Below are positions 1-64,000 of a stretch of DNA of 64,000 nt, in pieces. Every line of letters starts with the position of its first letter. Within the stretch, counting starts at the first letter, position 1. Where the stretch lies: assembly GCF_000430665.1 (NCBI RefSeq), contig NZ_AUML01000017.1, positions 1-64,000 on the forward strand. The letters run 5' to 3'. The position numbers were made by a program, and so were the translations under genes. Below the pieces are notes generated by a model. The model did not search any database, was not told the DNA's origin, and worked only from the letters and a program-made list of their open reading frames with translations. This DNA is from Aquimarina muelleri DSM 19832. GTDB taxonomy: Bacteria; Bacteroidota; Bacteroidia; Flavobacteriales; Flavobacteriaceae.

Positions 1-223
1 GCATCCCTAAATGATTCAGATTACCCGTTGCAGAACGAAGACCATTACTTATATCACGTACAGATTGGCTATTAGCAAATTGACAAAATAACATTGAAAC
101 CAAGTGAGACCAGCTAGTAAAACCTTTTTGATGTTTGTCGCTTTGGTGAGAATTAACTAGTTTTTTGAATCTTGATTTATCTAGTTTACTGATTATTTGA
201 GAAAACAAAGTTATATTTAGCAT
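1..223 (-). CDS. IS4-family transposase, N-terminal part (runs off left edge)
   Basis: Reading the minus strand from an ATG at 223-221 gives an open frame of 74 codons to the window edge. It begins MLNITLFSQII and contains FKKLVNSHQSDKH, GFTSWSHLVSM and FANSQSVRDI, the typical start of IS4-type transposases with a DUF4372 N-terminal domain; the DDE catalytic core lies outside the window. A TACCTTTG -7 box sits 30 nt upstream. I cannot see whether the element is intact or which sequence forms its inverted repeat. Family assignment is firm, completeness unknown. Confidence 0.85.
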   Translation of the reverse strand, partial: MLNITLFSQIISKLDKSRFKKLVNSHQSDKHQKGFTSWSHLVSMLFCQFANSQSVRDISNGLRSATGNLNHLGM

Positions 224-252
224 CGGAGAAAGGTGTTTTTTGTGTTGCACCA

Positions 253-260
253 CAAAGGTA
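253..260 (-). promoter_or_regulatory. -7 promoter box of the transposase gene
   Basis: TACCTTTG on the minus strand matches the Bacteroidota TAnnTTTG consensus and lies 30 nt before the transposase ATG. No clear TTG -33 box at the usual spacing was seen. Confidence 0.4.
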
Positions 261-345
261 ACTTTGAGGAACAAATTTCCCTTTCTCTTTTTTACGTTTA
301 GGACGCTATTGAAATAGAAATAAAATTCAAATGTTCTATTTTTAC

Positions 346-379
346 AAAAAAACCACTTCATTTTTGAAGTGGTTTTTTT
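346..379. terminator. Bidirectional intrinsic terminator
   Basis: An A-run, the perfect arm CCACTTCA, a short T loop, TGAAGTGG and a T-run form a symmetrical hairpin that could stop transcription from either side. It isolates the insertion sequence end from the interior. Confidence 0.7.
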
Positions 380-543
380 GTTTTACAGATCTTTTTGGAG
401 ATACAAAAATTACATTCCCCTATGGGGTTTTTTTAAAAAAACTATGCTTTTATTATTAATAGTTGAATAAATTAAATTTATAGAAGTTTTTTTGAACAAT
501 AATTTTGAAAGCATTATAAAAAGCGCTAAATTATAGTAATAAA

Positions 544-645
544 ATGAAACAGAACAGTATACATATCGAACCAGTATTGTTATTTAATCTAGGAGATTAT
601 CGATGGATTAATGAAATATTAATACAAAAACAGGGCACTATGTGA
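544..645 (+). CDS. Possible 33-aa peptide ORF
   Basis: An ATG opens a 33-codon frame (starting MKQNSIHIEPVLL, ending QKQGTM) that is followed 53 nt later by a strong intrinsic terminator. This suggests a short transcript is made here. There is no recognisable ribosome binding site, signal peptide or family. It may instead be an untranslated RNA or chance. Confidence 0.2.
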   Translation: MKQNSIHIEPVLLFNLGDYRWINEILIQKQGTM

Positions 646-698
646 CTATTTTACTCATTTTTCAAAAATGATATAAACTAGAAAACTAATATAGAAGC

Positions 699-726
699 AA
701 GCGTCCAAAAAATTGGACGCTTTTTT
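699..726 (+). terminator. Intrinsic terminator
   Basis: Perfect 10-bp stem AAGCGTCCAA / TTGGACGCTT with a 4-nt loop, followed by a T-run. It ends whatever is transcribed rightward from about 540. Confidence 0.75.
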
Positions 727-1184
727 ATTTTCTCAAATCCATAAAAAGCTTAAGAATTAGTCTAAATAACAAAGCTAAAGAGAGAAAATGATATAAAAAG
801 TCACATTAATATGAATACGTAATTAAATAATTTGAAAATAAAATTATAAATTTTTTAAACGAATGTATAAAAGTTAATTAGCACATAAAGATTAGTATTT
901 GGAAAGTAAGTATCAGAGCAATAGACAGTTGCTAAAAATCCAAAAATTCGTTAAAAAACGAACGGGCATTCCTTTGCTTATTTTTAAATATAGTTAATTG
1001 ATAATCAACAAGTTAATTTCTAAAAATATTTGCAGAATCAAAAAAATATATACATCTTTGTATTTCAATACAAGCAATAATTTATTAGTTCAGGTATTAG
1101 AAAAAATAATTATTTACTACGTAAAAAGAATGCGTACTAGTACTAGATATTTGCAGTATAATTAAAAACAAAAAAATAAAAACA

Positions 1185-1424
1185 ATGAAGTATAATCAAT
1201 TTTCTAAAAAAGGACAGGAGGACAGAAATCATCTGTTAGCCGTTGCATTCGAGAGCATCCTTGGATTGGGTTTATATACTTCGGTTGTTAACCTTCTTCC
1301 AGAAACGATGATCGAATCTAAAGGTATCAAAAGACTGGAAAGAGTACTTTCAATTATAAGTAATAACTTTCGTAACATAGTAATCAAAGACTGTTATACT
1401 TTTCATAAAGCTTTCATCTCATAA
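1185..1424 (+). CDS. Hypothetical small protein, 79 aa
   Basis: ATG preceded by an A-rich leader typical of Bacteroidota starts. The protein begins MKYNQFSKKGQEDRNHLL, has a short hydrophobic patch around residues 18-38 (AVAFESILGLGLYTSVVNLL), then a basic helix-like segment. I do not recognise a family. No operon partner is close: the next convincing gene starts 550 nt downstream. It could be a true small gene or a remnant of a longer one; the C-terminal half looks less protein-like. Confidence 0.4.
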   Translation: MKYNQFSKKGQEDRNHLLAVAFESILGLGLYTSVVNLLPETMIESKGIKRLERVLSIISNNFRNIVIKDCYTFHKAFIS

Positions 1425-1973
1425 GCTACAGAAAAGTAATCTTAAGAGGTCTGGTGTAACATTTTTGTTAAACAGTACCATAGCTAGACAATAGGTTTTT
1501 CTATTTTGGAACCACAATTAATTTCTGAAAGCAAATGCTATCAGAAAAACTCCAAAAGAAAAATAAATTGTTATCTACTATTAATCTCTTATAAGTCAGA
1601 TTACTTAACTAACCAGTCCATATTTTCTATAATAACTAGGTTTATATATCTATATAACGTTTTAAAGAATATCATCTTAGAAACTATCCATAGTGTATAT
1701 GCCTATAGCCTAAAAGTTGTGTAGGCCAAGTAAACTACTTGGTATGCAGTAAGGCTCTATAGAAAATGCCTAATTGATCCCTCACAAAATCCAAACTACA
1801 GCTCGCTGCTACCCAAAAACGGGAAAGTAGGGTATCGCGACTGTATAGGATTACACTTTCCCAAACAACTAATTGACCATTTCTCATAGGTACTTGGTAT
1901 GCACAACATATCGATCTGGGGTGGACACCTATGAGCTGCACCCTAAACTCTGGAATACAATAAAAATAATATC
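1425..1973. other. Intergenic region, partly of higher G+C
   Basis: No convincing gene. The part from about 1725 to 1950 is visibly richer in G+C than its surroundings and carries the 13-bp direct repeat TACTTGGTATGCA at 1736-1748 and 1891-1903. Frames crossing it have no recognisable protein. It is probably the upstream region of the small lipoprotein gene at 1974 or the remains of older DNA. Confidence 0.4.
1736..1903. repeat. 13-bp direct repeats 155 bp apart
   Basis: TACTTGGTATGCA occurs at 1736-1748 and again at 1891-1903, bounding the G+C-richer part of this gap. Function unknown; it could be a trace of a deletion or insertion. Confidence 0.45.
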
Positions 1974-2132
1974 ATGAGAACTTTAAAATACATATTCGTT
2001 GTCGTTTTACTCTTTTGTACTACCCTTACTTCTTGTACGCCTGATGATAGCATACACGAAAACGAAATCCTACATACAGAAGTATTAGGAACTAAAGGAG
2101 GACAAGATATATTAAATGGAGACGATAATTAA
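1974..2132 (+). CDS. Small lipoprotein, 52 aa, next to TPR-histidine kinase
   Basis: Too short for ordinary gene callers but convincing. Residues 1-20 form a lipoprotein signal (MRTLKYIFVVVLLF) with lipobox LTSC at Cys21, leaving a mature peptide of about 32 residues that is acidic and ends ILNGDDN. The stop lies 32 nt before the start of the TPR-sensor kinase gene, so co-transcription is likely. Small lipoproteins of this general look (SCTP followed by acidic residues) recur beside such kinases in flavobacteria as I recall. A role as ligand or accessory of the sensor is inference. I know no named family for it. Confidence 0.65.
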   Translation: MRTLKYIFVVVLLFCTTLTSCTPDDSIHENEILHTEVLGTKGGQDILNGDDN

Positions 2133-2164
2133 TCAAAAATAATTTAATTTAGTACTTTTGAGGG

Positions 2165-4144
2165 ATGAAACATAATACTGTTGCATCCCTCTTTTTTTTA
2201 GGAATATGGATACTAGTTGTATTTAATTCCTGTAGGTCTGAAAACTCAAAAGAAGTATCTGTTTCTAGTATCACACAAAAGAAAATAGATTCTTTAAATC
2301 GCTATTATGATTTTGCTTTTAAAGATTCTAACGATAAGGGAAAAAAATTAAAAGCTCTTGATCACTTTTTAAAAGGAGCGAAAGTGCTTAATTATGATTC
2401 TTTACAATATAAAGGCTTTATTCTACAAACAAAGCTTCTTAACAAATACGGGGATACTCCAAAAGCAATTGAGCAATCGTATCGTTTGTTAGAATTTGCT
2501 AAACAGAATAACGATAGTTTTTATATAGGGAAAGCATTATATAAATTAGGATTGTATAATAAAAGATTAGATAATTATTTAGAAGCTTTTCAGTTTTATA
2601 ACGAGTCGTTTAAAATTAACAGAAATATAAAAGATAGCACTATTGCAGGGAAATGTTTAATGGAAATGGCAAATATTCATATTGCCTTTGGAGATCATAA
2701 CGCCAGTAAAACAACGGCTACCGATGGTTTAAAATATCTAGAAAATTCAACAGAATATAGAACTATATCAGGATTATATCATGGTATATCTATATCTTTT
2801 TATGAGTTGGGAAATCAAGAAGAAGCTTTATTGTGGAACTCTAAAATTCTACATCTATGTAACGATTCTATTGCAAAAAAAAATATTGGGATTCATAACC
2901 TTCCTATTTTTAACAATTTTAGAGCGAATATTTTAGCAGAGCAACAAAAATATGCAGAGAGTATCGATATTTTACAAGCTTTATTAAAAGAGGAGAACGT
3001 AATTCAAAAGCGAACACAATACGCACAAGAGTTAAGCAATCTGGGATATATTAAGTTTCTTCAAAATCCTAAAAACCCAGAAAGTGAAACGATGTTATTG
3101 CAAGCGCTCGATATCAGGGAGCAAGAAGAAGACATTTTTGGGTTATTTAATAGTAATATACATCTTACTAAATATTATAGAGATAAAAATATTGAAAAAG
3201 CAAAGCATCATGCCTATAAAGCATATCAAAGTTTAGACGGTTTTGAGGATTATGAAGCATTGTTAGAAGTACTAACACTAATTACCGAGCTGAATCCAGA
3301 TTCTTTAGAAGATTACCAGCGTTTTAAAGACGCTAGCCTTAAACTTATGCAACTGCGTAAAAAGACGCGTGAAATTTATGCGCCTACTCGTTTTGAAAAT
3401 GAAAGTTTATTAAAACAGAATGAAGAAAAAAATCTAAAAATATCTGAAGTTCGCAACCAAAATACTATATACCTACTAGGAATGTTATTATTGGTTACTG
3501 GGATTGGATTTGTGATCTATTTTTTTAGACAACAAATGCGGTATCTTAATCAAGAAAATAAGATAATACAGTTTCAAGCCAGTTACGAAACAGAAACCCG
3601 TATCGCCAAAAGGCTGCATGATGAGTTAGGCAACGATATTTTTCAAGTAATGATGCAATATCAAAACGACCCACACGATCCACAAATTAAAGATAAACTT
3701 AATAAATCTTATATAAAAGCACGAGATATATCGCGTGAAAATAATGAGTTTGAAATTGGGGATACGTATGCTGAAGAGCTGAGTAATATGCTGCAAAACT
3801 ATACCCAAAACGGGATTCAGTTAATTGCAATAGGATTTGATACGATAGATTGGAATAAACTCGATAAAACTATTAAAATAACAGTATACAGAGTACTACA
3901 GGAGTTAATGACCAATATGCAGAAGCATAGTAAAGCTAGCTTGGTGAAATTAGTGTTTTCTAACACTAAAGATTTTTTAAATATTAAATACACAGATAAC
4001 GGTGTAGGAGTTACAGAGGAGCATGTAAAATCTAAAAATGGACTTCGAAATACAGAAAACCGTATTCGTGCTATACGAGGAACACTTATCTTTGAATCTG
4101 AAAAAGATAAAGGCTTTACAGCCGAGATACAAATTCCTAATTAA
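2165..4144 (+). CDS. TPR-domain sensor histidine kinase (HisKA_3 type)
   Basis: 659 aa. Residues 1-23 are a signal sequence with a likely lipobox (FNSC, Cys23). Residues about 60-390 are TPR-like helical repeats, presumably periplasmic. One membrane segment lies at about 435-454. The dimerisation/phosphoacceptor box AKRLHDELGND places the phosphorylated His at 485, typical of the NarL/DegS-type kinases. The ATP-binding domain covers about 560-659, with an N-box (ELMTNMQKHSKAS), a DNGVG motif and GLRNTENRI. It is followed after 12 nt by its response regulator and preceded by a small lipoprotein gene. Signal unknown. The combination of N-terminal lipid anchor and internal membrane helix is inference from sequence. 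Confidence 0.9.
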   Translation: MKHNTVASLFFLGIWILVVFNSCRSENSKEVSVSSITQKKIDSLNRYYDFAFKDSNDKGKKLKALDHFLKGAKVLNYDSLQYKGFILQTKLLNKYGDTPKAIEQSYRLLEFAKQNNDSFYIGKALYKLGLYNKRLDNYLEAFQFYNESFKINRNIKDSTIAGKCLMEMANIHIAFGDHNASKTTATDGLKYLENSTEYRTISGLYHGISISFYELGNQEEALLWNSKILHLCNDSIAKKNIGIHNLPIFNNFRANILAEQQKYAESIDILQALLKEENVIQKRTQYAQELSNLGYIKFLQNPKNPESETMLLQALDIREQEEDIFGLFNSNIHLTKYYRDKNIEKAKHHAYKAYQSLDGFEDYEALLEVLTLITELNPDSLEDYQRFKDASLKLMQLRKKTREIYAPTRFENESLLKQNEEKNLKISEVRNQNTIYLLGMLLLVTGIGFVIYFFRQQMRYLNQENKIIQFQASYETETRIAKRLHDELGNDIFQVMMQYQNDPHDPQIKDKLNKSYIKARDISRENNEFEIGDTYAEELSNMLQNYTQNGIQLIAIGFDTIDWNKLDKTIKITVYRVLQELMTNMQKHSKASLVKLVFSNTKDFLNIKYTDNGVGVTEEHVKSKNGLRNTENRIRAIRGTLIFESEKDKGFTAEIQIPN

Positions 4145-4156
4145 AAAGTTAGCAAG

Positions 4157-4825
4157 ATGTTTACTAAAGTGTTGGTGGCAGAAGACTATGAGATAGCCAA
4201 TCAAGGTATTATAAAAATATTAAACGAAAAGATCGGTATACACGATATTGAAGAAGCCAAATATTGTGATGATGCGTATTTAAAATTCCGAAAGGCATAT
4301 AATAGTCAGGAAGCGTTCCAATTATTGATTACAGACCTTTCTTTTAGACAAGACCATAAAGTCCAGACCAGAACCTCAGGTGTCGAATTAATAAAGGATA
4401 TCAAAAAAATTCAACCAGATATTAAAGTTATTGTATACTCTCAGGAAAACAGACCAGATAAAATTAATATGCTGTTTGATAAATTAAATATCAACGGTTA
4501 TGTTTGTAAAGGTCAGCATGCAATAAAAGAATTAATGACATGTGTAGATGGTGTTTATCAAGGTAAAACAATGCTGCCGGCAGAGTTAACTAATAATTCT
4601 AAGGCTAATACAATGATTCATTTAGATGATTTGGATATGATATTGTTAGAACAATTATCTCAAGGATTTACCAAAAAAGAAATTCGAGCCAAATTAAAAG
4701 AACAAAAAATAACTCCAAACGGAGAGAGTGCTATTGATAAAAGAGTAAGTAAACTTTTTGAAGACTTCAAAGCTAAAAACACTACCCATCTGGTAGCAAT
4801 AGTAAAAGATTTAGGATTGTTATAG
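4157..4825 (+). CDS. Response regulator, partner of the TPR kinase
   Basis: 222 aa. The N-terminal receiver domain has the acidic pocket AED at 9-10, the phosphoacceptor Asp60 in LLITDLSF, and the conserved Lys at about 118 (YVCKGQ). The C-terminal part (about 150-222) is a divergent LuxR-like helix-turn-helix: LEQLSQGFTKKEI aligns with the usual scaffold, but the recognition region is longer (LKEQKITPNGESAIDKRV). It lies 12 nt after the kinase gene, so both form one operon. Target genes are not evident from the sequence. A terminator follows at 4865. Confidence 0.88.
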   Translation: MFTKVLVAEDYEIANQGIIKILNEKIGIHDIEEAKYCDDAYLKFRKAYNSQEAFQLLITDLSFRQDHKVQTRTSGVELIKDIKKIQPDIKVIVYSQENRPDKINMLFDKLNINGYVCKGQHAIKELMTCVDGVYQGKTMLPAELTNNSKANTMIHLDDLDMILLEQLSQGFTKKEIRAKLKEQKITPNGESAIDKRVSKLFEDFKAKNTTHLVAIVKDLGLL

Positions 4826-4864
4826 TAGGGTAGAGCATTTAAATTAACATAGGAAAAACACAAG

Positions 4865-4898
4865 ATAAAAACCTTTTTTACAGGTGTTTATGTTTTTT
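4865..4898 (+). terminator. Terminator after the two-component operon
   Basis: ATAAAAACCT, a 7-nt T-rich loop, AGGTGTTTAT (9 of 10 pairs), then G and a T-run. It separates the two-component genes from the sigma factor gene. Confidence 0.6.
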
Positions 4899-4956
4899 TG
4901 TTGAAAAAAATGAAGCGTAATACAGAAATCTGTATAGAGATACGTTGTAGTCCATT

Positions 4957-4964
4957 TATGTTTG
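4957..4964 (+). promoter_or_regulatory. -7 promoter box of the sigma factor gene
   Basis: TATGTTTG is a perfect TAnnTTTG match 70 nt before the sigma factor ATG. A TTG lies only 9 nt upstream, too close to be a standard -33 element. Confidence 0.4.
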
Positions 4965-5034
4965 CATCGTAAAAGAAAGGTAATGTATATGACAATGAGC
5001 TTATCCTAAACCTGAAACGATACAAACGACTATA

Positions 5035-5604
5035 ATGATATACAAAGATCAAGTAATCATAGATGGAATCATTACCGGGGATGAAAAAATACTAACTTGT
5101 TTTTACAAAGAGAATATACAATACATTCAAGGGTATATTCTTCGTAATAGAGGAAATACAGAAGATGTAGAAGATGTTTTTCAGGATGCTTTAGTTGTGT
5201 TGTATCAGAAGTTGAAATCTGGTCTTTTAGAGCTAAAAGTACCTATAAAAACATATTTTTATGGGATCTGTAAAAACTTATGGAGAAATCGATTAAGGAA
5301 AAAGAAAAAATTAATTATCGAGGATAGAGAGAATCGTTTTGATGTAGGAATTGACGACCCTATAATGGTAGATATCGAAAATCAAGAACGAGAACATCTT
5401 TATCGAAAACATTTTCAAAAGCTTAGTACGGATAATAAAAAAATATTATCTCTTTTTTTTGAAGGTAGGTCAATGCTAGAAATTTCAAAAGTCATAGGGT
5501 GTTCTGAAACATACACTAGAAAAAAGAAATTTCAAGCTAAAAAGGAATTATTAAAAATGATTGAAAAAGATCCAATGTATAAAGAATTAAGGGTTGTGTG
5601 TTGA
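5035..5604 (+). CDS. ECF-type RNA polymerase sigma factor, orphan
   Basis: 189 aa, the normal ECF length. Region 2 includes GNTEDVEDVFQDALVVLYQKL (about 40-60) with the DVFQDA core. Region 4 includes LFFEGRSMLEISKVIGCSE, a helix-turn-helix, and a basic tail. In Bacteroidota, ECF factors are usually followed by a FecR-type anti-sigma factor and TonB receptor; here the next gene is a convergent SelO gene, and no anti-sigma gene is within reach. Its regulation is therefore not visible in the window. It has its own -7 box. Family is certain, target regulon unknown. Confidence 0.9.
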   Translation: MIYKDQVIIDGIITGDEKILTCFYKENIQYIQGYILRNRGNTEDVEDVFQDALVVLYQKLKSGLLELKVPIKTYFYGICKNLWRNRLRKKKKLIIEDRENRFDVGIDDPIMVDIENQEREHLYRKHFQKLSTDNKKILSLFFEGRSMLEISKVIGCSETYTRKKKFQAKKELLKMIEKDPMYKELRVVC

Positions 5605-5672
5605 TTAATGAACCTTGAATCAGAATAAATAAATTACTTCTAATTGCCCTTATAGATTTAATCTATAAATAA

Positions 5673-7241
5673 TTAAGAACTACAAGAAAGCATAGAGCAG
5701 CCTACTTTGTTCCTTGCCCATTCAGGACGTTTAGCAAACCATTTTTCACTTTCTGGTTGTTCGTCGTAAGGCTTCTTAAGTAGCTGGTAAAATTCTTCTA
5801 TTAATTCATATTTACCTTTATTTGCTTCGTCAATAGCTAATTGAGCCATATAATTTCGTAAAACATATTTTGGATTTACAGTATTCATTACTTTTTTTCG
5901 TTCCCCATCGTTTAAGGACTCTTTTAGCAATCTTTTTTGATATTTTAAAAACCACTGTTTCCATTCCTCTTTTATAGTATCTGTAATTTGATTAGGGGTA
6001 TAGAAAGCTTTGGATATTAACGAAAGATCTTCTGTTACTACACTACTGTCAAAATTTGCCAGAAGCCTAAAAAATATAGTCATATCCGTTTCATATTTTT
6101 GTAATATAGTTTCCAGAGTATCTATCAATAGCGTATCATTTTTATCTTCAGTAAATAACCCAATTTTTGATCTCATCATTTTTAAATACGAGTCCTCTGT
6201 TTTTTTACGGTAAACCATTAAAATATCTTCCAAAGGCTCTACTTCTTCTATAAGTGGGTATAGAGCGTTTGCCAGTTTATAGAGATTCCAAAGTATAATT
6301 TGTGGTTGTGTGCCATATCGATACCGTTTGTTCGTATTATCGGTTGTATTTGGTGTCCAACCATGATCATACCCTTCTAACCAACCATAGGGACCATAAT
6401 CTATAGTTAATCCTAGAATCGACATATTGTCTGTATTCATAACCCCATGAACAAAACCAACACGTTGCCAATGCATAACCATATCCAAGCTTTTATCTCC
6501 AACTTCTTTTATAAACTTAATATAGGTTTCTTTAGATGGTTTTCCTAAATAAGAATAATGGTTTTTTATGGTGTAATCCACAAGTATTTTTAAAGTACTG
6601 TTGTCTTGTCTAGATGCAAATATCTCATAGTTTCCAAAACGTAAGAAAGATGGTGCTGCTCTGCATACGATAGCTCCTTTTTCGTACTCTGGATTACCGT
6701 TGTATAAAACATCTCGCAATACTTGATCTCCAGAAAGACCTAAAGACAAAGCTCTGGTAGTAGGAACACCTAAATGGTGCATGGCTTCACTACAAAGATA
6801 TTCGCGTATAGAGGATCTTAGAACAGCCAAGCCGTCGGCAGTTCTGGAGTATGGTGTTTCTCCAGCCCCTTTTAACTGTAATACCCAATTTTTATTATCC
6901 TGTTCTATCTCTGCCAGATTTATGGCACGACCATCTCCCAACTGTCCTGCCCAATTACCAAATTGATACCCACCGTAACACATAGCATAGGGATTGGTAT
7001 TTGGTAATATTTCGTTTCCTGTAAAAATATTCAAAAAGCTAGTGCTTTTAGTATCTTCTTTGGTAAGCCCTAATGCACTAAGCATTTCTGACGAAGTATG
7101 TATTATTTGTGGTTTCGCAGTTTTCTTTGGAGTTACATAAGAAAAACAAGCTTTGGTAACTTGTCGTCTACTGTTTTCTGTATTAGGATCTTCAGGAAGT
7201 TCCTTGTTAAATTTATCTTGTATGTTTAGTTTAAAATCCAA
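5673..7241 (-). CDS. selO: Protein adenylyltransferase SelO (YdiU/UPF0061)
   Basis: 522 aa, full length for the family. SelO proteins are pseudokinase-fold enzymes that transfer AMP to protein Ser/Thr/Tyr residues and are linked to oxidative-stress responses. Visible hallmarks are GGYQFGNWAGQLGDGRA (90-106), QLKGAGETPYSR, the nucleotide/metal motif HGVMNTDNMS (265-274) and DYGP (281-284). The extreme C-terminus is CSMLSCSS; eukaryotic homologues have selenocysteine here, whereas this bacterial copy uses Cys. It is divergent from the TetR gene at 7458, and both have near-perfect -7 boxes. Confidence 0.93.
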   Translation of the reverse strand: MDFKLNIQDKFNKELPEDPNTENSRRQVTKACFSYVTPKKTAKPQIIHTSSEMLSALGLTKEDTKSTSFLNIFTGNEILPNTNPYAMCYGGYQFGNWAGQLGDGRAINLAEIEQDNKNWVLQLKGAGETPYSRTADGLAVLRSSIREYLCSEAMHHLGVPTTRALSLGLSGDQVLRDVLYNGNPEYEKGAIVCRAAPSFLRFGNYEIFASRQDNSTLKILVDYTIKNHYSYLGKPSKETYIKFIKEVGDKSLDMVMHWQRVGFVHGVMNTDNMSILGLTIDYGPYGWLEGYDHGWTPNTTDNTNKRYRYGTQPQIILWNLYKLANALYPLIEEVEPLEDILMVYRKKTEDSYLKMMRSKIGLFTEDKNDTLLIDTLETILQKYETDMTIFFRLLANFDSSVVTEDLSLISKAFYTPNQITDTIKEEWKQWFLKYQKRLLKESLNDGERKKVMNTVNPKYVLRNYMAQLAIDEANKGKYELIEEFYQLLKKPYDEQPESEKWFAKRPEWARNKVGCSMLSCSS

Positions 7242-7263
7242 AATGCTATTGTTTTACTTAGTA

Positions 7264-7271
7264 CAAAGATA
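7264..7271 (-). promoter_or_regulatory. -7 promoter box of selO
   Basis: TATCTTTG on the minus strand, a perfect TAnnTTTG match 23 nt before the selO ATG. No convincing -33 TTG was found at standard spacing. Confidence 0.5.
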
Positions 7272-7439
7272 TTATAAGTACTAGTAGTTAATCTATTTCA
7301 TTATTTTTTTATATGATTTTTTTTCTAATGAGTATACTTATTTAATACGATATTTTTTGTTTAAGTCTATAATCATAAAATAGATCAATACTATTGTAAA
7401 AAAAAGTTAAACTTACAAAGTCTAATAGTAATACTTTTA

Positions 7440-7447
7440 TATCTTTG
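7440..7447 (+). promoter_or_regulatory. -7 promoter box of the TetR gene
   Basis: TATCTTTG, identical to the divergent selO box, placed 10 nt before the TetR ATG. The transcript leader would be extremely short. Confidence 0.45.
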
Positions 7448-7457
7448 TTATTTATAA

Positions 7458-8126
7458 ATGGAAAACTTACAAATACATATTACAATTAATTCTGGATTGT
7501 ATACAAAAAATCCTGAATCTTCAGACTTAGGAAAGAAGATAGTGCATACTAGTATAGAAATGATTAATGATTTGGGGTTTGAAGCTTTTACATTTAGAAA
7601 ATTAGGAGTTGCTATTGGCTCTAATGAAAGCTCAATTTATCGATATTTTGAAAGTAAGCATGCTTTGTTAGTTTATTTAATCAATTGGTATTGGAGTTGG
7701 ATAGAATATAAATTAGTATTTGCTACAACCAATGTTGTTTCGGCAAAAGATAAATTAAATAATGCAATTACTTTACTTACTCAAGAAGTAAAGGAGGATA
7801 ATTCATTTACTTTTATTAATGAGGTATTACTTAATGAAATTATCATTTCAGAATCTACTAAGGCTTATTATACAAAAGATATAGATGAAGAAAACGAAAA
7901 AGGTTTTTATAAAACATATAAAAGAGTAGTGCAAAGAGTGAGTGATATAGTTTTAGAGCTAAATCCAAAATTTGAGTTTCCTCATATGCTTGTATCAACA
8001 GTTATTGAAGGAGCTCATCATCAACGGTATTTTTCAAAACACCTTCCTGCTTTAACAGATTTTAAGGAAGGAAAAAACAATATTGTTAGATTCTATACAG
8101 ACTTGGTACAAAAAACGATCTTATAA
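7458..8126 (+). CDS. TetR/AcrR family transcriptional regulator
   Basis: 222 aa. The N-terminal DNA-binding domain is clear: residues about 20-70 include EMINDLGFEAFTFRKLG and the helix-turn-helix IGSNESSIYRYFESKHALL. The remainder is the variable ligand-binding helical domain. The next gene, encoding a small membrane protein, starts one base after its stop codon, so the two are one operon. A SulP transporter and carbonic anhydrase follow after 140 nt and could be its targets, but this is only positional inference. Confidence 0.88.
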   Translation: MENLQIHITINSGLYTKNPESSDLGKKIVHTSIEMINDLGFEAFTFRKLGVAIGSNESSIYRYFESKHALLVYLINWYWSWIEYKLVFATTNVVSAKDKLNNAITLLTQEVKEDNSFTFINEVLLNEIIISESTKAYYTKDIDEENEKGFYKTYKRVVQRVSDIVLELNPKFEFPHMLVSTVIEGAHHQRYFSKHLPALTDFKEGKNNIVRFYTDLVQKTIL

Positions 8127-8127
8127 A

Positions 8128-8457
8128 ATGAAGTTGTTTTGTAATAACATATTAAACGTTATAAGGTATAGTGTATTTTTTACAGTGCTTTTTGGTATGC
8201 TGTTACAGCCTATTTCAAAGACTATTACTTTTTTTGCAGAGGATAGTTTTGAATTAGTTGAAGTGGATATGGAAGAAGACTTAGAAGAAGAAGGGAAGCA
8301 AGAAGATGATAGTGTAGATGAGAAGATAAAACTTCAGATCTTAAGTTTTTACAATATTAGTTTTGCATATTTATTATACGGTTCTTATCGTAAAAAATTA
8401 CAACCTTTGCGGGATTTCAATCTTGAAATCCCTATTCCTCCTCCAGAATTGGTGTGA
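8128..8457 (+). CDS. Hypothetical small membrane-anchored acidic protein, 109 aa
   Basis: I start it at the ATG one base after the TetR stop, because the 15 codons upstream in frame overlap the TetR gene and the product then begins with a plausible membrane segment (MKLFCNNILNVIRYSVFFTVLFGMLL). A strongly acidic stretch follows (VEVDMEEDLEEEGKQEDD), then a short region with LYGSYRKKLQ and a proline-rich end PIPPPELV. No family recognised. The tight coupling to the regulator suggests shared expression. Confidence 0.65.
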   Translation: MKLFCNNILNVIRYSVFFTVLFGMLLQPISKTITFFAEDSFELVEVDMEEDLEEEGKQEDDSVDEKIKLQILSFYNISFAYLLYGSYRKKLQPLRDFNLEIPIPPPELV

Positions 8458-8600
8458 TTAATATTCTACACATTTTAGCTTAATGCTATAAAACTCTATT
8501 CAAGTTTCGTTGGAGAGAAACTCATTAATTTATAAAATAATATTATTAACTGAAAAATATTTTATGCCAAAAAGCATAACATTTTCAAGTCATTATAATT

Positions 8601-10196
8601 ATGAATAGTTCAAATCCTTTTAAAAATTTTAAGTCGGATATTCCGGCAAGTGTTGTTGTGTTTTTTGTAGCATTACCATTATGTTTAGGTATTGCTTTGG
8701 CTAGTGGAGCGCCTTTGTTTTCTGGTCTGATTTCTGGTATTGTAGGAGGTGTTATAGTGGGAGCTATAAGTGGTTCCCAAGTAGGAGTTAGTGGTCCGGC
8801 AGCAGGATTAGCCGCAATTGTATTGACTGCTATTGGAGCATTAGGAGGGTTTCCAAATTTTCTTTTAGCGGTAGTTCTAGGAGGTGTTATACAATTAGTA
8901 TTTGGGATCTTAAAAGCAGGAGTTATTGGGTATTATTTTCCATCCTCTGTTATTAAAGGAATGCTAACAGGGATAGGAATTATAATAATACTTAAACAAA
9001 TACCTCATTTTTTCGGTTATGATGAAGATCCAGAAGGTGATTTTGCATTTTTTCAAGTGGATGGAGAAAATACGTTTTCAGAAATATTAAATGCAATTAA
9101 CTCTATTAGTCCAGGAGCTACTTTAATAGCTGTTGTTGGTTTAGCGATTCTTCTTTTATGGAGTAATGTGCTTTCTAATAAAGGTAAAATTTTTCAACTA
9201 ATCCAAGGACCTTTAGTGGCAGTTGCAGCAGGTATTATATACTATGTAGTTACAAATGGTAATGCCACTTGGGGAATTTCCTCAGAGCACCTTGTAAGTG
9301 TCCCTGTGCCAGAGGATGCATCTTCATTCTTGGCACAATTTAGTTTTCCAAATTTTGCTGCAATTACTAATCCACAAATATGGGTAACTGCATTTACTAT
9401 TGCTTTGGTGGCTAGTTTGGAAACTTTATTATGTGTAGAAGCTACAGATAAATTAGATCCTCGTAAACGAGTAACACCAACTAACCGAGAATTACTAGCA
9501 CAAGGAACGGGAAATATTATTTCTGGACTTATTGGAGGGTTACCTATTACTCAAGTAATTGTTCGTAGTTCAGCCAATATTCAATCGGGAGGTAAAACAA
9601 AGATGGTAGCTATTCTGCATGGTCTTCTATTATTAATATCTGTTATTTTAATTCCAAAACTTCTAAATAAAATTCCTTTATCGGTTTTGGCGGCTATTCT
9701 TCTTATAGTTGGATATAAACTTGCAAAACCAGGATTATTTAAAACAATGTATCAGCTAGGTTGGAAACAGTTTATTCCATTTATAGTTACAGTTATAGGT
9801 ATTGTATTTACAGATCTTTTAGTAGGTATAGGACTTGGTTTAATAGTAGGTATCGTAGTTATTTTGATTAAAAGTTTTCAAAATTCACACTTCTTGCATA
9901 TTGAAGATAAGAGCAATGGTAAGCACAAAATTAAGATGACATTAGCAGAAGAGGTAACATTTTTTAATAAAGGAGCTATACTTAAAGAGTTAGACAGGCT
10001 TCCTAGAGATACGTATTTAGAACTTGATGTTCGTAAAACAAGGTATTTAGATAATGATATTATTGAGATTCTAGAAGATTTTTCTGAAAAAGCTAGAAAT
10101 AGAAATATAGATATTCAGCTCATTTCAGAAAGAGGGACTATAGAAAATCCAGAAAGTTTTATTCAATTTTTTAAGCTTCGGCCTCAAAACGCTTAA
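8601..10196 (+). CDS. SulP/SLC26 family anion transporter with STAS domain
   Basis: 531 aa. The N-terminal signature FKSDIPASVVVFFVALPLCLGIA (split across helix 1) and GSQVGVSGPAAGL mark a SulP permease with 10-14 membrane helices to about residue 430. A C-terminal STAS-like domain at about 440-525 contains TYLELDVRKTRYLDND; the usual phosphorylated Ser is not obvious. SulP members carry sulfate or bicarbonate with sodium or protons. The beta-carbonic anhydrase gene downstream favours bicarbonate, as in BicA-like systems, but the substrate is inference. Confidence 0.9.
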   Translation: MNSSNPFKNFKSDIPASVVVFFVALPLCLGIALASGAPLFSGLISGIVGGVIVGAISGSQVGVSGPAAGLAAIVLTAIGALGGFPNFLLAVVLGGVIQLVFGILKAGVIGYYFPSSVIKGMLTGIGIIIILKQIPHFFGYDEDPEGDFAFFQVDGENTFSEILNAINSISPGATLIAVVGLAILLLWSNVLSNKGKIFQLIQGPLVAVAAGIIYYVVTNGNATWGISSEHLVSVPVPEDASSFLAQFSFPNFAAITNPQIWVTAFTIALVASLETLLCVEATDKLDPRKRVTPTNRELLAQGTGNIISGLIGGLPITQVIVRSSANIQSGGKTKMVAILHGLLLLISVILIPKLLNKIPLSVLAAILLIVGYKLAKPGLFKTMYQLGWKQFIPFIVTVIGIVFTDLLVGIGLGLIVGIVVILIKSFQNSHFLHIEDKSNGKHKIKMTLAEEVTFFNKGAILKELDRLPRDTYLELDVRKTRYLDNDIIEILEDFSEKARNRNIDIQLISERGTIENPESFIQFFKLRPQNA

Positions 10197-10691
10197 GAAT
10201 ATAACAATACATGACAACCAATCTATTGAAATTTAGGTTATAGACTTAATATTAATTGCTTAAACCAGTTTTGTCTATGTGGCTTTTTGTAATACAAGGT
10301 AGACTTAGTTAAGATGGTAGATACAGGAAGAGGTATTTTATGTTAAATCGCCTAAAATTTTTCGATATGATAATTAAATAGTAGTAATGTGTATGTTAGA
10401 AAAAGGAAAGAAGGGGATAAAAATCAAAATATAGTAAATGCTATATCGGATTTAGGAGATATTCTTTTTTAAAATTAAAAGAAAAAATAAAAAGGTTAGC
10501 ATAGTGATAAATTTTGAATTTAAAGAAAGCGCTAATAGTCTTTTAAAAGACATAGAAAAACATACAAAAGGATTGCTTTGTGTAAAAAAGAAAAGGAGTC
10601 AAAATCAAATAAACTTTTAGGTTTAATCAAATAATTAATCAAAGAAATATATGCTGGTTTTTTAGACTGGCTAACTAATAAAAAAATAATT
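10197..10691. other. Gap between SulP and carbonic anhydrase genes, possible gene remnant
   Basis: About 495 nt without an intact gene inside what looks like one functional unit. A GTG-started frame at about 10504-10620 reads INFEFKESANSLLKDIEKH and stops after under 40 codons; other short protein-like pieces lie upstream in different frames. It may be a decayed gene that once sat between the transporter and the enzyme, or a long untranslated leader. I see no strong hairpin. Confidence 0.35.
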
Positions 10692-11318
10692 ATGAAAGCA
10701 CATACAAAAGAAACACAAGATACGATGACCCCTAAAAAGGCTTTGGAATATTTAATAGAAGGAAACGGGCGTTTTCAGAATAATTTAAAGGCCAATAGAA
10801 ACTTATTACAACAGGTAAATGAAACAGCAGAAGGACAGTTTCCTTTTGCAACTATATTAAGTTGTATTGACTCTAGGGTGTCTGCTGAGTTGGTTTTTGA
10901 TCAAGGTTTAGGAGATATTTTTAGTATACGAATAGCAGGTAATTTTGTAAATGAAGATATACTAGGAAGTATGGAGTTTGCTTGTAAACTGGCAGGAACA
11001 AAACTATTAGTAGTACTAGGGCACACTGCTTGCGGTGCAATTAAGGGGGCTTGTGATCATGCTCGATTAGGAAACTTGACAGCCTTGATAAATAAAATAG
11101 AACCAGCAGTTGATGCAGTTAAAGAGCCAAAAGAAGATGCATTAAGAAATTCAAAGAACATGGATTTTGTAAATCAAGTTGCAGAAAAAAATGTGATGAT
11201 GACTATTGATAATATTCGTTCTTCAAGTGAGGTTTTAGTAGAGATGGAAAATAAAGGAGAAATAAAAATAGTTGGAGGAATGTATGATATTAAAACAGGA
11301 GAAGTAAAATTCTATTAG
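10692..11318 (+). CDS. Beta-class carbonic anhydrase
   Basis: 208 aa cytoplasmic zinc enzyme interconverting CO2 and bicarbonate. Zinc ligands and the catalytic dyad are all visible: Cys58, Asp60 and Arg62 in SCIDSRV, then His111 and Cys114 in GHTACGAIKGA. Length is normal for the class. It follows a SulP transporter and is 2 nt from a DUF2490 gene, so it is probably co-transcribed with the latter. The likely role is hydration of CO2 or handling of imported bicarbonate for carboxylation reactions. Confidence 0.95.
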   Translation: MKAHTKETQDTMTPKKALEYLIEGNGRFQNNLKANRNLLQQVNETAEGQFPFATILSCIDSRVSAELVFDQGLGDIFSIRIAGNFVNEDILGSMEFACKLAGTKLLVVLGHTACGAIKGACDHARLGNLTALINKIEPAVDAVKEPKEDALRNSKNMDFVNQVAEKNVMMTIDNIRSSSEVLVEMENKGEIKIVGGMYDIKTGEVKFY

Positions 11319-11320
11319 AT

Positions 11321-12004
11321 ATGAAAATTTATTTTTCTATATTCCTCTTCTGGGTTAGTGTATTAGCTTTTGGTCAAGATGAAACAGGTAATTGGTTAAT
11401 GTATTTTGGTACAAATAAAATAAATGAAAAATTTAGTATTCATACAGAAATACAATATCGAAACCATACAATTGCACCGATTAATATCGACCAACTATTA
11501 TTAAGGACAGGTCTTAATTATCATTTTGATAAAAATGCTTTTGCAACAGTGGGCTATGCCTATATTAGTAATCATTTATATGATTCTGATCGTAAAAGCC
11601 CAGAGGTTGAGGAGCATCGTATTTGGCAGCAATTTATTACAACTAATAATCTGTGGAGATTAAAATTTGAACATCGCTATCGTATTGAAGAACGCTTTAT
11701 TGAAAATGAATTTAACACACGTTTTAGATACCGTCTAATGGTCTTTTTGCCAATTAATAAGCCTAAAATTGAAGAAGGAACATTGTTTTTGGGAGTTTAT
11801 GATGAAATTTTTATTAATGGTAAGGAAGAACTTTTTGATAGAAATAGACTTTATGGAGGTTTAGGGTATCAGTTTTCTGAAAACTTAAATCTACAAGCGG
11901 GCATTTTATACCAAAGATTAAGAAATACAGGAAAGACATTTCTTCAATTTGGAGTTGTGTTTAATACAGATTTTCGTAAAAAAGAGTCGTATCAAGTAAA
12001 TTAG
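11321..12004 (+). CDS. DUF2490 family outer-membrane-type protein
   Basis: 227 aa. Signal peptide at residues 1-18 (MKIYFSIFLFWVSVLAFG, cleavage before QDETG). The rest alternates short hydrophobic strands with turns, as in small beta-barrels, and resembles DUF2490 proteins (WLMYFGTNKINEKFSIHTE, LLRTGLNY, FRYRLM). Function of the family is not established. It starts 2 nt after the carbonic anhydrase stop, so it belongs to that operon; it may provide a pore, but this is inference. Confidence 0.8.
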   Translation: MKIYFSIFLFWVSVLAFGQDETGNWLMYFGTNKINEKFSIHTEIQYRNHTIAPINIDQLLLRTGLNYHFDKNAFATVGYAYISNHLYDSDRKSPEVEEHRIWQQFITTNNLWRLKFEHRYRIEERFIENEFNTRFRYRLMVFLPINKPKIEEGTLFLGVYDEIFINGKEELFDRNRLYGGLGYQFSENLNLQAGILYQRLRNTGKTFLQFGVVFNTDFRKKESYQVN

Positions 12005-12060
12005 TGTTAAATATACAAGACGAATAATTATTTGTTTTTTACTTAGAATAAAGCAATTTT

Positions 12061-12128
12061 TTTCAGATTAAATGTATATAAATTAGTGTTACACACTTTT
12101 CCATATTTTATCTGCATTTAATCTGAAA
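12061..12128. repeat. Perfect 14-bp inverted repeat spanning a gene end
   Basis: TTTCAGATTAAATG at 12061-12074 is matched exactly by its complement at 12115-12128, 40 nt apart. The right arm lies inside the last codons of the minus-strand DUF2452 gene, whose stop is at 12089. It can fold in transcripts from either side of this convergent junction and may act as a terminator without the usual T-run. Confidence 0.6.
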
Positions 12129-12487
12129 CTGCCTAAATGATTAAAATTACATTCACCAGGAGCTATTATCGATAAAAAAGATTGTTCGTTTTTATCGATA
12201 TACAGATGGTAAATTTCCCCTACTATAGGTTCGAAATTAAATTTAGCATTGTATATAAGGTTGTTATACTCAAACTCTTTAATTAATGTGTCGTATTGAG
12301 ATTTTAGTTCATCATATCGAGCTTTAACATGTTTGTTTACCTTGTGGATGTTAGTGTTTTTCCAAGCAATTGTGTCTGTCGTAGTTATTACAGGTGCTCC
12401 TAAATTTGTGGCATACGGTTTAAGATAAGCATCATAGTTTTCTGTAGTATGGTCATAGACTACGGTATCTGGTTTTTTCTTTTTCAT
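12089..12487 (-). CDS. DUF2452 family protein
   Basis: I place the start at the ATG at 12487 (MKKKKPDTVVYDHTT), which lies 11 nt after the stop of the TIGR03643 gene; the frame is open 21 codons further but would overlap that gene. The 132-aa product contains NLGAPVI, a coiled helical segment (HVKARYDELKSQYDTLIKEF) and FEPIVGEIYHLY, features of the DUF2452 family, which has no known function. The gene pair TIGR03643-DUF2452 looks like one operon. Confidence 0.8.
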   Translation of the reverse strand: MKKKKPDTVVYDHTTENYDAYLKPYATNLGAPVITTTDTIAWKNTNIHKVNKHVKARYDELKSQYDTLIKEFEYNNLIYNAKFNFEPIVGEIYHLYIDKNEQSFLSIIAPGECNFNHLGSFRLNADKIWKSV

Positions 12488-12498
12488 AGGTGTGTCAT

Positions 12499-12780
12499 TT
12501 AGTTTCTTTTTGAAATTTTGTTGTGGGTAATTTGCCGTTGTCTCGAACATTTAAACCTTCCATCCTCAAATATTCTTTTTTGTAGATGTTTTGTTTTTCT
12601 GCCTTGAACTCTTTTTCTCCACATTTTAAAACTCGAAAGCTTCATTTCTTTTCGCATCAAATTAATAACTTCCTGTTCCTTTAAACCAAATTGTATTTCG
12701 ATAGAATCAAAGGTAGTTCTGTCTTCCCACGCCATTTCTATAATTCGGTCAATTTCTATTATAGACAATTGTTTATACAT
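12499..12780 (-). CDS. TIGR03643 family small basic protein, 93 aa
   Basis: The sequence begins MYKQLSIIEIDRIIEMAWEDR and continues FDSIEIQFGLKEQEVINLMRKEM, then SFKMWRKRVQGRKTKH: a small basic helix-turn-helix-like protein matching the TIGR03643 family as I remember it. Function is unknown; a nucleic-acid-binding role is plausible from the charge. It is upstream of and probably co-transcribed with the DUF2452 gene. Confidence 0.78.
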   Translation of the reverse strand: MYKQLSIIEIDRIIEMAWEDRTTFDSIEIQFGLKEQEVINLMRKEMKLSSFKMWRKRVQGRKTKHLQKRIFEDGRFKCSRQRQITHNKISKRN

Positions 12781-12873
12781 TGTAATTTAGGTTTTTATGA
12801 GTTAAAATTTTAAATCTAATTGTAATAATTAAAATAAAAACAAATAATGCATACAGTTTTATATATCAGAGTT

Positions 12874-13057
12874 ATACCATTTACAATTTGAATTTACCGT
12901 AATAAAATGTTCTTTTTTCGCCTCAAATATCAGAATAAAAATAAACCGTAGTCCTGCTATGCTTAATACCAGATAGAGTCTGATACAAGCTTTTCTTCTT
13001 CAATGAAAGAAAAAATCTTAATTTTCTTTTCCAGTAAACTCAAACTACAAATGGTAT
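12874..13057. mobile_element. MITE-like element with 29-bp imperfect terminal inverted repeats
   Basis: The left end at 12874-12902 (starting ATACCATTTACAATTTGA) and the complement of the right end at 13029-13057 (ATACCATTTGTAGTTTGA) match at about 23 of 29 positions. The 184-bp interval contains no ORF. It fills the gap between the TIGR03643 gene and the flavin reductase gene, ending 3 bp before the latter's stop codon. A non-autonomous element is the best reading; an extended cruciform terminator is the alternative. Confidence 0.5.
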
Positions 13058-13059
13058 TA

Positions 13060-13692
13060 TTATGTGAAATCTGGAAGCTCATTAGTTCTAACATAAGGAA
13101 AATGAGCAATTTTCTCTAATCCATAATACGTATTTAGTCCTGAGATACCTACAGTATCCGTTACGCTCAAGTCGATATCTTGATCTTCTTTTGTTATTTC
13201 TAGTGGTAGTATTAAATGTTCAATCTCACCAATTATAAGTGAAGTTCCATTAAGTGGGATATTAATTTCTTGTTTAAATTGCATTCCTATTTTAAATGTA
13301 CTTTCCTTAACAAAAGGTGCTTTGAAGTTCGAAATATATTCTTCGGTTAGTTTGCATATTTCAAATTCTGAGGATTCTCTATCTAATTTTGCAGAGGTAT
13401 AATGAGCTTTTTGAGCAAACGAACGGTGTATGTGGTTTATAGTATAATGTCCATTTTGCATAATGTTTTCATAAGTGTGTCTGGGGACATCCCCAGTAGG
13501 TCTCATTATAAATCCTAAAAGAGCAGGAGAGCTCCCTAAATGTATTACGGAACTAAATATGGCTAGATTAGTTTTTTTATCATTAGAGATAGAGCCAATA
13601 AGATTTGCGGGTTTAATACCAGAAACTGCATTTATGATTTTTAAACGCTTAATACGATCCATTGCTTGAATCTGCTTTTTTGTATACTGCAT
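13060..13692 (-). CDS. Flavin reductase family protein (FMN-binding split barrel)
   Basis: 210 aa. The sequence INAVSGIKPANLIGSISNDKKTNLAIFSSVIHLGSSPALLGFIMRP is split here into parts typical of flavin reductase-like, FMN-binding proteins, followed by the motif HTYENIMQNGHYTINH. The end of the gene abuts a MITE-like element. The family includes NAD(P)H:flavin oxidoreductases and proteins of unknown substrate. It is followed 5 nt upstream on the same strand by the Lacal_2735 gene, so the small gene is read first in the same unit. Confidence 0.85.
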   Translation of the reverse strand: MQYTKKQIQAMDRIKRLKIINAVSGIKPANLIGSISNDKKTNLAIFSSVIHLGSSPALLGFIMRPTGDVPRHTYENIMQNGHYTINHIHRSFAQKAHYTSAKLDRESSEFEICKLTEEYISNFKAPFVKESTFKIGMQFKQEINIPLNGTSLIIGEIEHLILPLEITKEDQDIDLSVTDTVGISGLNTYYGLEKIAHFPYVRTNELPDFT

Positions 13693-13697
13693 GGTAG

Positions 13698-13865
13698 TTA
13701 CTTTTTAAGAGCTTCTATGCTTTTTAAAACTGTTTCAGCTTCCGCATATATTTTGTCACTTTCACTACGATTAACACTAGATAGTTTATGCCATTGTTCC
13801 ATTAGCTTTTGATATTTTTCTTGTAGAGCTTCTTCTTTTGATTTTTTCTTAAATAATCCAAACAT
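13698..13865 (-). CDS. Lacal_2735 family small protein, 55 aa
   Basis: A short but clear gene. The product begins MFGLFKKKSKEEALQEKY and continues QKLMEQWHKLSSVNRSESD, ending EALKK: the conserved pattern of Lacal_2735 proteins, a flavobacterial family of about 55-60 residues with no known function. It is highly charged and helical. It lies 5 nt before the flavin reductase gene and 19 nt after the glutathione peroxidase stop, so all three probably share a transcript. Confidence 0.85.
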   Translation of the reverse strand: MFGLFKKKSKEEALQEKYQKLMEQWHKLSSVNRSESDKIYAEAETVLKSIEALKK

Positions 13866-13884
13866 ATATATAGTTTTTTGAGAT

Positions 13885-14424
13885 TTACTTTAAGTGTTTT
13901 GTAATCTTTGAACTCATAGGCTTAGTGGTGGAATAATAGTAATCTATTAGTTTTCCATTTTTGTCAACCAGATATTTCTGAAAATTCCATTTAACACTAG
14001 AGTTTTTTATTCCATTCTGTTCTTTTTGCGTTAACCATCCATATAAAGGGTGTTGATTTTTTCCTTTAACATCAATCTTTTCAGTAATTAAAAAAGTAAC
14101 ACCATAATTTTTTTTACAAAAAGATTGGATTTGAGAAGCGTTTCCAGGTTCTTGACTACCAAACTGATTGCATGGAGATCCAATAATGACTAGGTTATGA
14201 GAATATAGGTTGTTTAATTTTTGTAAATCGTTATATTGATTAGTAAATCCACACTTAGAGGCAACATTAACAAAGAGTATTTTTTTATCGTTAAAAGTAG
14301 ATAAATCAATTATAGAACCGTCAATACTACGTATTTGTATATCATATAGTAGGGAGGTTATTTTTTTATTTTTTGGTTTTGAAGAATTGAATAATGGTAG
14401 TTTAGCTTTATCAATGAGTTTCAT
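13885..14424 (-). CDS. Glutathione peroxidase-family thiol peroxidase
   Basis: 179 aa. Reduces hydroperoxides, in bacteria usually with thioredoxin as donor. The peroxidatic residue is Cys58 in NVASKCGFTNQY (Cys rather than selenocysteine); Gln87 lies in GSPCNQFGSQEPG and the catalytic Trp in SVKWNF. About 22 extra N-terminal residues (to KPKNKK) precede the domain, with no clear signal peptide. It heads a run with Lacal_2735 and flavin reductase genes, consistent with redox stress functions. Confidence 0.93.
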   Translation of the reverse strand: MKLIDKAKLPLFNSSKPKNKKITSLLYDIQIRSIDGSIIDLSTFNDKKILFVNVASKCGFTNQYNDLQKLNNLYSHNLVIIGSPCNQFGSQEPGNASQIQSFCKKNYGVTFLITEKIDVKGKNQHPLYGWLTQKEQNGIKNSSVKWNFQKYLVDKNGKLIDYYYSTTKPMSSKITKHLK

Positions 14425-14522
14425 GTTCTATATTTTAAATATTAGAGATTATTCATATATTCAAAAAAACATTTTGAAAAAGAATAGTTTTTAAGTAAGA
14501 GTTATTTGCAATACTTTGGTGG

Positions 14523-15209
14523 TCAGTTATTAATGTAATTTTGTAGCTCTTTTATTTTATCTGGGGTATTAAAAATGCCGCCATAAAAAGAAGTTACAGT
14601 TGTAGAAGAGTCATCTTTTATACCTCTGGAAGAAACACATAGATGTTTTGCATCAATAATAACAGCAACATCTTTTGTGTTTAGAATTAGTATTAATTCT
14701 TCAGCAATTTGATTGGTCAATCGTTCTTGAACTTGAGGACGCTTCGCAAAATATTGAACAATTCGGTTAAGCTTAGATAACCCAATTACTTTTCCAGAAG
14801 AAATGTATGCGATGTGTGCTTTTCCTATAATAGGCACAAAATGATGCTCACAATTAGAATAAAGTGTAATGTTTTTTTCAACGAGCATCTGTTTATATTG
14901 ATATTTATTATCGAACAATGCAATTTTGGGTTTGTTTTCTGGATTTAATCCAGAGAAAATCTCATCAATATACATTTTGGCAACACGATTAGGGGTGCCT
15001 TTAAGAGAATCATCTGTTAAGTCTAAGCCCATTACGTCCATAATTTCGGCAAATAACTCTGCTATTCTTTTTTTCTTATCAAAATCAGAAAGATTAAAAG
15101 CATCTTCTTTCATTGGGGTTTCTACATTTGTACCAATATGATCGTCACCAATATCATCAATAGGAAGGATGTCTGGATTAGAGTTTAAGTTTTCTGTCTT
15201 TGTGTTCAT
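14523..15209 (-). CDS. folE: GTP cyclohydrolase I
   Basis: 228 aa. Catalyses conversion of GTP to dihydroneopterin triphosphate, the first step of folate/pterin synthesis. Zinc ligands are visible as Cys120 and His123 in SNCEHHFVPIIGKAH and Cys191 in AKHLCVSSRGI. GKVIGLSKLNRIVQYFAKRPQ is the conserved active-site helix region. A roughly 40-residue polar N-terminal extension precedes the domain, common in this phylum. A -7 box lies about 110 nt upstream. Confidence 0.96.
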   Translation of the reverse strand: MNTKTENLNSNPDILPIDDIGDDHIGTNVETPMKEDAFNLSDFDKKKRIAELFAEIMDVMGLDLTDDSLKGTPNRVAKMYIDEIFSGLNPENKPKIALFDNKYQYKQMLVEKNITLYSNCEHHFVPIIGKAHIAYISSGKVIGLSKLNRIVQYFAKRPQVQERLTNQIAEELILILNTKDVAVIIDAKHLCVSSRGIKDDSSTTVTSFYGGIFNTPDKIKELQNYINN

Positions 15210-15548
15210 TTAGTTTAATATTTTTGAGCTTAGTTTGTTCGGAAACCCGTTGTCTTTAAACTTATTAATCCGATTAAAAAACTCATTTTTAATGGAACAA
15301 CTAATTTCTTTTCTGTTTTTCAAAGCTACAAAAATGTTTAACTATTTTAAGTATTTATTAAACAAAATAAATATAGCGCAATAGATTTTATTGATCAATA
15401 AATAATGCTAATAAAATAACATAGCAATATTAGATCAATAATCTATTTTTTTGAAAGGAGTTATTAAGTTAAAAAAACAATATGTTTAAAAGTTTTTTTG
15501 AATCTATAATTTTATGTAGAAGAAATAATACTCCAAAACCAAAAAGCA
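15210..15548. other. Intergenic region upstream of folE
   Basis: Very AT-rich. It contains the folE -7 box at 15321-15328; I see no gene or strong hairpin in the remainder. Confidence 0.5.
15321..15328 (-). promoter_or_regulatory. -7 promoter box of folE
   Basis: TAGCTTTG on the minus strand matches TAnnTTTG; the start codon is about 110 nt downstream. No -33 TTG at standard distance. Confidence 0.4.
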
Positions 15549-15770
15549 CTATACGCTAGGAAGGCCTTTGAGACGCTTTTCTATTTTCTGCTTTTTGGCA
15601 GTTAAAAGTTTCATAACATCCATAATCTCTGGATCTTTAGTTTCTTTATAGACTTCGTTTAAAGCCAAGATTAACTCTTTAGCCTCTCTAGAGGAAGCAA
15701 CTCTGTCACTTGTAGACATGTTAATCATTTTTCTGCTTTCGAATTCTAAAGCTCTTTTCATTAATTCCAT
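15549..15770 (-). CDS. Conserved hypothetical small helical protein, 73 aa
   Basis: I use the ATG at 15770 (MELMKRALEFESRKM) because the 20 codons upstream are a hydrophobic, AT-rich run that does not look like a true N-terminus, and an A/G-rich ribosome site precedes this ATG. The product is charged and helical, with STSDRVASSREAKELILALNEVYKE and a basic end KKQKIEKRLKGLP. I recall similar short proteins in flavobacteria but no named family or function. Confidence 0.7.
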   Translation of the reverse strand: MELMKRALEFESRKMINMSTSDRVASSREAKELILALNEVYKETKDPEIMDVMKLLTAKKQKIEKRLKGLPSV

Positions 15771-15912
15771 AATCTGCTTTTTTTTTAAAAATACAAAATA
15801 CTTAAAAAATATAAGTATGCATTTAAGCAAAATTAACTATTTTATAGGAATTAGCTTAATTTTTATGGCATAGAAAATGTTTTTGGGTAGATAAAGCTGT
15901 TTTTTTTAATAA

Positions 15913-15947
15913 AAAAGATTAGATTTAAATGTGTAATCTGATCTTTT
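15913..15947 (-). terminator. Terminator of the LTA-synthase-like gene
   Basis: AAAAGATTAGATT and AATCTGATCTTTT form a 12-of-13 bp stem with a 9-nt loop. On the minus strand it is followed by a T-rich run, fitting termination of the gene ending at 16018. Confidence 0.6.
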
Positions 15948-16017
15948 AGGCAACGAGATATGAGAGGATATAAACAGAAAGCCATTATTTTTCAACTTTA
16001 AGTTACAGATGTTATAT

Positions 16018-17973
16018 TTAATTTTTTGGTAGTTTATAAGTACCTTTTTTGTACATAGAAGATGCAGTAATAATATGTCCCAGAGCGTCTTTCGCTAATT
16101 CAGGATTCACTTTTTTTTCTTTTAAATTTTCATCACCATTTATTTCAAACTGAACAGGTTCTTTATTGGGCTGCAATACTACCATTTCATTCCCTACTCT
16201 AAAAGCATTAGTGCTATGGAATTGCATAATTGCTCTACCAGGGACGTCATCTTTTAAATCAAATAAATTTCTACCAGGCATTGGAGTTTGCACATCTAAA
16301 CCAGTTAGATCAAGTAAGGTAGGAGGTATGTCGATTTGGCTACATAGTTTTTCATAATTTACGCCTCCTTCTATACCAGGAGCAATTATAAATGCAGGAA
16401 TATGAAATTTATGAACAGGAATTAGATTTTTGCCGTAGGTTCTTGTATTATGATCTGCAATTACAACAAAAACAGTATTATCATAATAGGCTTCTTTTTT
16501 TGCCATTTCAAAAAACTTACCTATTGCATAATCAGCATATTTAATAGCGTTGTTTACTGTGTTTTTTTCCTTGTCATAAAGTTCAATTCTACCATCAGGA
16601 AATTCAAAAGGGGTGTGGTTAGAAGAGGAAAACATTAAAGAGAAAAATGGAGTATCTCCATAAGATTTATACAGGTCATTTGCTTTTGCTACTAGATCTT
16701 CATCAGATACTCCCCATACACCTTTAAACGCATATTCATCTTTTTTAAAATCATTTTCATCAATAATTTTCTTAAATCCATTACCATTAAAAAAAGAAGC
16801 CATATTATCAAAGTTAGAAAGACCGCCATAGATAAAACTAGTTTCATAACCTTTTTTACCTAATATGTCTGCTAAGGTAAAAAAACCATTTTGCGCTTTA
16901 CCTAGCTTGACTACACTCCTACTAGGTGTTGGTAAAAAACCAGTAACAACAGCTTCTATTCCTCGAACACTTCTTGTTCCTGTACAATATAGGTTTGTAA
17001 ATAACATTCCTTCTTTAGAAAGCTTATCTATATTAGGAGTTAGTGGTAATCCATTAAGGCAACCAACGTACTCTGCGCCTAAACTTTCTTGTAAAAAAAT
17101 AACTAAATTGTATGGTTTATCTGTTTTATGAGTACTTTTTTGTTTGTGCAATAGTGGTATTTCGCCATCTATAAAATCAGAAGGGGTAGCACTCATATAT
17201 TTACGAGTTCGTTCTATTGCTTCTTTTTCATCCATCTTACCATACATTTTAGAACTATCTTCTTCGTTTTTTAGTGAGTAAATAGCAAATGAAACAGTGT
17301 ATAAAGAGCTTAAAGCTAAACTATTGGTAAATTGATCTTTAGAGAAAATAGCATTACTGGCATTAATAGGTCTAACAGATGTAAGAGAGGATCTTGCTCC
17401 CCAAAAAAGGAGAAAACCTACAATAGGGAAAATTAAGAGTTTAGATGTATAGGGGACCTCTTTTCCTAAAGAAAACCAACGTTTTGATTTTCTAAATAAA
17501 AATATTGCTACCAAAACTAAAACAATAAATGCCAAAAGCAATTGTAAGCCAAAACCTTTTAAAAGCATATTAGAAACCTCTTTAGGGTATAATAAATATT
17601 CTATAAACAATCTATTAGGTCTTGTATCGTATTGTAATAAAAATGTAGGAGTTGCAATTTCCATAAATACTAAAAAGAACAAACATATTGTTAAGAAATA
17701 GCGAATAACCCCATTTAGTTTTTTTAGTATTGAATTTGGTAAAAATATAAGTAAAATGGTAGGTAAACTAACAATATAAGTAAGTAGTATACTATCCATT
17801 CGTATACCAATAAAAAAAAGATACCAAAAATTAGGAGTAGCAGTTACTCTTTCCCAAAAGAACAGAGTTAAAAATATTCTGCTTAGTGTAGTAATAGATA
17901 AACCAATTATATAGAACTTTAAAATTGGTTCTAAAAAAGTAGTTTTATTTAGAAGTTTTTCAGGTAATTTCAA
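16018..17973 (-). CDS. LTA synthase family protein (membrane phosphoglycerol-transferase type)
   Basis: 651 aa. Five membrane helices occupy about residues 1-215, followed by an extracytoplasmic sulfatase-fold domain. Hallmarks are the nucleophile region CTGTRSVRGIEAVVTGF, the fold start LVIFLQESLGAEY and the metal site IADHNTR. Family members transfer phosphoglycerol or phosphoethanolamine onto polymers or lipids at the outer face of the inner membrane. Bacteroidota lack lipoteichoic acid, so the acceptor here is unknown. A lipid-kinase-like gene lies divergently across a 435-nt gap. Confidence 0.88.
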   Translation of the reverse strand: MKLPEKLLNKTTFLEPILKFYIIGLSITTLSRIFLTLFFWERVTATPNFWYLFFIGIRMDSILLTYIVSLPTILLIFLPNSILKKLNGVIRYFLTICLFFLVFMEIATPTFLLQYDTRPNRLFIEYLLYPKEVSNMLLKGFGLQLLLAFIVLVLVAIFLFRKSKRWFSLGKEVPYTSKLLIFPIVGFLLFWGARSSLTSVRPINASNAIFSKDQFTNSLALSSLYTVSFAIYSLKNEEDSSKMYGKMDEKEAIERTRKYMSATPSDFIDGEIPLLHKQKSTHKTDKPYNLVIFLQESLGAEYVGCLNGLPLTPNIDKLSKEGMLFTNLYCTGTRSVRGIEAVVTGFLPTPSRSVVKLGKAQNGFFTLADILGKKGYETSFIYGGLSNFDNMASFFNGNGFKKIIDENDFKKDEYAFKGVWGVSDEDLVAKANDLYKSYGDTPFFSLMFSSSNHTPFEFPDGRIELYDKEKNTVNNAIKYADYAIGKFFEMAKKEAYYDNTVFVVIADHNTRTYGKNLIPVHKFHIPAFIIAPGIEGGVNYEKLCSQIDIPPTLLDLTGLDVQTPMPGRNLFDLKDDVPGRAIMQFHSTNAFRVGNEMVVLQPNKEPVQFEINGDENLKEKKVNPELAKDALGHIITASSMYKKGTYKLPKN

Positions 17974-18408
17974 TAGTATATTATTTTAAATTTTTTCGTT
18001 TTTTTTAGAATAAAAAATACTAATAGCTCAAAGTTTTTGTTTTTACCTTAACTGTAGTAGTATATTTATAGTTCTGTAATTCAGGGTTTAATGGTATTGT
18101 GATATCAAACCATAAAGATAATCTTAAGAAAGGAGATTAGCTACATTTAAAGTAAATTTGGTTTTATGTGAAAAACTATTTATCATTACTGTAAAATGCC
18201 AGATTTGGTATCATAATACTAACGACTATAAACTAAAATTTATTTTAAATTCACGCAGTATTTTCACGTTGCACATTTAATTTATTCTATTTAGAAAGGT
18301 TATGTATAGCTTGGTTTTTGTAAGGAATATAAATCGTGTATAGTTTTAAGATAGAAACCAAGAATGGTATACTATATAATTAAGTTCATTAAATTAAGTT
18401 AGTAACTA
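17974..18408. other. Divergent intergenic region
   Basis: Separates the minus-strand LTA-synthase-like gene from the plus-strand lipid kinase gene and must hold both promoters; I find no perfect TAnnTTTG box. It includes an inverted-repeat unit at 18094-18219. No gene seen. Confidence 0.45.
18094..18219. repeat. 126-bp unit bounded by 17-bp imperfect inverted repeats
   Basis: GTATTGTGATATCAAAC at 18094-18110 pairs with ATTTGGTATCATAATAC at 18203-18219 (14 of 17). The inside has no ORF. It could be a small MITE or a long hairpin in the divergent promoter region. Confidence 0.35.
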
Positions 18409-19290
18409 GTGAAGTGCATTCATTTTATCATAAACCCTATTGCAGGTTCTAGTAATAATATTGTTACTAAAGATATTTTACAGAAATATTTTGTAGATGA
18501 TAAGTATAGTTTGACTATAAAATTATCTACTCATAAAAAACATGCAATAAAGTTAACGAAACAATCTATTGATGAGGGAGCAACCATTATTGTAGCATGT
18601 GGCGGTGACGGGACAGTTAATGAAGTAGCGTCTTGTATTGTAGGTACTTCGATTAAATTAGGAATTATACCTACAGGTTCAGGAAACGGACTTGCTTCTA
18701 ACCTTAAGATTCCTAAAATTATAGAAAAGGCCATTACATTAATTAAACAGGAAAATATTACACAAATAGATGTAGGGACAATCAATGAACATTATTTTTT
18801 TAGCAATACAGGAGTTGGTTTTGATGCAAGCGTAATTAAAAATTATGAAGCCTCAAATGAGCGAACATTATATAATTATATAAAAGCTTCTTTAAAATCA
18901 TTTAGAGAACTTAATAAACAAGAAGAAGTTAAAATAAGTATAGATAACAAAAATACATTTATAAACCCATTTATGATTTTTGTGTCCAACTCGAATGAGT
19001 TAGGTTATAAAATAAGTTTAACTCCTAAGGCTTCTTTACGAGATGGTTTACTAGATGCCATTATTATTCCTAAAATAAGTAAAATTAAGGTTGTTGTATT
19101 TGGAGTTTTAATGCTTTTTAGAAAACATCAAATTCTTAAAAAAGCACAAGTGTTTCAAACAAAAAGCATTCATCTTTTAAGAGTAAAAGGTAGTGTTTTT
19201 GAAACACAGATTGATGGTGAACTTTACCAGATTAAAGAAAAACATATCTTCATCTCTTTAAAAGAAAAATCCCTTAATGTGATTACTTAA
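18409..19290 (+). CDS. YegS/diacylglycerol kinase-family lipid kinase
   Basis: 293 aa with a GTG start; no in-frame ATG precedes it closely and the first residues (KCIHFIINPIAGSSNN) already match the family start. The kinase motifs are GGDGTVNEVAS (65-75) and PTGSGNGLASNL (88-99). The C-terminal half (LRDGLLDAIII) matches the beta-rich lipid-binding domain. These cytosolic enzymes phosphorylate diacylglycerol, sphingoid bases or related lipids with ATP. The precise lipid is not readable from sequence. Confidence 0.9.
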   Translation: MKCIHFIINPIAGSSNNIVTKDILQKYFVDDKYSLTIKLSTHKKHAIKLTKQSIDEGATIIVACGGDGTVNEVASCIVGTSIKLGIIPTGSGNGLASNLKIPKIIEKAITLIKQENITQIDVGTINEHYFFSNTGVGFDASVIKNYEASNERTLYNYIKASLKSFRELNKQEEVKISIDNKNTFINPFMIFVSNSNELGYKISLTPKASLRDGLLDAIIIPKISKIKVVVFGVLMLFRKHQILKKAQVFQTKSIHLLRVKGSVFETQIDGELYQIKEKHIFISLKEKSLNVIT

Positions 19291-19729
19291 ATTTGTAATA
19301 TTAAAATAAGGGTAAAATAAAATCCGTAGACTGTCTTCTGTTTTTTGTAAGAATCAAATATTAGTTATAATAAAAGCCATGATATGATACAATCTAACAA
19401 TAGATGTGGCAAAAAACGATCAAAAAGCAGAAACAAATTTTAGTTTTTAAGTATATCGACAGGAGTTACTATAAAATTTTTGACTTTGCCTTGGAGGTAC
19501 AGTTTTCGGTTTATTTGCTTTAAAAAGAACCTCTTACGATTCAATAAAAAGCAAAAACTTTTATTAGCCACGAACAGATGGTTAAATTCATTTAATATTT
19601 TTAACATTAGGTTTACGATTTCTCATTAGTATAGTAATGATAAAATAATATTGAAATTTTACAAATACTGAAATTTATATACAATTTTGACCAATAAATT
19701 TAATATTAGTAAAATTTTAAACGTAACAA
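19291..19729. other. Upstream region of the SusC operon
   Basis: AT-rich, about 440 nt. No ORF, strong hairpin or perfect -7 box found. The long leader before a SusC gene is a usual place for regulation, but I cannot name an element. Confidence 0.4.
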
Positions 19730-22700
19730 ATGAAAAGTTCATTAACACTTTTTTCAGTACTATTTTACTTTTTTTCTATTGTAGTCAGCAGTCAGGAATC
19801 TAGTATTAAGGGAATAATTACAGATGGTCAAACTCCGCTTCCAGGGGCAAATATTATGCTTCGGGAGGCTCAAAAAGGAGTAGTTACAGATTTTGATGGT
19901 AATTTTGAAATAACAGACATACCAGGAGGGCAATACAACATTGCTATCTCTTATCTTGGTTTTGAAGATAAGGTTATTTCAATTACAGTAAACTCTGGTG
20001 AAATTAAAAATTTAGGAAGCATTGGATTAACAGCTTCAGCAGAAGCTCTGGATGAGGTAGTGGTAACAGCTTTAGGTATAGAGAAAGAAAAGAAACGATT
20101 AGGTTATGCAGTACAAGAAGTACAGGGAGATCAATTCACAACCGCAAGAGAAACTAATGTGACCAACTCTTTAGCAGGTCGTGCTGCTGGAGTACAAATA
20201 ACGGGAGGAGGATCTGGTGCTGGTTCTACTTCATTAATTACAATACGCGGAGAAGGTTCTCTTATACCAGGAAATAACTCTCCTTTGTTTGTAGTAGATG
20301 GTATACCTATAAGTAATCGTACAGTAAGTAACAGTGCAGAAGGCAATATGGAAACAGATTTTGGTAACGGAGCACAGGATATAAATCCTGACGATATTAA
20401 ATCTATGTCTATCCTTAAAGGACCAAATGCAACTGCACTTTATGGATCAAGAGGATTAAACGGAGTAATTTTGATTACTACAAAATCAGGAGAAAAATCA
20501 AAAGGAATAGGAGTAAGTTTTACACAAAACGTAACTTTTGAAAGCGCATTGCGAATACCAAAATACCAAAATCAATACGGACAAGGAGCAGGAGGAGAGT
20601 TTGAATTCTTAGATGGATCTGGTGGAGGAACTAATGATAATATTGATGAGAGCTGGGGTCCACGATTAAATGGACAATTAATAGCGCAACACGATAGTCC
20701 AACAACTAGTGGTTTTAGAGCAGGAGATTTTGCCAGACGACCAAGAAATGTAGATGGTAGCTTTGCAGATCAGATCATTCCTACACCCTGGAAATCTAAC
20801 CCCAATAATATTAAAGATTTTTTTAGAACTGGGTCTACTATAACAACTAATTTAGCCTTAACTGGTGGTAATGAGAATGGTAATATAAGACTCTCTTTAA
20901 CTAATCTAGATAGCGAAGGGATATTGCCTAATACAGATTATGATAGAAGAACCTATGCTTTAAATGGTTCTTATGATTTAACAAAATGGCTAAAAGTTTC
21001 CTCGTCTATTAATTATGTAAACAGCAAAAGTGGAAATAGACCAAATAACTCATACGGAACAGAAAATATCATGTATTTATGGGTTTGGTTTGGTCGCCAG
21101 ATTAATATGAATTCTCTAAGAGATTACTGGCAACCAGGATTAGAAGGTAGACAACAATTTAATTATAACTATAATTGGCATGATAACCCGTATTTTACTT
21201 TAAATGAAAATACAAATGGATTTGATAAAAATAGAATTTTTGGAAATGCAAAAGTAGATATTAAGATTACAGATCATCTATCTCTTATGTTGCGAACAGG
21301 AATTGATTATTTTAATGAATTAAGAACCAGTAAACGTGCTTATAGCACACAAAGATTTGCAAGAGGACAGTATCGAGAAGATGATATCTTTTTTAAGGAA
21401 CAAAATACAGACTTTTTATTACAATATAATAAAGATGTACATGAAGATTTTACCCTAGGATTATCGTTTGGTGGTAATGTTAGAGAAGAAGAAAACCGAT
21501 ATGACAGAATTAGTGCAAATTCACTTTCTGTACCAGGGATTTATAACTTTGAAAATGCAGCAGAACCGTTGGCAAAAACACAATTTATTGATCAACGTAC
21601 CATTAATTCCTTATATGCTTTTGCCAACATAGGATACAAAAATTTACTTTTTCTGGATATTACAGGTAGAAATGATTGGTCTAGTACCTTACCAAGAGGT
21701 AGCAACTCCTATTTTTACCCATCTGTAGGGCTTAGTGCAATAGTATCTGATATGATAGAATTGCCAGAGGCTTTTTCCTTTCTGAAACTTCGAGGAGGAT
21801 GGGCGGTTGTAGGTAACGATACAGATCCATATTCATTAGTCAACACATTTTCTTTTAATGAGCCTTTTGGAAAGTACCAAAGAGTAAGCGCTTCCGAAAT
21901 ATTGAAAAATGAAAATTTAAAACCAGAAGAAGCTACTTCTATAGAGTTTGGTGCCGATCTTAGGTTTTTTAACAACCGTTTAGGTTTTGACGTTTCCTAT
22001 TATAAATCCACAGTAAAAAATCAAATTCTAAAATTACCTTTATCTGTAACTTCCAAGTTTACATCCAGAATAATTAATGCAGGAGAAATTGAAAATAAAG
22101 GTATTGAGATTGTAGTAAATGCAACACCAGTAAAAACAGCAGGAGGTTTTGATTGGAATACTACAATTAATTTTACCAGTGCAAGGGGCGAAGTAAAATC
22201 TTTGATTGAGGATTTAGATACGTATGAGATTTCATCTAACTATGTAAATGTTTTAGCAAAAGTTGGAGGAAGAATGGGAGATATTTATGGTACAGGATTT
22301 ATAACTGTAGAGGATCCAAATAGTGAATTTTTTGGACAAGTAGTCCATAATGAAGATGGGTTTTCTAAACAAGATCCAGACGTGAAAAAACTTGGAAACT
22401 ACAATCCAGATTTTACCGTAGGATGGCAAAATACGTTTACCTACAAAGGATTTAATATTGGTGTTTTATTGGATTGGAGACAAGGAGGAGAAATTATGTC
22501 TAGAACCACATTAATCGGGGGTACTTCTGGTATGATGGATTTTACTGCAGAAGGTAGAGAAACAGGAATCGTATCCCAAGGAGTAATACAAAATGCAGAC
22601 GGTAGCTACAGACCAAATGATGTTGTACTATCTGGGCGGGATTATTATTGGTGGCGTTACAATCGTAATAATGAAGAAATAGGAATCTTTGATGCTTCTT

Positions 22701-22939
22701 TCCTAAAACTTCGGGAAGTGCGTATAGGGTATAATTTTCCACAAAAAATTCTGGATAGAACCTTTCTACAATCACTAACACTATCTCTGGTAGGAAGAAA
22801 CCTGGCACTTTGGACAGAAAACCCTCATTTTGATCCCGAAACTATTTCGTTTAACGGTGGCGTTGTCGTACCAGGAGTAGAAGATATGGCATTACCTAGC
22901 TCCAGAAGCTATGGATTAAATCTTAACGTAACTTTCTAA
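19730..22939 (+). CDS. SusC/RagA-type TonB-linked outer membrane transporter
   Basis: 1069 aa. Signal peptide at about 1-22 (MKSSLTLFSVLFYFFSIVVSS). A carboxypeptidase-regulatory-like domain follows at about 25-110, with GANIMLREAQKGVVTDFDGNF. The TonB box region is ALDEVVVTALG; the plug carries SLAGRAAGVQI and GSTSLITIRGEGSL with the SusC/RagA signature GPNATALYGSRG. The remainder is the 22-strand barrel ending in an aromatic residue (NVTF). It imports large ligands with the SusD partner encoded 10 nt downstream. No glycoside hydrolase accompanies it; the third gene is an alkaline-phosphatase-superfamily enzyme, hinting at a phosphorylated or sulfated substrate. Confidence 0.95.
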   Translation: MKSSLTLFSVLFYFFSIVVSSQESSIKGIITDGQTPLPGANIMLREAQKGVVTDFDGNFEITDIPGGQYNIAISYLGFEDKVISITVNSGEIKNLGSIGLTASAEALDEVVVTALGIEKEKKRLGYAVQEVQGDQFTTARETNVTNSLAGRAAGVQITGGGSGAGSTSLITIRGEGSLIPGNNSPLFVVDGIPISNRTVSNSAEGNMETDFGNGAQDINPDDIKSMSILKGPNATALYGSRGLNGVILITTKSGEKSKGIGVSFTQNVTFESALRIPKYQNQYGQGAGGEFEFLDGSGGGTNDNIDESWGPRLNGQLIAQHDSPTTSGFRAGDFARRPRNVDGSFADQIIPTPWKSNPNNIKDFFRTGSTITTNLALTGGNENGNIRLSLTNLDSEGILPNTDYDRRTYALNGSYDLTKWLKVSSSINYVNSKSGNRPNNSYGTENIMYLWVWFGRQINMNSLRDYWQPGLEGRQQFNYNYNWHDNPYFTLNENTNGFDKNRIFGNAKVDIKITDHLSLMLRTGIDYFNELRTSKRAYSTQRFARGQYREDDIFFKEQNTDFLLQYNKDVHEDFTLGLSFGGNVREEENRYDRISANSLSVPGIYNFENAAEPLAKTQFIDQRTINSLYAFANIGYKNLLFLDITGRNDWSSTLPRGSNSYFYPSVGLSAIVSDMIELPEAFSFLKLRGGWAVVGNDTDPYSLVNTFSFNEPFGKYQRVSASEILKNENLKPEEATSIEFGADLRFFNNRLGFDVSYYKSTVKNQILKLPLSVTSKFTSRIINAGEIENKGIEIVVNATPVKTAGGFDWNTTINFTSARGEVKSLIEDLDTYEISSNYVNVLAKVGGRMGDIYGTGFITVEDPNSEFFGQVVHNEDGFSKQDPDVKKLGNYNPDFTVGWQNTFTYKGFNIGVLLDWRQGGEIMSRTTLIGGTSGMMDFTAEGRETGIVSQGVIQNADGSYRPNDVVLSGRDYYWWRYNRNNEEIGIFDASFLKLREVRIGYNFPQKILDRTFLQSLTLSLVGRNLALWTENPHFDPETISFNGGVVVPGVEDMALPSSRSYGLNLNVTF

Positions 22940-22949
22940 AATATAGAAA

Positions 22950-24404
22950 ATGAAAAATTATATAATAGCAAGCATACTTGTACTAATTAGCATAGTATCC
23001 TGCACCAAAGATTTTGAAGAAATAAATATTAATCCCAACCAACCAGAAGAAGTAAATTCTGATCTGCTTTTGTCTACTGTAATTTCTACCGTAGCAAACA
23101 GAGCAGTACAATCCGGATGGGACAGAGGGAATATTGTAGGACAATTAACTGCTAAAATCAATTTTACAGGTTTTGACCGATATCAATGGGATGCAGAATC
23201 CGATTTATGGGAGGAGTATTATGGAATTCTACCAGAGATAGATATAATCCTCAAAAAATCTACAGAAGGTGAAACAAAAAATACAACCTACGAAGGTATT
23301 GCTTTAGTATTAAGATCGTATGTCTTTTCTATCTTAACTGATAATTGGGGAAATATACCCTTTACCGAAGCACTACAAGGTTTAGAAGGTAATTTTACTC
23401 CTAAATATGATAATCAGGAAGTTATTTACAAAGCTATTCTAAAGGATCTTAAAAAAGCTTCAGAATTATTAGTTATAGGAGAAACTATTCGTATTGCAGG
23501 AACCTTAAATGGAGGAGATGTTTTATACGAAGGAGATACAGAAAAATGGTTAAAATTCACCAATTCCTTACGACTTCGATATCTGCTTAGAGTTTCTAAT
23601 AAAATGGATGTTTCTTCAGAAATGAAAGAAATTTTAGATAGCGGTATGTTTATTACTACCAATTCCGATAATGCAGTGGTTACATATCCAGCAACAACAC
23701 AAACAGATTCTTGGCCAATAAGTACCGGTAGAGTCGGTAGTTTTGATGAGCATAGACTTAGTCAAACGAGCGAAACCATATTAAAGCGATTTAATGATAA
23801 TCGTTTATTTTCATGGTTTCAACCTACTGATAACTCCGAAGATGACCCTAATTTATATGTTGGATTAACTAATGGATTAAGTGAAGACAATGCATCTACC
23901 TTTAATGGCGGGGCAAAAAATGTATCCCGATTAAGAGAATCTTTCTTCTATAAATCTCCAAATAGCGTAAAAGCGGCTATACTACAAGCTGCAGAGGTAC
24001 AATTTATACTTGCAGAAGCAGTACAACAAGGTTGGATAGCAGGCGATGCAAAAACTTTTTATGAAGAAGGAGTGCGATTATCTTTTGCATATTGGAAAAC
24101 CAGTCAGGACGTAAACGCATATTTACAACAACCAGGAGTACTATACGATGGAGAATTAGAGACTATTATCACACAAAAATGGTTAGCTTCTTTTCTGGTT
24201 GGATTTGAAGGATGGTATGATTTCCGTAGAACAGGATTTCCTTCTATAATAGTGCCAGGTCCGGATAACGTAAATAGTAACCAGGTACCTGTACGTTTTT
24301 TATATCCAGATAGTGAGCAAACTTTAAATAGTCAAAGCTACGAGCAAGCAGTTTTAGAAATAGGAGGAAATACCATTAACGCAAAAGGTTGGTGGGAAAA
24401 TTAA
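22950..24404 (+). CDS. SusD/RagB-like outer membrane lipoprotein (SusD-like_2 type)
   Basis: 484 aa. Lipoprotein signal with lipobox IVSC at about residue 18, then TKDFEEININPNQPEE, the usual start of SusD-like_2 proteins. YYGILPEIDIIL, ALVLRSYVFSILTDNWGNIPFTEA and the C-terminal WLASFLVGFEGWYDFRRTGFP support the helical TPR-like SusD fold. It caps the SusC barrel at the cell surface and binds the ligand first. It is 10 nt after susC and 31 nt before the enzyme gene, one operon. Confidence 0.94.
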   Translation: MKNYIIASILVLISIVSCTKDFEEININPNQPEEVNSDLLLSTVISTVANRAVQSGWDRGNIVGQLTAKINFTGFDRYQWDAESDLWEEYYGILPEIDIILKKSTEGETKNTTYEGIALVLRSYVFSILTDNWGNIPFTEALQGLEGNFTPKYDNQEVIYKAILKDLKKASELLVIGETIRIAGTLNGGDVLYEGDTEKWLKFTNSLRLRYLLRVSNKMDVSSEMKEILDSGMFITTNSDNAVVTYPATTQTDSWPISTGRVGSFDEHRLSQTSETILKRFNDNRLFSWFQPTDNSEDDPNLYVGLTNGLSEDNASTFNGGAKNVSRLRESFFYKSPNSVKAAILQAAEVQFILAEAVQQGWIAGDAKTFYEEGVRLSFAYWKTSQDVNAYLQQPGVLYDGELETIITQKWLASFLVGFEGWYDFRRTGFPSIIVPGPDNVNSNQVPVRFLYPDSEQTLNSQSYEQAVLEIGGNTINAKGWWEN

Positions 24405-24435
24405 TTCCTTTTTGGAGCAACAATAGAATAAAACA

Positions 24436-25539
24436 ATGAAACAAAATATAATATATAGTATACTTTTTACTTTATTACTTTTAGGTATTAAAGGGAAAGC
24501 ACAAGAAAAAAACGCAACTAAAGTTATTTTAATTACTTTAGATGGATTACGTTGGCAGGAACTCTACTCTGGCGCAGACTCATTGCTGGTAACAAACAAG
24601 ACCTATGTAAAAGATACTACAAAATTAAAATCTAATTTTTGGAGATCTAACCCAAAAGACAGAAGGGAAGCCTTGCTACCATTTTTCTGGAATGAAATTA
24701 GTAAAATGGGGCAGTTACATGGTAATAGAAATCTAGGCAGTAAAGTAGATTTAACTAATACTATGTGGTTTTCGTACCCAGGGTATAACGAAATTTTAAC
24801 AGGAGTTGCCGATGATAAAAATATCCATAGTAATGATAAAATAAACAATCCTAATAAAACAATATTAGAGATAATCAATGATGTTCCAGAGTATAAAGGA
24901 AAAGTAGCTGCTTTTGGTAGCTGGGATGTTTTTCCGTTTATCATAAACGAAGAGCGATCTCAAGTTCCCGTTAATGCAGGTTTTGAGGCATCAAAAGGTG
25001 CTAATCTAAGTGAAAGAGAAGTATTTTTAAATCAGCTGCAAGAGCAAATACCAAGCCCTTGGAGTTCTGTTAGATTAGATGCTTTTACCCATCATTATGC
25101 GTTGGAACATATGAAAAAATCACATCCAGAACTTGTGTATATTGCGTATGGAGAAACCGATGATTTTGCACACGATGGGGATTATGAAGCATATCTTAAT
25201 GCAGCACATAATACAGATAATCTCATTAAAGAATTATGGGAGTTTACACAACAAGATTCTTTTTATAAGGATAATACTGTATTTATAATTTCCACAGATC
25301 ATGGACGAGGAACTAAACCTTTAGATACATGGAAAAGTCATGGTAAAAAAGTAAAAGGAGCAGGACAAGTATGGATAGTAGCCTTTGGTAAAGGAATAAC
25401 CACTATGGGAGAAGTAAATATAGAAGAACAGTTATATAGTAACCAAATAGCTGCCACGGTTTCTGCAATAATAGGAAAAAAACACCCTGTAGAAAAAGTA
25501 GGAAAGACTATAGATGTTATAGTGCCTTTAAAAAAGTAA
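24436..25539 (+). CDS. Secreted alkaline-phosphatase-superfamily hydrolase
   Basis: 367 aa. Signal peptide about 1-22 (MKQNIIYSILFTLLLLGIKGKAQ). Alkaline-phosphatase fold motifs are the first metal site ITLDGLRWQELYSGAD, the nucleophile region WFSYPGYNEILTG, GETDDFAHDGDY with Asp/His ligands, and the last metal site ISTDHGRGTKP. Members act as phosphodiesterases, phosphomonoesterases or sulfatases; sequence alone does not decide. Being the third gene of a SusC-SusD operon, it probably processes the imported ligand in the periplasm or on the surface. A strong terminator follows. Confidence 0.85.
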   Translation: MKQNIIYSILFTLLLLGIKGKAQEKNATKVILITLDGLRWQELYSGADSLLVTNKTYVKDTTKLKSNFWRSNPKDRREALLPFFWNEISKMGQLHGNRNLGSKVDLTNTMWFSYPGYNEILTGVADDKNIHSNDKINNPNKTILEIINDVPEYKGKVAAFGSWDVFPFIINEERSQVPVNAGFEASKGANLSEREVFLNQLQEQIPSPWSSVRLDAFTHHYALEHMKKSHPELVYIAYGETDDFAHDGDYEAYLNAAHNTDNLIKELWEFTQQDSFYKDNTVFIISTDHGRGTKPLDTWKSHGKKVKGAGQVWIVAFGKGITTMGEVNIEEQLYSNQIAATVSAIIGKKHPVEKVGKTIDVIVPLKK

Positions 25540-25561
25540 ATCTATTTGTACAATAAAATAA

Positions 25562-25595
25562 AAACGACCAGTTTATTGAAATTGGTCGTTTTTTT
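25562..25595 (+). terminator. Terminator of the SusCD operon
   Basis: AAACGACCA, a 12-nt loop, TGGTCGTTT and a T-run: a perfect 9-bp stem. The intergenic repeat copy at 25596 begins directly at the end of the T-run. Confidence 0.85.
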
Positions 25596-25695
25596 AATCC
25601 ACATTGTGGAGTTTAATTCTAAAGGAGGCTTGCCTCGAAGACAAAATATATTTTCGGAAGCATACCTCGTGAGCTTGCTCTGAGGTTATTGATTT
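25596..25695 (+). repeat. Hairpin-rich intergenic repeat, copy 1 (long form)
   Basis: Starts AATCCACATTGTGGAG and ends GAGGTTATTGATTT. It has the same modules as the copies at 35929, 57413 and 58385: palindrome CCACATTGTGG, a GAGGC/GCCTC dyad, a CGAA/TTCG arm pair and a terminal CCTCG/CTGAGG hairpin. It lies between convergent genes, immediately after an intrinsic terminator. Confidence 0.85.
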
Positions 25696-25758
25696 AACTT
25701 TTTTTTATAAAATCCTTCGCAGGTTAGAGGAGTAATATTAGTGATTTTTTATAAAAAA

Positions 25759-26715
25759 TCATTGGTTATAGTTATGAAGCACAACGCCTACTGGATTGTA
25801 ACGACTAGACATATAGATGTTATCGTTGCCATTGTGTCTTTTGCAAATCGGAAAAATATAAGCAGTACCACCTTTAGCTAACTTTTTGGCTACTTTTCCT
25901 GGGATAACATGACCTCCAACAAAATCAGATGTATTGCAATTGAACGGTGGAGCACCATCTGAATAATTATAGGACGAACATCGAGTTGTATCGTATCCAC
26001 CATTACAAGTATCGGCCCAAAGTTGGATCCATGAGCTATATCCAGAAGGTTTAGGATCATGAGTAGAGCCAATAATATTAGCAAAAGAATAGTTTAAATT
26101 CCATGTAATGGTCCCATAGTATGTGGATTGAACAGTTTGTTGTACCTCCATAATATCGTTTAAGGATGGTTGTTCTACTTCTGTTTTATTTGGGGTAAAC
26201 ATAGCTTTGTAATCTTGATAGTTATGGGGATTAACAATAGGAGCAGGACCAGTTTGGATCACTCCCTGCACACCTGTATCCAGAAGTTTTTTTACCAATG
26301 CATCTATGGCTTGCCGAATAACGGTTTGACTTATTTGTTTTATCGCAGGGGTATTTTCGATATAATCTGTCCACATATTGTGAGTGACTAAGGTATTACC
26401 AGTATTATTTAAACTATGACTGTTAATTATTTTGGGGTGTTGATCAAGGCTGGTATGAATTGCCAATTGCTTATTGCTGCTATCCTTTGGGCCTGCAATA
26501 GTAAAATATTGCGTATCGGGGTCATAGCTGTATGGAATAGAGATATAACCAAAAATCGGATAGTGAAAAAAGGAACCAACTTCAATTGGAACACTGGTAA
26601 ATAAGTGTTCTCCCGCAGTTAATTCCATTTCTATGGTCACGGTATGTTGTTCTATCCTTATAGGGCCTTGATAAAGAGGATTGAAAATAGGTAGTTCAAA
26701 TGTAACTGTTTTCAT
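25759..26715 (-). CDS. Unrecognised protein with Cys/His-rich C-terminal motif, 318 aa
   Basis: No family recognised for the N-terminal two thirds and no signal peptide. Residues 1-75 look beta-rich (FELPIFNPLYQGPIRIEQHTV split around turns), and 125-150 is a helix. The C-terminal 80 residues carry Cys237, Cys246, Cys260, the motif FVGGHVIPGK (His269) and YIFPICKRHNG (Cys291, His294), ending VGVVLHNYNQ. GGHV followed by PxCKxHN recalls small treble-clef or HNH-like zinc modules. A nuclease, toxin or zinc-binding role is possible but only inference. It is a single gene with its own -7 box. Confidence 0.6.
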   Translation of the reverse strand: MKTVTFELPIFNPLYQGPIRIEQHTVTIEMELTAGEHLFTSVPIEVGSFFHYPIFGYISIPYSYDPDTQYFTIAGPKDSSNKQLAIHTSLDQHPKIINSHSLNNTGNTLVTHNMWTDYIENTPAIKQISQTVIRQAIDALVKKLLDTGVQGVIQTGPAPIVNPHNYQDYKAMFTPNKTEVEQPSLNDIMEVQQTVQSTYYGTITWNLNYSFANIIGSTHDPKPSGYSSWIQLWADTCNGGYDTTRCSSYNYSDGAPPFNCNTSDFVGGHVIPGKVAKKLAKGGTAYIFPICKRHNGNDNIYMSSRYNPVGVVLHNYNQ

Positions 26716-26742
26716 GATTGCTTACTTAAGTTGATTATAAGA

Positions 26743-26750
26743 CAAACATA
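26743..26750 (-). promoter_or_regulatory. -7 promoter box of the 318-aa protein gene
   Basis: TATGTTTG on the minus strand, a perfect TAnnTTTG match 28 nt before the ATG. Confidence 0.45.
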
Positions 26751-26951
26751 GATAAGAAAGTTTAAAAAAGATATTTCATGATATTACAAAAAAGTAAGAA
26801 GGGGTAATTAATGAATAGTTCAAAGAAGAGATAATTAAATAAATTTAATACTTTAAAAGAGTATAATTATCTAAAAAACTTGTAAAATGCTTTGGATGGT
26901 TATCTGCAACCAAATTAACTAAGATATAAAAACATACTTGTTATTTGTATT

Positions 26952-27965
26952 TTACTTTAAACTCTCGGAATCATTTTGTCTATATTTCTTGGGAGTTGTG
27001 CCTTCTACTTTTTTAAAAGCAGCAGTAAAATGAGTAGAGTTTTTATAACCAATAAGTTCTGAGATTTCATAAATTGGTTTTTTACTATGCTTTAATAGTT
27101 TTTTTGCTTTTATCATTCGTGTGTTAAGAGCATATTCAAAAATAGTTTTATGAAACACGCGCTTAAATTCTTTTTTAAGTATAAAATCATTCAACCCCAC
27201 CTCACGCGCTAATTCATGAAGAGAGTATTGTGTGGTTAGGTCAGAGTTTATGATAAATTGGACTTCATATAATTTTTTGATGAGGTTATCTGTAGTAGAT
27301 GCTTCTGATTTATAACTTTTCTTATTTTCTAAGTATAAATAAAGTAATTCTAATACTTTAGATTCTAGAAATAACCGTTTTAATAGTCCTTTTCTAGTAT
27401 CGGTTAGTAGTTCAGCTAAGATAGCCTGAGTTTTAGAACATAAAGGCTTTGCAAAATTTCTATCTACTTTTTCTATAGCATATTTTTCATAAATTCCATA
27501 TTCGGAGTTTAATTTATGTTTTTTAATAAAATCAGAATACATTCTGATTTTGATTTCTTTAAAGTGTTTGTTTTTATGGTATAGTATAGATCCTGATACT
27601 TTAGATATGTATACAAGATAGCTTTCTTGACTTTCATAGATCAAATTATTAGATATTTCGTCAATTTTAATTATCTGTTCGCCATCAATTAAATAAGATA
27701 ACTCTATAACTTCTGTATTCTGTTTTCCGCATACTTTAAAATCATTTTTTAACATAACATCAAACATTCCTATAAACAGACCATCAAAGTAGTTATACTC
27801 AAAGTGTCCATTACCAATTTCAGGTAAAAAACTAATTTTCTTTGTGTGGACGCTACAATGTTTTTGTTGGTTAACTAGTTTAGAGATAGTATTTAAAACA
27901 CATTTGTTTTTATTTATTACTTGTGTCGATTCTACAGACTCTTTATTGCGTCTTTTTTTATCCAT
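26952..27965 (-). CDS. AraC family transcriptional regulator
   Basis: 337 aa. The C-terminal two-helix-turn-helix domain spans about 235-335: YSLHELAREVGLNDFILKKEFKRVF and YEISELIGYKNSTHFTAAFKK followed by TTPKKYRQ, the canonical AraC ending. The N-terminal 220 residues are a divergent sensor region without a clear cupin. The layout resembles PchR-type regulators of iron and siderophore genes. The divergent neighbour is a PepSY membrane protein often found with siderophore receptors, which fits, but no receptor gene is present. It has a good promoter. Confidence 0.9.
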   Translation of the reverse strand: MDKKRRNKESVESTQVINKNKCVLNTISKLVNQQKHCSVHTKKISFLPEIGNGHFEYNYFDGLFIGMFDVMLKNDFKVCGKQNTEVIELSYLIDGEQIIKIDEISNNLIYESQESYLVYISKVSGSILYHKNKHFKEIKIRMYSDFIKKHKLNSEYGIYEKYAIEKVDRNFAKPLCSKTQAILAELLTDTRKGLLKRLFLESKVLELLYLYLENKKSYKSEASTTDNLIKKLYEVQFIINSDLTTQYSLHELAREVGLNDFILKKEFKRVFHKTIFEYALNTRMIKAKKLLKHSKKPIYEISELIGYKNSTHFTAAFKKVEGTTPKKYRQNDSESLK

Positions 27966-28024
27966 AATACGTCATTTTCTTTCTTGATTTAGGCGTTAAT
28001 TTTGTGCTTAAAATTTATTTAGAT

Positions 28025-28058
28025 CAAATATAAATAATAATATAAAGTCTAAATCAAA
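28025..28058 (-). promoter_or_regulatory. Promoter of the AraC regulator gene
   Basis: On the minus strand TTTG (28058-28055), a 22-nt spacer and TATATTTG (28032-28025), close to the Bacteroidota TTTG-N19-21-TAnnTTTG consensus. This is the only promoter in the window where both boxes are near standard spacing. Confidence 0.55.
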
Positions 28059-28263
28059 TTTTTTTTAAAAAATGTCATGTCAGTGTTTGTTTTAAGAAAA
28101 AAAAAGCAACTATTTATTTGCTATTTGGGCGTATGATCTGTAGTGGTCAAAACGGGACAGAAGGTGTGATTTTGGATATATACTCTAGTCCGATCCCTGT
28201 ATTAGAAATTGGCATAAAGGAATTTTTAAAAATAACTAGTAGACCTTTATATTGTAAGAGAGG

Positions 28264-28308
28264 AACACTCTTAGGTAATTTTATCCCTAGGGTGTTATTA
28301 TTTTTTTT
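28264..28308 (+). terminator. Leader hairpin before the PepSY gene, terminator-like
   Basis: AACACTCT pairs with GGGTGTT-side sequence (8 contiguous pairs including one G-T), plus an inner GG/CC pair, followed by a T-run ending 19 nt before the PepSY ATG. It could be an attenuator in the leader or the terminator of a short upstream transcript. Confidence 0.4.
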
Positions 28309-28326
28309 AAAACATAATTAATAACG

Positions 28327-29511
28327 ATGTCTTCACCAAAAAAAAGAAATAACCGTAAAATCATTTTACAAATTCATAAAATACTAGGTCTAATTACAGG
28401 AGTAGTACTTTTTATCGTATCGATTACAGGATGTTTATGGGTTTTTAAAGACGAAATTGAAAGCTTTTATACCGATTATACGTATGTAACTCCGCAAGAA
28501 CAGGAGTTTATTATTTCTTCCAAGGTAAAGTCAATTGCAGAACAAATAATCCCCAATAAAACTATTCATGGAGTTATATATGGGCAACCAAATGAAGCGA
28601 TAGAAGTCGTTTTTTATCAAGCAGAACCAGAACTATTTTATCAGAGTGTGTTTTTAGATCCATATTCGGGAAAATTTATTAAAAGGGTAGATAATGACTC
28701 GGGATTCTTTGCTTTTGTATTAAAAGGACATATACGATTATGGCTTCCTGAAGCAATTGGTTCAAGAATTGTATCCTATTCTATATTATTATTTTTGGTA
28801 CTATTAATTAGTGGTTTTTTTCTTTGGATACCCAGAAATAAGAAAAACTGGCGCCAACGATTAAAATTTGATTGGAATAGTAAAACACGTTGGAAACGAA
28901 AGAATTTTGATTTGCATTCTATAACAGGGTTTTATATCTCATCTTTGGGATTGCTATTTGCGTTTACAGGATGTGTAATGGCATTTAATTGGTTTTATTT
29001 TATAGCGTATATAGCTACAGGTGGAGATAAGGCACCACAATTTATTCTTCCTCAAAACATAAGTACTACCATTACCAATTCAGACAAAAATCCACCATAC
29101 GATCAGTTAATACCCTCTCTTTACAAGGCGTATAGCGAAGCTAAAAGTTTTGAATTGCATTATCCAGAAAATGACTCTACTACGGTACTTGTAGAAGTAA
29201 GTAACTCTGCGGGATTGTATTATGATATGGATTATCTATTTTTTGATCAAAATACATTGCAAGAGGTCGAAACGACCAGTATTTATGGAAAATATAAGGA
29301 TGCAGGATTCGCCGATAAGGTAATTCGTATGAATTATGATATTCACGTAGGTTCTATTGGGGGATTAGCAGGAAAAATAATAGCTTTTTTGGCAAGCTTA
29401 ATTTGTGCGTCATTACCAGTTACAGGGGTTTTATTATGGTACGGAAGGGCGTATAAAAAACGACCTCAAGTTAAAGAAAAATTAGCTTCAGCATATAGTA
29501 CACAGATGTAA
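28327..29511 (+). CDS. PepSY-associated membrane protein
   Basis: 394 aa. Begins with a basic segment and LQIHKILGLITGVVLFIVSITG, the first PepSY-TM helix, with three further membrane segments near residues 150-170 (ILLFLVLLISGFFLWIP), 195-220 and 355-375. Extracytoplasmic loops carry PepSY-like sequence (FLDPYSGKFIKRVDNDSG). The family is associated with siderophore uptake and ferric reduction in the inner membrane; conserved His residues in LHSITGF and IHVGSIGG could bind heme. The usual TonB receptor partner is absent here. Confidence 0.88.
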   Translation: MSSPKKRNNRKIILQIHKILGLITGVVLFIVSITGCLWVFKDEIESFYTDYTYVTPQEQEFIISSKVKSIAEQIIPNKTIHGVIYGQPNEAIEVVFYQAEPELFYQSVFLDPYSGKFIKRVDNDSGFFAFVLKGHIRLWLPEAIGSRIVSYSILLFLVLLISGFFLWIPRNKKNWRQRLKFDWNSKTRWKRKNFDLHSITGFYISSLGLLFAFTGCVMAFNWFYFIAYIATGGDKAPQFILPQNISTTITNSDKNPPYDQLIPSLYKAYSEAKSFELHYPENDSTTVLVEVSNSAGLYYDMDYLFFDQNTLQEVETTSIYGKYKDAGFADKVIRMNYDIHVGSIGGLAGKIIAFLASLICASLPVTGVLLWYGRAYKKRPQVKEKLASAYSTQM

Positions 29512-30002
29512 AAAGGAGTTCGAAGTTGTATTCTTCAATCCTAGTATCGCGAGCTGGGAGCCTGGTGTTTGAATTTTGAAATCGGAGGTTTTCTTGATGA
29601 CTACTCTAGTCTAAGTAAATACTATTATAAAAAAGAGAGCAAACTTATATAAAGTAGTGCTCTCTATCCGTATGTATATTTAGGGGTAACTTCGAGTCCA
29701 ATAGTATATGCTTATTCTATAAGCAGCGTAATCATAAACAATTTTTTTCTACCTATACTAAGCTTAAAAACAACATTACATTTAACCTTTTTTCATTAGT
29801 ATGGCAAGGTATGATAATTCCGGTTTTCATATATAGTATTTGAGGTTTATGCTTCAAAAATAACTTTGTTTTAAAGAGAATAATGATGTATTTCGGTGAG
29901 TAGTAAATTACTGTCGACGAAAAGTGTGTATCTAAAGACCTACTATTGGTCTATACCGAAGCTTTGTTGTATATTTAAATTTAGAAAACGGTAAGAGTTT
30001 AT
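29512..30002. other. Leader region of the GT-C operon
   Basis: About 490 nt without a gene. It includes an 8-bp hairpin AGAGAGCA/TGCTCTCT at 29634-29665, without a T-run, probably the end of the PepSY transcript. It also holds a 21-bp-phased candidate regulator site at 29894-29945. Confidence 0.5.
29894..29945 (+). promoter_or_regulatory. Candidate LytTR-type operator, 21-bp-phased half-sites
   Basis: CGGTGAGTAG at 29894, CGACGAAAAG at 29915 and AGACCTACTA at 29936 are spaced exactly 21 bp. The first two match the pair at 38184 in sequence and spacing. It is 58-109 nt before the GT-C gene start. The assignment to a LytTR regulator is inference. Confidence 0.45.
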
Positions 30003-33000
30003 ATGGATAAAACCACAAATAAGTATCTAATTAGTGCATTACTCATAGGAATTATGTTTCATGGTACTGCTATTTTTTTTACTTTAGAAAGTACTTATGA
30101 TGCTTTAATTCACTTATTTTTTGGAAATCATTATGCAAATAGTTGGTTCGAACCATGGAGCTATAGTTGGTATACTGGTTTTACAGTAATGGGATACCCT
30201 CCTTTGGTGCACCAAAGTATAGGGTTGTTTTCTTATATAGGGGGATTAAAGTTTGGTTTATTTACGGTTGCACTTATAGCGATTCTTCTTTTTATAACAG
30301 GTATATATCGTTTTGCTCTCGTACTTACGTCTAACCAAAAAGTAGCAGGGTACACCGCTATTTTTGCAGTCTTTTCTTCCGCATTTATTGAAACATTACA
30401 TGTTTTTGGACAATTACCCAGCATTATAGGGCTTTCAGTTTTATTACATGCATTGCCAGAGATTTATCTTTGGCTTAAAATAGGAAAATATAAGTATTTA
30501 TTAAATAGCTTAAGCCTTATTGCGGTAACTGTAACATCGCATCATGTAACTCCTATTTTTGGGATGATTTTTTTTATTTTTCCCTTAATAGGAATGGTGT
30601 TAATGGATGTTTCTAGAGAGACAGCAGGGAGTTATAAAGAGGTTAGTATTCTAGTTTTTTTCAAAAGTTTTCTTTCTCTTTTTAAAAGAATTGTAGCTTT
30701 TGGTTTCGGATCCTTATTATTAATTATCCTTTGTATTCTTCCGTATTGGATCAATACCAAAAATAACCCAATAACACAGGTGCCCATACCACATGGGTCA
30801 CGTGATAATTTTTTTGAAGTTACTTCCTCTGGGCTAGTATTTTTTTTAATACCGTGGGGCATTTTATTATTTTTGTTTCCTTATATCTGGTTTCGGTTTT
30901 ATAGTAAACGATATTTATTTTTTGGATTATCTTTTACTCTTTTAACTATTTTAGGTACAGGAGGAACAACACCTATTCCTAAAATGATGTTAGGTGAAAA
31001 TGCATTTAATATTCTTACTTTAGATAGGTTTACTTTATGGGGGTCTATTATGGCACTTCCTATATTTGGGGAATTTGGATATCGATTTATTGAAGGAGAT
31101 TTAAAACAAAAAATTCAAAAAAAATATGGAGGAGTTTACCATAGGATTTTAGGAGGACTACTAACAGGGGGTATTGTTTTTACCACATTTTTTACTATGA
31201 GTCTTGGATATTTTAGACCATCGCAACCTCAAAAGATTAAGATGTTACCCATTTTAAATTTTTTGACACAGGATCAACACGATAAATGGCGGTATCTTCC
31301 TTTAGGATTTGGAGATCAAATGGCGTGGTTATCTGCCCAGACTAACGCAATGACGGTAGATGGTAACTATCATTCAGCCAGAAGACTTCCAGAATTAACC
31401 ACAAGAGCGGTAGAGCGTTTAGAGAATTCAAAGTTTAGAGGGATAGAGGGGATAGGTTCTTTGCAACAGTTTCTAACAGTACCCGAAAAATATAATTTGA
31501 AATATGTGTTTTCTAATGATAAGTTTTATGACCCAATTCTATATTTCTGTGGATGGCAACGATTACGACAATTAGAAAATGGTATAATGGTTTGGGAAAA
31601 ATTAAATGTCCCTCCTTTGTCTAGCATTTTACCGAAAGATAAAATTCCTACGTTTCAAAAATTAATGTGGGGTTTAATCCCTATTGCAACTGTATTAATT
31701 GCTTTTATTATCAACATTCAGTTAATATGGGTACATGCTTTAAAATCAAAACAAAAAACTTTTCCTGTATATTTTAAGTATGGAGTGTCTTATCATCGGT
31801 TTAAAAATATAGTTTTTAAAGCCTCCTACCTATGGGCGATCTTAATGCTAATTTTTACAGGGTATGGATTTTATTGGATATATGTTAAGAATGTAAAGCA
31901 ATTAAGCCCAATTAACGCAACAGAATCTTATTATGATGCGTTAGACTTTAAGGAGTTTGAACGAGCATACTCCTATATAGATCCTAAAAGTGATAAGACT
32001 AAGGCGCAATATATGCTGGAAATTTCGGTTACCGATGGTTTACTAAGTTCGTATGCGAAATTAAATGAAATCGATATAAATATTACTGCAAAAACAGATA
32101 GTACAGCCAAAGTAAAAGTCAATACCCATTGGATTACACCACTAGAAAAAATAGATAAGACATTCTATCATGAATTGGTAAAATACGGCAAAAAATGGTA
32201 TATAAAACCATTAGGGTATGATTTGGATATACCGCCAGATCAATTATTTTCTGAAAACATCACCTCTTTTTATAATCATGGCAGACGAAGAATAAGTTCT
32301 GAGCAAACGCATCATGAAGATGTTTTAAAACAACCAGTATTAGAAGTGTTATCCGCAAAAATAGTTGGATATCATGATCAATATAGTATAATAGGAGAAT
32401 TACAAAATGTAGATAATGTGCCAGCCGATGTAGTAATAACAGGAGCATTATATAATAATGAAAATCAAAGATTGGCAAAGTTTAACGCCAAAAACCAAAT
32501 GAAACATAAATTACTCCCTAAAGAAATTACCAGTTTTCGTATTAATTTTGAGGGTATAGCATGGGTAAATAAAGAAGAGCAAAAACCAAAAACATTTAAT
32601 CCTGATGAGTTTACTTCTTTAGAGTTTAATCAAACACCAGTAACATTTAATCTACAATGTGCAGGTAATGTAGCTACCGTAGATTTGTTTAAAGGAGTTA
32701 CTATTAATGATTTATCTGTTGTGGAGAATACTATGATAGAAGGTGTTTTATTTAACTCGGGCTTAGAAGAAGTTACGATCCCGATGTTATTGATTTCATA
32801 TTATACCAAAGATCAAAAGTTAGTGTGGGTAGATCATCGGTACTTAAGAGAAGGTATTAGACCGCAACGCAAACAGTATTTTAAGTATCCGTTATTAGAT
32901 ATATTAGATGTACATAGTATAAATGATACTATGGATAATGTTTTTGTAAATGGATTGGCAAATGAAGAGATTAGTAATAAAGTGGTGCCCGATAGAAATA

Positions 33001-33095
33001 CAGAACATCAATCCTCGCAATTTATCCCTATAGAAGGAAAAGGGTTTAGTTACATTAAAATAGAAATTAGCACCTATATAGGGGCTCCAAATTAA
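30003..33095 (+). CDS. Large GT-C-like multi-pass membrane protein with NTF2- and Ig-like tail
   Basis: 1030 aa. Residues 1-590 hold about 12 membrane helices; the first loop has ESTYDALIHLFF with an acidic Asp33, and the arrangement matches membrane proteins labelled 6-pyruvoyl-tetrahydropterin-synthase-related or YfhO-like, GT-C-type transferases. A further membrane helix is at about 607-628. The tail contains an NTF2-like segment (about 640-745: SYYDALDFKEFERAYSYID, KWYIKPLG) and beta-rich Ig-like domains. It overlaps the next gene by one base (TAATG). I infer a role in polymer synthesis or modification at the outer face of the inner membrane. Confidence 0.75.
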   Translation: MDKTTNKYLISALLIGIMFHGTAIFFTLESTYDALIHLFFGNHYANSWFEPWSYSWYTGFTVMGYPPLVHQSIGLFSYIGGLKFGLFTVALIAILLFITGIYRFALVLTSNQKVAGYTAIFAVFSSAFIETLHVFGQLPSIIGLSVLLHALPEIYLWLKIGKYKYLLNSLSLIAVTVTSHHVTPIFGMIFFIFPLIGMVLMDVSRETAGSYKEVSILVFFKSFLSLFKRIVAFGFGSLLLIILCILPYWINTKNNPITQVPIPHGSRDNFFEVTSSGLVFFLIPWGILLFLFPYIWFRFYSKRYLFFGLSFTLLTILGTGGTTPIPKMMLGENAFNILTLDRFTLWGSIMALPIFGEFGYRFIEGDLKQKIQKKYGGVYHRILGGLLTGGIVFTTFFTMSLGYFRPSQPQKIKMLPILNFLTQDQHDKWRYLPLGFGDQMAWLSAQTNAMTVDGNYHSARRLPELTTRAVERLENSKFRGIEGIGSLQQFLTVPEKYNLKYVFSNDKFYDPILYFCGWQRLRQLENGIMVWEKLNVPPLSSILPKDKIPTFQKLMWGLIPIATVLIAFIINIQLIWVHALKSKQKTFPVYFKYGVSYHRFKNIVFKASYLWAILMLIFTGYGFYWIYVKNVKQLSPINATESYYDALDFKEFERAYSYIDPKSDKTKAQYMLEISVTDGLLSSYAKLNEIDINITAKTDSTAKVKVNTHWITPLEKIDKTFYHELVKYGKKWYIKPLGYDLDIPPDQLFSENITSFYNHGRRRISSEQTHHEDVLKQPVLEVLSAKIVGYHDQYSIIGELQNVDNVPADVVITGALYNNENQRLAKFNAKNQMKHKLLPKEITSFRINFEGIAWVNKEEQKPKTFNPDEFTSLEFNQTPVTFNLQCAGNVATVDLFKGVTINDLSVVENTMIEGVLFNSGLEEVTIPMLLISYYTKDQKLVWVDHRYLREGIRPQRKQYFKYPLLDILDVHSINDTMDNVFVNGLANEEISNKVVPDRNTEHQSSQFIPIEGKGFSYIKIEISTYIGAPN

Positions 33096-34330
33096 TGAAA
33101 ATCAGAAGAGAACATATAACTATATTATTATCAGGGGTCTTGATTTATGTAGTAAACATTGCTTTTAAAAGTGTACTTAAAAAACAGGAAGAGATCTCTG
33201 TAATAGTATCTGCACACAAAAAAATAGTAGAGGCAGGGAATCCTATTGTATTAGATTTTAAAGTAAATAAAGAAATAGCTACAGAACTTTTGTTACATAC
33301 TTCGTATGGTAGTACAACGATACAACCAGATATAGCAGGAGAAACAAGATTTACGATTCCAAGATTTATAGCAAATAAAAAGGGAACCGTATCTTATACT
33401 TTATTTTATGAAAAAGGAAATCTCTATCAAGGCGAATTACAAATAAGGTCTAATACTAAAACAAAAGTTTGTTTAGAATCCTATATAGGGCCTCCCAGTA
33501 TTATAGCAGGGGGTATTGACTATGCTATGCAAGTAGTTGTACCTACAGACTCTTATGATAATCCATTGCCAGATAGTACGAATGTAACAATAGGGCATCA
33601 GTTTTTGGATATAGAGAAAAAGAAGGAACTTCGTAGTAAAGATATGATAGCTTGGCAGAATATATTTTCTTATAATTCTTCGGGTAGAATATTATTGTTT
33701 TCAAAAGTTAAGGAAACAATTTCTAAAGAATTTTCTATTGATGTATTCCCTTCATTACCCGAAAATTTTCAGATTCAAAGCAAACGAAAACATTCTTATG
33801 CAGATGGTAATCAAATCACACAATTTATTACTTCTATTATAAAAGATAAACATGGTAATATCATAAGTGATGGATCTTTGGTAAAATTTGTTATAAAAAA
33901 CACAAAAGGGTTATTATTACATACACAAGCAAATACTGTTAACGGGCAAGCAATTGCCAAAATGTTACACCCAGATCATGAAGATGCTTGGCAAGTTAAA
34001 GCATACATACATGGGATGGCAGAAAGTAATAGTATTAGGATAGAGTATTCTAAAGTTTTAGAAGATTTTGATACGCAATTTAAAAAAGGGAATCGTTATG
34101 TTACCGTAGGTCCTTTGGTTAGTTTTATGGGACAACTGATCCCAGATGGGGCGATGGTAATCCTCAAAATATTTAAAGAGAATAAAAAAATAGACACTAA
34201 GGTAGAAACTTCGTCAAACGGAATTGCGAGATTTTTTTTGCAAGAAGGATTTTATGCATCTGGAAAATATGATGTTACCATAAAAGCATTGGGAGTAGAA
34301 AAACAATACAATAATATAGAATTAGAATGA
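33095..34330 (+). CDS. Membrane-anchored Ig-like domain protein, 411 aa
   Basis: One N-terminal membrane anchor (about residues 9-26, TILLSGVLIYVVNIAF), then beta-rich repeats that look like tandem Ig or invasin-like domains (DKHGNIISDGSLVKFVI, NGIARFFLQEGFYASGKYDV). No catalytic motif. It is translationally coupled on both sides: its ATG overlaps the stop of the GT-C gene (TAATG) and its stop overlaps the next ATG (ATGA). It probably forms a periplasmic complex with these two partners. No named family recognised. Confidence 0.7.
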   Translation: MKIRREHITILLSGVLIYVVNIAFKSVLKKQEEISVIVSAHKKIVEAGNPIVLDFKVNKEIATELLLHTSYGSTTIQPDIAGETRFTIPRFIANKKGTVSYTLFYEKGNLYQGELQIRSNTKTKVCLESYIGPPSIIAGGIDYAMQVVVPTDSYDNPLPDSTNVTIGHQFLDIEKKKELRSKDMIAWQNIFSYNSSGRILLFSKVKETISKEFSIDVFPSLPENFQIQSKRKHSYADGNQITQFITSIIKDKHGNIISDGSLVKFVIKNTKGLLLHTQANTVNGQAIAKMLHPDHEDAWQVKAYIHGMAESNSIRIEYSKVLEDFDTQFKKGNRYVTVGPLVSFMGQLIPDGAMVILKIFKENKKIDTKVETSSNGIARFFLQEGFYASGKYDVTIKALGVEKQYNNIELE

Positions 34331-35871
34331 TACGATGGAATAAATATATATACACAGGATTACTAATTAGTTCTTTTATTGGGGTTATTGTATTATTACT
34401 TTTTGGAATAAGTCAAGCTTTTTCTTTTCTTAATACTGGCGCTGACCGAAGCTCTATGTTACATGTTGCATTACATAAAGAGCAGGTATATTTTCCAAAA
34501 CTAGATTGGATAGATACTATTAATCCAGGGCGACCTATAGAAAAACAAACACAACAGGATATAGAACAAGATTATCTTAATGCATGGTATGTGCGCAATG
34601 TAGCATACCAAAGTAATAAGATGGATGGAATAGGAGATTATTATACTAAAAGTTCAAGAAAAAATATAGCAAATACCATACTCTCTAATAAAGAAAAAAA
34701 TATAGAAATACATGGTACTACTACCAATCATAACATAGCTTTAGATTTTTATAGTGCAGATGGCCAATTAGCAATCTTAAGCGATACTAATGTAAAAGAA
34801 TACCAACGAGTATATAGAGAAGATACATTTTTGGCAGAAACACGATTGCAATCCAATTATCAGGTACTGTTGCTTTTGGAAGATGGTTTTTGGCGGGTAC
34901 GACATATGGTAAAAAAAGGAAATTATGATCAAGATACTAGTATGCCATCTAATGGTTTAGCCAAAGTTATTAAGGATAAAATATATATAGAAGATAAAGA
35001 ATATACTATAAAAGGAATTAATTATTACCCGCAGAAAACGCCTTGGGATATGTTTGGGGATAATTTTGATATAGATATTATTGCAAAAGATTTTGATATT
35101 ATAACCGAGGCAGGTTTAAATACGATACGAATTTTTGTGCCTTATGTTGTTTTTGGAAAAGCGAAGGTTATACCAGAAAAGTTACAAAGGTTGCAAGAGG
35201 TGTTAGATAAAGCCGAAGATAAAAATCTTAAAGTTATTGTAACCTTATTTGATTTTTACGGAGATTATTCTGTATTAGATTGGACATTAACACACCGACA
35301 TGCAGAGCAAATAGTAACCCCATTAGCAAATCACAAAGCTATTTTATCTTGGGATATAAAAAATGAACCTAATTTAGATTTTAATTCCAGAGGAAAAGAA
35401 AGCGTACTGGCATGGTTAAAAGAAATGATCTATCAAATCCGAAATTTTGACCCTAATCACCTAATTACTATAGGGTGGTCTGATATGGGATCAGCAGATT
35501 TATTGCAAGAGGATGTGGATATGGTATCTTTTCATTATTACTTAGATATAGATGAATTTGCACAAAAATATAAAGATGTATCTGCAAAAATAAGTAAACC
35601 ACTAGTTTTGCAAGAATTTGGATTATCCTCTAGTAGAGGGCTTTGGAGTCCTTTTGGAGCTTCAGAAAAAGGACAGGCAAATTATTATGAGCAATTTCAA
35701 AAAATGATAAAAGAAGAAAATATAAACTACCTTTCCTGGACTTTATATGATTTTGAGGAAGTACCTACTGCCGTAGTAGGTAAATTACCTTGGCGTAAGC
35801 ATAAACAAAAACATTTTGGATTTATCGATAGCAAAGGGAACAAGAAACCAGCTTTTGAGTTTATAAAGTAA
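34327..35871 (+). CDS. Membrane-anchored glycoside hydrolase (GH5-like TIM barrel)
   Basis: 514 aa. One membrane anchor at about 9-30; an NTF2-like domain at about 75-200 (EQDYLNAWYVRNVAYQ, EDGFWRVRHMV); a catalytic TIM barrel from about 215 to 510. Acid/base Glu347 lies in SWDIKNEPN and the nucleophile Glu430 in LVLQEFGLSS, the GH-A clan pattern; GINYYP and FHYYLD also fit. It ends the three-gene coupled operon. Periplasmic hydrolases of this kind often trim nascent exopolysaccharide. The substrate is unknown. Confidence 0.85.
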   Translation: MIRWNKYIYTGLLISSFIGVIVLLLFGISQAFSFLNTGADRSSMLHVALHKEQVYFPKLDWIDTINPGRPIEKQTQQDIEQDYLNAWYVRNVAYQSNKMDGIGDYYTKSSRKNIANTILSNKEKNIEIHGTTTNHNIALDFYSADGQLAILSDTNVKEYQRVYREDTFLAETRLQSNYQVLLLLEDGFWRVRHMVKKGNYDQDTSMPSNGLAKVIKDKIYIEDKEYTIKGINYYPQKTPWDMFGDNFDIDIIAKDFDIITEAGLNTIRIFVPYVVFGKAKVIPEKLQRLQEVLDKAEDKNLKVIVTLFDFYGDYSVLDWTLTHRHAEQIVTPLANHKAILSWDIKNEPNLDFNSRGKESVLAWLKEMIYQIRNFDPNHLITIGWSDMGSADLLQEDVDMVSFHYYLDIDEFAQKYKDVSAKISKPLVLQEFGLSSSRGLWSPFGASEKGQANYYEQFQKMIKEENINYLSWTLYDFEEVPTAVVGKLPWRKHKQKHFGFIDSKGNKKPAFEFIK

Positions 35872-35886
35872 TACCCATTTTATGCA

Positions 35887-35921
35887 ATAGAAAATCTATT
35901 ACATTTTGTAATCTTTTCTAT
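35887..35921. terminator. Hairpin after the hydrolase gene
   Basis: Nested arms ATAGAAAA/TTTTCTAT and ATTACA/TGTAAT fold into one long stem with a 3-nt loop. No T-run follows, so terminator function is only likely from its place after a convergent gene. Confidence 0.45.
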
Positions 35922-35928
35922 ATGATTT

Positions 35929-36025
35929 AATCCACATTGTGGAGTTTAATTCTCTGAGGGTTGTCTCGAAAACAAAGTATATTTTCGGAAGCATACCTCG
36001 TGAACTAGCTCTGAGGTTATTGATT
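35929..36025 (+). repeat. Hairpin-rich intergenic repeat, copy 2 (long form)
   Basis: AATCCACATTGTGG start, TTATTGATT end. The 8-bp direct repeat CTCTGAGG occurs at 35952-35959 and 36009-36016, exactly 57 nt apart. Loss of one unit would give the short form seen at 54703 and 62916. It sits between convergent genes. Confidence 0.85.
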
Positions 36026-36069
36026 ACATCAATAAAAAACATCTAGATATAGATAAAAAAGAAGGATTA

Positions 36070-37251
36070 TTATTGTTTTCTGTTTTGTATGGCTTTAAAT
36101 TGTTGGATATACATATCGGTTATTTTACTCATTGGTAGGGCAGTGGCAGCTTTGTAATTTGCTTTTCCTAATGCAATACGATATTCAGGATCTAATACAA
36201 TTTTTTCTATAGCATTGGCAAGGCTATCTACACTTTCAGGATCAAAAAACTCTCCTTTATATCCTTCTTCGTCTACTAATAAACTTAAATCTCCTAAATC
36301 TGGCATAACTACAGCTTTACCATAACTTCCTGCTTGATGCAATACTCCCGAGCTTCCTGTTGTTGAGGTATACGGAAATACTACCATAGCACTTTCTGTA
36401 AAAATTCTAGGCACATCTACTTCTTCAACATAACCAGTAAAAGTAAGTTGAGGTACATTTGCATATTTTTCTTTCATAGATTGTAAATACCCTATAACGT
36501 TTGGATTATCGGTTCCTGCAATTACAATTTCAAGATTTGTATTGGTTCTGGATCGTATTTTTTCTACCGCTTCGATCATAATCTCTACTTTTTTATAAGT
36601 ACCAAATTTTCCGAAAGTCATAATTTGTAAAGGACCTTCGGGAAGGGTGTATATAGGCTCTTCTGGTATTTCAAAAGTACCATGAGGGATCTGTACTACG
36701 TTTGTAGCAGTATATTTTTCTTTTAAAATATGTACGTATTTATCTATAGTAACAGCAACCATGTCTGCTGATAGTATAAATTGAGTAAGCATAGTACCTA
36801 TACCAGTATAGATTTTTTGAAGAATTTTATTTTTTGTAAATCCAGAGTTTTCTAAATCTACTTGTTCCATAATATTATGTAGTAAAACTATAGTTGGTAT
36901 ATTTTTTAAAACACAACGTTTTGGTAATAACAACCCTAATGCTGCAGCTATTTTTTTGTCCCCAAATTTCATGAATTGCAGATTAAATAATATAGCATCT
37001 GGTTTGGTTTGATTAACAGCTTTCATTACAGAAAAAATGTTGTTGTAGCTATTAAATTTCCAACACTGTTTGACTACTATATTGCATCCTTTTTCGGTAA
37101 ATGAAATATCTGCATCTTTTGGAGAAACATCGGTTAACAATATAAGTTCAGAAATATCTGCATGTTGTCTAAAATGTTTTACTAAGTGATACGCATATTC
37201 ATTTAAGGTTACTTTACTAGGAGGGTAAGCGGTTACAATAGCTAATTTCAT
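36070..37251 (-). CDS. Glycosyltransferase family 4-type
   Basis: 393 aa. Two Rossmann lobes: the N-terminal acceptor lobe begins MKLAIVTAYPPSKVTLNEYA, and the C-terminal donor lobe has LQIMTFGKFGTYKKVEIMIEA, the nucleotide-sugar site FPYTSTTGSSGVLHQAGSYG and GKAVVMPDLGDL. A soluble GT-B enzyme that adds a sugar to a lipid-linked or polymer acceptor at the cytoplasmic face. It converges with the GT-C operon and is read with, or near, the STAS and flippase genes. The sugar is unknown. Confidence 0.88.
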   Translation of the reverse strand: MKLAIVTAYPPSKVTLNEYAYHLVKHFRQHADISELILLTDVSPKDADISFTEKGCNIVVKQCWKFNSYNNIFSVMKAVNQTKPDAILFNLQFMKFGDKKIAAALGLLLPKRCVLKNIPTIVLLHNIMEQVDLENSGFTKNKILQKIYTGIGTMLTQFILSADMVAVTIDKYVHILKEKYTATNVVQIPHGTFEIPEEPIYTLPEGPLQIMTFGKFGTYKKVEIMIEAVEKIRSRTNTNLEIVIAGTDNPNVIGYLQSMKEKYANVPQLTFTGYVEEVDVPRIFTESAMVVFPYTSTTGSSGVLHQAGSYGKAVVMPDLGDLSLLVDEEGYKGEFFDPESVDSLANAIEKIVLDPEYRIALGKANYKAATALPMSKITDMYIQQFKAIQNRKQ

Positions 37252-37494
37252 CTATAATTCTTTATGTTGGTTTTTAGAATCAGACAGAGACGAAGTAAAA
37301 TCCGTTAGAAATTTTATGTGTAATAAAGGTTTCAAGATTTTAGGACGAATGGGGTACGTCTTTATTTTTTGCAAACTACAATTTATAATAACCAGATTAG
37401 AAAAGCAACAGAAACCGAAGAATAATAAGTGTTTTTTGGATGTAGAACATTTTCATTTTACTTTTCTTGTTCTCTAAGTTTGTAGCAGCTCTAG

Positions 37495-37794
37495 TTAATA
37501 ATTTTCTCTAAAAATATAGGTAGCTTTATTTTTTTTAAAAAGATCTATGATTTTGTTATTCTCTCTACCCAAAACAAACAAAATTTTACTTCTTCGGTTT
37601 GCTTTTGCATAGATTTCTTTTAAAACCTTTATCCCTTTTTGATCCATTTTTTTGACCTTTTTTAAAGAAATCACCACCTCTTCATAATGATCTAATAGAT
37701 AATTAAAATGGTTTTTAACTAATTCTGTATTGTCTAAAGTAAAATTTCCTACTACTTCAAACGTTCCTGATGTATTTATAATTTGTAGTTTCAT
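37495..37794 (-). CDS. STAS-like single-domain protein B, 99 aa
   Basis: Paralogue of the neighbouring 98-aa STAS protein, sharing pattern and length (FEVVGNFTLDNTELVKNHFNYLL, VVISLKKVKKMD). The segment that carries the phosphorylatable Ser in anti-sigma-antagonist-type STAS proteins (DSSG) reads MDQKGI here, so it probably cannot be phosphorylated. It lies 24 nt after its paralogue. Small STAS proteins regulate polysaccharide or biofilm output in other bacteria (SypA in Vibrio), so a switch role is plausible. Confidence 0.72.
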   Translation of the reverse strand: MKLQIINTSGTFEVVGNFTLDNTELVKNHFNYLLDHYEEVVISLKKVKKMDQKGIKVLKEIYAKANRRSKILFVLGRENNKIIDLFKKNKATYIFRENY

Positions 37795-37818
37795 GATGTT
37801 TTATTTTGGGATATTCTA

Positions 37819-38115
37819 TTATACAAAATCACTTCTTAGGATATAATTTACTTTGCCAAAGGCAGCACTTACTTTTTTATTTTCTTTGCCTATGATGTAT
37901 AAGGTTTTTTTATTTTCGGCAGCATTTCTAAATAGTTTATTTAATACTGTAACTCCAGAAGAATCAATTTTTTTTACTTTATCTAGGCAGATAATTACTT
38001 TGTTTAGACGACACAATAATTTTTCAAAATGGTGTTGTAAGGATTTAGCATTTTCTGTGGTTATACTTCCTCTAATTTCAAAAATTTCTTGATTTTGGGT
38101 AATTTGTAAGGCCAT
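37819..38115 (-). CDS. STAS-domain protein A, 98 aa
   Basis: Single STAS domain: FEIRGSITTENAKSLQHHFEKLL, then VIICLDKVKKIDSSGVTVLNKLF with the canonical IDSSG phosphorylation loop, and TLYIIGKENKKVSAAF. It has no kinase (RsbW-type) gene next to it. It is placed between the flippase and GT4 genes of the surface-polymer region. A 21-bp-phased candidate operator lies 69 nt upstream. I infer a regulatory partner-switch function; the binding partner is unknown. Confidence 0.82.
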   Translation of the reverse strand: MALQITQNQEIFEIRGSITTENAKSLQHHFEKLLCRLNKVIICLDKVKKIDSSGVTVLNKLFRNAAENKKTLYIIGKENKKVSAAFGKVNYILRSDFV

Positions 38116-38183
38116 AATTTTTGTTTTATAGGTTATTACTATCTTAAAGTTGCATCTTTTTTTACTGATTTTGATGCTAATTA

Positions 38184-38214
38184 CGGTGAGTTACGTATAT
38201 CTTTCGACGAATAG
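38184..38214 (+). promoter_or_regulatory. Candidate LytTR-type operator, 21-bp-phased pair
   Basis: CGGTGAGTTA at 38184 and CGACGAATAG at 38205 match the pair at 29894 with identical 21-bp spacing, while the spacer differs. It lies upstream of the STAS genes and beside the flippase stop. Confidence 0.45.
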
Positions 38215-38227
38215 ATTCGACTGATCG

Positions 38228-39469
38228 TTATCCTTTTTTCTGGTAACTTAAAAAGAAGGATAACTGAAATACAAGAAGAATAGCCATTGCTATTATTTGC
38301 ATAATAACAACCTGTGATAATGTGTTGTGAAAAAATAGGATAAGTACCACCTGCGAAACCCCAAGTAATGCAGATAATACTACTGGTATATATTGATCCA
38401 GAGATAAAAAATAATAAGCGAAAATATTGGAAATAGCGAATAATGATGTTGCAATAGCATATTTCCATAGTAGTGGTGCTATACTTATATATTCACTACC
38501 AAACATTATATTAATTACAAATTCGGGAAAAAGATAGCACCCCAGTACAATCGCTGCCGAAAGTAAAGTAATATAAAATACATATTTAAATAATATAGGA
38601 GAGTGGGCTTCTCCATCTTTTTGCTTTTGTACTACTTTTGGTAACAACAACATGACAAACATCCAGGCAACAAAATATACAACTCTACCGATCAAAGCTA
38701 AAGATGCATACAAACCAGCTTCATACGTTTCGAAATAGTGTTTTACCATAAGTATATCACTATTGTTAATAATGATTTGAGTAAACTCATAAAATGCAGT
38801 TAACAGGAAAAATTTGAGTATATATTTGGATTCTGTAGGTGGTAATATATGTTTTTTTGTTATTTCTATATGTTTAGATTGAAAGGGGAGAAGGCCAAAC
38901 AGAAAAGAAATTGCAATACCCAAAGCTACTAAAATAGAAGATTGTAATTGTGTAGTATAGATTAGTATTAAGGTAATGATAAGTCTGCTAATCATTTCTC
39001 CTTGATAGGTTACAGCAAGGCTATCAAATTTTTTGCTCCCTTGAAAAACACCTCTGTTAACACTCATTATAAAGTATATAGGGACACCAATACCAAATAA
39101 AGTAAACATGGTAGAGGATTGGGTGTTAAATAGTGCTTGTAAAGAATTTGCAAAAAGGATAAGTAAGACTCCTAAAGTAATGCCAATGGCACTAGAGTAT
39201 TTGTATATAATATTGATAAAATTTTTAAAAAGATCTTTCTCAAAAATTACCGAAAATTTAGCTGTCGATAATTGAAACGTCATGGCGACAAAAGACAAAA
39301 CTAAAAGAAAAGTGATTAATAGTGCAGCATCTGCAAACTCTTCGGGACCTAAGATCCTGCCTAATATTAAATTATAAAGATAGTTTCCTCCATTAACAAT
39401 AATTACACTGATCATAAATTTTTGTTCTGCACTTAATTTTTTTAAAGCAGTATGAATGATCATTTTCAT
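38228..39469 (-). CDS. Polysaccharide flippase-like membrane protein (MOP/Wzx superfamily)
   Basis: 413 aa with about 12 membrane helices, slightly short for Wzx. N-terminal MISVIIVNGGNYLYNLILGRILGPEEFADAAL is split here into the typical start, with GR.LGPEEFA the oligosaccharide-flippase hallmark; GVFQGSKKF and YETYEAGLYASL-like segments also fit. It moves lipid-linked oligosaccharide across the inner membrane. Neighbours are STAS genes and a giant T9SS protein gene. PelG-like exporters belong to the same superfamily; which polymer it serves is inference. Confidence 0.85.
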   Translation of the reverse strand: MKMIIHTALKKLSAEQKFMISVIIVNGGNYLYNLILGRILGPEEFADAALLITFLLVLSFVAMTFQLSTAKFSVIFEKDLFKNFINIIYKYSSAIGITLGVLLILFANSLQALFNTQSSTMFTLFGIGVPIYFIMSVNRGVFQGSKKFDSLAVTYQGEMISRLIITLILIYTTQLQSSILVALGIAISFLFGLLPFQSKHIEITKKHILPPTESKYILKFFLLTAFYEFTQIIINNSDILMVKHYFETYEAGLYASLALIGRVVYFVAWMFVMLLLPKVVQKQKDGEAHSPILFKYVFYITLLSAAIVLGCYLFPEFVINIMFGSEYISIAPLLWKYAIATSLFAISNIFAYYFLSLDQYIPVVLSALLGVSQVVLILFFHNTLSQVVIMQIIAMAILLVFQLSFFLSYQKKG

Positions 39470-39536
39470 AATAATAGATTTAGGTTTTTAGATTGCGTTG
39501 TGAATTTATAATATAAATAGTTTCTTTTTTAAAAGA

Positions 39537-39570
39537 CCCCTATACGTTATTTTTTCATAAAGTATAGGGG
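39537..39570 (-). terminator. Terminator of the giant surface protein gene
   Basis: Perfect 9-bp stem CCCCTATAC/GTATAGGGG with a 16-nt loop, 17 nt after the minus-strand stop codon and followed by TCTTTT. Confidence 0.65.
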
Positions 39571-39586
39571 ATGGTAATAGGTAATA

Positions 39587-42500
39587 CTATTGTATCAAGA
39601 AGCTCCCTTCATATCTTTTTTTGAAATCATCTCCTCTTATAATATATTTATATACGCCTTTTTGTAGATTTTTAGCAGTAAAAGTAAATGTATCTGTTAG
39701 GATTCCGGTACCTCCAAGATCCTCTTTTTGTACTACTCTACCAAGCATGTCTATCACCGAGATAGTTAGTTTTTGTTGTGGTGTTGGCATTTTAATAGTT
39801 GTATTTGTTTTAAAAGGATTTGGAGAATTGATAATAACAGTAGAGTTGTCTTCTGAACGAATTTCTATGTCATCATTATTAATTGCTACAGCCTCTGTAT
39901 TTTCATCTGTTTCAGTATTTGTAGTTTCTTCTTGTTCTTTTTCTAAAGTAAATTTAAGTTTTGCAACTTCGATATTAAAAGTGGTAAAGCTTTGATAATC
40001 TCCTTGTATTGAAAAAACAACACTTCTTAGATTATCCATACTGATATCTTGTTTTTTTGTAGTATAAAAATCCGAAAAAGGTATGGTATACGTTTGTTTT
40101 GTATCGGTTGCCTTTATTGTATATCTAAGTCTGTTATTCCAATCCACAAGATCTTTTGTTACCAGAATCACTTCTACATCTTTATCTGTGTATAGATCAA
40201 ACTCTACTGTTTTATACTTTGAAACATTTAAAGTACGATCTCCTCCCAGAATATTTCTAAAAAGATTCATGGTTTCTTTAAGGTTACCACTTACTGTAGC
40301 ATCTCGTTCTATTATATATGAATTAGATTGGTTTTCTTGTTTTTCATTCTTAATAATATTAAAATTGGTTACCGTTGCACCTTGTTCTAGAAAATCAATA
40401 CCCCATGGGCCATCTGCCAAGTATAATACATCAGCTTTGTTAGGGTCATTTCCGGTAATTGCAAATCCGATATCAAATAGATATCCTGTTTCTATGGCAA
40501 TAGTTTCTTGATATTCGCCAGATAATGTAATTGTTCTTGTTAGTAGCTCTTCTTTAGATAGCTCTGTTACTCTTTTGTTTCCTCTAAAGTTGAATTGACT
40601 TGCCTGAGATTTATTTATAATGCTTAATATAAGTTTACCATCTCTATAATACCCTTCTTGCACAAATACCGAGGGTATATGGTTTGGAATAAAAGTTTTA
40701 CCTAGTGATTTTTGTACCATTAACTTATCAATAATAGTATTTGCAATAGTTGCAACTTGTGGTATAGAACCACCCCATATCTGAAAATTAAGATAATCTC
40801 CTTCAGGATATTGGCCGATATTCCATAAACTATATAACTCATTTTGATATTCGTCTATTCGAACAGAAAAATGTAAAGCTTGTTCGATTTCGCCAGTAGC
40901 TCTTCTAATTTTAGTGTTTACCAAAGTATGATTTCGGATTTTCAGGGTTCTAATATCCTCTAAAACAGAGCCGTTAAGTCTATCGCATATAGTTTTAGAA
41001 TGGTCATAAACAGATCCTTTTGTTGCCATTGCCAGAGCAGCACCAACTCTTTGATTTTGTTTGTAGTAATCTATAGAAAATACAGATGTAGCGTTGGTTA
41101 TTCCAATCAAATCATCTGGACTGGATACAAAAGAGGTTTCTGTTCCTGTAGCACCGGTTTTTGGGAAATAAATACTTAGATCCACATTGTTACCATTTTT
41201 GTATGATTTTTGTCCTGGAGCAAAACGTTGTTGTAAACTTTTTGTATTATATACTTTATTGGTTTTGGATCTAGAAAAATTTCTTTTAGCAATTAAGTTA
41301 GCTAAATCCCCATTACTTTCTAAGCCGCCGTCATTGCCAGAAGTCACAATACCTTCTTCCGTTAATTCTAGTATGTTAGTTGTTTTTAAGGAGCTATACT
41401 GATCTGCTTTTATATGAAATAAAACATCATTAAAATCATGATCTGCTCCAGGATAGTCTCGTCTAATGTCTTCAAAACCAAGAACAATAGTTTCGTTAGC
41501 GGTATCTGCTAATAAAATATTATGTGGTCGTAGAGTTTCGTCGCACTCTGGATTATAATCTGAATTGGAATAGATTTGCCATAATCCAGAATCTACAGAA
41601 TTGTTATCCCAGCCATCTGCAAGTAATACCCAACCAATTCCTGTATTAGCAGGAAAACTACCAATATTTACCGTATTACCAGCAATTAATCCACCATCGC
41701 TACCTACTTTTGAGGCATTAGGAAAAATAATAGTAATGTTTTCTGGATCAGGAACTGTTACAGAAGGATTATTTATATCATACGTATAAAAACCAAGTGC
41801 GTTTTTATAGTTTGTGTTTTCATCAATAAAGGTTACCGAAATGTTTGCTGTACTTTCTAAAATAATATTAGTATCGTAGCCCGAGTAAATATAATTAGGG
41901 TTAAGATTAGGTACAGAGTTACCTTCTGGTAAACCATTTTGGATACGATTTATATAATCGGATGCTAAGATATCGTTAGTGTCTAAATAATTTGGGATAC
42001 CAGATATGCCAAATGTACTAGAATATTGATATCGTTCGCTTATACTTAACATAGGGAAACTAGCAGGAGTTTGGTTACTATTATCTGAATCAAAAACAGT
42101 TTCTTTTAAATCAAAATTATCATCCAAACCATCTTGATCAAAATCATTTCCAGAAGCTATAGTATTAGCTATTCCATCACTATTTGTATCGTATGCGTCT
42201 ACAGTATCCAACGTGCCATCATTATTAGAATCTGTATCTAAAAAGTCAGGGCTGTCGGTACCATCTGTATTAATATACCCTTGTGGAGTTCCTTCATTGT
42301 CTGGATCAAAAGCATCGTCCATACCATCTCTATCTTGATCTAAACCAGAAAGAGTTATAAAACTAAGGCTATTTTGTCCTTCGATAAGATCAATGATCCC
42401 ATCTTGATCAGAATCAATATCGTATGGGTCATAAATTAAATCATTGTCTGTGTCTGCAGGATAAAAAATAGTACCAGTTTGATCTACATCTACAATATCA

Positions 42501-43618
42501 GCAATACCATCCAGATCCGAATCGATATAATTAGCATCCTGTGCATTAAATTGACCATCTCCATTAGTATCATAATTACCTAGTCCAGCTTCTACAATAT
42601 CAAATATTCCATCATTATCACTATCTAAATCCAGTACATTAGGAACACCATCTCTATCGGTATCAAAAGCCAAAGAAACACCACTGTTACAGGTGGCTCC
42701 AAAATCTGGGTCTAAATAGTTAAAAGTCCCATCAGAATCATTATCTCCATAAGGATCTATGCCACCACTTTCTACAAGATCAGGAATACCATCTCCATCG
42801 GTATCTTTATCAAAAGGATCCAAGACCTCATCTTGATCTGCATCGATAGGGGATATGCCACTGGCACATTTAAAACCATCATTAGAATTGGTTACTTCGG
42901 TATTATTTAATAAAGTAGCATAAGGGGTGATACTTTCATAATCGTTTACTAAATATAATCCTCCACTATTACTAGATACATATAATCTATTGCTAGTATC
43001 GGTATAACAGGCACCAAATGTATGATTGGGTAAATCAGTAACGGTACTACTACTAAAAACAGGGGTGGTTGTAGAAAGATCCCATTTATACACATCTCCT
43101 CGGCTGCCACCATATAAGTTGCCATTAATAAATACAATATCTGCACATGTATTAGGGGAGGCTTGGTTAGATACTACAATTTCAAATACAGGGGGAGTAG
43201 AGCCATCATAGCTTTGAATATTGAGAATCTTATGAAAAGATTTTTTGTCTAATGAATTTTGAAAAACCCATAGATTTCCTTCATTATCTACATCGGCAGC
43301 ATAACCACCACCAAAGGAGATACCTCCATTAGGTGCAACAGCACCAAGGTCTACTATTATATCTTTTCCTATTCGTAATAAATGTTTATCACTGCTTCGT
43401 ATTGCATATAAAAAATCATCTACGGGGTTGTACCCTCCTGCATTATATGAGTTATGGGTATGAAGGGGAGTGGAATAGGTTCCTGTTATAGGGTCATAGG
43501 ATCGTAATGCTCCAGAAATTACTTGATAAAACTTTCCTTCATTACAATCAAAAGATTGTTGAGCATAGGTTACATTTGCTAGAATAACTGTTAGAATGAG
43601 AATGACGGCTTTTTTCAT
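39587..43618 (-). CDS. Giant T9SS surface protein with calcium-type repeats and DUF4114 (paralogue A)
   Basis: 1343 aa. Signal peptide 1-19. Residues about 20-255 are a propeller-like region ([19 protein letters not shown]). From about 260 to 500 there are thrombospondin type-3-like repeats (DxDxDGxxD) for calcium. DUF4114/LruC-like features follow ([21 protein letters not shown] split at the motif DHDFND). A large unknown domain, a carbohydrate-binding-like domain near 1080-1230 and a C-terminal type A sorting domain ([19 protein letters not shown]) complete it. It is exported by T9SS. It closely resembles the protein at 50557 throughout. Probable adhesin or matrix protein. Confidence 0.85.
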
Positions 43619-43639
43619 AATATATTGGGGTTTGTATTT

Positions 43640-43680
43640 TCTAGTTCTAAACTAGGATACAGACGTTTTTTTGATAGTTA
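43640..43680 (+). promoter_or_regulatory. Possible operator upstream of surface protein A
   Basis: TCTAGTTCTA at 43640 and AGACGTTTTT at 43661 keep the 21-bp spacing seen at the other candidate sites; CTAGTTCTAAACTAG (43641-43655) is a perfect dyad. GATAGTTAGAG follows at 43673, like the sequences before the paralogue at 54576. Weaker than the other sites. Confidence 0.3.
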
Positions 43681-43709
43681 GAGTATTGTTGATTTTTTTA
43701 AGAAAGTAG

Positions 43710-44516
43710 TTATCTTACCATATAGTCGTTTTTTTTAAGGTTAAAAATATCAGAAGCATTTTTGGTGTGAGTTCTGATTTTGAAGTAATTAAACCAGATC
43801 ATTAATAAGTTAATTGGGATAAGAAAAGAGTCCTTTAAAGTTATTTTAGAGCCTTCTACTTCGATCCAGCTATCCAAAGGTTCTTCGCTAATAGAGCTTA
43901 ATAAGTCCTTAATTCCAATATGTCTTTTCAGACGAAGAAAAATTTCTATATCAAATAACCATTTACTTATAAATTGTTGGCTATATACGTTTTCGATAAT
44001 ACTTTTCTTAAAAACTTTAGCACCACACTGGGTGTCTTTGATAGGAAGTTGAAGAATAAATTGAATAAAGAATCCTATAAAATTTGATAGCACTTTTCTA
44101 GCTATATTTCTTTCAATATTATTAGACTCTTCTGTTTTTCTAGAACCAAATACCATGGTTAGTTTAGGGTTGCTATTTAGCTTTGTTACTAGGTTGTCCA
44201 TTTCTTCTAGCGATGTAGATAGGTCTGCATCTAGAAATGCAATATTATCGATATGCTCTATATCTGCAAGGTAATTAGCACCTGTTTGTACTGCGGTAGC
44301 TTTACCTTGGTTGTTCTCGAGATCAATTACGGATATTTTTTTGGGGTTAAACTCTCTAAGTTCCAGTAACATTTTTAAAGTGTTGTCTGAACTACCATCA
44401 TTAACAAAACAGAGATGATAGTTTGTTTTTTGATTTAAAAAGTTGCAAAATTTTTTCTTATCCAGTCTATAATATTCATTATAGCATGGAATAATAATTC
44501 CTGTAATTTTCGTCAT
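43710..44516 (-). CDS. Glycosyltransferase family 2 (polyprenyl-phosphate glycosyltransferase-like)
   Basis: 268 aa. GT-A fold: nucleotide site GIIIPCYNEYYRLD, LCFVNDGSSDNTL, ENNQGKATAVQTG and the metal motif FLDADLSTS. IKDTQCGAKVFKK is the acceptor-site signature of dolichyl-phosphate-glucosyltransferase-like enzymes. These make polyprenyl-phosphate-linked sugars used as donors by GT-C enzymes, which fits the GT-C-like protein at 30003. It lies 91 nt upstream of the giant protein gene, on the same strand. Confidence 0.88.
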   Translation of the reverse strand: MTKITGIIIPCYNEYYRLDKKKFCNFLNQKTNYHLCFVNDGSSDNTLKMLLELREFNPKKISVIDLENNQGKATAVQTGANYLADIEHIDNIAFLDADLSTSLEEMDNLVTKLNSNPKLTMVFGSRKTEESNNIERNIARKVLSNFIGFFIQFILQLPIKDTQCGAKVFKKSIIENVYSQQFISKWLFDIEIFLRLKRHIGIKDLLSSISEEPLDSWIEVEGSKITLKDSFLIPINLLMIWFNYFKIRTHTKNASDIFNLKKNDYMVR

Positions 44517-45084
44517 TCTTTTTTTATTTTAGGGCATACTTCTGGGGTAGTAGAAGTATTAATTTTTTAAGGATAGCCTCATCATTTTTTAGGCCTTAGA
44601 TCTTTTAAAATATGTTTAACATTCTTCTGGGGATTTTTGAAGACTATTTTACATTTTGACGAATTTACTTTTTGTAGAATTGACTATTAAGTACTAATTA
44701 TCAACTCTATGTAAAATTAACATCTGTTTTCGAGATTTCATTACGGTAAAACCTCAAAATGTTTACGAAAGCGTAAAAAATGTGTATTTCGTCGATAATT
44801 AAGTGTATTTAATTAAAAATTTAACATTTAAAAATCTTTTAAAGAAGGTAAAAGACTACAAGTGTTAATAAAAAATGCAGATTTTTGTAAAGAATTAGTG
44901 TTAAAAAAGAAGTTTTTTTCTATTTACGGTAATGATTATATAAAATTATGTTAAAAAAAATGAAGTTTTTATGAAATAAAAGAAAATCAGAAATGGAATT
45001 TTAATAAAACTTATTGTGTTTTTGATTGCTGTTATTTTTGTTATTCTTAGCTTTAACAATATTAACCTGTTATTCCACAAAATA
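44517..45084. other. Divergent intergenic region between GT2 and TPR-barrel genes
   Basis: About 570 nt, strongly AT-rich. It contains GACGAA-type half-sites at 44657 (TGACGAATTT, plus strand) and 44785-44794 (CGACGAAATA, minus strand), weaker than those elsewhere. A GTG-started extension of the TPR gene begins at 45016 but is unlikely. No other gene. Confidence 0.45.
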
Positions 45085-47181
45085 ATGTTCTCAAAAACCT
45101 TCTTTTTAAGCTTTTTATTTCTTTTTTCAATTTCCTTTTTATCTGCACAAGATATGCAGGAAGGTTTTGGTTATCTTGAAACAGGAAAGTATGATAAAGC
45201 AAAATCTTTTTTTAAGATCATTTTAGAGAAATACCCTAATAATAGAACAGCTCTTTTGTGTTATGGTAGATCGGTTGGTTTATTAGGAGATTCGCAGAAA
45301 GCAGTATCTATTTTTACAGCGTTAAAAAAAGACTACCCAAATGATTTTGAAATTAAGTTGAATTATGCTGAAGCACTACTCTGGGATAAACAATTTATAG
45401 ATGCAGAAAAATTTTATGAAACCTTGATTCAGGAAGATAATACAAGTTTTCCTGCTGTGCTAGGATATGCTAATACCTTATCTAATTTAAAAAAGTATAA
45501 AAAAGCATTAGAAATAGTGAATAAAGCATTGACATTACAAAAAGGAAACCCAAATGCTTTGTTATCCCGAAAATATATTCGCTTAGGTTATGCCAATGCG
45601 TTGGCACAAGACAAAAAATATAAAGAAGCTATAGAGTTACTGGATCAAAACCTTATAGATTTTCCTAAGGATAAAGATACATTACTGAATAAGGCTAATA
45701 TTTATTTAGTTACCAATAATCTGGAAGAAGCAGAAAAAGCGTATACTGATTTAGCGATAAGCAAAGAGGATAGTATCACATCCTTAAATGGTAAAGCTTT
45801 AGTTGCTCATAAAAAAAGTAAAGAAAAAAAAGCACTGAAAATAGCAAATACCGCTAAAGAAAAAGTGGTTGGTTTTAAAGACAACAAAAATCTTTATTTA
45901 TCTACACAAGAGCGATATATACAAGCATTATTATGGAATAAAAAATTTAAGACAGCAAATAATGAAATTGATAAATTACAGTTAGAGTACTCTAATAATA
46001 GGATATCTGCTTTGCAGGCAACACATGGCATGTATACCAGTAACTTTAAAAAGAGTTTAGAAAGTTATATTTCTATATTAAACAAAGATAAAAGCTCTTT
46101 TGATGGTAATTTAGGAATTGCAAACGCATATAGAGCGGTAGGAGAGGATATGAAATCTTATACATATGCTTTTAAAACATTGCAATATTATCCAAAACAG
46201 CAAGATGCAGAAAAATTGATAAAGACTTTAAAAAAGTCTCATACACCTTTTATCGAAGAAAAAACAGCATTTACTTTTGATAATGGAGATAATGAAGCTT
46301 TTATGATACAGTTAAAATCAGAAATTCCTTTATCAGAAAAACTTACTACAGAGTTTCAATATGATTATAGAACAACAAGAAATACGGTAAGTGAAAATGA
46401 AGCTACGTCGAATGATTTTTGGTTAGGATTATTATATAAGTTTAACGGCAGGCTCTCATTACAATCTAAGGTGGGGATTACTAATGCAAATGCATTTACA
46501 ACAGAGTATACAGAGTTTTTAGCTGAGGTAACTTTAAAAACGAAACCATTTAAGCTTCAAAACCTAGACATAGGATACAAAAGGGAACTGCAAAATTTTA
46601 ATGCAGATTTATTAAATAGAGAGATTGTAATGAATAATTATTTCTTGAATTATAATCTTAGTACCAATTTTAATTTAGGCTGGTATACACAGTATATATA
46701 TACTCCACAGACCGATGATAATATAAGAAACCTATTGTTTTCATCTTTATACTATACTTTTTTACAAAAACCTATTATAAAAGGAGGTATAAATTATCAA
46801 TATTTATCCTTTAAAGAGCAAGTGCCTGTAATTTATTTTAGTCCTGGACAATTTAATCTAGGAGAGATCTTTTTAGAGATTGTTAGTGATGCTGAAAAAA
46901 AATGGTTTTATAATGCTAGTGCAGCTTTAGGTAGACAATTTGTAGAACAAGATCCTGGATCTTCAACTTTTAGAGCAGAAGGAAAGTTTGGGTATCAATT
47001 TTCAGAGCGATTTAAGGCAAACCTATATGGTAAATATAGTAATATAGCTTCTGCTACAGCGGCTGGTTTTGAATACACAGAACTTGGTTTTCAGCTAAAA
47101 TGGTATTTTTTATCTAAACCTATTTTTGATAAAAAAATACAAAAGTTGCAAAATAATGAGGATGCAAATATGTCCAATTGA
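45085..47181 (+). CDS. TPR plus outer-membrane beta-barrel protein (YaiO-like)
   Basis: I choose the ATG at 45085 because it starts a clean signal peptide (MFSKTFFLSFLFLFSISFLSA, cut before QDMQ); the frame is open 23 codons further from a GTG. 698 aa. Residues about 25-390 are TPR repeats (GYLETGKYDKAKSFFKIILEKYP and later copies). About 400-690 is a beta-barrel with YaiO-like features, ending in aromatic-rich strands. TPR-barrel fusions export exopolysaccharide in Bcs, Pga and Pel systems, so this is the likely outer-membrane exit. Not linked in one operon with the synthases. Confidence 0.8.
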   Translation: MFSKTFFLSFLFLFSISFLSAQDMQEGFGYLETGKYDKAKSFFKIILEKYPNNRTALLCYGRSVGLLGDSQKAVSIFTALKKDYPNDFEIKLNYAEALLWDKQFIDAEKFYETLIQEDNTSFPAVLGYANTLSNLKKYKKALEIVNKALTLQKGNPNALLSRKYIRLGYANALAQDKKYKEAIELLDQNLIDFPKDKDTLLNKANIYLVTNNLEEAEKAYTDLAISKEDSITSLNGKALVAHKKSKEKKALKIANTAKEKVVGFKDNKNLYLSTQERYIQALLWNKKFKTANNEIDKLQLEYSNNRISALQATHGMYTSNFKKSLESYISILNKDKSSFDGNLGIANAYRAVGEDMKSYTYAFKTLQYYPKQQDAEKLIKTLKKSHTPFIEEKTAFTFDNGDNEAFMIQLKSEIPLSEKLTTEFQYDYRTTRNTVSENEATSNDFWLGLLYKFNGRLSLQSKVGITNANAFTTEYTEFLAEVTLKTKPFKLQNLDIGYKRELQNFNADLLNREIVMNNYFLNYNLSTNFNLGWYTQYIYTPQTDDNIRNLLFSSLYYTFLQKPIIKGGINYQYLSFKEQVPVIYFSPGQFNLGEIFLEIVSDAEKKWFYNASAALGRQFVEQDPGSSTFRAEGKFGYQFSERFKANLYGKYSNIASATAAGFEYTELGFQLKWYFLSKPIFDKKIQKLQNNEDANMSN

Positions 47182-47202
47182 TTTTAAAATAAATTAAAGA
47201 AA

Positions 47203-47228
47203 CAATTATACCCTTTTATTTATAATTG
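47203..47228. terminator. Hairpin at convergent gene ends
   Basis: CAATTATA/TATAATTG with a 10-nt loop lies between the two convergent stops. AT-only core and no long T-run, so weak. Confidence 0.35.
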
Positions 47229-47253
47229 CTTCCTTAATCCTATTATTGCTTAT

Positions 47254-49500
47254 TTACAAGCGTACTATTTTTTTAATAGTTCTGCCTTTTGTAGTTTCAA
47301 TTTCTATAAAATAGATACCAGATCTTAATGGTGAGATATCAAAAGTAGAATTTGATGTTTCTAATATCTTTCTTCCATAATAATTAAATATCGAGATTTT
47401 TTGGATAGGCATGGAGATATTTACAATCCCATCTGTTGGATTGGGGTATAATTTAAAAGAAGATAAAGTGTCTTCTTGTGGAATCATAATAGAGTCTATT
47501 AATATACAAGTAGATCTTTTTGTGCAACTATTTAATGTGATGTCAACAGCATAAGAGCCGTTTATAGTAGCGGTAAATGATTGGTTTGTTTCTCCTGCAA
47601 TAGGTGTATTGGTTTCGCAATTAATCCATTGATATGTTGCTTTATCTATATTGGCGGTCAGAATTAGAGAATTTCTAGTTAGAGTAGCTTCGCTTAATGC
47701 ATTAATGTTTATTTCTGCCGTACTAGAGCTAGTGCAACTGCCTGTAGTGGTATAGGTTACTATATAATTTCCGCTGGTGCTGGTAGCGATATCAATAGTT
47801 CCTGTATTGGGATCTATACTCAATCCTGTAGTGCTAGAGAATATACCTCCTGCTACTCCTGTAATAGTAGGAGTAGGATTAGTGGCATCCTTACAATATA
47901 CGACAGCATCATAGTAAAAACCTGAATCCTCTACCTCTTTGATCTCGATCATAGCGGTGCTAGAGCTAGGGCAGATCCCATAGGTGGTATAGGTTACTAT
48001 ATAATTTCCACTGGTACTGGTAGCGATATCAATAGTTCCTGTATTGGGGTCTATACTCAATCCTGTAGTGCTAGAGAATACACCGCCTGTTACTCCTGTA
48101 ATGGTAGGAGTAGGGTTAGTTGCATCTTTACAATACAGGGCTGCATCGTAGGTAAATCCTGGATCGTCTATGGCATTAACTGTAATTGTTATAGAGGTAC
48201 AGGTAGCTGTCGATTCGTCTATGCAAGATATATTTCCATCTTCTCCTCGTATATAATATGTGGTGCTTGGTGCTGTTGGGGTAACTACAAAAGTAGAGGT
48301 GTTTGTAGTGGTTGTACCTACTAGTGTGCCTCCGCAGGAGTCTGTATATATTGACCAGGTCGAAGCTATATTAAGATTACCAGTAATAGTTATAGTAGAA
48401 GTTTCTCCTTCGCAAAGTACAGATGTAGCGGTTATGTTGGATATAGTAGGAGCTATACATTCAGGCACTTGTCTAAACCAAGCAAATCTTGGATCATTAA
48501 AGTTTGCTAAAATAGCATCTTTTAGTCCATCCCCATTAACATCGCCAAAATCCACAGTAGAATAAGTTCCCATATCGGCATTGGTTAATTGGCTATGCAT
48601 AGTTTGTTGGGGAGTTGCAAAATGAGGGTTGGTAGCTGTTCCATCATTTTCTAACCATCTTACAAATCCATCATCTGTCATAAAATACATATCATAATCG
48701 CCATCTTTGTCAAAATCTTCAAATACAGGTATGGGTACATCCATGTTAGTATATGCGCTTTCATCGTCCCAAGGGCTATTTGCTTCAGATTGACGTTCAA
48801 AATTAGGGTTTTCTTTAGTTCCGATATTTTTGTAGTATGTTAGTTTGTCGCTACCCAATGCTACTAAATCCAGATCTGTATCATTGTCAAGATCTACAAA
48901 GCCCAACCCAGGAAACTCTGCAATATCTTGATCCAGAAGCCCAGGTATACAGGCAGGGATATACTCAAACACAGGAACTTCTGGGGAGCCAATATTTCTG
49001 TAAAAACGAACATTATCATTTCCAAGACCTTCATAATTACGATCGGTGCCTATAAATAAATCTAAATCTCCATCATTATCAATGTCTGCTAGTTGTGGGC
49101 GATTTTGATTTCTAACAGTATTGTTAATGTCTATTTTAATGGTATCTAAAGTTGGTATGGATGCCAGAACCCAATGAGGTGCTGTAATACTACCAGTGTT
49201 TTCGAAATAATGAATAGATCCTCTCTGGCTTCCTGAAATAAAATCCAGATCTTTATCATTATCCAGGTCTACCAGTATTGCTGACGGCAGACGCTGATCT
49301 GAGGTAGGAATCTTTGTAGCTCCTCCGGGACCATATAATCCAGCAGGTTCCACTCCAGGATAAGTAGGACCGGTAACACTTGGATTAGAAAGAATTTTTC
49401 CTCCTCTAAATTCCCATTTTATATGATCAGCCTGTGCAAAAAACAGTTGATTTCCTAAAAGGAAAAGCAAACCAATACGTAATAGTTTTTTCATAACCAT
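47254..49500 (-). CDS. T9SS surface protein with FG-GAP/VCBS-like repeats, 748 aa
   Basis: Signal peptide about 1-25 (KKLLRIGLLFLLGNQLFFAQ); the second Met at 49494 may be the true start. Residues about 60-350 carry FG-GAP/VCBS-type calcium motifs (DLDNDKDLDF, DIDNDGDLDLF, DVNGDGLKD), probably a beta-propeller. A region around 350-620 contains two near-identical 79-residue repeats. The C-terminal sorting domain (LYPNPTDGIVNISM, GIYFIEIETTKGRTIKKIVRL split) marks T9SS export. It is the third large secreted protein of the region. Ligand unknown. Confidence 0.85.
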   Translation of the reverse strand: MVMKKLLRIGLLFLLGNQLFFAQADHIKWEFRGGKILSNPSVTGPTYPGVEPAGLYGPGGATKIPTSDQRLPSAILVDLDNDKDLDFISGSQRGSIHYFENTGSITAPHWVLASIPTLDTIKIDINNTVRNQNRPQLADIDNDGDLDLFIGTDRNYEGLGNDNVRFYRNIGSPEVPVFEYIPACIPGLLDQDIAEFPGLGFVDLDNDTDLDLVALGSDKLTYYKNIGTKENPNFERQSEANSPWDDESAYTNMDVPIPVFEDFDKDGDYDMYFMTDDGFVRWLENDGTATNPHFATPQQTMHSQLTNADMGTYSTVDFGDVNGDGLKDAILANFNDPRFAWFRQVPECIAPTISNITATSVLCEGETSTITITGNLNIASTWSIYTDSCGGTLVGTTTTNTSTFVVTPTAPSTTYYIRGEDGNISCIDESTATCTSITITVNAIDDPGFTYDAALYCKDATNPTPTITGVTGGVFSSTTGLSIDPNTGTIDIATSTSGNYIVTYTTYGICPSSSTAMIEIKEVEDSGFYYDAVVYCKDATNPTPTITGVAGGIFSSTTGLSIDPNTGTIDIATSTSGNYIVTYTTTGSCTSSSTAEININALSEATLTRNSLILTANIDKATYQWINCETNTPIAGETNQSFTATINGSYAVDITLNSCTKRSTCILIDSIMIPQEDTLSSFKLYPNPTDGIVNISMPIQKISIFNYYGRKILETSNSTFDISPLRSGIYFIEIETTKGRTIKKIVRL
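47706..48166 (-). repeat. Tandem 237-bp coding repeat
   Basis: Two copies of a 79-codon unit containing CKDATNPTPTITGV and SIDPNTGTIDIATSTSGNY are almost identical at protein level and very similar in DNA, indicating recent duplication within the gene and a site of possible copy-number change. Confidence 0.75.
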
Positions 49501-50049
49501 AATAGTTTAAAGCGGTTGACTTCTATATATAATATAGAGCGTAACAGCATATAGATTAGTATATACTTTTATTTAAATACTAATTTTTTAAATGACTACA
49601 ATATTTTAACAAACCAATTATGGAGAAATGGCGGTAACTTAGAGATACTTTACATTCTCGTGGTTATGTGGTTTTAAGAATTATAGTATTACCATTACTT
49701 AGAAGGTGAAATATATGGTTTTTGTAAGGAACACTAATGTCTGCAAAACTAGCTATTTAGTTTTTCTTTAACAAGATAATATTTTGATAATATTTTGTTT
49801 TTTTAGGACGAGATATTCCAAAACCAAGTACATTAAAACAATCTAAAAACAGAAAAACTGTGGAAGAATTATTATACAATAATAGGACTAACAATAAGTT
49901 GTAAAAACTATTTTAGCATTAATATAATATATAGAACGATACATCTGGTACGAGTGTATTTGTGTAATGTGCGTGTGAGTTTTGAGAGCCTCAGCCCGCA
50001 GTAAATATTATGAAGGGGGGGATTTGGATTGTTTCTAGTCCTTGATATA

Positions 50050-50270
50050 CTTGATCCCAGCAACTGGGACAACACTTTTGATTGCCGGGAAGCAATACTA
50101 CCCTGCCGGGAAAGGTTTTTATAGTGCTGGGAGAGCATTCCTAACTGCTGGGGAGAGTTTCCTTACTTACGGGAATAGGAAACACCCCTACGGGAAGCAT
50201 TTTTTATTGCTGGGAAGAGGTTCTATATAGTTGGGGATATAAAATAAGCTACGGGAATGGTAAACATAGT
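50050..50270. repeat. Degenerate 21-bp minisatellite
   Basis: About nine units start with GCCGGGAA, GCTGGGAG, TACGGGAA or close variants, each about 21 bp long, starting near GCAACTGGG at 50059. For at least seven units the period is exactly 21, so translation of the plus strand gives heptads such as AGKQYYP, AGKGFYS and AGRAFLT. Later units drift in length. The frame starts at TTG and has no ribosome site, so I regard it as a repeat rather than a gene. Confidence 0.7.
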
Positions 50271-50304
50271 GCTAGGCTTAGAGTGCCTCAGCCCACGATA
50301 TGTA

Positions 50305-50435
50305 ACCACTACGAACCCTGAGGTGACTCGAAGGGGTCGTTTTCAGATTCTCAGCTCACAATGAGGTCAATTCGATTTTGTTCAATACCACTACGAACTC
50401 TGAGGTGACACGAAGGGGTCGTTTTCAGATTCTCA
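50305..50435. repeat. Two 49-bp direct repeats
   Basis: ACCACTACGAACCCTGAGG... at 50305-50353 and its copy at 50387-50435 differ at 2 of 49 positions, period 82 bp. They contain GAGGTGACTCGAAGGGGTCG, similar in style to common flavobacterial intergenic repeats. Function unknown. Confidence 0.8.
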
Positions 50436-50483
50436 ACTTCCAGCGAAATTTTTAATTTTCTAAATTCTTAATAATGTAAACAA

Positions 50484-50521
50484 AATAGCGAGGATAAACT
50501 TTTTATAGTATCCTCGCTATT
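50484..50521 (-). terminator. Strong terminator of surface protein B
   Basis: Perfect 13-bp stem AATAGCGAGGATA/TATCCTCGCTATT with a 12-nt loop, 36 nt after the minus-strand stop, followed on that strand by a TTTTGTTT run. Confidence 0.8.
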
Positions 50522-50556
50522 ACCCAAATCCTGAAAACTATTTGTTTTTGATGGGT

Positions 50557-53500
50557 TTATTGTATTACAAAACGTCCCTTGTATTTTTGTTTGTTGTCGC
50601 CTCGTAGTATATAAAAGTATATACCAGGAGTTAGGTTTTTGGTTTCAAAGGTTAGGGTGTTTCCGTTTAAAAACTTATTTTGTTGTCTAACCGTTCTTCC
50701 TACTCGGTCTATTACTGTTATTTCTAAAAATTCGTGCTTGCCAGGTACATAAATAGTTGTCGAAGTGCTAAAAGGGTTAGGATAGTTTTTAAGTTTTATA
50801 TTAGTAATTCCTTCATTTTCTGTGATAGTAATTTCTTCTTCTATAGCCTCTGTCTCTGTGCTTTCTTGAGTTTCTGTTTCCAATTCTGGATCACTATTTG
50901 TAGTTTGTGTTCCTGTAAGAGCAAGGTTAGACACTTCTAGATAGAAAGGAATAAAATTTTGATAGTCTCCTTGTACAGAAAATACAATGCTTCTTATTTT
51001 CCCTAAATTAGCCTTTGTATTGATGTTGTTTGTAAAGTCAGAAAACGCGATCGTATATGTTTTTTTCTCTTCGTTTTTTTCTATTTTATATCGAAGTCTG
51101 TTGTTCCAATCGGTAAGATCTTCGGTTACCAAAATCACTTCAATATCTCTATCTGCTTGCATGGCAAACTGTACTGCATCGTAGTTAGATACATCTAGAG
51201 TAAGCTCTCCTGCAAGGATATTTCTAAAAAGATTTACAGTTTCTTTTACTTTACCTTGTACTATTGCATTGCGCTCTATAGTATAGGTGTTTTCTATCGC
51301 TTCTTTATCTTGCGCAGTTACTGCAAAGGTATCTATTTGCACTCCTTGTTCCAGATAGTCTATACCCCAAGGGCCATCTGCCAGATATAATGCATCTAAT
51401 TGTAGGGAGTTTGCTGCGGTAATAGAAAACCCGATATCAAAAAGGTATCCTGTGTCTATAGTTATTTGCTCGTTATAGGCTCCTGAAAGAGATACGGTTT
51501 GTGTCTTATTTTCTTCGGAAGATAATTCTGTTTTTCTGATGTTACCATTAAAGGTAATATGGTTTGCTCCAAATTTATTGATAAGATTTAAGGTAAGTTT
51601 TCCGTTGGCATAGCTTCCTTTTTCAACAAAAACAGAAGGTACTCTTTGGTTTACTTTATGGCTTCTTAAGGGTTTATTAGTGATAAAAGAATCCAAAATA
51701 TGATTTGCAATATTTGCTACCTGCGATACAGATCCACCCCATACCTGAAAGTTAGTATAATCTCCTTCGGGATATTGGCCAATGTTCCATAAACTATAGA
51801 TTTCATTTTCTGCTTCTCCTTTTTTGATTGAAAACGTTAGTGCATATTCTATCTCTCCTGTAGCTCTTTCTATTCTGGTACTTACTATAGTATGATTTTT
51901 AATATCTACGGTTCGCACATCTAATAATTTAGAGCCATTTAATCGGTCACATATTGTTTTGGAATGGTCATAGACAGATCCTTTTGTTTCGGTAGCCAGT
52001 GCTGCTGCTACTCTTTGGTTTGCTTTATAGTAGTCTACAGAAAATACTGCTTTTGCATTAGTTATACCAAGTAGGTCTTCTGGGCTGGATACATAGGTAG
52101 ATTCTGTACCAAAAACTCCTGTTTTAGGAAAATAGGTGCTTAAATCTTCGCCATAAGAAGATTTATACGATTTTAAACCAGGTGTAAATCTTTTTTGTGA
52201 ACTTTTGGTATTATATACTGTATTTGTTTTTGTTCGGTTAAAATTACGTTTAGCTATTAAGTTGGCTAAATCTCCATTGCTTTCTAAGCCACCATTATTA
52301 GCCGAAGTAACATTGGTTGCGCTATCTATATTTACGTAGTTGTCGGTTGCTATTGCGGTATATGGATTTGCTGTTATATAGAACAGGGCATCATTAAAAT
52401 CTTGATCACAAGATGCATAGTCTCTTCGGATATCTTCAAAACCTAGTACGATTCTTTCGTTATCGGGATCTGATAATAATACATTGTGGTATCGTAAGGA
52501 AGAGTCGGTTTCTGGGTTATAATCAGGATTAGAATGTAATTGCCAGTATCCTGTTTCTACACAACCATCTGCCCATGCATTTGCTAGTAATACCCATCCT
52601 ATTCCTGTATTAGGAGGAAAAGTACCTATTTTAACTTTATCTCCTACTTGTAATCCGCCACCACTACCAACGGCAGATACATTAGGAAAAATAATGGTAA
52701 TATCCTCTGGAGCGGGCATTGATGGGGATGGATTGTTGATATCGTAGGTATAAAAGCCTAAGGTGTTTTTGTATCCCGCACCTTCTCCTACAAAGGTTAT
52801 CCAAATATCTGCTTGTTCTTGTACGACAACATCGGTATCATATCCAGAAGAGATATAATGTGGATTAAAATCCGGAACAGGATATCCTTCTGGTAAGGCA
52901 TTTTGTATACGGTCTAAGGTTGCTTGGGTAACGATGTCTTTTTCATCAAAATATAAAGGTGTCCCGTCTTGAGAGAATTCTCCAAGATAATTGTATCGGT
53001 CACAAATTTCTGGCATAGGAAAACTGTTTGGTGTTTGCCCCCCGTTTTCTGGATCAAAACTGCTTTTTCTTAAATCAAAATTATCGTCTAATCCGTCTGC
53101 ATCGGCATCGATACCAGATGCAGTAGTTTCTGCTACACCGTTACCATCGCTATCATAGGCTTCTGTAGTATCTAATATGCCGTTATTATCCGAATCTAAA
53201 TCTAAGTAATCATAAGTGCCATCTGCATCGGTATCTGTAGTACCATTTGTAGTACCTCCAAAATCGGAATCAAAAGTATCATCTAGCCCATCGGTATCTT
53301 GGTCTGTATTAGATAATTCTTTGTAGGCAGTACTGTTTTGACTTTCGATAAGGTCTACAATCCCATCATTGTCTGAGTCTGTATCGTAGCAGTCGTATAT
53401 AGTATCGTTATCGGTATCGTTTGGTACAAAAACATTTCCTGTTTGGTCGGGATCAAAAGTATCTGCAAGACCATCATTATCGGTGTCTGCGTAATTAGCG

Positions 53501-54576
53501 TCTAAGGTACTAAATACACCATCGTTATTAGTGTCTAGAGCTCCTTGTCCTGCTTCTGTTATGTCATAAATTCCATCGTTATCTGAATCGATATCTAAAA
53601 AATCAGGATTACCATCTCTGTCTCTGTCATACGCGTCTTGTACTACATTATCGCCATTGCCACTTATATCATTATCTAAGTAGTTGTATAAATCATCGCC
53701 ATCATTATCTCCATAGGGGTCATTACCATTAGATTCTGTGGTATTTGAGATTCCGTCACCATCTACATCTGCATCCATAGAGTCTAAAATTCCATCTTGA
53801 TCTTTATCTAAAGGGGAAATACCGTTGGCACATTTAAAACCATCATTAGAGTTTGTGGTTTCGGTAAGATTAAGGAGTGTAGCTGTTGGAGTTGCGCTTT
53901 CGTAGTCGTTTACTAGGTATAATCCTCCGTTATTATCGGATAAGTACAAGCGATTATTGGCATCTGCATAAGCAGCTCCAAAAGTACCACTGGGCAAGTT
54001 TGCCACTTTTTTACTGGAGAAAATAGGTGTGCCTGAGGACAGATCCCATTTGTATAAATTTCCTCGGCTACCTCCATAAAAAGAGCCATTAATATAGGTT
54101 ATATCTGCACAAGTACTAGGGGATGCCTGATCTGTGAAAACTACTTCAAAAACGGGAGAAGAGGAACCATTATACTCTTTTAAGTTGGTTATTTTATGAA
54201 AAGCATTTTTAGTGTTATTCTGAAAAACCCATAGATTACCATCTGCATCTACATCTGCAGCATACCCTCCACCAAAAGCAGTAGTTCCACTAGGAGATAC
54301 TGCACCAAGATCTACTACCATATCTTTAGCAATTCTTAAAAGGTGTTTGTCACTGCTTTTTATAGCATACAAATAATTGTCTTCGGCATTATATCCACCA
54401 GCATTATAGGAGGAGTAGGTATGTAAGGCTTCAGAATAAGATCCTGTTATTGGATCATAGGCCTTCATTACTCCAGATATAACCTGATAAAAATTACCTT
54501 CATCACAATCAAAAGGCTGCTGGGCATTTGTAGAGATCGTAGTTAGTATAACTAAAAGGGTAATTAATCTTTTCAT
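50557..54576 (-). CDS. Giant T9SS surface protein with calcium-type repeats and DUF4114 (paralogue B)
   Basis: 1339 aa, same architecture as the protein at 39587. Signal peptide 1-19 (cut before QQPFDCDEG); propeller-like region 20-250; calcium-type repeats from LDKDQDGILDSMD (256) to about 500; DUF4114-like core with [18 protein letters not shown]; a shared unknown domain with SVDYYKANQRVAAAL; a carbohydrate-binding-like domain; and the C-terminal sorting domain (YPNPFSTSTTI, KYKGRFVIQ). The two copies differ across their full length, so the duplication is not recent. Probable adhesin or matrix scaffold exported by T9SS. Confidence 0.86.
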   Translation of the reverse strand: MKRLITLLVILTTISTNAQQPFDCDEGNFYQVISGVMKAYDPITGSYSEALHTYSSYNAGGYNAEDNYLYAIKSSDKHLLRIAKDMVVDLGAVSPSGTTAFGGGYAADVDADGNLWVFQNNTKNAFHKITNLKEYNGSSSPVFEVVFTDQASPSTCADITYINGSFYGGSRGNLYKWDLSSGTPIFSSKKVANLPSGTFGAAYADANNRLYLSDNNGGLYLVNDYESATPTATLLNLTETTNSNDGFKCANGISPLDKDQDGILDSMDADVDGDGISNTTESNGNDPYGDNDGDDLYNYLDNDISGNGDNVVQDAYDRDRDGNPDFLDIDSDNDGIYDITEAGQGALDTNNDGVFSTLDANYADTDNDGLADTFDPDQTGNVFVPNDTDNDTIYDCYDTDSDNDGIVDLIESQNSTAYKELSNTDQDTDGLDDTFDSDFGGTTNGTTDTDADGTYDYLDLDSDNNGILDTTEAYDSDGNGVAETTASGIDADADGLDDNFDLRKSSFDPENGGQTPNSFPMPEICDRYNYLGEFSQDGTPLYFDEKDIVTQATLDRIQNALPEGYPVPDFNPHYISSGYDTDVVVQEQADIWITFVGEGAGYKNTLGFYTYDINNPSPSMPAPEDITIIFPNVSAVGSGGGLQVGDKVKIGTFPPNTGIGWVLLANAWADGCVETGYWQLHSNPDYNPETDSSLRYHNVLLSDPDNERIVLGFEDIRRDYASCDQDFNDALFYITANPYTAIATDNYVNIDSATNVTSANNGGLESNGDLANLIAKRNFNRTKTNTVYNTKSSQKRFTPGLKSYKSSYGEDLSTYFPKTGVFGTESTYVSSPEDLLGITNAKAVFSVDYYKANQRVAAALATETKGSVYDHSKTICDRLNGSKLLDVRTVDIKNHTIVSTRIERATGEIEYALTFSIKKGEAENEIYSLWNIGQYPEGDYTNFQVWGGSVSQVANIANHILDSFITNKPLRSHKVNQRVPSVFVEKGSYANGKLTLNLINKFGANHITFNGNIRKTELSSEENKTQTVSLSGAYNEQITIDTGYLFDIGFSITAANSLQLDALYLADGPWGIDYLEQGVQIDTFAVTAQDKEAIENTYTIERNAIVQGKVKETVNLFRNILAGELTLDVSNYDAVQFAMQADRDIEVILVTEDLTDWNNRLRYKIEKNEEKKTYTIAFSDFTNNINTKANLGKIRSIVFSVQGDYQNFIPFYLEVSNLALTGTQTTNSDPELETETQESTETEAIEEEITITENEGITNIKLKNYPNPFSTSTTIYVPGKHEFLEITVIDRVGRTVRQQNKFLNGNTLTFETKNLTPGIYFYILRGDNKQKYKGRFVIQ

Positions 54577-54600
54577 AACAGTAGTGGTTTAGGTTTTTTC

Positions 54601-54695
54601 AGATAGTTAAAGTTACTATAGACTACTGCTTTTTTTAGAAGATATTCGATAGTTGGAAGTTTGCTATAGACGAATGGTTTTTATAGATAGTTAAG
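54601..54695 (+). promoter_or_regulatory. Repeated operator-like units upstream of surface protein B
   Basis: GATAGTT occurs at 54602, 54648 and 54686, and CTATAGAC at 54616 and 54664, forming an imperfect direct repeat of about 47 bp. CGATAGTTGG (54647) and AGACGAATGG (54668) keep the exact 21-bp spacing of the candidate LytTR sites at 29894, 38184 and 63465. GTTAAG-like cores resemble known LytTR half-sites. Confidence 0.45.
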
Positions 54696-54702
54696 TTTTT
54701 TT

Positions 54703-54743
54703 AATCCACATTGTGGAGTTTAATTCTCCGAGGTTATTGATTT
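54703..54743 (+). repeat. Hairpin-rich intergenic repeat, copy 3 (short form)
   Basis: AATCCACATTGTGGAG followed directly by TTTAATTCTCCGAGG and TTATTGATTT; the 57-nt inner module of the long form is absent. GGAG/CTCC can pair across the junction. It lies between divergent genes. Confidence 0.8.
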
Positions 54744-54930
54744 TCTTTTTTAAGGTGGAGTAGGTAACTATCTGCAGACCTCTATTTAGAATTTAGTAGC
54801 ATTGTCAAAATTCTACGCCTTTACATCACAAAAATGTGGCATTTCAAACCAATTTCCTTTCTGCATGGGACATACAAATGCTATAGAGAATATTTTTGCG
54901 GTATTATAAAAAATAAAAAAAGCACCTATT

Positions 54931-55740
54931 ATGAAAAGAAACATTGGAAATCTATCTACCTTATTTTACTTGGTAATTGTTTTTTTAAGCCTATCAAGTT
55001 GTGAAAAAGAAGATCTTTTTTCTATCGAAAACAATAAACCTTTTGGTATAACATCAAAGCATACAGGTACAAGGTATACTATTCATGTTTTATATCCAGA
55101 ATCTTATATGCCATCTAACAGTTACCATGTAGTTTATATGTTGGATGGAGAGGATTATTTTAAAGAGGCTGTGGATGTTGTTAAAGAATTCCAGAGAGAG
55201 GATATTATACTTATAGGAATAGGGTATGCAAATAAAAATAGAAGAGGAACAGATTATTCTTATCCTAAAGATCCTGATTTTCCTCATCCATCTGGTGGTG
55301 GAAAGAAATTTATCGATTTTATGAATAAGGAACTTATTCCATATATAGAAGGTGAGCTTAAAATTATCCCTGTCGACAGAACATTATATGGTCATTCTTT
55401 GGGAGGATATTTGGCTTTGTATACACTGTTTCAACAAGAGCAGCCCAATCTTTTTAAAAATGTTATTGCTGCCAGCCCAAATTTAATGTGGTATAATTCG
55501 TATCTCTTTTATCTGGAGCAACAGTATTATGATATCTATAAAGAATTGGATAAAAATCTTTATATCACGGTAGGGGATTTGGAGGGAGCTTCGATTAATT
55601 TGTTTTTTAATGCATTTACCCAGCGGATTAATAAAAGATCTTATAACGGTTTGTTTTTGGATTACGAACGTTTAAAAAACACTTCGCATAGAAATAGCCC
55701 TATTCTAAGTTTAAAAAAAGGATTATCTATAATTTTGTAA
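54931..55740 (+). CDS. Lipoprotein esterase of the alpha/beta-hydrolase (esterase D-like) family
   Basis: 269 aa. Lipobox LSSC with Cys24 marks a lipoprotein. The esterase fold (PF00756-like) is shown by YHVVYMLDGEDYFKE, IILIGIGYANKNRRGTDYSY and the nucleophile motif YGHSLGGYLALY with Ser156; the likely His is in NTSHRNSP near the C-terminus. Relatives include feruloyl/acetyl esterases and siderophore esterases. It is followed after 10 nt by a barrel-like protein gene, so both are co-transcribed. The substrate could be acylated surface polymer, but this is inference. Confidence 0.87.
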   Translation: MKRNIGNLSTLFYLVIVFLSLSSCEKEDLFSIENNKPFGITSKHTGTRYTIHVLYPESYMPSNSYHVVYMLDGEDYFKEAVDVVKEFQREDIILIGIGYANKNRRGTDYSYPKDPDFPHPSGGGKKFIDFMNKELIPYIEGELKIIPVDRTLYGHSLGGYLALYTLFQQEQPNLFKNVIAASPNLMWYNSYLFYLEQQYYDIYKELDKNLYITVGDLEGASINLFFNAFTQRINKRSYNGLFLDYERLKNTSHRNSPILSLKKGLSIIL

Positions 55741-55750
55741 ATATATTATA

Positions 55751-56371
55751 ATGAAAAAATATTGTATAGCTATTGCATGTATATATGTTATATCTGGGTT
55801 TGCCCAGAATGAAAAAGAAAATACGATGCCAGATCCAGTATCTTGGAAAATAGAATTGCTATTTACACAAGATATATTTAATACCAGTTATGGTAAAAAC
55901 TATGGTTTTGTTTTTAAAGGAAAAAAAGTATGGTTAGACAAAAATCATTTTACTTTATTGTATGGTGCGGCATTTCAAAACAGTTATATTTCTGAATCAG
56001 ATAATTTGTTTACAGATTTTGTAGATGGGTATACCAGAGATATTGGAGCTTATGGGGTTTTTGATATTAGTTATTATCCTTTTAGAAAGAAGAGGCTTTA
56101 CCTATCTCTCGAACCGTTTATTGGTGCTACCCATTTAAAATCTAAAGGACAATTATATATACCAGAATATTCGGTGTCTGAAAAATATAAGAATACGTAT
56201 ACCTATTTTAATTATGGTTTTACACAGTCTTTAGGATATACTATAAATAGATTTAGCATCATTGGGTTTTCTTGGATTTCTTTAAAAGGGATTCTGGATG
56301 AAGGCAGGAGTAGACCTGCCGATTTTGACTCTAGATTGTTTTTGGGTTTAGGGGTTGGTTACACTTTTTAG
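55751..56371 (+). CDS. Putative small outer-membrane beta-barrel protein, 206 aa
   Basis: Signal peptide about 1-18 (MKKYCIAIACIYVISGFA, cut before QNEKEN). The mature part alternates strands with aromatic residues (FTLLYGAAFQ, LYLSLEPFIGATHL, SLGYTINRFSIIGFSW) and ends LGLGVGYTF, a typical barrel-closing C-terminus. No named family recognised. It is the second gene of the esterase operon and is followed by a hairpin. Confidence 0.7.
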   Translation: MKKYCIAIACIYVISGFAQNEKENTMPDPVSWKIELLFTQDIFNTSYGKNYGFVFKGKKVWLDKNHFTLLYGAAFQNSYISESDNLFTDFVDGYTRDIGAYGVFDISYYPFRKKRLYLSLEPFIGATHLKSKGQLYIPEYSVSEKYKNTYTYFNYGFTQSLGYTINRFSIIGFSWISLKGILDEGRSRPADFDSRLFLGLGVGYTF

Positions 56372-56400
56372 CCCTTGTTATTAGTATCGTAATTATGAAT

Positions 56401-56434
56401 AAACCTTATAGATCCTTTAAGATCTGTAAGGTTT
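56401..56434. terminator. Hairpin at convergent gene ends
   Basis: AAACCTTATAGATC/GATCTGTAAGGTTT forms a 14-bp stem with one G-T pair and a 6-nt loop. It overlaps the last bases of the LytTR gene ending at 56433. No T-run, but its position suits a bidirectional terminator. Confidence 0.55.
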
Positions 56435-57326
56435 ATTGATTAAAGGCATTTTTAAAAGCCTGAAATTTGTTTCTGGATACGGGAACCTCATGAGAAATTC
56501 CTTGAAAACTAATACGGTAATTTCGAGCATTACCAGAGGTAGTGCTAATGTTTCTTATATTAATGATATAGGATCGATGTGGACTTATAATAAAAGGATA
56601 TTTTTGTAATACTTCTTCTAGTTTTTGAATGGTAATTCGATATGGCTTGCATTCAATTTTTTTAGATATACTGGTATACACATCTGTATAATTTCCTTCT
56701 GATTTTGCAAATAAAAAGGTGTTAATATCCAGCTCAAGGACTTCATTTTTATTACTAGTTTGTATTTCTATTTTATTTTGTATTTCGGGTTTTGTATCTT
56801 TTATTCTGGATGTTAGTTGCTCATTGTATAAAGAAACTCGCTTTAGGTTTTCTTTTAAAAGTATGGTGTAATTAAACCAAATTATTAGGGTAGCCGGGAT
56901 AGCTCCAATAATAACGACATATAAGGAGGAGTTTAAAAAACTAAATATAATAGTATTCGATGTATGCTCTTTACTTAGCACAAAGGACATGATATTATTA
57001 AATAGAGCAATTACAAAAAGGAGCGAAATAATTAAAAGAGATTCTTTTCCTATGGTCCAGTTTTCTTTTACATTTTGCTTAAAAAATAATCGAGGAACCC
57101 CTTCTGCTATTAAAAGAATACTAAAAAAAGTAGTAAGACCTGCAAATAAACAAACAATAAATTTTGAAAATATAAAATGATTAGTGACATAACTCTCTTC
57201 TATGGTATATAAATTAACCAGATATATTAATAATCCAAGTACTATTGCAATTATTAAATTTCTTTGAAATGAAAACAGATAAGGGTAAGGTTTATTAAAA
57301 ATCTGGATAATAGAATGTAGAAGCAT
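56433..57326 (-). CDS. Membrane-anchored LytTR DNA-binding protein
   Basis: 297 aa. Four membrane helices in residues about 20-160 (IVLGLLIYLVNLYTI, FIVCLFAGLTTFFSILL and two more), then a short coiled linker and a LytTR domain at about 195-295 (FLFAKSEGNYTDVYTS, IIQKLEEVLQKYPFIISPHRSYIIN-like pattern). It lacks a receiver domain, so it could sense membrane events directly and bind DNA. It lies downstream of a LytTR response regulator gene on the same strand, separated by a copy of the intergenic repeat. Confidence 0.85.
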   Translation of the reverse strand: MLLHSIIQIFNKPYPYLFSFQRNLIIAIVLGLLIYLVNLYTIEESYVTNHFIFSKFIVCLFAGLTTFFSILLIAEGVPRLFFKQNVKENWTIGKESLLIISLLFVIALFNNIMSFVLSKEHTSNTIIFSFLNSSLYVVIIGAIPATLIIWFNYTILLKENLKRVSLYNEQLTSRIKDTKPEIQNKIEIQTSNKNEVLELDINTFLFAKSEGNYTDVYTSISKKIECKPYRITIQKLEEVLQKYPFIISPHRSYIINIRNISTTSGNARNYRISFQGISHEVPVSRNKFQAFKNAFNQ

Positions 57327-57412
57327 TAAGAGAAATACATTTTTTTGTTCAAAGATAATAATCTAATGTTTTTTGATGAAATTCGCATATTATGTTTTTA
57401 ATAATATGCCTT

Positions 57413-57509
57413 AATCCACATTGTAGAGTTTAATTCTCTGGGGCTTGTTTCGAAAACAAAATATATTTTTGGAAGTATACCTCGTGAGCTTGCTCCGAGG
57501 TTATTGATT
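57413..57509 (+). repeat. Hairpin-rich intergenic repeat, copy 4 (long form)
   Basis: AATCCACATTGTAGAG start (one change in the palindrome), CGAAAACAAAATATAT centre and the strongest terminal hairpin of the set: CCTCG-T-GAGC-TT-GCTC-CGAGG. It lies between two same-strand genes and is antisense to them. Confidence 0.85.
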
Positions 57510-57541
57510 AAGTATTACTTTATCGGGTTAAAGAGCTTGTT

Positions 57542-58249
57542 TTACAGCATATTTAATCGTTTCATTAATTCTGGTCGGTTAGAACGACTAACGGGGACTA
57601 CATCTTTGGCAATTAATACGCTATTATCTTCTATATCTATAATTTTTTGGATGTTTATAATATAGGAGCGATGTACTTTTAGAAAAAAATCTTCTGGTAG
57701 TTTTTCTTCAATTTTTTTTAGGGTAGAGTGTACAGTATAATTTTGTTGTTCGGTTTTAATAAGAATGTAATCTCCTTTTGCTTCGATTAAATTAATGGTA
57801 AGGATATTAATTTTAATCAACCTTCTATCTATATTGATGTATAGTTCTTTTTCTTTTGTTGGTGTATCTATAGGTGTTTCCTCTTTTTTAGATACTATAG
57901 TTGCATTTTCTGCTTTTTGAATAGCTTTAAGAAATCTCGGTATTGTTATGGGTTTTATTATATAATCTATAATACAATCGTACTCAAAGGCTTCTAAAGC
58001 AAAGTTTTTATCTGAGGTTGTTAAAATTACTTTAGGAGGATTTTTTAAAGTATCGATAAAATCAAAACCTGTAAAATCTGGCATATGAATATCTAAAAAA
58101 ATAAGATCTACTTGCTCTTTGTTTAAAAATTTAATTGCTTGAATTGCATTTGGAAAATCTTGAATAACGTTAAGAGAATCTACTTGTGAACAAAGTTGTT
58201 GTAGAATAACTCTTGCGGTTTCTTCATCGTCTATAATAATGCAATTCAT
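57542..58249 (-). CDS. LytR/AlgR-type response regulator (receiver + LytTR)
   Basis: 235 aa. The receiver domain has IIIDDEETAR (acidic pocket 7-8), phosphoacceptor Asp53 in LIFLDIHMPDF, and Lys in IIKPITIPRF. The LytTR DNA-binding domain covers about 135-235 (LIEAKGDYILIKTEQ, FLKVHRSYIINIQKI, VPVSRSNRPEL). It follows the histidine kinase gene at 58494 across a 244-nt gap that contains a repeat. It is the natural candidate to read the output of the NO-sensing kinases and to bind the 21-bp-phased sites; both are inference. Confidence 0.92.
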   Translation of the reverse strand: MNCIIIDDEETARVILQQLCSQVDSLNVIQDFPNAIQAIKFLNKEQVDLIFLDIHMPDFTGFDFIDTLKNPPKVILTTSDKNFALEAFEYDCIIDYIIKPITIPRFLKAIQKAENATIVSKKEETPIDTPTKEKELYINIDRRLIKINILTINLIEAKGDYILIKTEQQNYTVHSTLKKIEEKLPEDFFLKVHRSYIINIQKIIDIEDNSVLIAKDVVPVSRSNRPELMKRLNML

Positions 58250-58384
58250 ACTAAGGTAACTTTAAATTATTTTTTTTAGAAAATCTTCTGTAGATCCTAA
58301 AATTAATGTAAATTTTGAATATAAGGAAGAGTCTCGTTATTTTAGTATTTATTTAAATGTAATAGATTTACATTGTATTTGTTT

Positions 58385-58481
58385 AATCCACATTGTGGAG
58401 TTAATTCTGCGAGGCTTGCCTTGAAAACAAAATATCTTTTTGGAAGCATACCTCATAAGCCTGCTCCGAGGGTATTGATTT
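58385..58481 (+). repeat. Hairpin-rich intergenic repeat, copy 5 (long form)
   Basis: AATCCACATTGTGGAG start with one T missing in the following TTTAATTCT, a GAGGCTTGCC segment, and the end CTCCGAGGGTATTGATT. It lies between the kinase and LytTR regulator genes, antisense to them. Confidence 0.85.
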
Positions 58482-58493
58482 ATATGATAAGTT

Positions 58494-59549
58494 TTATTTT
58501 TTTAAAGTAAAGTAAAAAGTGCTTCCAATTTCTTCTTGAGATTCCAACCAAATTTTACCATTATAAAATTCAACTATCTTTTTTACAATGGGCAAACCAA
58601 TACCAGTAGATTTTTTTTGGTCATCAAGTGTTTGAAATATCTGAAATATTTTATCATGATATTTTTTTGCAATCCCTTTACCGTTATCTTTAATATTAAA
58701 TTTCCAAAAATTGGATGTTTCTTCGAATAGAATTAAGATGACTCCTTTTTCTTTATCTATTGATTGTATAGCATTGATTAAAAGATTTTTAAATATTTGT
58801 TTTATTCTAGATCTGTCTGCAAGTACGACAGGGAGTTGGGCTTGTGTATTGATTTGGATATGTTTGGGAACTTTTAGCTCTTGTAGGATTTCTTCAATTA
58901 AGCCTATTAGTTGTACGTCAGATTTTTGATTTCTGGATTTGTTATTAATTACAGAGTACTCTAAAATACCTGTGATTAGATTATCCATTTTTTCAATATT
59001 TTGATCAATCAAATCTAAATTGTTCCTTATGTTGGGATCCAGATTTTCTTTAGCATCTTCTTTAATCCAATTAATTAGGGTATTGATACTTCTTAATGGG
59101 GATTTCAAATCATGTGAAACAATATTGGCATATTCATTAAGTTCTTTATTGCTTTTTTCAAGATCTTTAAGTAGTACTTCTCTTTGTTTTTCGACTTCAG
59201 AGATTTGAGTAGCTTGTTTTTCGATTAATATTGCCAGCTCAACTCCAGTAAGTTCTTTGTTTTTATTCTTTCCTTTTGGGTTTTTAACGGTTATGGATTG
59301 TAAAATATGTGTTGCATCGGTAAGCCGAGTAATTACTTTTTTTTGTTGGTTGGCTTCTTTTTTTAGTTTCTCATTTGCTTCAAATAGTTCTTGAGAGCTT
59401 ATAGACATAGCTCTTTGTAGCATGCTAAATTGATCTTCGTAGTTATGATAGGATCTATCGATTGCTTTAATAAAGCCTTGAATATCTTGGGACCCTTTCT
59501 CTTCTTTTTTTAAAAATTTTCTTATTTGTCTTTCTAGTAAAGAATGCAT
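58494..59549 (-). CDS. Soluble sensor histidine kinase, last gene of the NO-sensing operon
   Basis: 351 aa, no membrane segments. An N-terminal helical/coiled-coil region (1-135) has no PAS domain. HisKA box NIVSHDLKSPLRSI with His146, then N-box (IFKNLLINAIQSID), DNGKGIAKKYHDKIF and the final GIGLPIVKKIVEFYNG, a complete kinase core. The core closely resembles that of the kinase at 60689. It starts 1 nt after the FIST gene stop, so it is translationally linked. NosP/FIST sensors are known to pair with such kinases. Confidence 0.92.
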   Translation of the reverse strand: MHSLLERQIRKFLKKEEKGSQDIQGFIKAIDRSYHNYEDQFSMLQRAMSISSQELFEANEKLKKEANQQKKVITRLTDATHILQSITVKNPKGKNKNKELTGVELAILIEKQATQISEVEKQREVLLKDLEKSNKELNEYANIVSHDLKSPLRSINTLINWIKEDAKENLDPNIRNNLDLIDQNIEKMDNLITGILEYSVINNKSRNQKSDVQLIGLIEEILQELKVPKHIQINTQAQLPVVLADRSRIKQIFKNLLINAIQSIDKEKGVILILFEETSNFWKFNIKDNGKGIAKKYHDKIFQIFQTLDDQKKSTGIGLPIVKKIVEFYNGKIWLESQEEIGSTFYFTLKK

Positions 59550-59550
59550 G

Positions 59551-60684
59551 TTACTCGCTAAATAAGGTTAATGTCATTGTTTGGTTGTGTAATTCACAAT
59601 TTATGTTTCCTGTAAAAGGTGCAAGTTCTCCATACGAATAAAAACCATTTACGACAGCTTGTGTGCCGATTACTTCTATAACTTCTTCAATTTCTTCTTC
59701 AACACGTTGATCCATGACTAATTTTCTGCCAATACAACTTACTAATACTGCAAGTTCGGGTTTGTTCTTTCTATTTTTCATTCCTATTTCTGCAGCTTTT
59801 AACGCTCCATCTACGATGTGATCAATATTAGCCATCATTAGTTGTACAACAGATCCTTCAGGCACGTCTCCGGCAAGTGTCATTGTATTAGTTTGTTCAT
59901 CTATGGTTAAGATTGTTCTAACAATAGGTTCTTTTTTGTTTTTTGATTTAACACTTAGAGGGTATAATAAAGCAGATTGTGGGAGTTCTGCGGCTTTGTC
60001 TCCTAAATATTTTTTATATAAGTCTAATGCAGGCAGATTATCTAATTCATATAAAATATTTTGATCTGATTTTGTAACTATACGTTCTGGCCCAAAAGGA
60101 GTCCAACCTCCATATTGCGCAAAACTAATTTCTAGGGATTCTCCATAAAAAGCAATTAGTATTACTTCTCCTTCTTTTGGGTTCTCATTATAACTCGATA
60201 TTGTTTTTTCAAATCTTGAATCATCACCACATAGTCCTCCAGTAATAGCTACATTGTCTATCCCAGTTTCTAAGCCTTCGATTAGAGCAGAACCATTTAT
60301 AAAACTTCCTTCAGATATGACAAGAATATGTTTAAGTCCATCTTTTGATACTTTTTGTATAAGTGTCTTTCCTAGTTGGATGGCATCTTTATCGTGATCT
60401 AAACTGTTTTCTCGAAATATAGCATAGGTGCTTTTTTCGAATTCTATTGCAGTAAGGGTTATGGAATCTTCTAGAACCTGACTTCCAATTATTTCTCCAG
60501 CGGTAGAGCCAAAAACAATTTCACCATCAGGAAAAAGTTTTTTTACCTCGTTATAAATTTCTGGAGCTTCTAACGCATATCGATTTCCAAAAACTAAAAC
60601 CAAAGGTTTTTGTAGTGTTAAACCTTTACCAATTAAGGGAGACCATTCTTGGTTTTTTTTCTTTTCAAATTGTTGAAATCTCAT
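59551..60684 (-). CDS. FIST-domain sensor protein (NosP-like)
   Basis: 377 aa. FIST_N covers about 25-215 (LVLVFGNRYALEAPEIYNEV, FGSTAGEIIG) and FIST_C about 225-365, ending in the conserved VNGFYSYGELAPF. FIST proteins named NosP are established heme-based nitric oxide sensors that control a co-encoded histidine kinase. Candidate heme ligands cannot be fixed by eye. It lies between two kinase genes with 1- and 4-nt spacings, so it probably modulates one or both. Confidence 0.88.
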   Translation of the reverse strand: MRFQQFEKKKNQEWSPLIGKGLTLQKPLVLVFGNRYALEAPEIYNEVKKLFPDGEIVFGSTAGEIIGSQVLEDSITLTAIEFEKSTYAIFRENSLDHDKDAIQLGKTLIQKVSKDGLKHILVISEGSFINGSALIEGLETGIDNVAITGGLCGDDSRFEKTISSYNENPKEGEVILIAFYGESLEISFAQYGGWTPFGPERIVTKSDQNILYELDNLPALDLYKKYLGDKAAELPQSALLYPLSVKSKNKKEPIVRTILTIDEQTNTMTLAGDVPEGSVVQLMMANIDHIVDGALKAAEIGMKNRKNKPELAVLVSCIGRKLVMDQRVEEEIEEVIEVIGTQAVVNGFYSYGELAPFTGNINCELHNQTMTLTLFSE

Positions 60685-60688
60685 GCTA

Positions 60689-62284
60689 TTATTTTTTTAG
60701 TGTAAAATAAAAAGTAGTGCCAATCCCAGGCGTACTATCTAACCATATATCTCCTTCGTATAACGTTACAATTTTTTTAACGATAGCAAGTCCTATGCCT
60801 GATGAGTTTTCATTATCTCCTACAGATTCGAACATTTTAAATATTTTTTCATGATATTCTTTTTTTATTCCTATACCATTATCTTTTATACTAAATTGAT
60901 AATGAGTTTTTTTGTCTTCATAATCAATTTCTACAACCCCATTTTCTTTATCCATATAGATCACTGCATTTCCAATAAGGTTTTGAAATAGTTGCTGTAT
61001 CCTGGTCGAATCTCCATTAATAACGGGGAGCTTCTTTTTTGTACTAACTATGGTGTTTTCTGGAATAAGGACAATGTTTTTAAGGTCATCTACAAGTGTA
61101 TTAAGGTCTATCTTACTGCTTTGCAGTTCCTCTTTATTGTTTACACTAGAGTAACTAAGGATATCGTTTATTAAAGTTTCCATCTTTTCTAATGTTTTTT
61201 CGATCATTGCAAGATGATTTAATCCGATTTTATCAAAGGCAGAACTGTAATCTTCTTTGATCCAGTTTACAAGTGCATAGATGCTTCTTAATGGAGATTT
61301 TAGATCATGCGAAACGATATGTGCATAGTCTTTAAGATCTTGATTGGTTCTTTCTAGATCTTCCAAAAGCTTTTCTTTTTGTTTTTCAGATTCTAATTGT
61401 TCTGTAATATCTTCTATTAAAGCTACTTGGTATTTAATGCTTCCATCTGGGTTTCGTACTGCTGCAACATTAGTTTTTGCCCAGAAGGTGGAATTATTTT
61501 TTTTTACATATTGTTTGTTTATAGAAAAATTATCAATCAGACCTGCATTCATTTTTTCCATATGATTTTCAGATACGGCGTATTCATTTTTTAATGAAAT
61601 GTCTTTGATTTCTTTTTGAAGCAGTTCTTCCTGAGGATATTCTAATAGATTTTGAAGTGCTTTATTGGTTTGTACTATTTTCCCAGATTGGGTAAGTGCG
61701 ATCCCTAACGAAGAATTATCAACAATTGTAGAGAGTTGTTGTTTTTGTTCTTCAAAAATTCGGGTTTGTTCTAATTTTTCTGTTATATCGGTTATAATGC
61801 CTTGTGCTCCAATTGGTTTTCCTTTTTTGTTTTTAATAAGACTAGCATTTATATGCACATTTCTTACTCCATTATTTTTTGTGTATACTCTGGATTTATA
61901 TCCTGAAAATGAACCTTTGGTAACTAATTGTTGAAAGGATTGTATCGCATATTGATAGTCTTCTTTATAGACAAGTTTGATAACATTTAGTTTTTCTTTC
62001 GTAATGTCGTATCCAAATAATTTTTTAGCAGCGTGGTTCATTTCTAAAACATTGCCAGATACATCTATAAGTACGTATGCATCTACCAAATTATCAAAAA
62101 CTCCTTGCAATGTAGATTCTTTTTTACCGACCAGATCTTCAAGTTTTTGATTGGTTTTTTTTAGTTCTTGCGTAAGGAGATAGAGTTCTTTGGATTTATC
62201 TTCCAAAATTTTTTCAGCTTGCTTCCTTGCTATTTTTTCTCTTTGTAGAGCTCTCTTGAATATTTCTATATCTACATTACTCAT
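60689..62284 (-). CDS. PAS-PAS histidine kinase, H-NOX-associated
   Basis: 531 aa, soluble. Coiled-coil start (1-60), PAS domain 1 about 60-170 (VFDNLVDAYVLIDVSGNVLEMN), PAS domain 2 about 185-295 (IVDNSSLGIALTQSGKIVQTN), then HisKA HIVSHDLKSPLRSI with His326, N-box LFQNLIGNAVIYMD, DNGIGI and GIGLAIVKKIVTLYEG. Its start overlaps the H-NOX gene end by 8 nt, so translation is coupled. H-NOX proteins inhibit or control such kinases (HahK/HnoK type) on NO binding. No receiver domain in the protein; output must go to a separate regulator. Confidence 0.92.
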   Translation of the reverse strand: MSNVDIEIFKRALQREKIARKQAEKILEDKSKELYLLTQELKKTNQKLEDLVGKKESTLQGVFDNLVDAYVLIDVSGNVLEMNHAAKKLFGYDITKEKLNVIKLVYKEDYQYAIQSFQQLVTKGSFSGYKSRVYTKNNGVRNVHINASLIKNKKGKPIGAQGIITDITEKLEQTRIFEEQKQQLSTIVDNSSLGIALTQSGKIVQTNKALQNLLEYPQEELLQKEIKDISLKNEYAVSENHMEKMNAGLIDNFSINKQYVKKNNSTFWAKTNVAAVRNPDGSIKYQVALIEDITEQLESEKQKEKLLEDLERTNQDLKDYAHIVSHDLKSPLRSIYALVNWIKEDYSSAFDKIGLNHLAMIEKTLEKMETLINDILSYSSVNNKEELQSSKIDLNTLVDDLKNIVLIPENTIVSTKKKLPVINGDSTRIQQLFQNLIGNAVIYMDKENGVVEIDYEDKKTHYQFSIKDNGIGIKKEYHEKIFKMFESVGDNENSSGIGLAIVKKIVTLYEGDIWLDSTPGIGTTFYFTLKK

Positions 62285-62822
62285 TTGTCATTATAATGCT
62301 AAATTTCACTTCTGTTCCATCCGATTTTAATTTTTCTAAAGTAATATCTGCGGTGGTATTAAAATGCTCAAAAGTTTTTCGCATTAATCCAAGTCCAAAA
62401 CTATACATAGCTCTACTGGATTTGTAGATCATAACCAGTTTAGAGTCTGTTTTTTCCAAAACTTCAAAGGTAGGAAGTTCTGCGTCTGGGTATATTTTTC
62501 GAACCTCGACATGAATATGATTTTCTATAGAAGATAACATTTCGAGAGGATCGTTATATTGATTTACTAAATCAGGGTAACTACCCGCCAATACACTGAA
62601 AAAATGCTCAGCATAGGTAAGTAGTAAGTCGTCTATACTTAATTGGGTGTGTTCACTAAGATGTTTTAGTAGCCCTAGCATTTCAGAAAACTCATATGTT
62701 CCTATTGCAGTATATGCTCCTTGTGATGGTAGATTAGATTGTTGGATAATCTTATCGACTACTTCTAATCCAAATTTATCTTCGACTAGTTCTAAAAATT
62801 CTGTAAATACAATGCCTTTCAT
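62277..62822 (-). CDS. H-NOX (heme NO-binding domain) protein
   Basis: 181 aa, the length of a stand-alone H-NOX. Begins MKGIVFTEFLELVEDKFG. The proximal heme ligand is probably His104 in ENHIHVEVRKIYPDAELP, and the heme-propionate motif YxSxR is Y133-KSS-R137 (IYKSSRAMYSFG). These proteins bind nitric oxide through ferrous heme and regulate an adjacent kinase. It is the first gene of a four-gene operon, overlapping the kinase gene by 8 nt. A short-form intergenic repeat lies upstream. Confidence 0.93.
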   Translation of the reverse strand: MKGIVFTEFLELVEDKFGLEVVDKIIQQSNLPSQGAYTAIGTYEFSEMLGLLKHLSEHTQLSIDDLLLTYAEHFFSVLAGSYPDLVNQYNDPLEMLSSIENHIHVEVRKIYPDAELPTFEVLEKTDSKLVMIYKSSRAMYSFGLGLMRKTFEHFNTTADITLEKLKSDGTEVKFSIIMTNE

Positions 62823-62915
62823 ATAGTAAGTTGATTATAGGTTTTATCTGTTTTTATTTGCTTTTTATGAATAGATAAAATATACCAATAATCATGTAGG
62901 CTAGCTGTCTGCTTT

Positions 62916-62954
62916 AATCCACATTGTGGAGTTTAATTCTCCAAGGTTATTGAC
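62916..62954 (+). repeat. Hairpin-rich intergenic repeat, copy 6 (short form)
   Basis: AATCCACATTGTGGAG then TTTAATTCTCCAAGG and TTATTGACT; lacks the 57-nt module like copy 3. GGAG/CTCC can pair. It lies in the gap upstream of the H-NOX gene, antisense to the operon. Confidence 0.8.
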
Positions 62955-62968
62955 TATGATGGTTTATT

Positions 62969-63376
62969 CTATACTTTAAAAAGCTCATTAACGCTCCAAT
63001 ATTCGATTAAACATTTTATTTTATGTATATAATCTTCATATTTTAAAGGTTTTACAATGTACCCTGCTGCTCCTGTTTTGTAAGCCTCTTTAAGATCTTG
63101 ATGATTATTAGAGGTACTTAATATTATTACAGGTATATATCGTAAATCGGTATTTGACTTTAACTCTTTTAAAAACTCCAAACCATTCATTTTTGGCATG
63201 TTTAAATCCAAAAAAATTAAATCTGGTTGTTGTTCTTTTTGAGCTAATATGTCTAAAGCTTCTTCACCATTTTTGGCTTCTATAATTTTGTGGGGGTAAT
63301 TATTTTTTTGCAGAACTCTTGCAAATTTGAGTCTTTCTATTTCGTCATCATCGATTAGTAAAAAATTTAAGCTCAT
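62969..63376 (-). CDS. CheY-like single-domain response regulator
   Basis: 135 aa, receiver domain only. LLIDDDEIERL gives the acidic pocket at 9-11; phosphoacceptor Asp57 lies in LIFLDLNMPKMNG; the switch Ser/Thr is in VIILSTSNNHQDL; the Lys is in YIVKPLKYEDY. The pattern resembles Rcp1-type regulators paired with phytochrome or PAS kinases. It is 147 nt upstream of the H-NOX gene on the same strand and could relay phosphate from the kinases. A triple 21-bp-phased site lies 90 nt upstream of its start. Confidence 0.92.
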   Translation of the reverse strand: MSLNFLLIDDDEIERLKFARVLQKNNYPHKIIEAKNGEEALDILAQKEQQPDLIFLDLNMPKMNGLEFLKELKSNTDLRYIPVIILSTSNNHQDLKEAYKTGAAGYIVKPLKYEDYIHKIKCLIEYWSVNELFKV

Positions 63377-63464
63377 TTTTCTTTCAGATTATTAAATTAA
63401 GTTAAAAATTGTTCTTTAACAATAATAAAGATGATCTTTTTATAAAAGAGTTTATTATTTCTTT

Positions 63465-63516
63465 CGTCGAAACTTATTTTAGTGTAGACGAATGGTAATT
63501 TTGTGTAGATGATTGG
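63465..63516 (+). promoter_or_regulatory. Candidate LytTR-type operator, three 21-bp-phased half-sites
   Basis: CGTCGAAACT at 63465, AGACGAATGG at 63486 and AGATGATTGG at 63507 are spaced exactly 21 bp, two helical turns. AGACGAATGG is identical to the half-site at 54668. It lies between a LytTR regulator gene and the CheY-like gene, suitable for autoregulation. Confidence 0.5.
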
Positions 63517-63573
63517 GATGACATTTTTCGTTTGTTTTTTACTTATGGATAGTGATATTAATATACGATGATT

Positions 63574-64000
63574 TTATCTGTGTAATCGATCCAAGATTTC
63601 CATTACTTCTATTTTTTTTCTAACAGATACAGGTATGTTTTCTCCATTTTTTAACATAAGATATCCGCCATCGGTTTTTATAAAAGCACTAATACATTGT
63701 AGGTTAACTAAGTGACTTTGGTGTACACGTAAAAATTGATAACTTTTAAGCATATCGGCAAAGTATTTTAATGTTTTGGTAACAAATATCTTTTGTTCTT
63801 CTTTTAAGTAAAAAATAGTATTATTACTATCAGACTCGCATCTAATAATATCATCAAGGTTAACAATAATAATTTTATCAAGAGTATGTAGAGATATTTT
63901 GTCTGGTTTTTGCTCTGGGGCAGATAATGTGTCTTTAAGTATATTTAACCGCTCTTTATTAGGTTGAATTTGTTCTTTTGCTCTTCCTATGGCTTGTGCA
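63574..64000 (-). CDS. LytTR response regulator, C-terminal part (runs off right edge)
   Basis: Minus-strand frame open from the right window edge to a stop at 63574-63576, 141 codons. The C-terminal LytTR domain spans about the last 95 residues: IIIVNLDDIIRCESDSNNT, then LRVHQSHLVNLQCI and VSVRKKIEVMEIL. Upstream residues (AQAIGRAKEQIQPNKERL) look like the linker after a receiver domain, which would lie outside the window. A third LytTR protein of this neighbourhood. Confidence 0.85.
   Translation of the reverse strand, partial: AQAIGRAKEQIQPNKERLNILKDTLSAPEQKPDKISLHTLDKIIIVNLDDIIRCESDSNNTIFYLKEEQKIFVTKTLKYFADMLKSYQFLRVHQSHLVNLQCISAFIKTDGGYLMLKNGENIPVSVRKKIEVMEILDRLHR

Follow-up and report, generated by a model that had tools for sequence, protein, structure and literature searches.

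Gene content and organization of the locus

We analysed a window of 64,000 nucleotides from Aquimarina muelleri DSM 19832, whose genome is available as a 100-contig draft. A check of its open reading frames confirmed that the window holds, on the minus strand throughout, genes for a stand-alone receiver protein (REC), an H-NOX, a kinase with two PAS domains (kinase 1), a FIST protein, a second kinase (kinase 2) and a LytTR response regulator (Table 1). H-NOX and kinase 1 overlap by 8 nt, and gaps of 4 nt and 1 nt separate kinase 1 from FIST and FIST from kinase 2, in full agreement with the tight packing and the coordinates of these four genes in the first-pass annotation of this DNA. A search of positions 54500–64000 against Rfam gave no match.

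Table 1 Features of the window discussed in the text
Feature	Position	Strand	Basis
REC, single-domain CheY-like response regulator, 135 aa	62969..63376	-	Pfam Response_reg 3e-27
H-NOX (haem-NO/O2-binding protein), 181 aa	62277..62822	-	HNOB (PF07700) over residues 2–161 of 181, E 4e-39; His104, YxSxR
Kinase 1, PAS-PAS-HisKA-HATPase, 531 aa	60689..62284	-	Pfam: two PAS, HisKA/HATPase
FIST-FIST_C protein, 377 aa	59551..60684	-	Pfam FIST 4e-43, FIST_C 6e-35
Kinase 2, HisKA-HATPase without PAS, 351 aa	58494..59549	-	Pfam
Diverged dispersed-repeat copy, ~107 nt, family D2	58375..58481		Stands in place of the 5′ part that the HPt gene has in relatives, by alignment
HPt 3′ remnant, putatively non-functional	58262..58348	-	No phospho-accepting His; stop codon in frame
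LytTR response regulator, 235 aa, proposed output	57542..58249	-	Pfam LytTR 8e-20, Response_reg 3e-17
Tandem operator, predicted, half-sites CCAATCATCTACAC.. and CCATTCGTCTACAC.. 21 bp apart, upstream of REC	63478..63519	-	Weight matrix
Operator half-site, ends 83 nt before the DUF6923-DUF4114 start codon	54660..54680	-	Weight matrix, score 19.3
Candidate target, secreted DUF6923-DUF4114 protein, T9SS sorting tail, 1339 aa	50557..54576	-	Upstream half-site
Weaker half-site, ends 81 nt before STAS gene of exopolysaccharide-type cluster	38197..38217	-	Weight matrix, score 15.7
Candidate targets: STAS-domain proteins (37819–38115, 37495–37794), group-1 glycosyltransferase (36070–37251)	36070..38115	-	

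The proximal haem histidine and the YxSxR motif are what we take to be the defining residues of the H-NOX family. Both had been noted here as His104 and YKSSR, and both are found: they align (Y133-K-S-S-R137 for the motif) with the H-NOX of PDB entry 6BDD, and His104 is invariant in all 25 sequences of an alignment chosen from 107 fetched loci and the window. Because the match to 6BDD, from an organism named as Kordia algicida (PMC7356049), extends over 176 residues (E 9e-84), the H-NOX of the window likely binds haem and NO.

The two kinases match each other at 237–239 bits, which supports the similar core ascribed to them earlier. Lengths of kinase 1 among relatives fall into classes about one PAS domain apart. 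In kinase 2, no recognised sensor domain lies in the roughly 130 aa ahead of HisKA-HATPase, a segment for which a search of plasmids returned no match. The phospho-accepting His motif is mostly HDLKS, in at least 179/198 kinases 1 and at least 93/108 kinases 2.

LytTR regulators had been described on both sides of the locus. The downstream one, in which both the REC and the LytTR DNA-binding domain score above the Pfam cut-off, belongs to the conserved unit and is its last gene in relatives. The regulator at 63574, which the end of the window cuts, is a 249-aa LytTR response regulator extending to contig base 64323; it lies outside the conserved unit, and a same-strand regulator of about this size directly before REC was not seen among the 107 relatives' loci.

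Conservation across Flavobacteriaceae

We examined 299 Flavobacteriaceae genomes, of which 105 carry H-NOX and 87 carry FIST; in 57, both share a strand and FIST follows H-NOX at a distance of 1.3–2.7 kb downstream. For the gene-order count, 107 of 109 H-NOX places were fetched; the two left out are the window itself and G076:C2, where the H-NOX hit is below threshold. The order REC, H-NOX, kinase, FIST, kinase, HPt, LytTR was found in 47 of the 107 loci and the order REC, H-NOX, kinase, HPt, LytTR in 35, compared with 43 and 23 among 80 named loci, a set whose species overlap with those of the family draw and whose members, like all related loci, are non-independent samples. REC directly precedes H-NOX in 100/107 and 79/80 loci. 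The order H-NOX, kinase, FIST, kinase thus recurs across the family, which excludes a chance arrangement and bears out the proposal that both sensor–kinase pairs, a CheY-like REC and an output through LytTR belong to a single conserved unit. Individual loci deviate: FIST lies upstream of H-NOX in one (G253), some, such as L074 and L164, are without both HPt and LytTR, and in the count one (L062) has no recognised H-NOX.

FIST and H-NOX distances correlate over 49 loci with r = 0.793, a value reached in 0 of 999 permutations, and distances of the unit's other genes are correlated too. A recent, unrelated insertion of the FIST–kinase pair, one of the findings that were to have overturned the first-pass reading, is contradicted by this correlation. 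FIST may have been lost through recombination of one kinase core with the other, but trees disagree on the kinase of the FIST-less locus: the single kinase of L148 falls among kinases 2 in a 77-row tree and, under the named record of this locus (L232), nearer kinases 1 in the all-row tree. Sliding comparison of this kinase gave a weak mosaic, which is common to the FIST-bearing L230.

An HPt gene linked in relatives and decayed in the window

In relatives, an HPt gene separates the LytTR regulator from the last kinase in 91 of 92 loci, and in L194 kinase 2 and HPt are fused into a protein of 494 aa. The first-pass annotation missed this component because the window's copy of the unit has lost the linked gene. 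The HPt family (E up to 1e-20) occurs in 99/105 genomes with H-NOX versus 17/194 without; five of these 17 contain REC, kinase, HPt and LytTR without H-NOX, and four more are cut by a contig end. Outside Flavobacteriaceae, this HPt was seen in only 1 of 12 genomes with H-NOX. All 13 HPt members compared match Pfam Hpt at E up to 0.1 (best 1.5e-7), with 21.8 bits for the first member and 17.2 for the second HPt of the window's genome against a cut-off of 24.6, and their His56 is invariant.

The remnant in the window matches L148 at 80% over 40 nt (blastn, E 4e-5) and L216 at 50 of 60 ungapped positions, where 1000 shuffles gave at most 36. A second, intact HPt is encoded on another contig (C1:43558–43872, E 7e-39). 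In a tree that took in 5 of 17 unlinked copies, it shares one clade (99/98) with four of the other unlinked copies. Since this clade is separate, we reject a mere relocation of the unit's HPt. Most likely, the second HPt takes over the work of the decayed one.

A predicted tandem operator and candidate target genes

LytTR operators consist of two direct repeats about 21–22 bp apart. A weight matrix built from 68 loci of relatives places such a tandem pair upstream of REC, where it scores 40.8, the best value in the 64 kb; the best in 20 shuffled windows is 9.5, and the second-best pair in the window, at 29886, has an odd orientation. The pair with 21-bp spacing precedes REC in 72/100 family-draw loci and 66/79 named loci, and was recovered in 38 of 50 loci of a held-out half; controls made of shuffled sequence, coding interiors and regions upstream of LytTR yielded 0. 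The operator and a linked LytTR co-vary (82/8/2/4, p = 0.002, leaving out four loci in which a contig end hides any LytTR): the operator is absent from eight loci with LytTR and present in two without a visible one. The LytTR regulator may bind this tandem operator.

Scanning 464 kb of the strain's own genome, we found five half-sites outside long ORFs with scores over 15, which occupy four places in a 34-kb stretch of this contig, and one further half-site inside an ORF on another contig. One of the five lies upstream of the DUF6923-DUF4114 gene as a single half-site, since the sequence 21 bp away is too weak to count as a partner. A half-site precedes 32/40 DUF4114-type ORFs versus 9/550 other ORFs of at least 250 aa; in the window, the paralogue at 39587–43618 has none. 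Half-sites are by no means the rule before related kinds of gene (flippase 3/21, sugar dehydrogenase 3/9).

A putative split phosphorelay

We propose, at a probability of roughly 0.6, that the unit is a split four-step phosphorelay tuned through H-NOX and FIST, which drives its own operon and a surface-matrix island. H-NOX, with NO on its haem, would set the activity of kinase 1 and FIST that of kinase 2; both kinases would phosphorylate the stand-alone REC, from which the phosphoryl group would pass to HPt and on to the LytTR regulator. Bound to the two direct half-sites 21 bp apart, this regulator would control its own operon as well as the nearby gene for the secreted DUF4114-type surface protein and the exopolysaccharide-type cluster. 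In this strain, whose linked HPt lies decayed beside a copy of a dispersed repeat, the second intact HPt would substitute. Gene content, gene order, conservation, operator, HPt remnant and second HPt are read from sequence comparison; the ligand of FIST, the direction of phosphoryl flow, binding of this operator by LytTR, the sign of regulation and the substitution by the second HPt are what we infer from them.

The gene set probably senses NO and perhaps a second signal too. FIST had been labelled NosP-type, an assignment that does not hold at the level of the NCBIfam NosP equivalog, for which the FIST of the window scores 69.3 bits against a cut-off of 450, and five relatives 32–84 bits. FIST may therefore respond to another ligand, such as haem itself or a small metabolite, and the unit would then integrate NO with a different signal, a real possibility though not the reading that we favour. 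It is in keeping with this that a divergent form of FIST in the same slot of sister loci (32–40 bits in two examples) is without His366, which together with Cys317 is invariant in 97/97 main-form sequences. Integration of NO signals at different affinities, as first suggested, is therefore hypothetical. A search of PDB sequences with FIST at E up to 1 matched no chain. Against another ligand, FIST aligns nearly full-length to the NosP model (residues 28–354), its FIST and FIST_C architecture beside a soluble kinase and the order of protein and kinase are those of NosP–NahK pairs, and it adjoins H-NOX in 41 of 42 FIST-bearing genomes of the genus.

An unlikely alternative to the phosphorelay is two plain two-component branches, in which the kinases phosphorylate LytTR directly, REC serves as a phosphate sink or competitor and HPt forms a side branch. 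The window itself has lost the linked HPt while REC and LytTR remain open and complete. The HDLKS motif of the kinases, moreover, differs from the phosphatase motif H-E/D-x-x-T/N given in the available part of PMC12570481, so that a phosphate sink could be useful. However, HPt precedes LytTR in 91/92 loci, and also where H-NOX is absent, and a second HPt of the same family exists in this genome. Split phosphorelays typically contain a lone REC and a lone HPt. In relatives, all four kinds of protein (kinase, REC, HPt and DNA-binding regulator) stand in one unit, and in the window HPt is broken with an intact one on another contig. Output through LytTR, as first suggested, is retained with the LytTR gene in the conserved unit, but the route is more likely a four-step phosphorelay with HPt. 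That the genome really holds a linked HPt, lost by misassembly, is very improbable: although another copy of the D2 repeat occurs in at least 40 places, a usual setting for misjoins, and the draft has 100 contigs, the 3′ scrap lies in place directly before LytTR yet is decayed with an in-frame stop, and a search of the genome at E up to 10 brought up no HPt of the linked type elsewhere, its three matches being two weak ones and the second HPt of the separate clade.

Discussion

In Spo0-type split phosphorelays, kinases, a lone REC, a phosphotransferase and a DNA-binding regulator are combined. A corresponding set of parts is predicted here, except that the putative phosphotransferase resembles Pfam Hpt, the regulator is LytTR and the sensors are H-NOX and FIST. 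Among NO-responsive systems, the available parts of the Vibrio accounts (PMC6769237, PMC8738867) describe a similar chain from an H-NOX-controlled kinase through an HPt to a transcriptional regulator (H-NOX/HqsK, LuxU, LuxO); several kinases converge on one HPt, as proposed here, and in V. cholerae NosP–VpsS also feeds LuxU. Vibrio differs in that each kinase is a hybrid carrying a receiver of its own, LuxU also serves quorum sensing and the output is LuxO, whereas in Flavobacteriaceae REC, kinases, HPt and LytTR regulator form one unit containing both sensors. NosP/NahK (NosK)/NarR or NosR systems resemble the locus in that a FIST protein adjoins a soluble kinase, and NosK, like kinase 2, shows no recognised sensor domain in the roughly 130 aa before its DHp; as far as the consulted parts of PMC12570481 and PMC8846402 describe them, their response regulators carry c-di-GMP-type output domains, and the FIST of the window lies below the NosP cut-off. 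In the HnoX-HnoK-HnoB/HnoD system of Shewanella, H-NOX is likewise an auxiliary sensor of a kinase, but the output is a phosphodiesterase, and HPt or LytTR are not mentioned in the sections seen of PMC8846402.

The first-pass annotation knew of no description of the four-gene arrangement. FIST genes near hnox are already in print, in SSN group 1 of PMC8738867; the four-gene order is not there, and the portions consulted name no gene order, HPt, LytTR, operator or Flavobacteriaceae. Terms for neighbourhood analysis were looked for in PMC7108781 and not found, nor did the literature searched contain the HPt, operator and targets of the unit.

At about even odds, we further suggest that Flavobacteriaceae possess a plug-in phosphorelay based on LytTR rather than c-di-GMP, in which a fixed chassis of REC, kinase, HPt, LytTR and tandem operator with 21-bp spacing accepts NO sensors and other cytosolic sensors as cassettes and controls an adjacent surface-protein and exopolysaccharide island. 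If so, H-NOX would slot in between REC and kinase, and HPt would be preceded by one or two inserted FIST–kinase pairs; kinase 1 would take up some one to five PAS domains, and the variable cassettes would provide a natural series for how sensors join and leave a phosphorelay. In the literature consulted, as far as it was available, the bacterial NO-sensing pathways that have been worked out belong to Proteobacteria, and the last step in most of them is a c-di-GMP enzyme or a quorum-sensing regulator. Flavobacteriaceae, a large family of mostly marine bacteria, seem to put the same sensors on a different backbone, which would lead from NO to the surface matrix by way of LytTR and the adjacent island; with a defined operator and candidate targets, the question of how NO is linked to surface behaviour in Bacteroidota therefore becomes directly testable.

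Occurrence of the unit in the window and across genomes

All genes that the first-pass annotation had assigned to the operon were found in the window on the minus strand, packed as it described, and H-NOX and FIST each occur once in the genome. The H-NOX protein matches a crystallised H-NOX, PDB 6BDD, across 176 residues (E 9e-84), an entry that a passage of PMC7356049 attributes to Kordia algicida, and its proximal His104 is invariant in 25/25 aligned members. The closest named H-NOX loci, 91–92% identical to that of the window, belong to A. megaterium, A. macrocephali, A. algiphila and two further Aquimarina. Adjoining the unit (56433-57326, minus strand) lies a protein with a hydrophobic N-terminal part and a C-terminal LytTR domain, for which the loci of 107 relatives hold no match.

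Among 299 Flavobacteriaceae genomes, H-NOX is present in 105, FIST in 87 and both in 68; the two genes lie at most 3 kb apart in 58 genomes, with FIST downstream on the same strand in 57 of these. Their distance varies in steps of ~380 nt, and kinase 1 of the relatives falls into length classes near 404, 530, 655, 700, 790 and 826 aa, which we read together as reflecting roughly one to five PAS domains, Pfam confirming this in the window only. Within the genus (66 genomes), 54 genomes carry H-NOX and 41 a linked FIST, six contain a pair of FIST genes there, and FIST occurs without H-NOX in a single genome, itself 69% complete. Outside Flavobacteriaceae the unit looks rare: a phylum sample of 395 genomes contains H-NOX in 27, and strong matches to the HPt family of the unit (E up to 2e-24) are found in 15/15 of those from Flavobacteriaceae and in 1/12 of those outside, where the two genes of that sole genome (G512) are separated by 4.2 kb. 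Groups of two to four FIST genes in tandem (G037, G069, G101, G225, G261 and others), mostly in genomes without H-NOX, form a set distinct from the unit.

Our search of the full-text literature found no account of a single unit combining H-NOX, FIST, HPt and LytTR, a weak negative since subscription papers are mostly uncovered. A passage of PMC8738867 notes, for one sequence group, FIST genes in the neighbourhood of hnox, and in one of PMC6769237 H-NOX-HqsK and NosP-VpsS both feed the HPt LuxU.

Proposed sensor cassettes on a putative phosphorelay backbone

HPt matches (E up to 1e-20) occur in 99/105 Flavobacteriaceae genomes with H-NOX and in 17/194 without. In these 17, REC-kinase-HPt-LytTR is found in order in five and kinase-HPt-LytTR at a contig end in four, the rest being five partial or rearranged sets and three lone HPt genes. 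Because such sets occur without H-NOX, H-NOX and the FIST-kinase pair would appear to come and go on a REC-kinase-HPt-LytTR backbone. Pairwise distances of REC, H-NOX, kinase 1, FIST, kinase 2, HPt and LytTR from 49 loci correlate with r 0.665 to 0.867, and for every pair 0/999 permutations reach the observed value, with shared ancestry left in. This correlation shows that FIST and kinase 2 were inherited together with the rest of the unit, and not as the unrelated recent insertion that the first-pass annotation had named as refuting its proposal. In three loci of relatives (L090, L096, L112), the unit is complete from REC to HPt, a LytTR regulator is not seen and the operator is absent; another output is possible.

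His366 and Cys317 are invariant in 97/97 main-form FIST sequences and also in two Azospirillum relatives, and a divergent form (9 sequences) keeps Cys317 and not His366. The pairing of FIST with a kinase is not confined to the unit: on each of the two Azospirillum plasmids inspected, three consecutive genes encode FIST, a PAS protein (annotation 'PAS domain S-box protein') and a response regulator. NCBIfam does not class the window FIST as NosP, the type proposed earlier, and on this result we refrain from calling it a NosP; we consider it likely to work like one.

In a quick tree, the kinase 1 and kinase 2 cores separate into two adjacent groups, though with exceptions: kinase 1 requires 5 changes on the tree and kinase 2 requires 6. 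Their phospho-His motif is mainly HDLKS (at least 179/198 and at least 93/108, respectively) and differs from H-E/D-x-x-T/N, the phosphatase motif quoted in a passage of PMC12570481, for which reason the phosphatase activity of both kinases is predicted to be weak.

Loss of the linked HPt gene in the window

An HPt gene (~105 aa) lies between the kinases and the LytTR regulator in 91/92 oriented loci with LytTR after the kinases, window counted (87 by long ATG frame; 90 by motif, plus L136 by reading), and the window is the sole locus without it. Its 244-nt gap between kinase 2 and LytTR contains a dispersed ~107-nt repeat in diverged form, followed by ~85 nt that align with the 3′-terminal part of the HPt gene (50/60 ungapped matches; 36 at most in 1000 shuffles). 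This remnant contains an in-frame stop and lacks the phospho-accepting His. All five of the closest named relatives (L216-L220) retain the gene. A second HPt of this family, which is intact, is encoded on another contig of the genome (C1:43558-43872, E 7e-39); since it groups in one clade (99/98) with four further unlinked HPt genes of the genus, it seems to be an old duplicate rather than the moved gene of the unit. A linked HPt is present in 51/54 H-NOX genomes of the genus, those without being this genome and two that are 55% complete each (G320, G337), and unlinked copies occur in 17/54. The 12 genus genomes without H-NOX contain no strong HPt match, linked or unlinked; the matches that they do give are weak and to other HPt proteins. 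Given this distribution and the intact second copy, the relay of the strain probably runs through the second HPt.

In another Aquimarina (L194), kinase 2 and HPt are fused. The unlinked HPt of L192 (9559-9876) stands tail to tail with a REC-glycosyltransferase-2 fusion gene (9915-11078), beside genes read as cobalamin biosynthesis, and in four other Aquimarina the unlinked HPt adjoins REC-bearing proteins of 387-402 aa. The dispersed repeat, which contains the palindrome TCCACATTGTGGA, occupies at least 40 places in the genome (218 first-look candidates); 54500-64000, covering some of its copies, gave no Rfam match.

Operator and candidate target genes

The region upstream of REC contains the 8-mer CATTCGTC in 56/100 loci (0.0 expected), and among exact 9-base direct repeats a spacing of 21 is the most frequent (21 loci versus 0.2 expected). 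A half-site pair with consensus CCATTCGTCTACACTTAA and spacing 21 or 22 is found there in 68/100 loci, whereas shuffled, internal coding and LytTR-upstream controls yield none. The weight matrix built from these pair sites, trained on REC-upstream sites alone, detects a pair in 72/100 family-draw and 66/79 named loci and a single half-site in 87/100 and 79/79, the two sets overlapping in species; trained on half of the loci, it recovers 38/50 of the remainder. At loci without H-NOX, the operator lies upstream of REC in 4/7 with a unit-type REC and upstream of HPt in one. It is present at 82 and absent from 8 loci with linked LytTR, compared to 2 and 4 without (p 0.002), and so tends to be gone where the linked LytTR is gone; three of the four loci lacking both (L090, L096, L112) are closely related to one another by the kinase tree. 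LytTR regulators use two direct half-sites two helical turns apart, and because the operator suits this geometry, we assign it to the LytTR regulator of the unit as a putative binding site.

Fetched family-draw, named and H-NOX-less loci contain 205 pair sites, 190 of them directly followed by an ORF of 90 aa or more: REC in 152, a large secreted protein family in 18, and other kinds one to four times each, including NDP-sugar dehydrogenase, flippase-like, Wzz-like and STAS (named by reading of sequences). In family draw and window, half-sites scoring >14 lie upstream of 32/40 secreted-family, 10/23 STAS, 10/23 glycosyltransferase, 3/6 Wzz-like, 3/9 sugar dehydrogenase and 3/21 flippase ORFs, named through similarity to one or two queries per kind with related loci counted separately, compared to 9/550 among the remaining ORFs of 250 aa or more.

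Candidate targets and repeat copies in the window
Feature	Position	Upstream half-site	Remark
Secreted-family protein	50557-54576	19.3	DUF6923, DUF4114, T9SS sorting tail
Secreted DUF6923-DUF4114 paralogue	39587-43618	none	T9SS tail; ~11 kb from 50557-54576
STAS gene	37819-38115	15.7	
Polysaccharide flippase	38228-39469	none of its own	near STAS gene
Dispersed ~107-nt repeat	25589-25695, 35920-36026, 57404-57510, 58375-58481		
Shorter repeat copies	54700-54740, 62913-62953		

Two glycosyltransferases near the STAS gene are likewise without sites of their own. The second-best operator pair of the window (score 22.5; 29886-29927, minus strand) lies in the interval separating two plus-strand genes; it precedes, in reverse orientation, a 1030-aa ORF with no Pfam match, after which come an Ig-like gene and a GH5 cellulase-type gene. 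Across 464 kb of the genome, five half-sites >15 fall outside long ORFs, at four places, all between 29.9 and 63.5 kb of the window contig; one falls inside an ORF, on C1, and one shuffle yields one. These predictions concern secretion- and polysaccharide-type genes, not a measured biofilm. From the clustering of half-sites and the candidate targets, we infer that the unit stands at the end of a surface-matrix island, which it probably controls.
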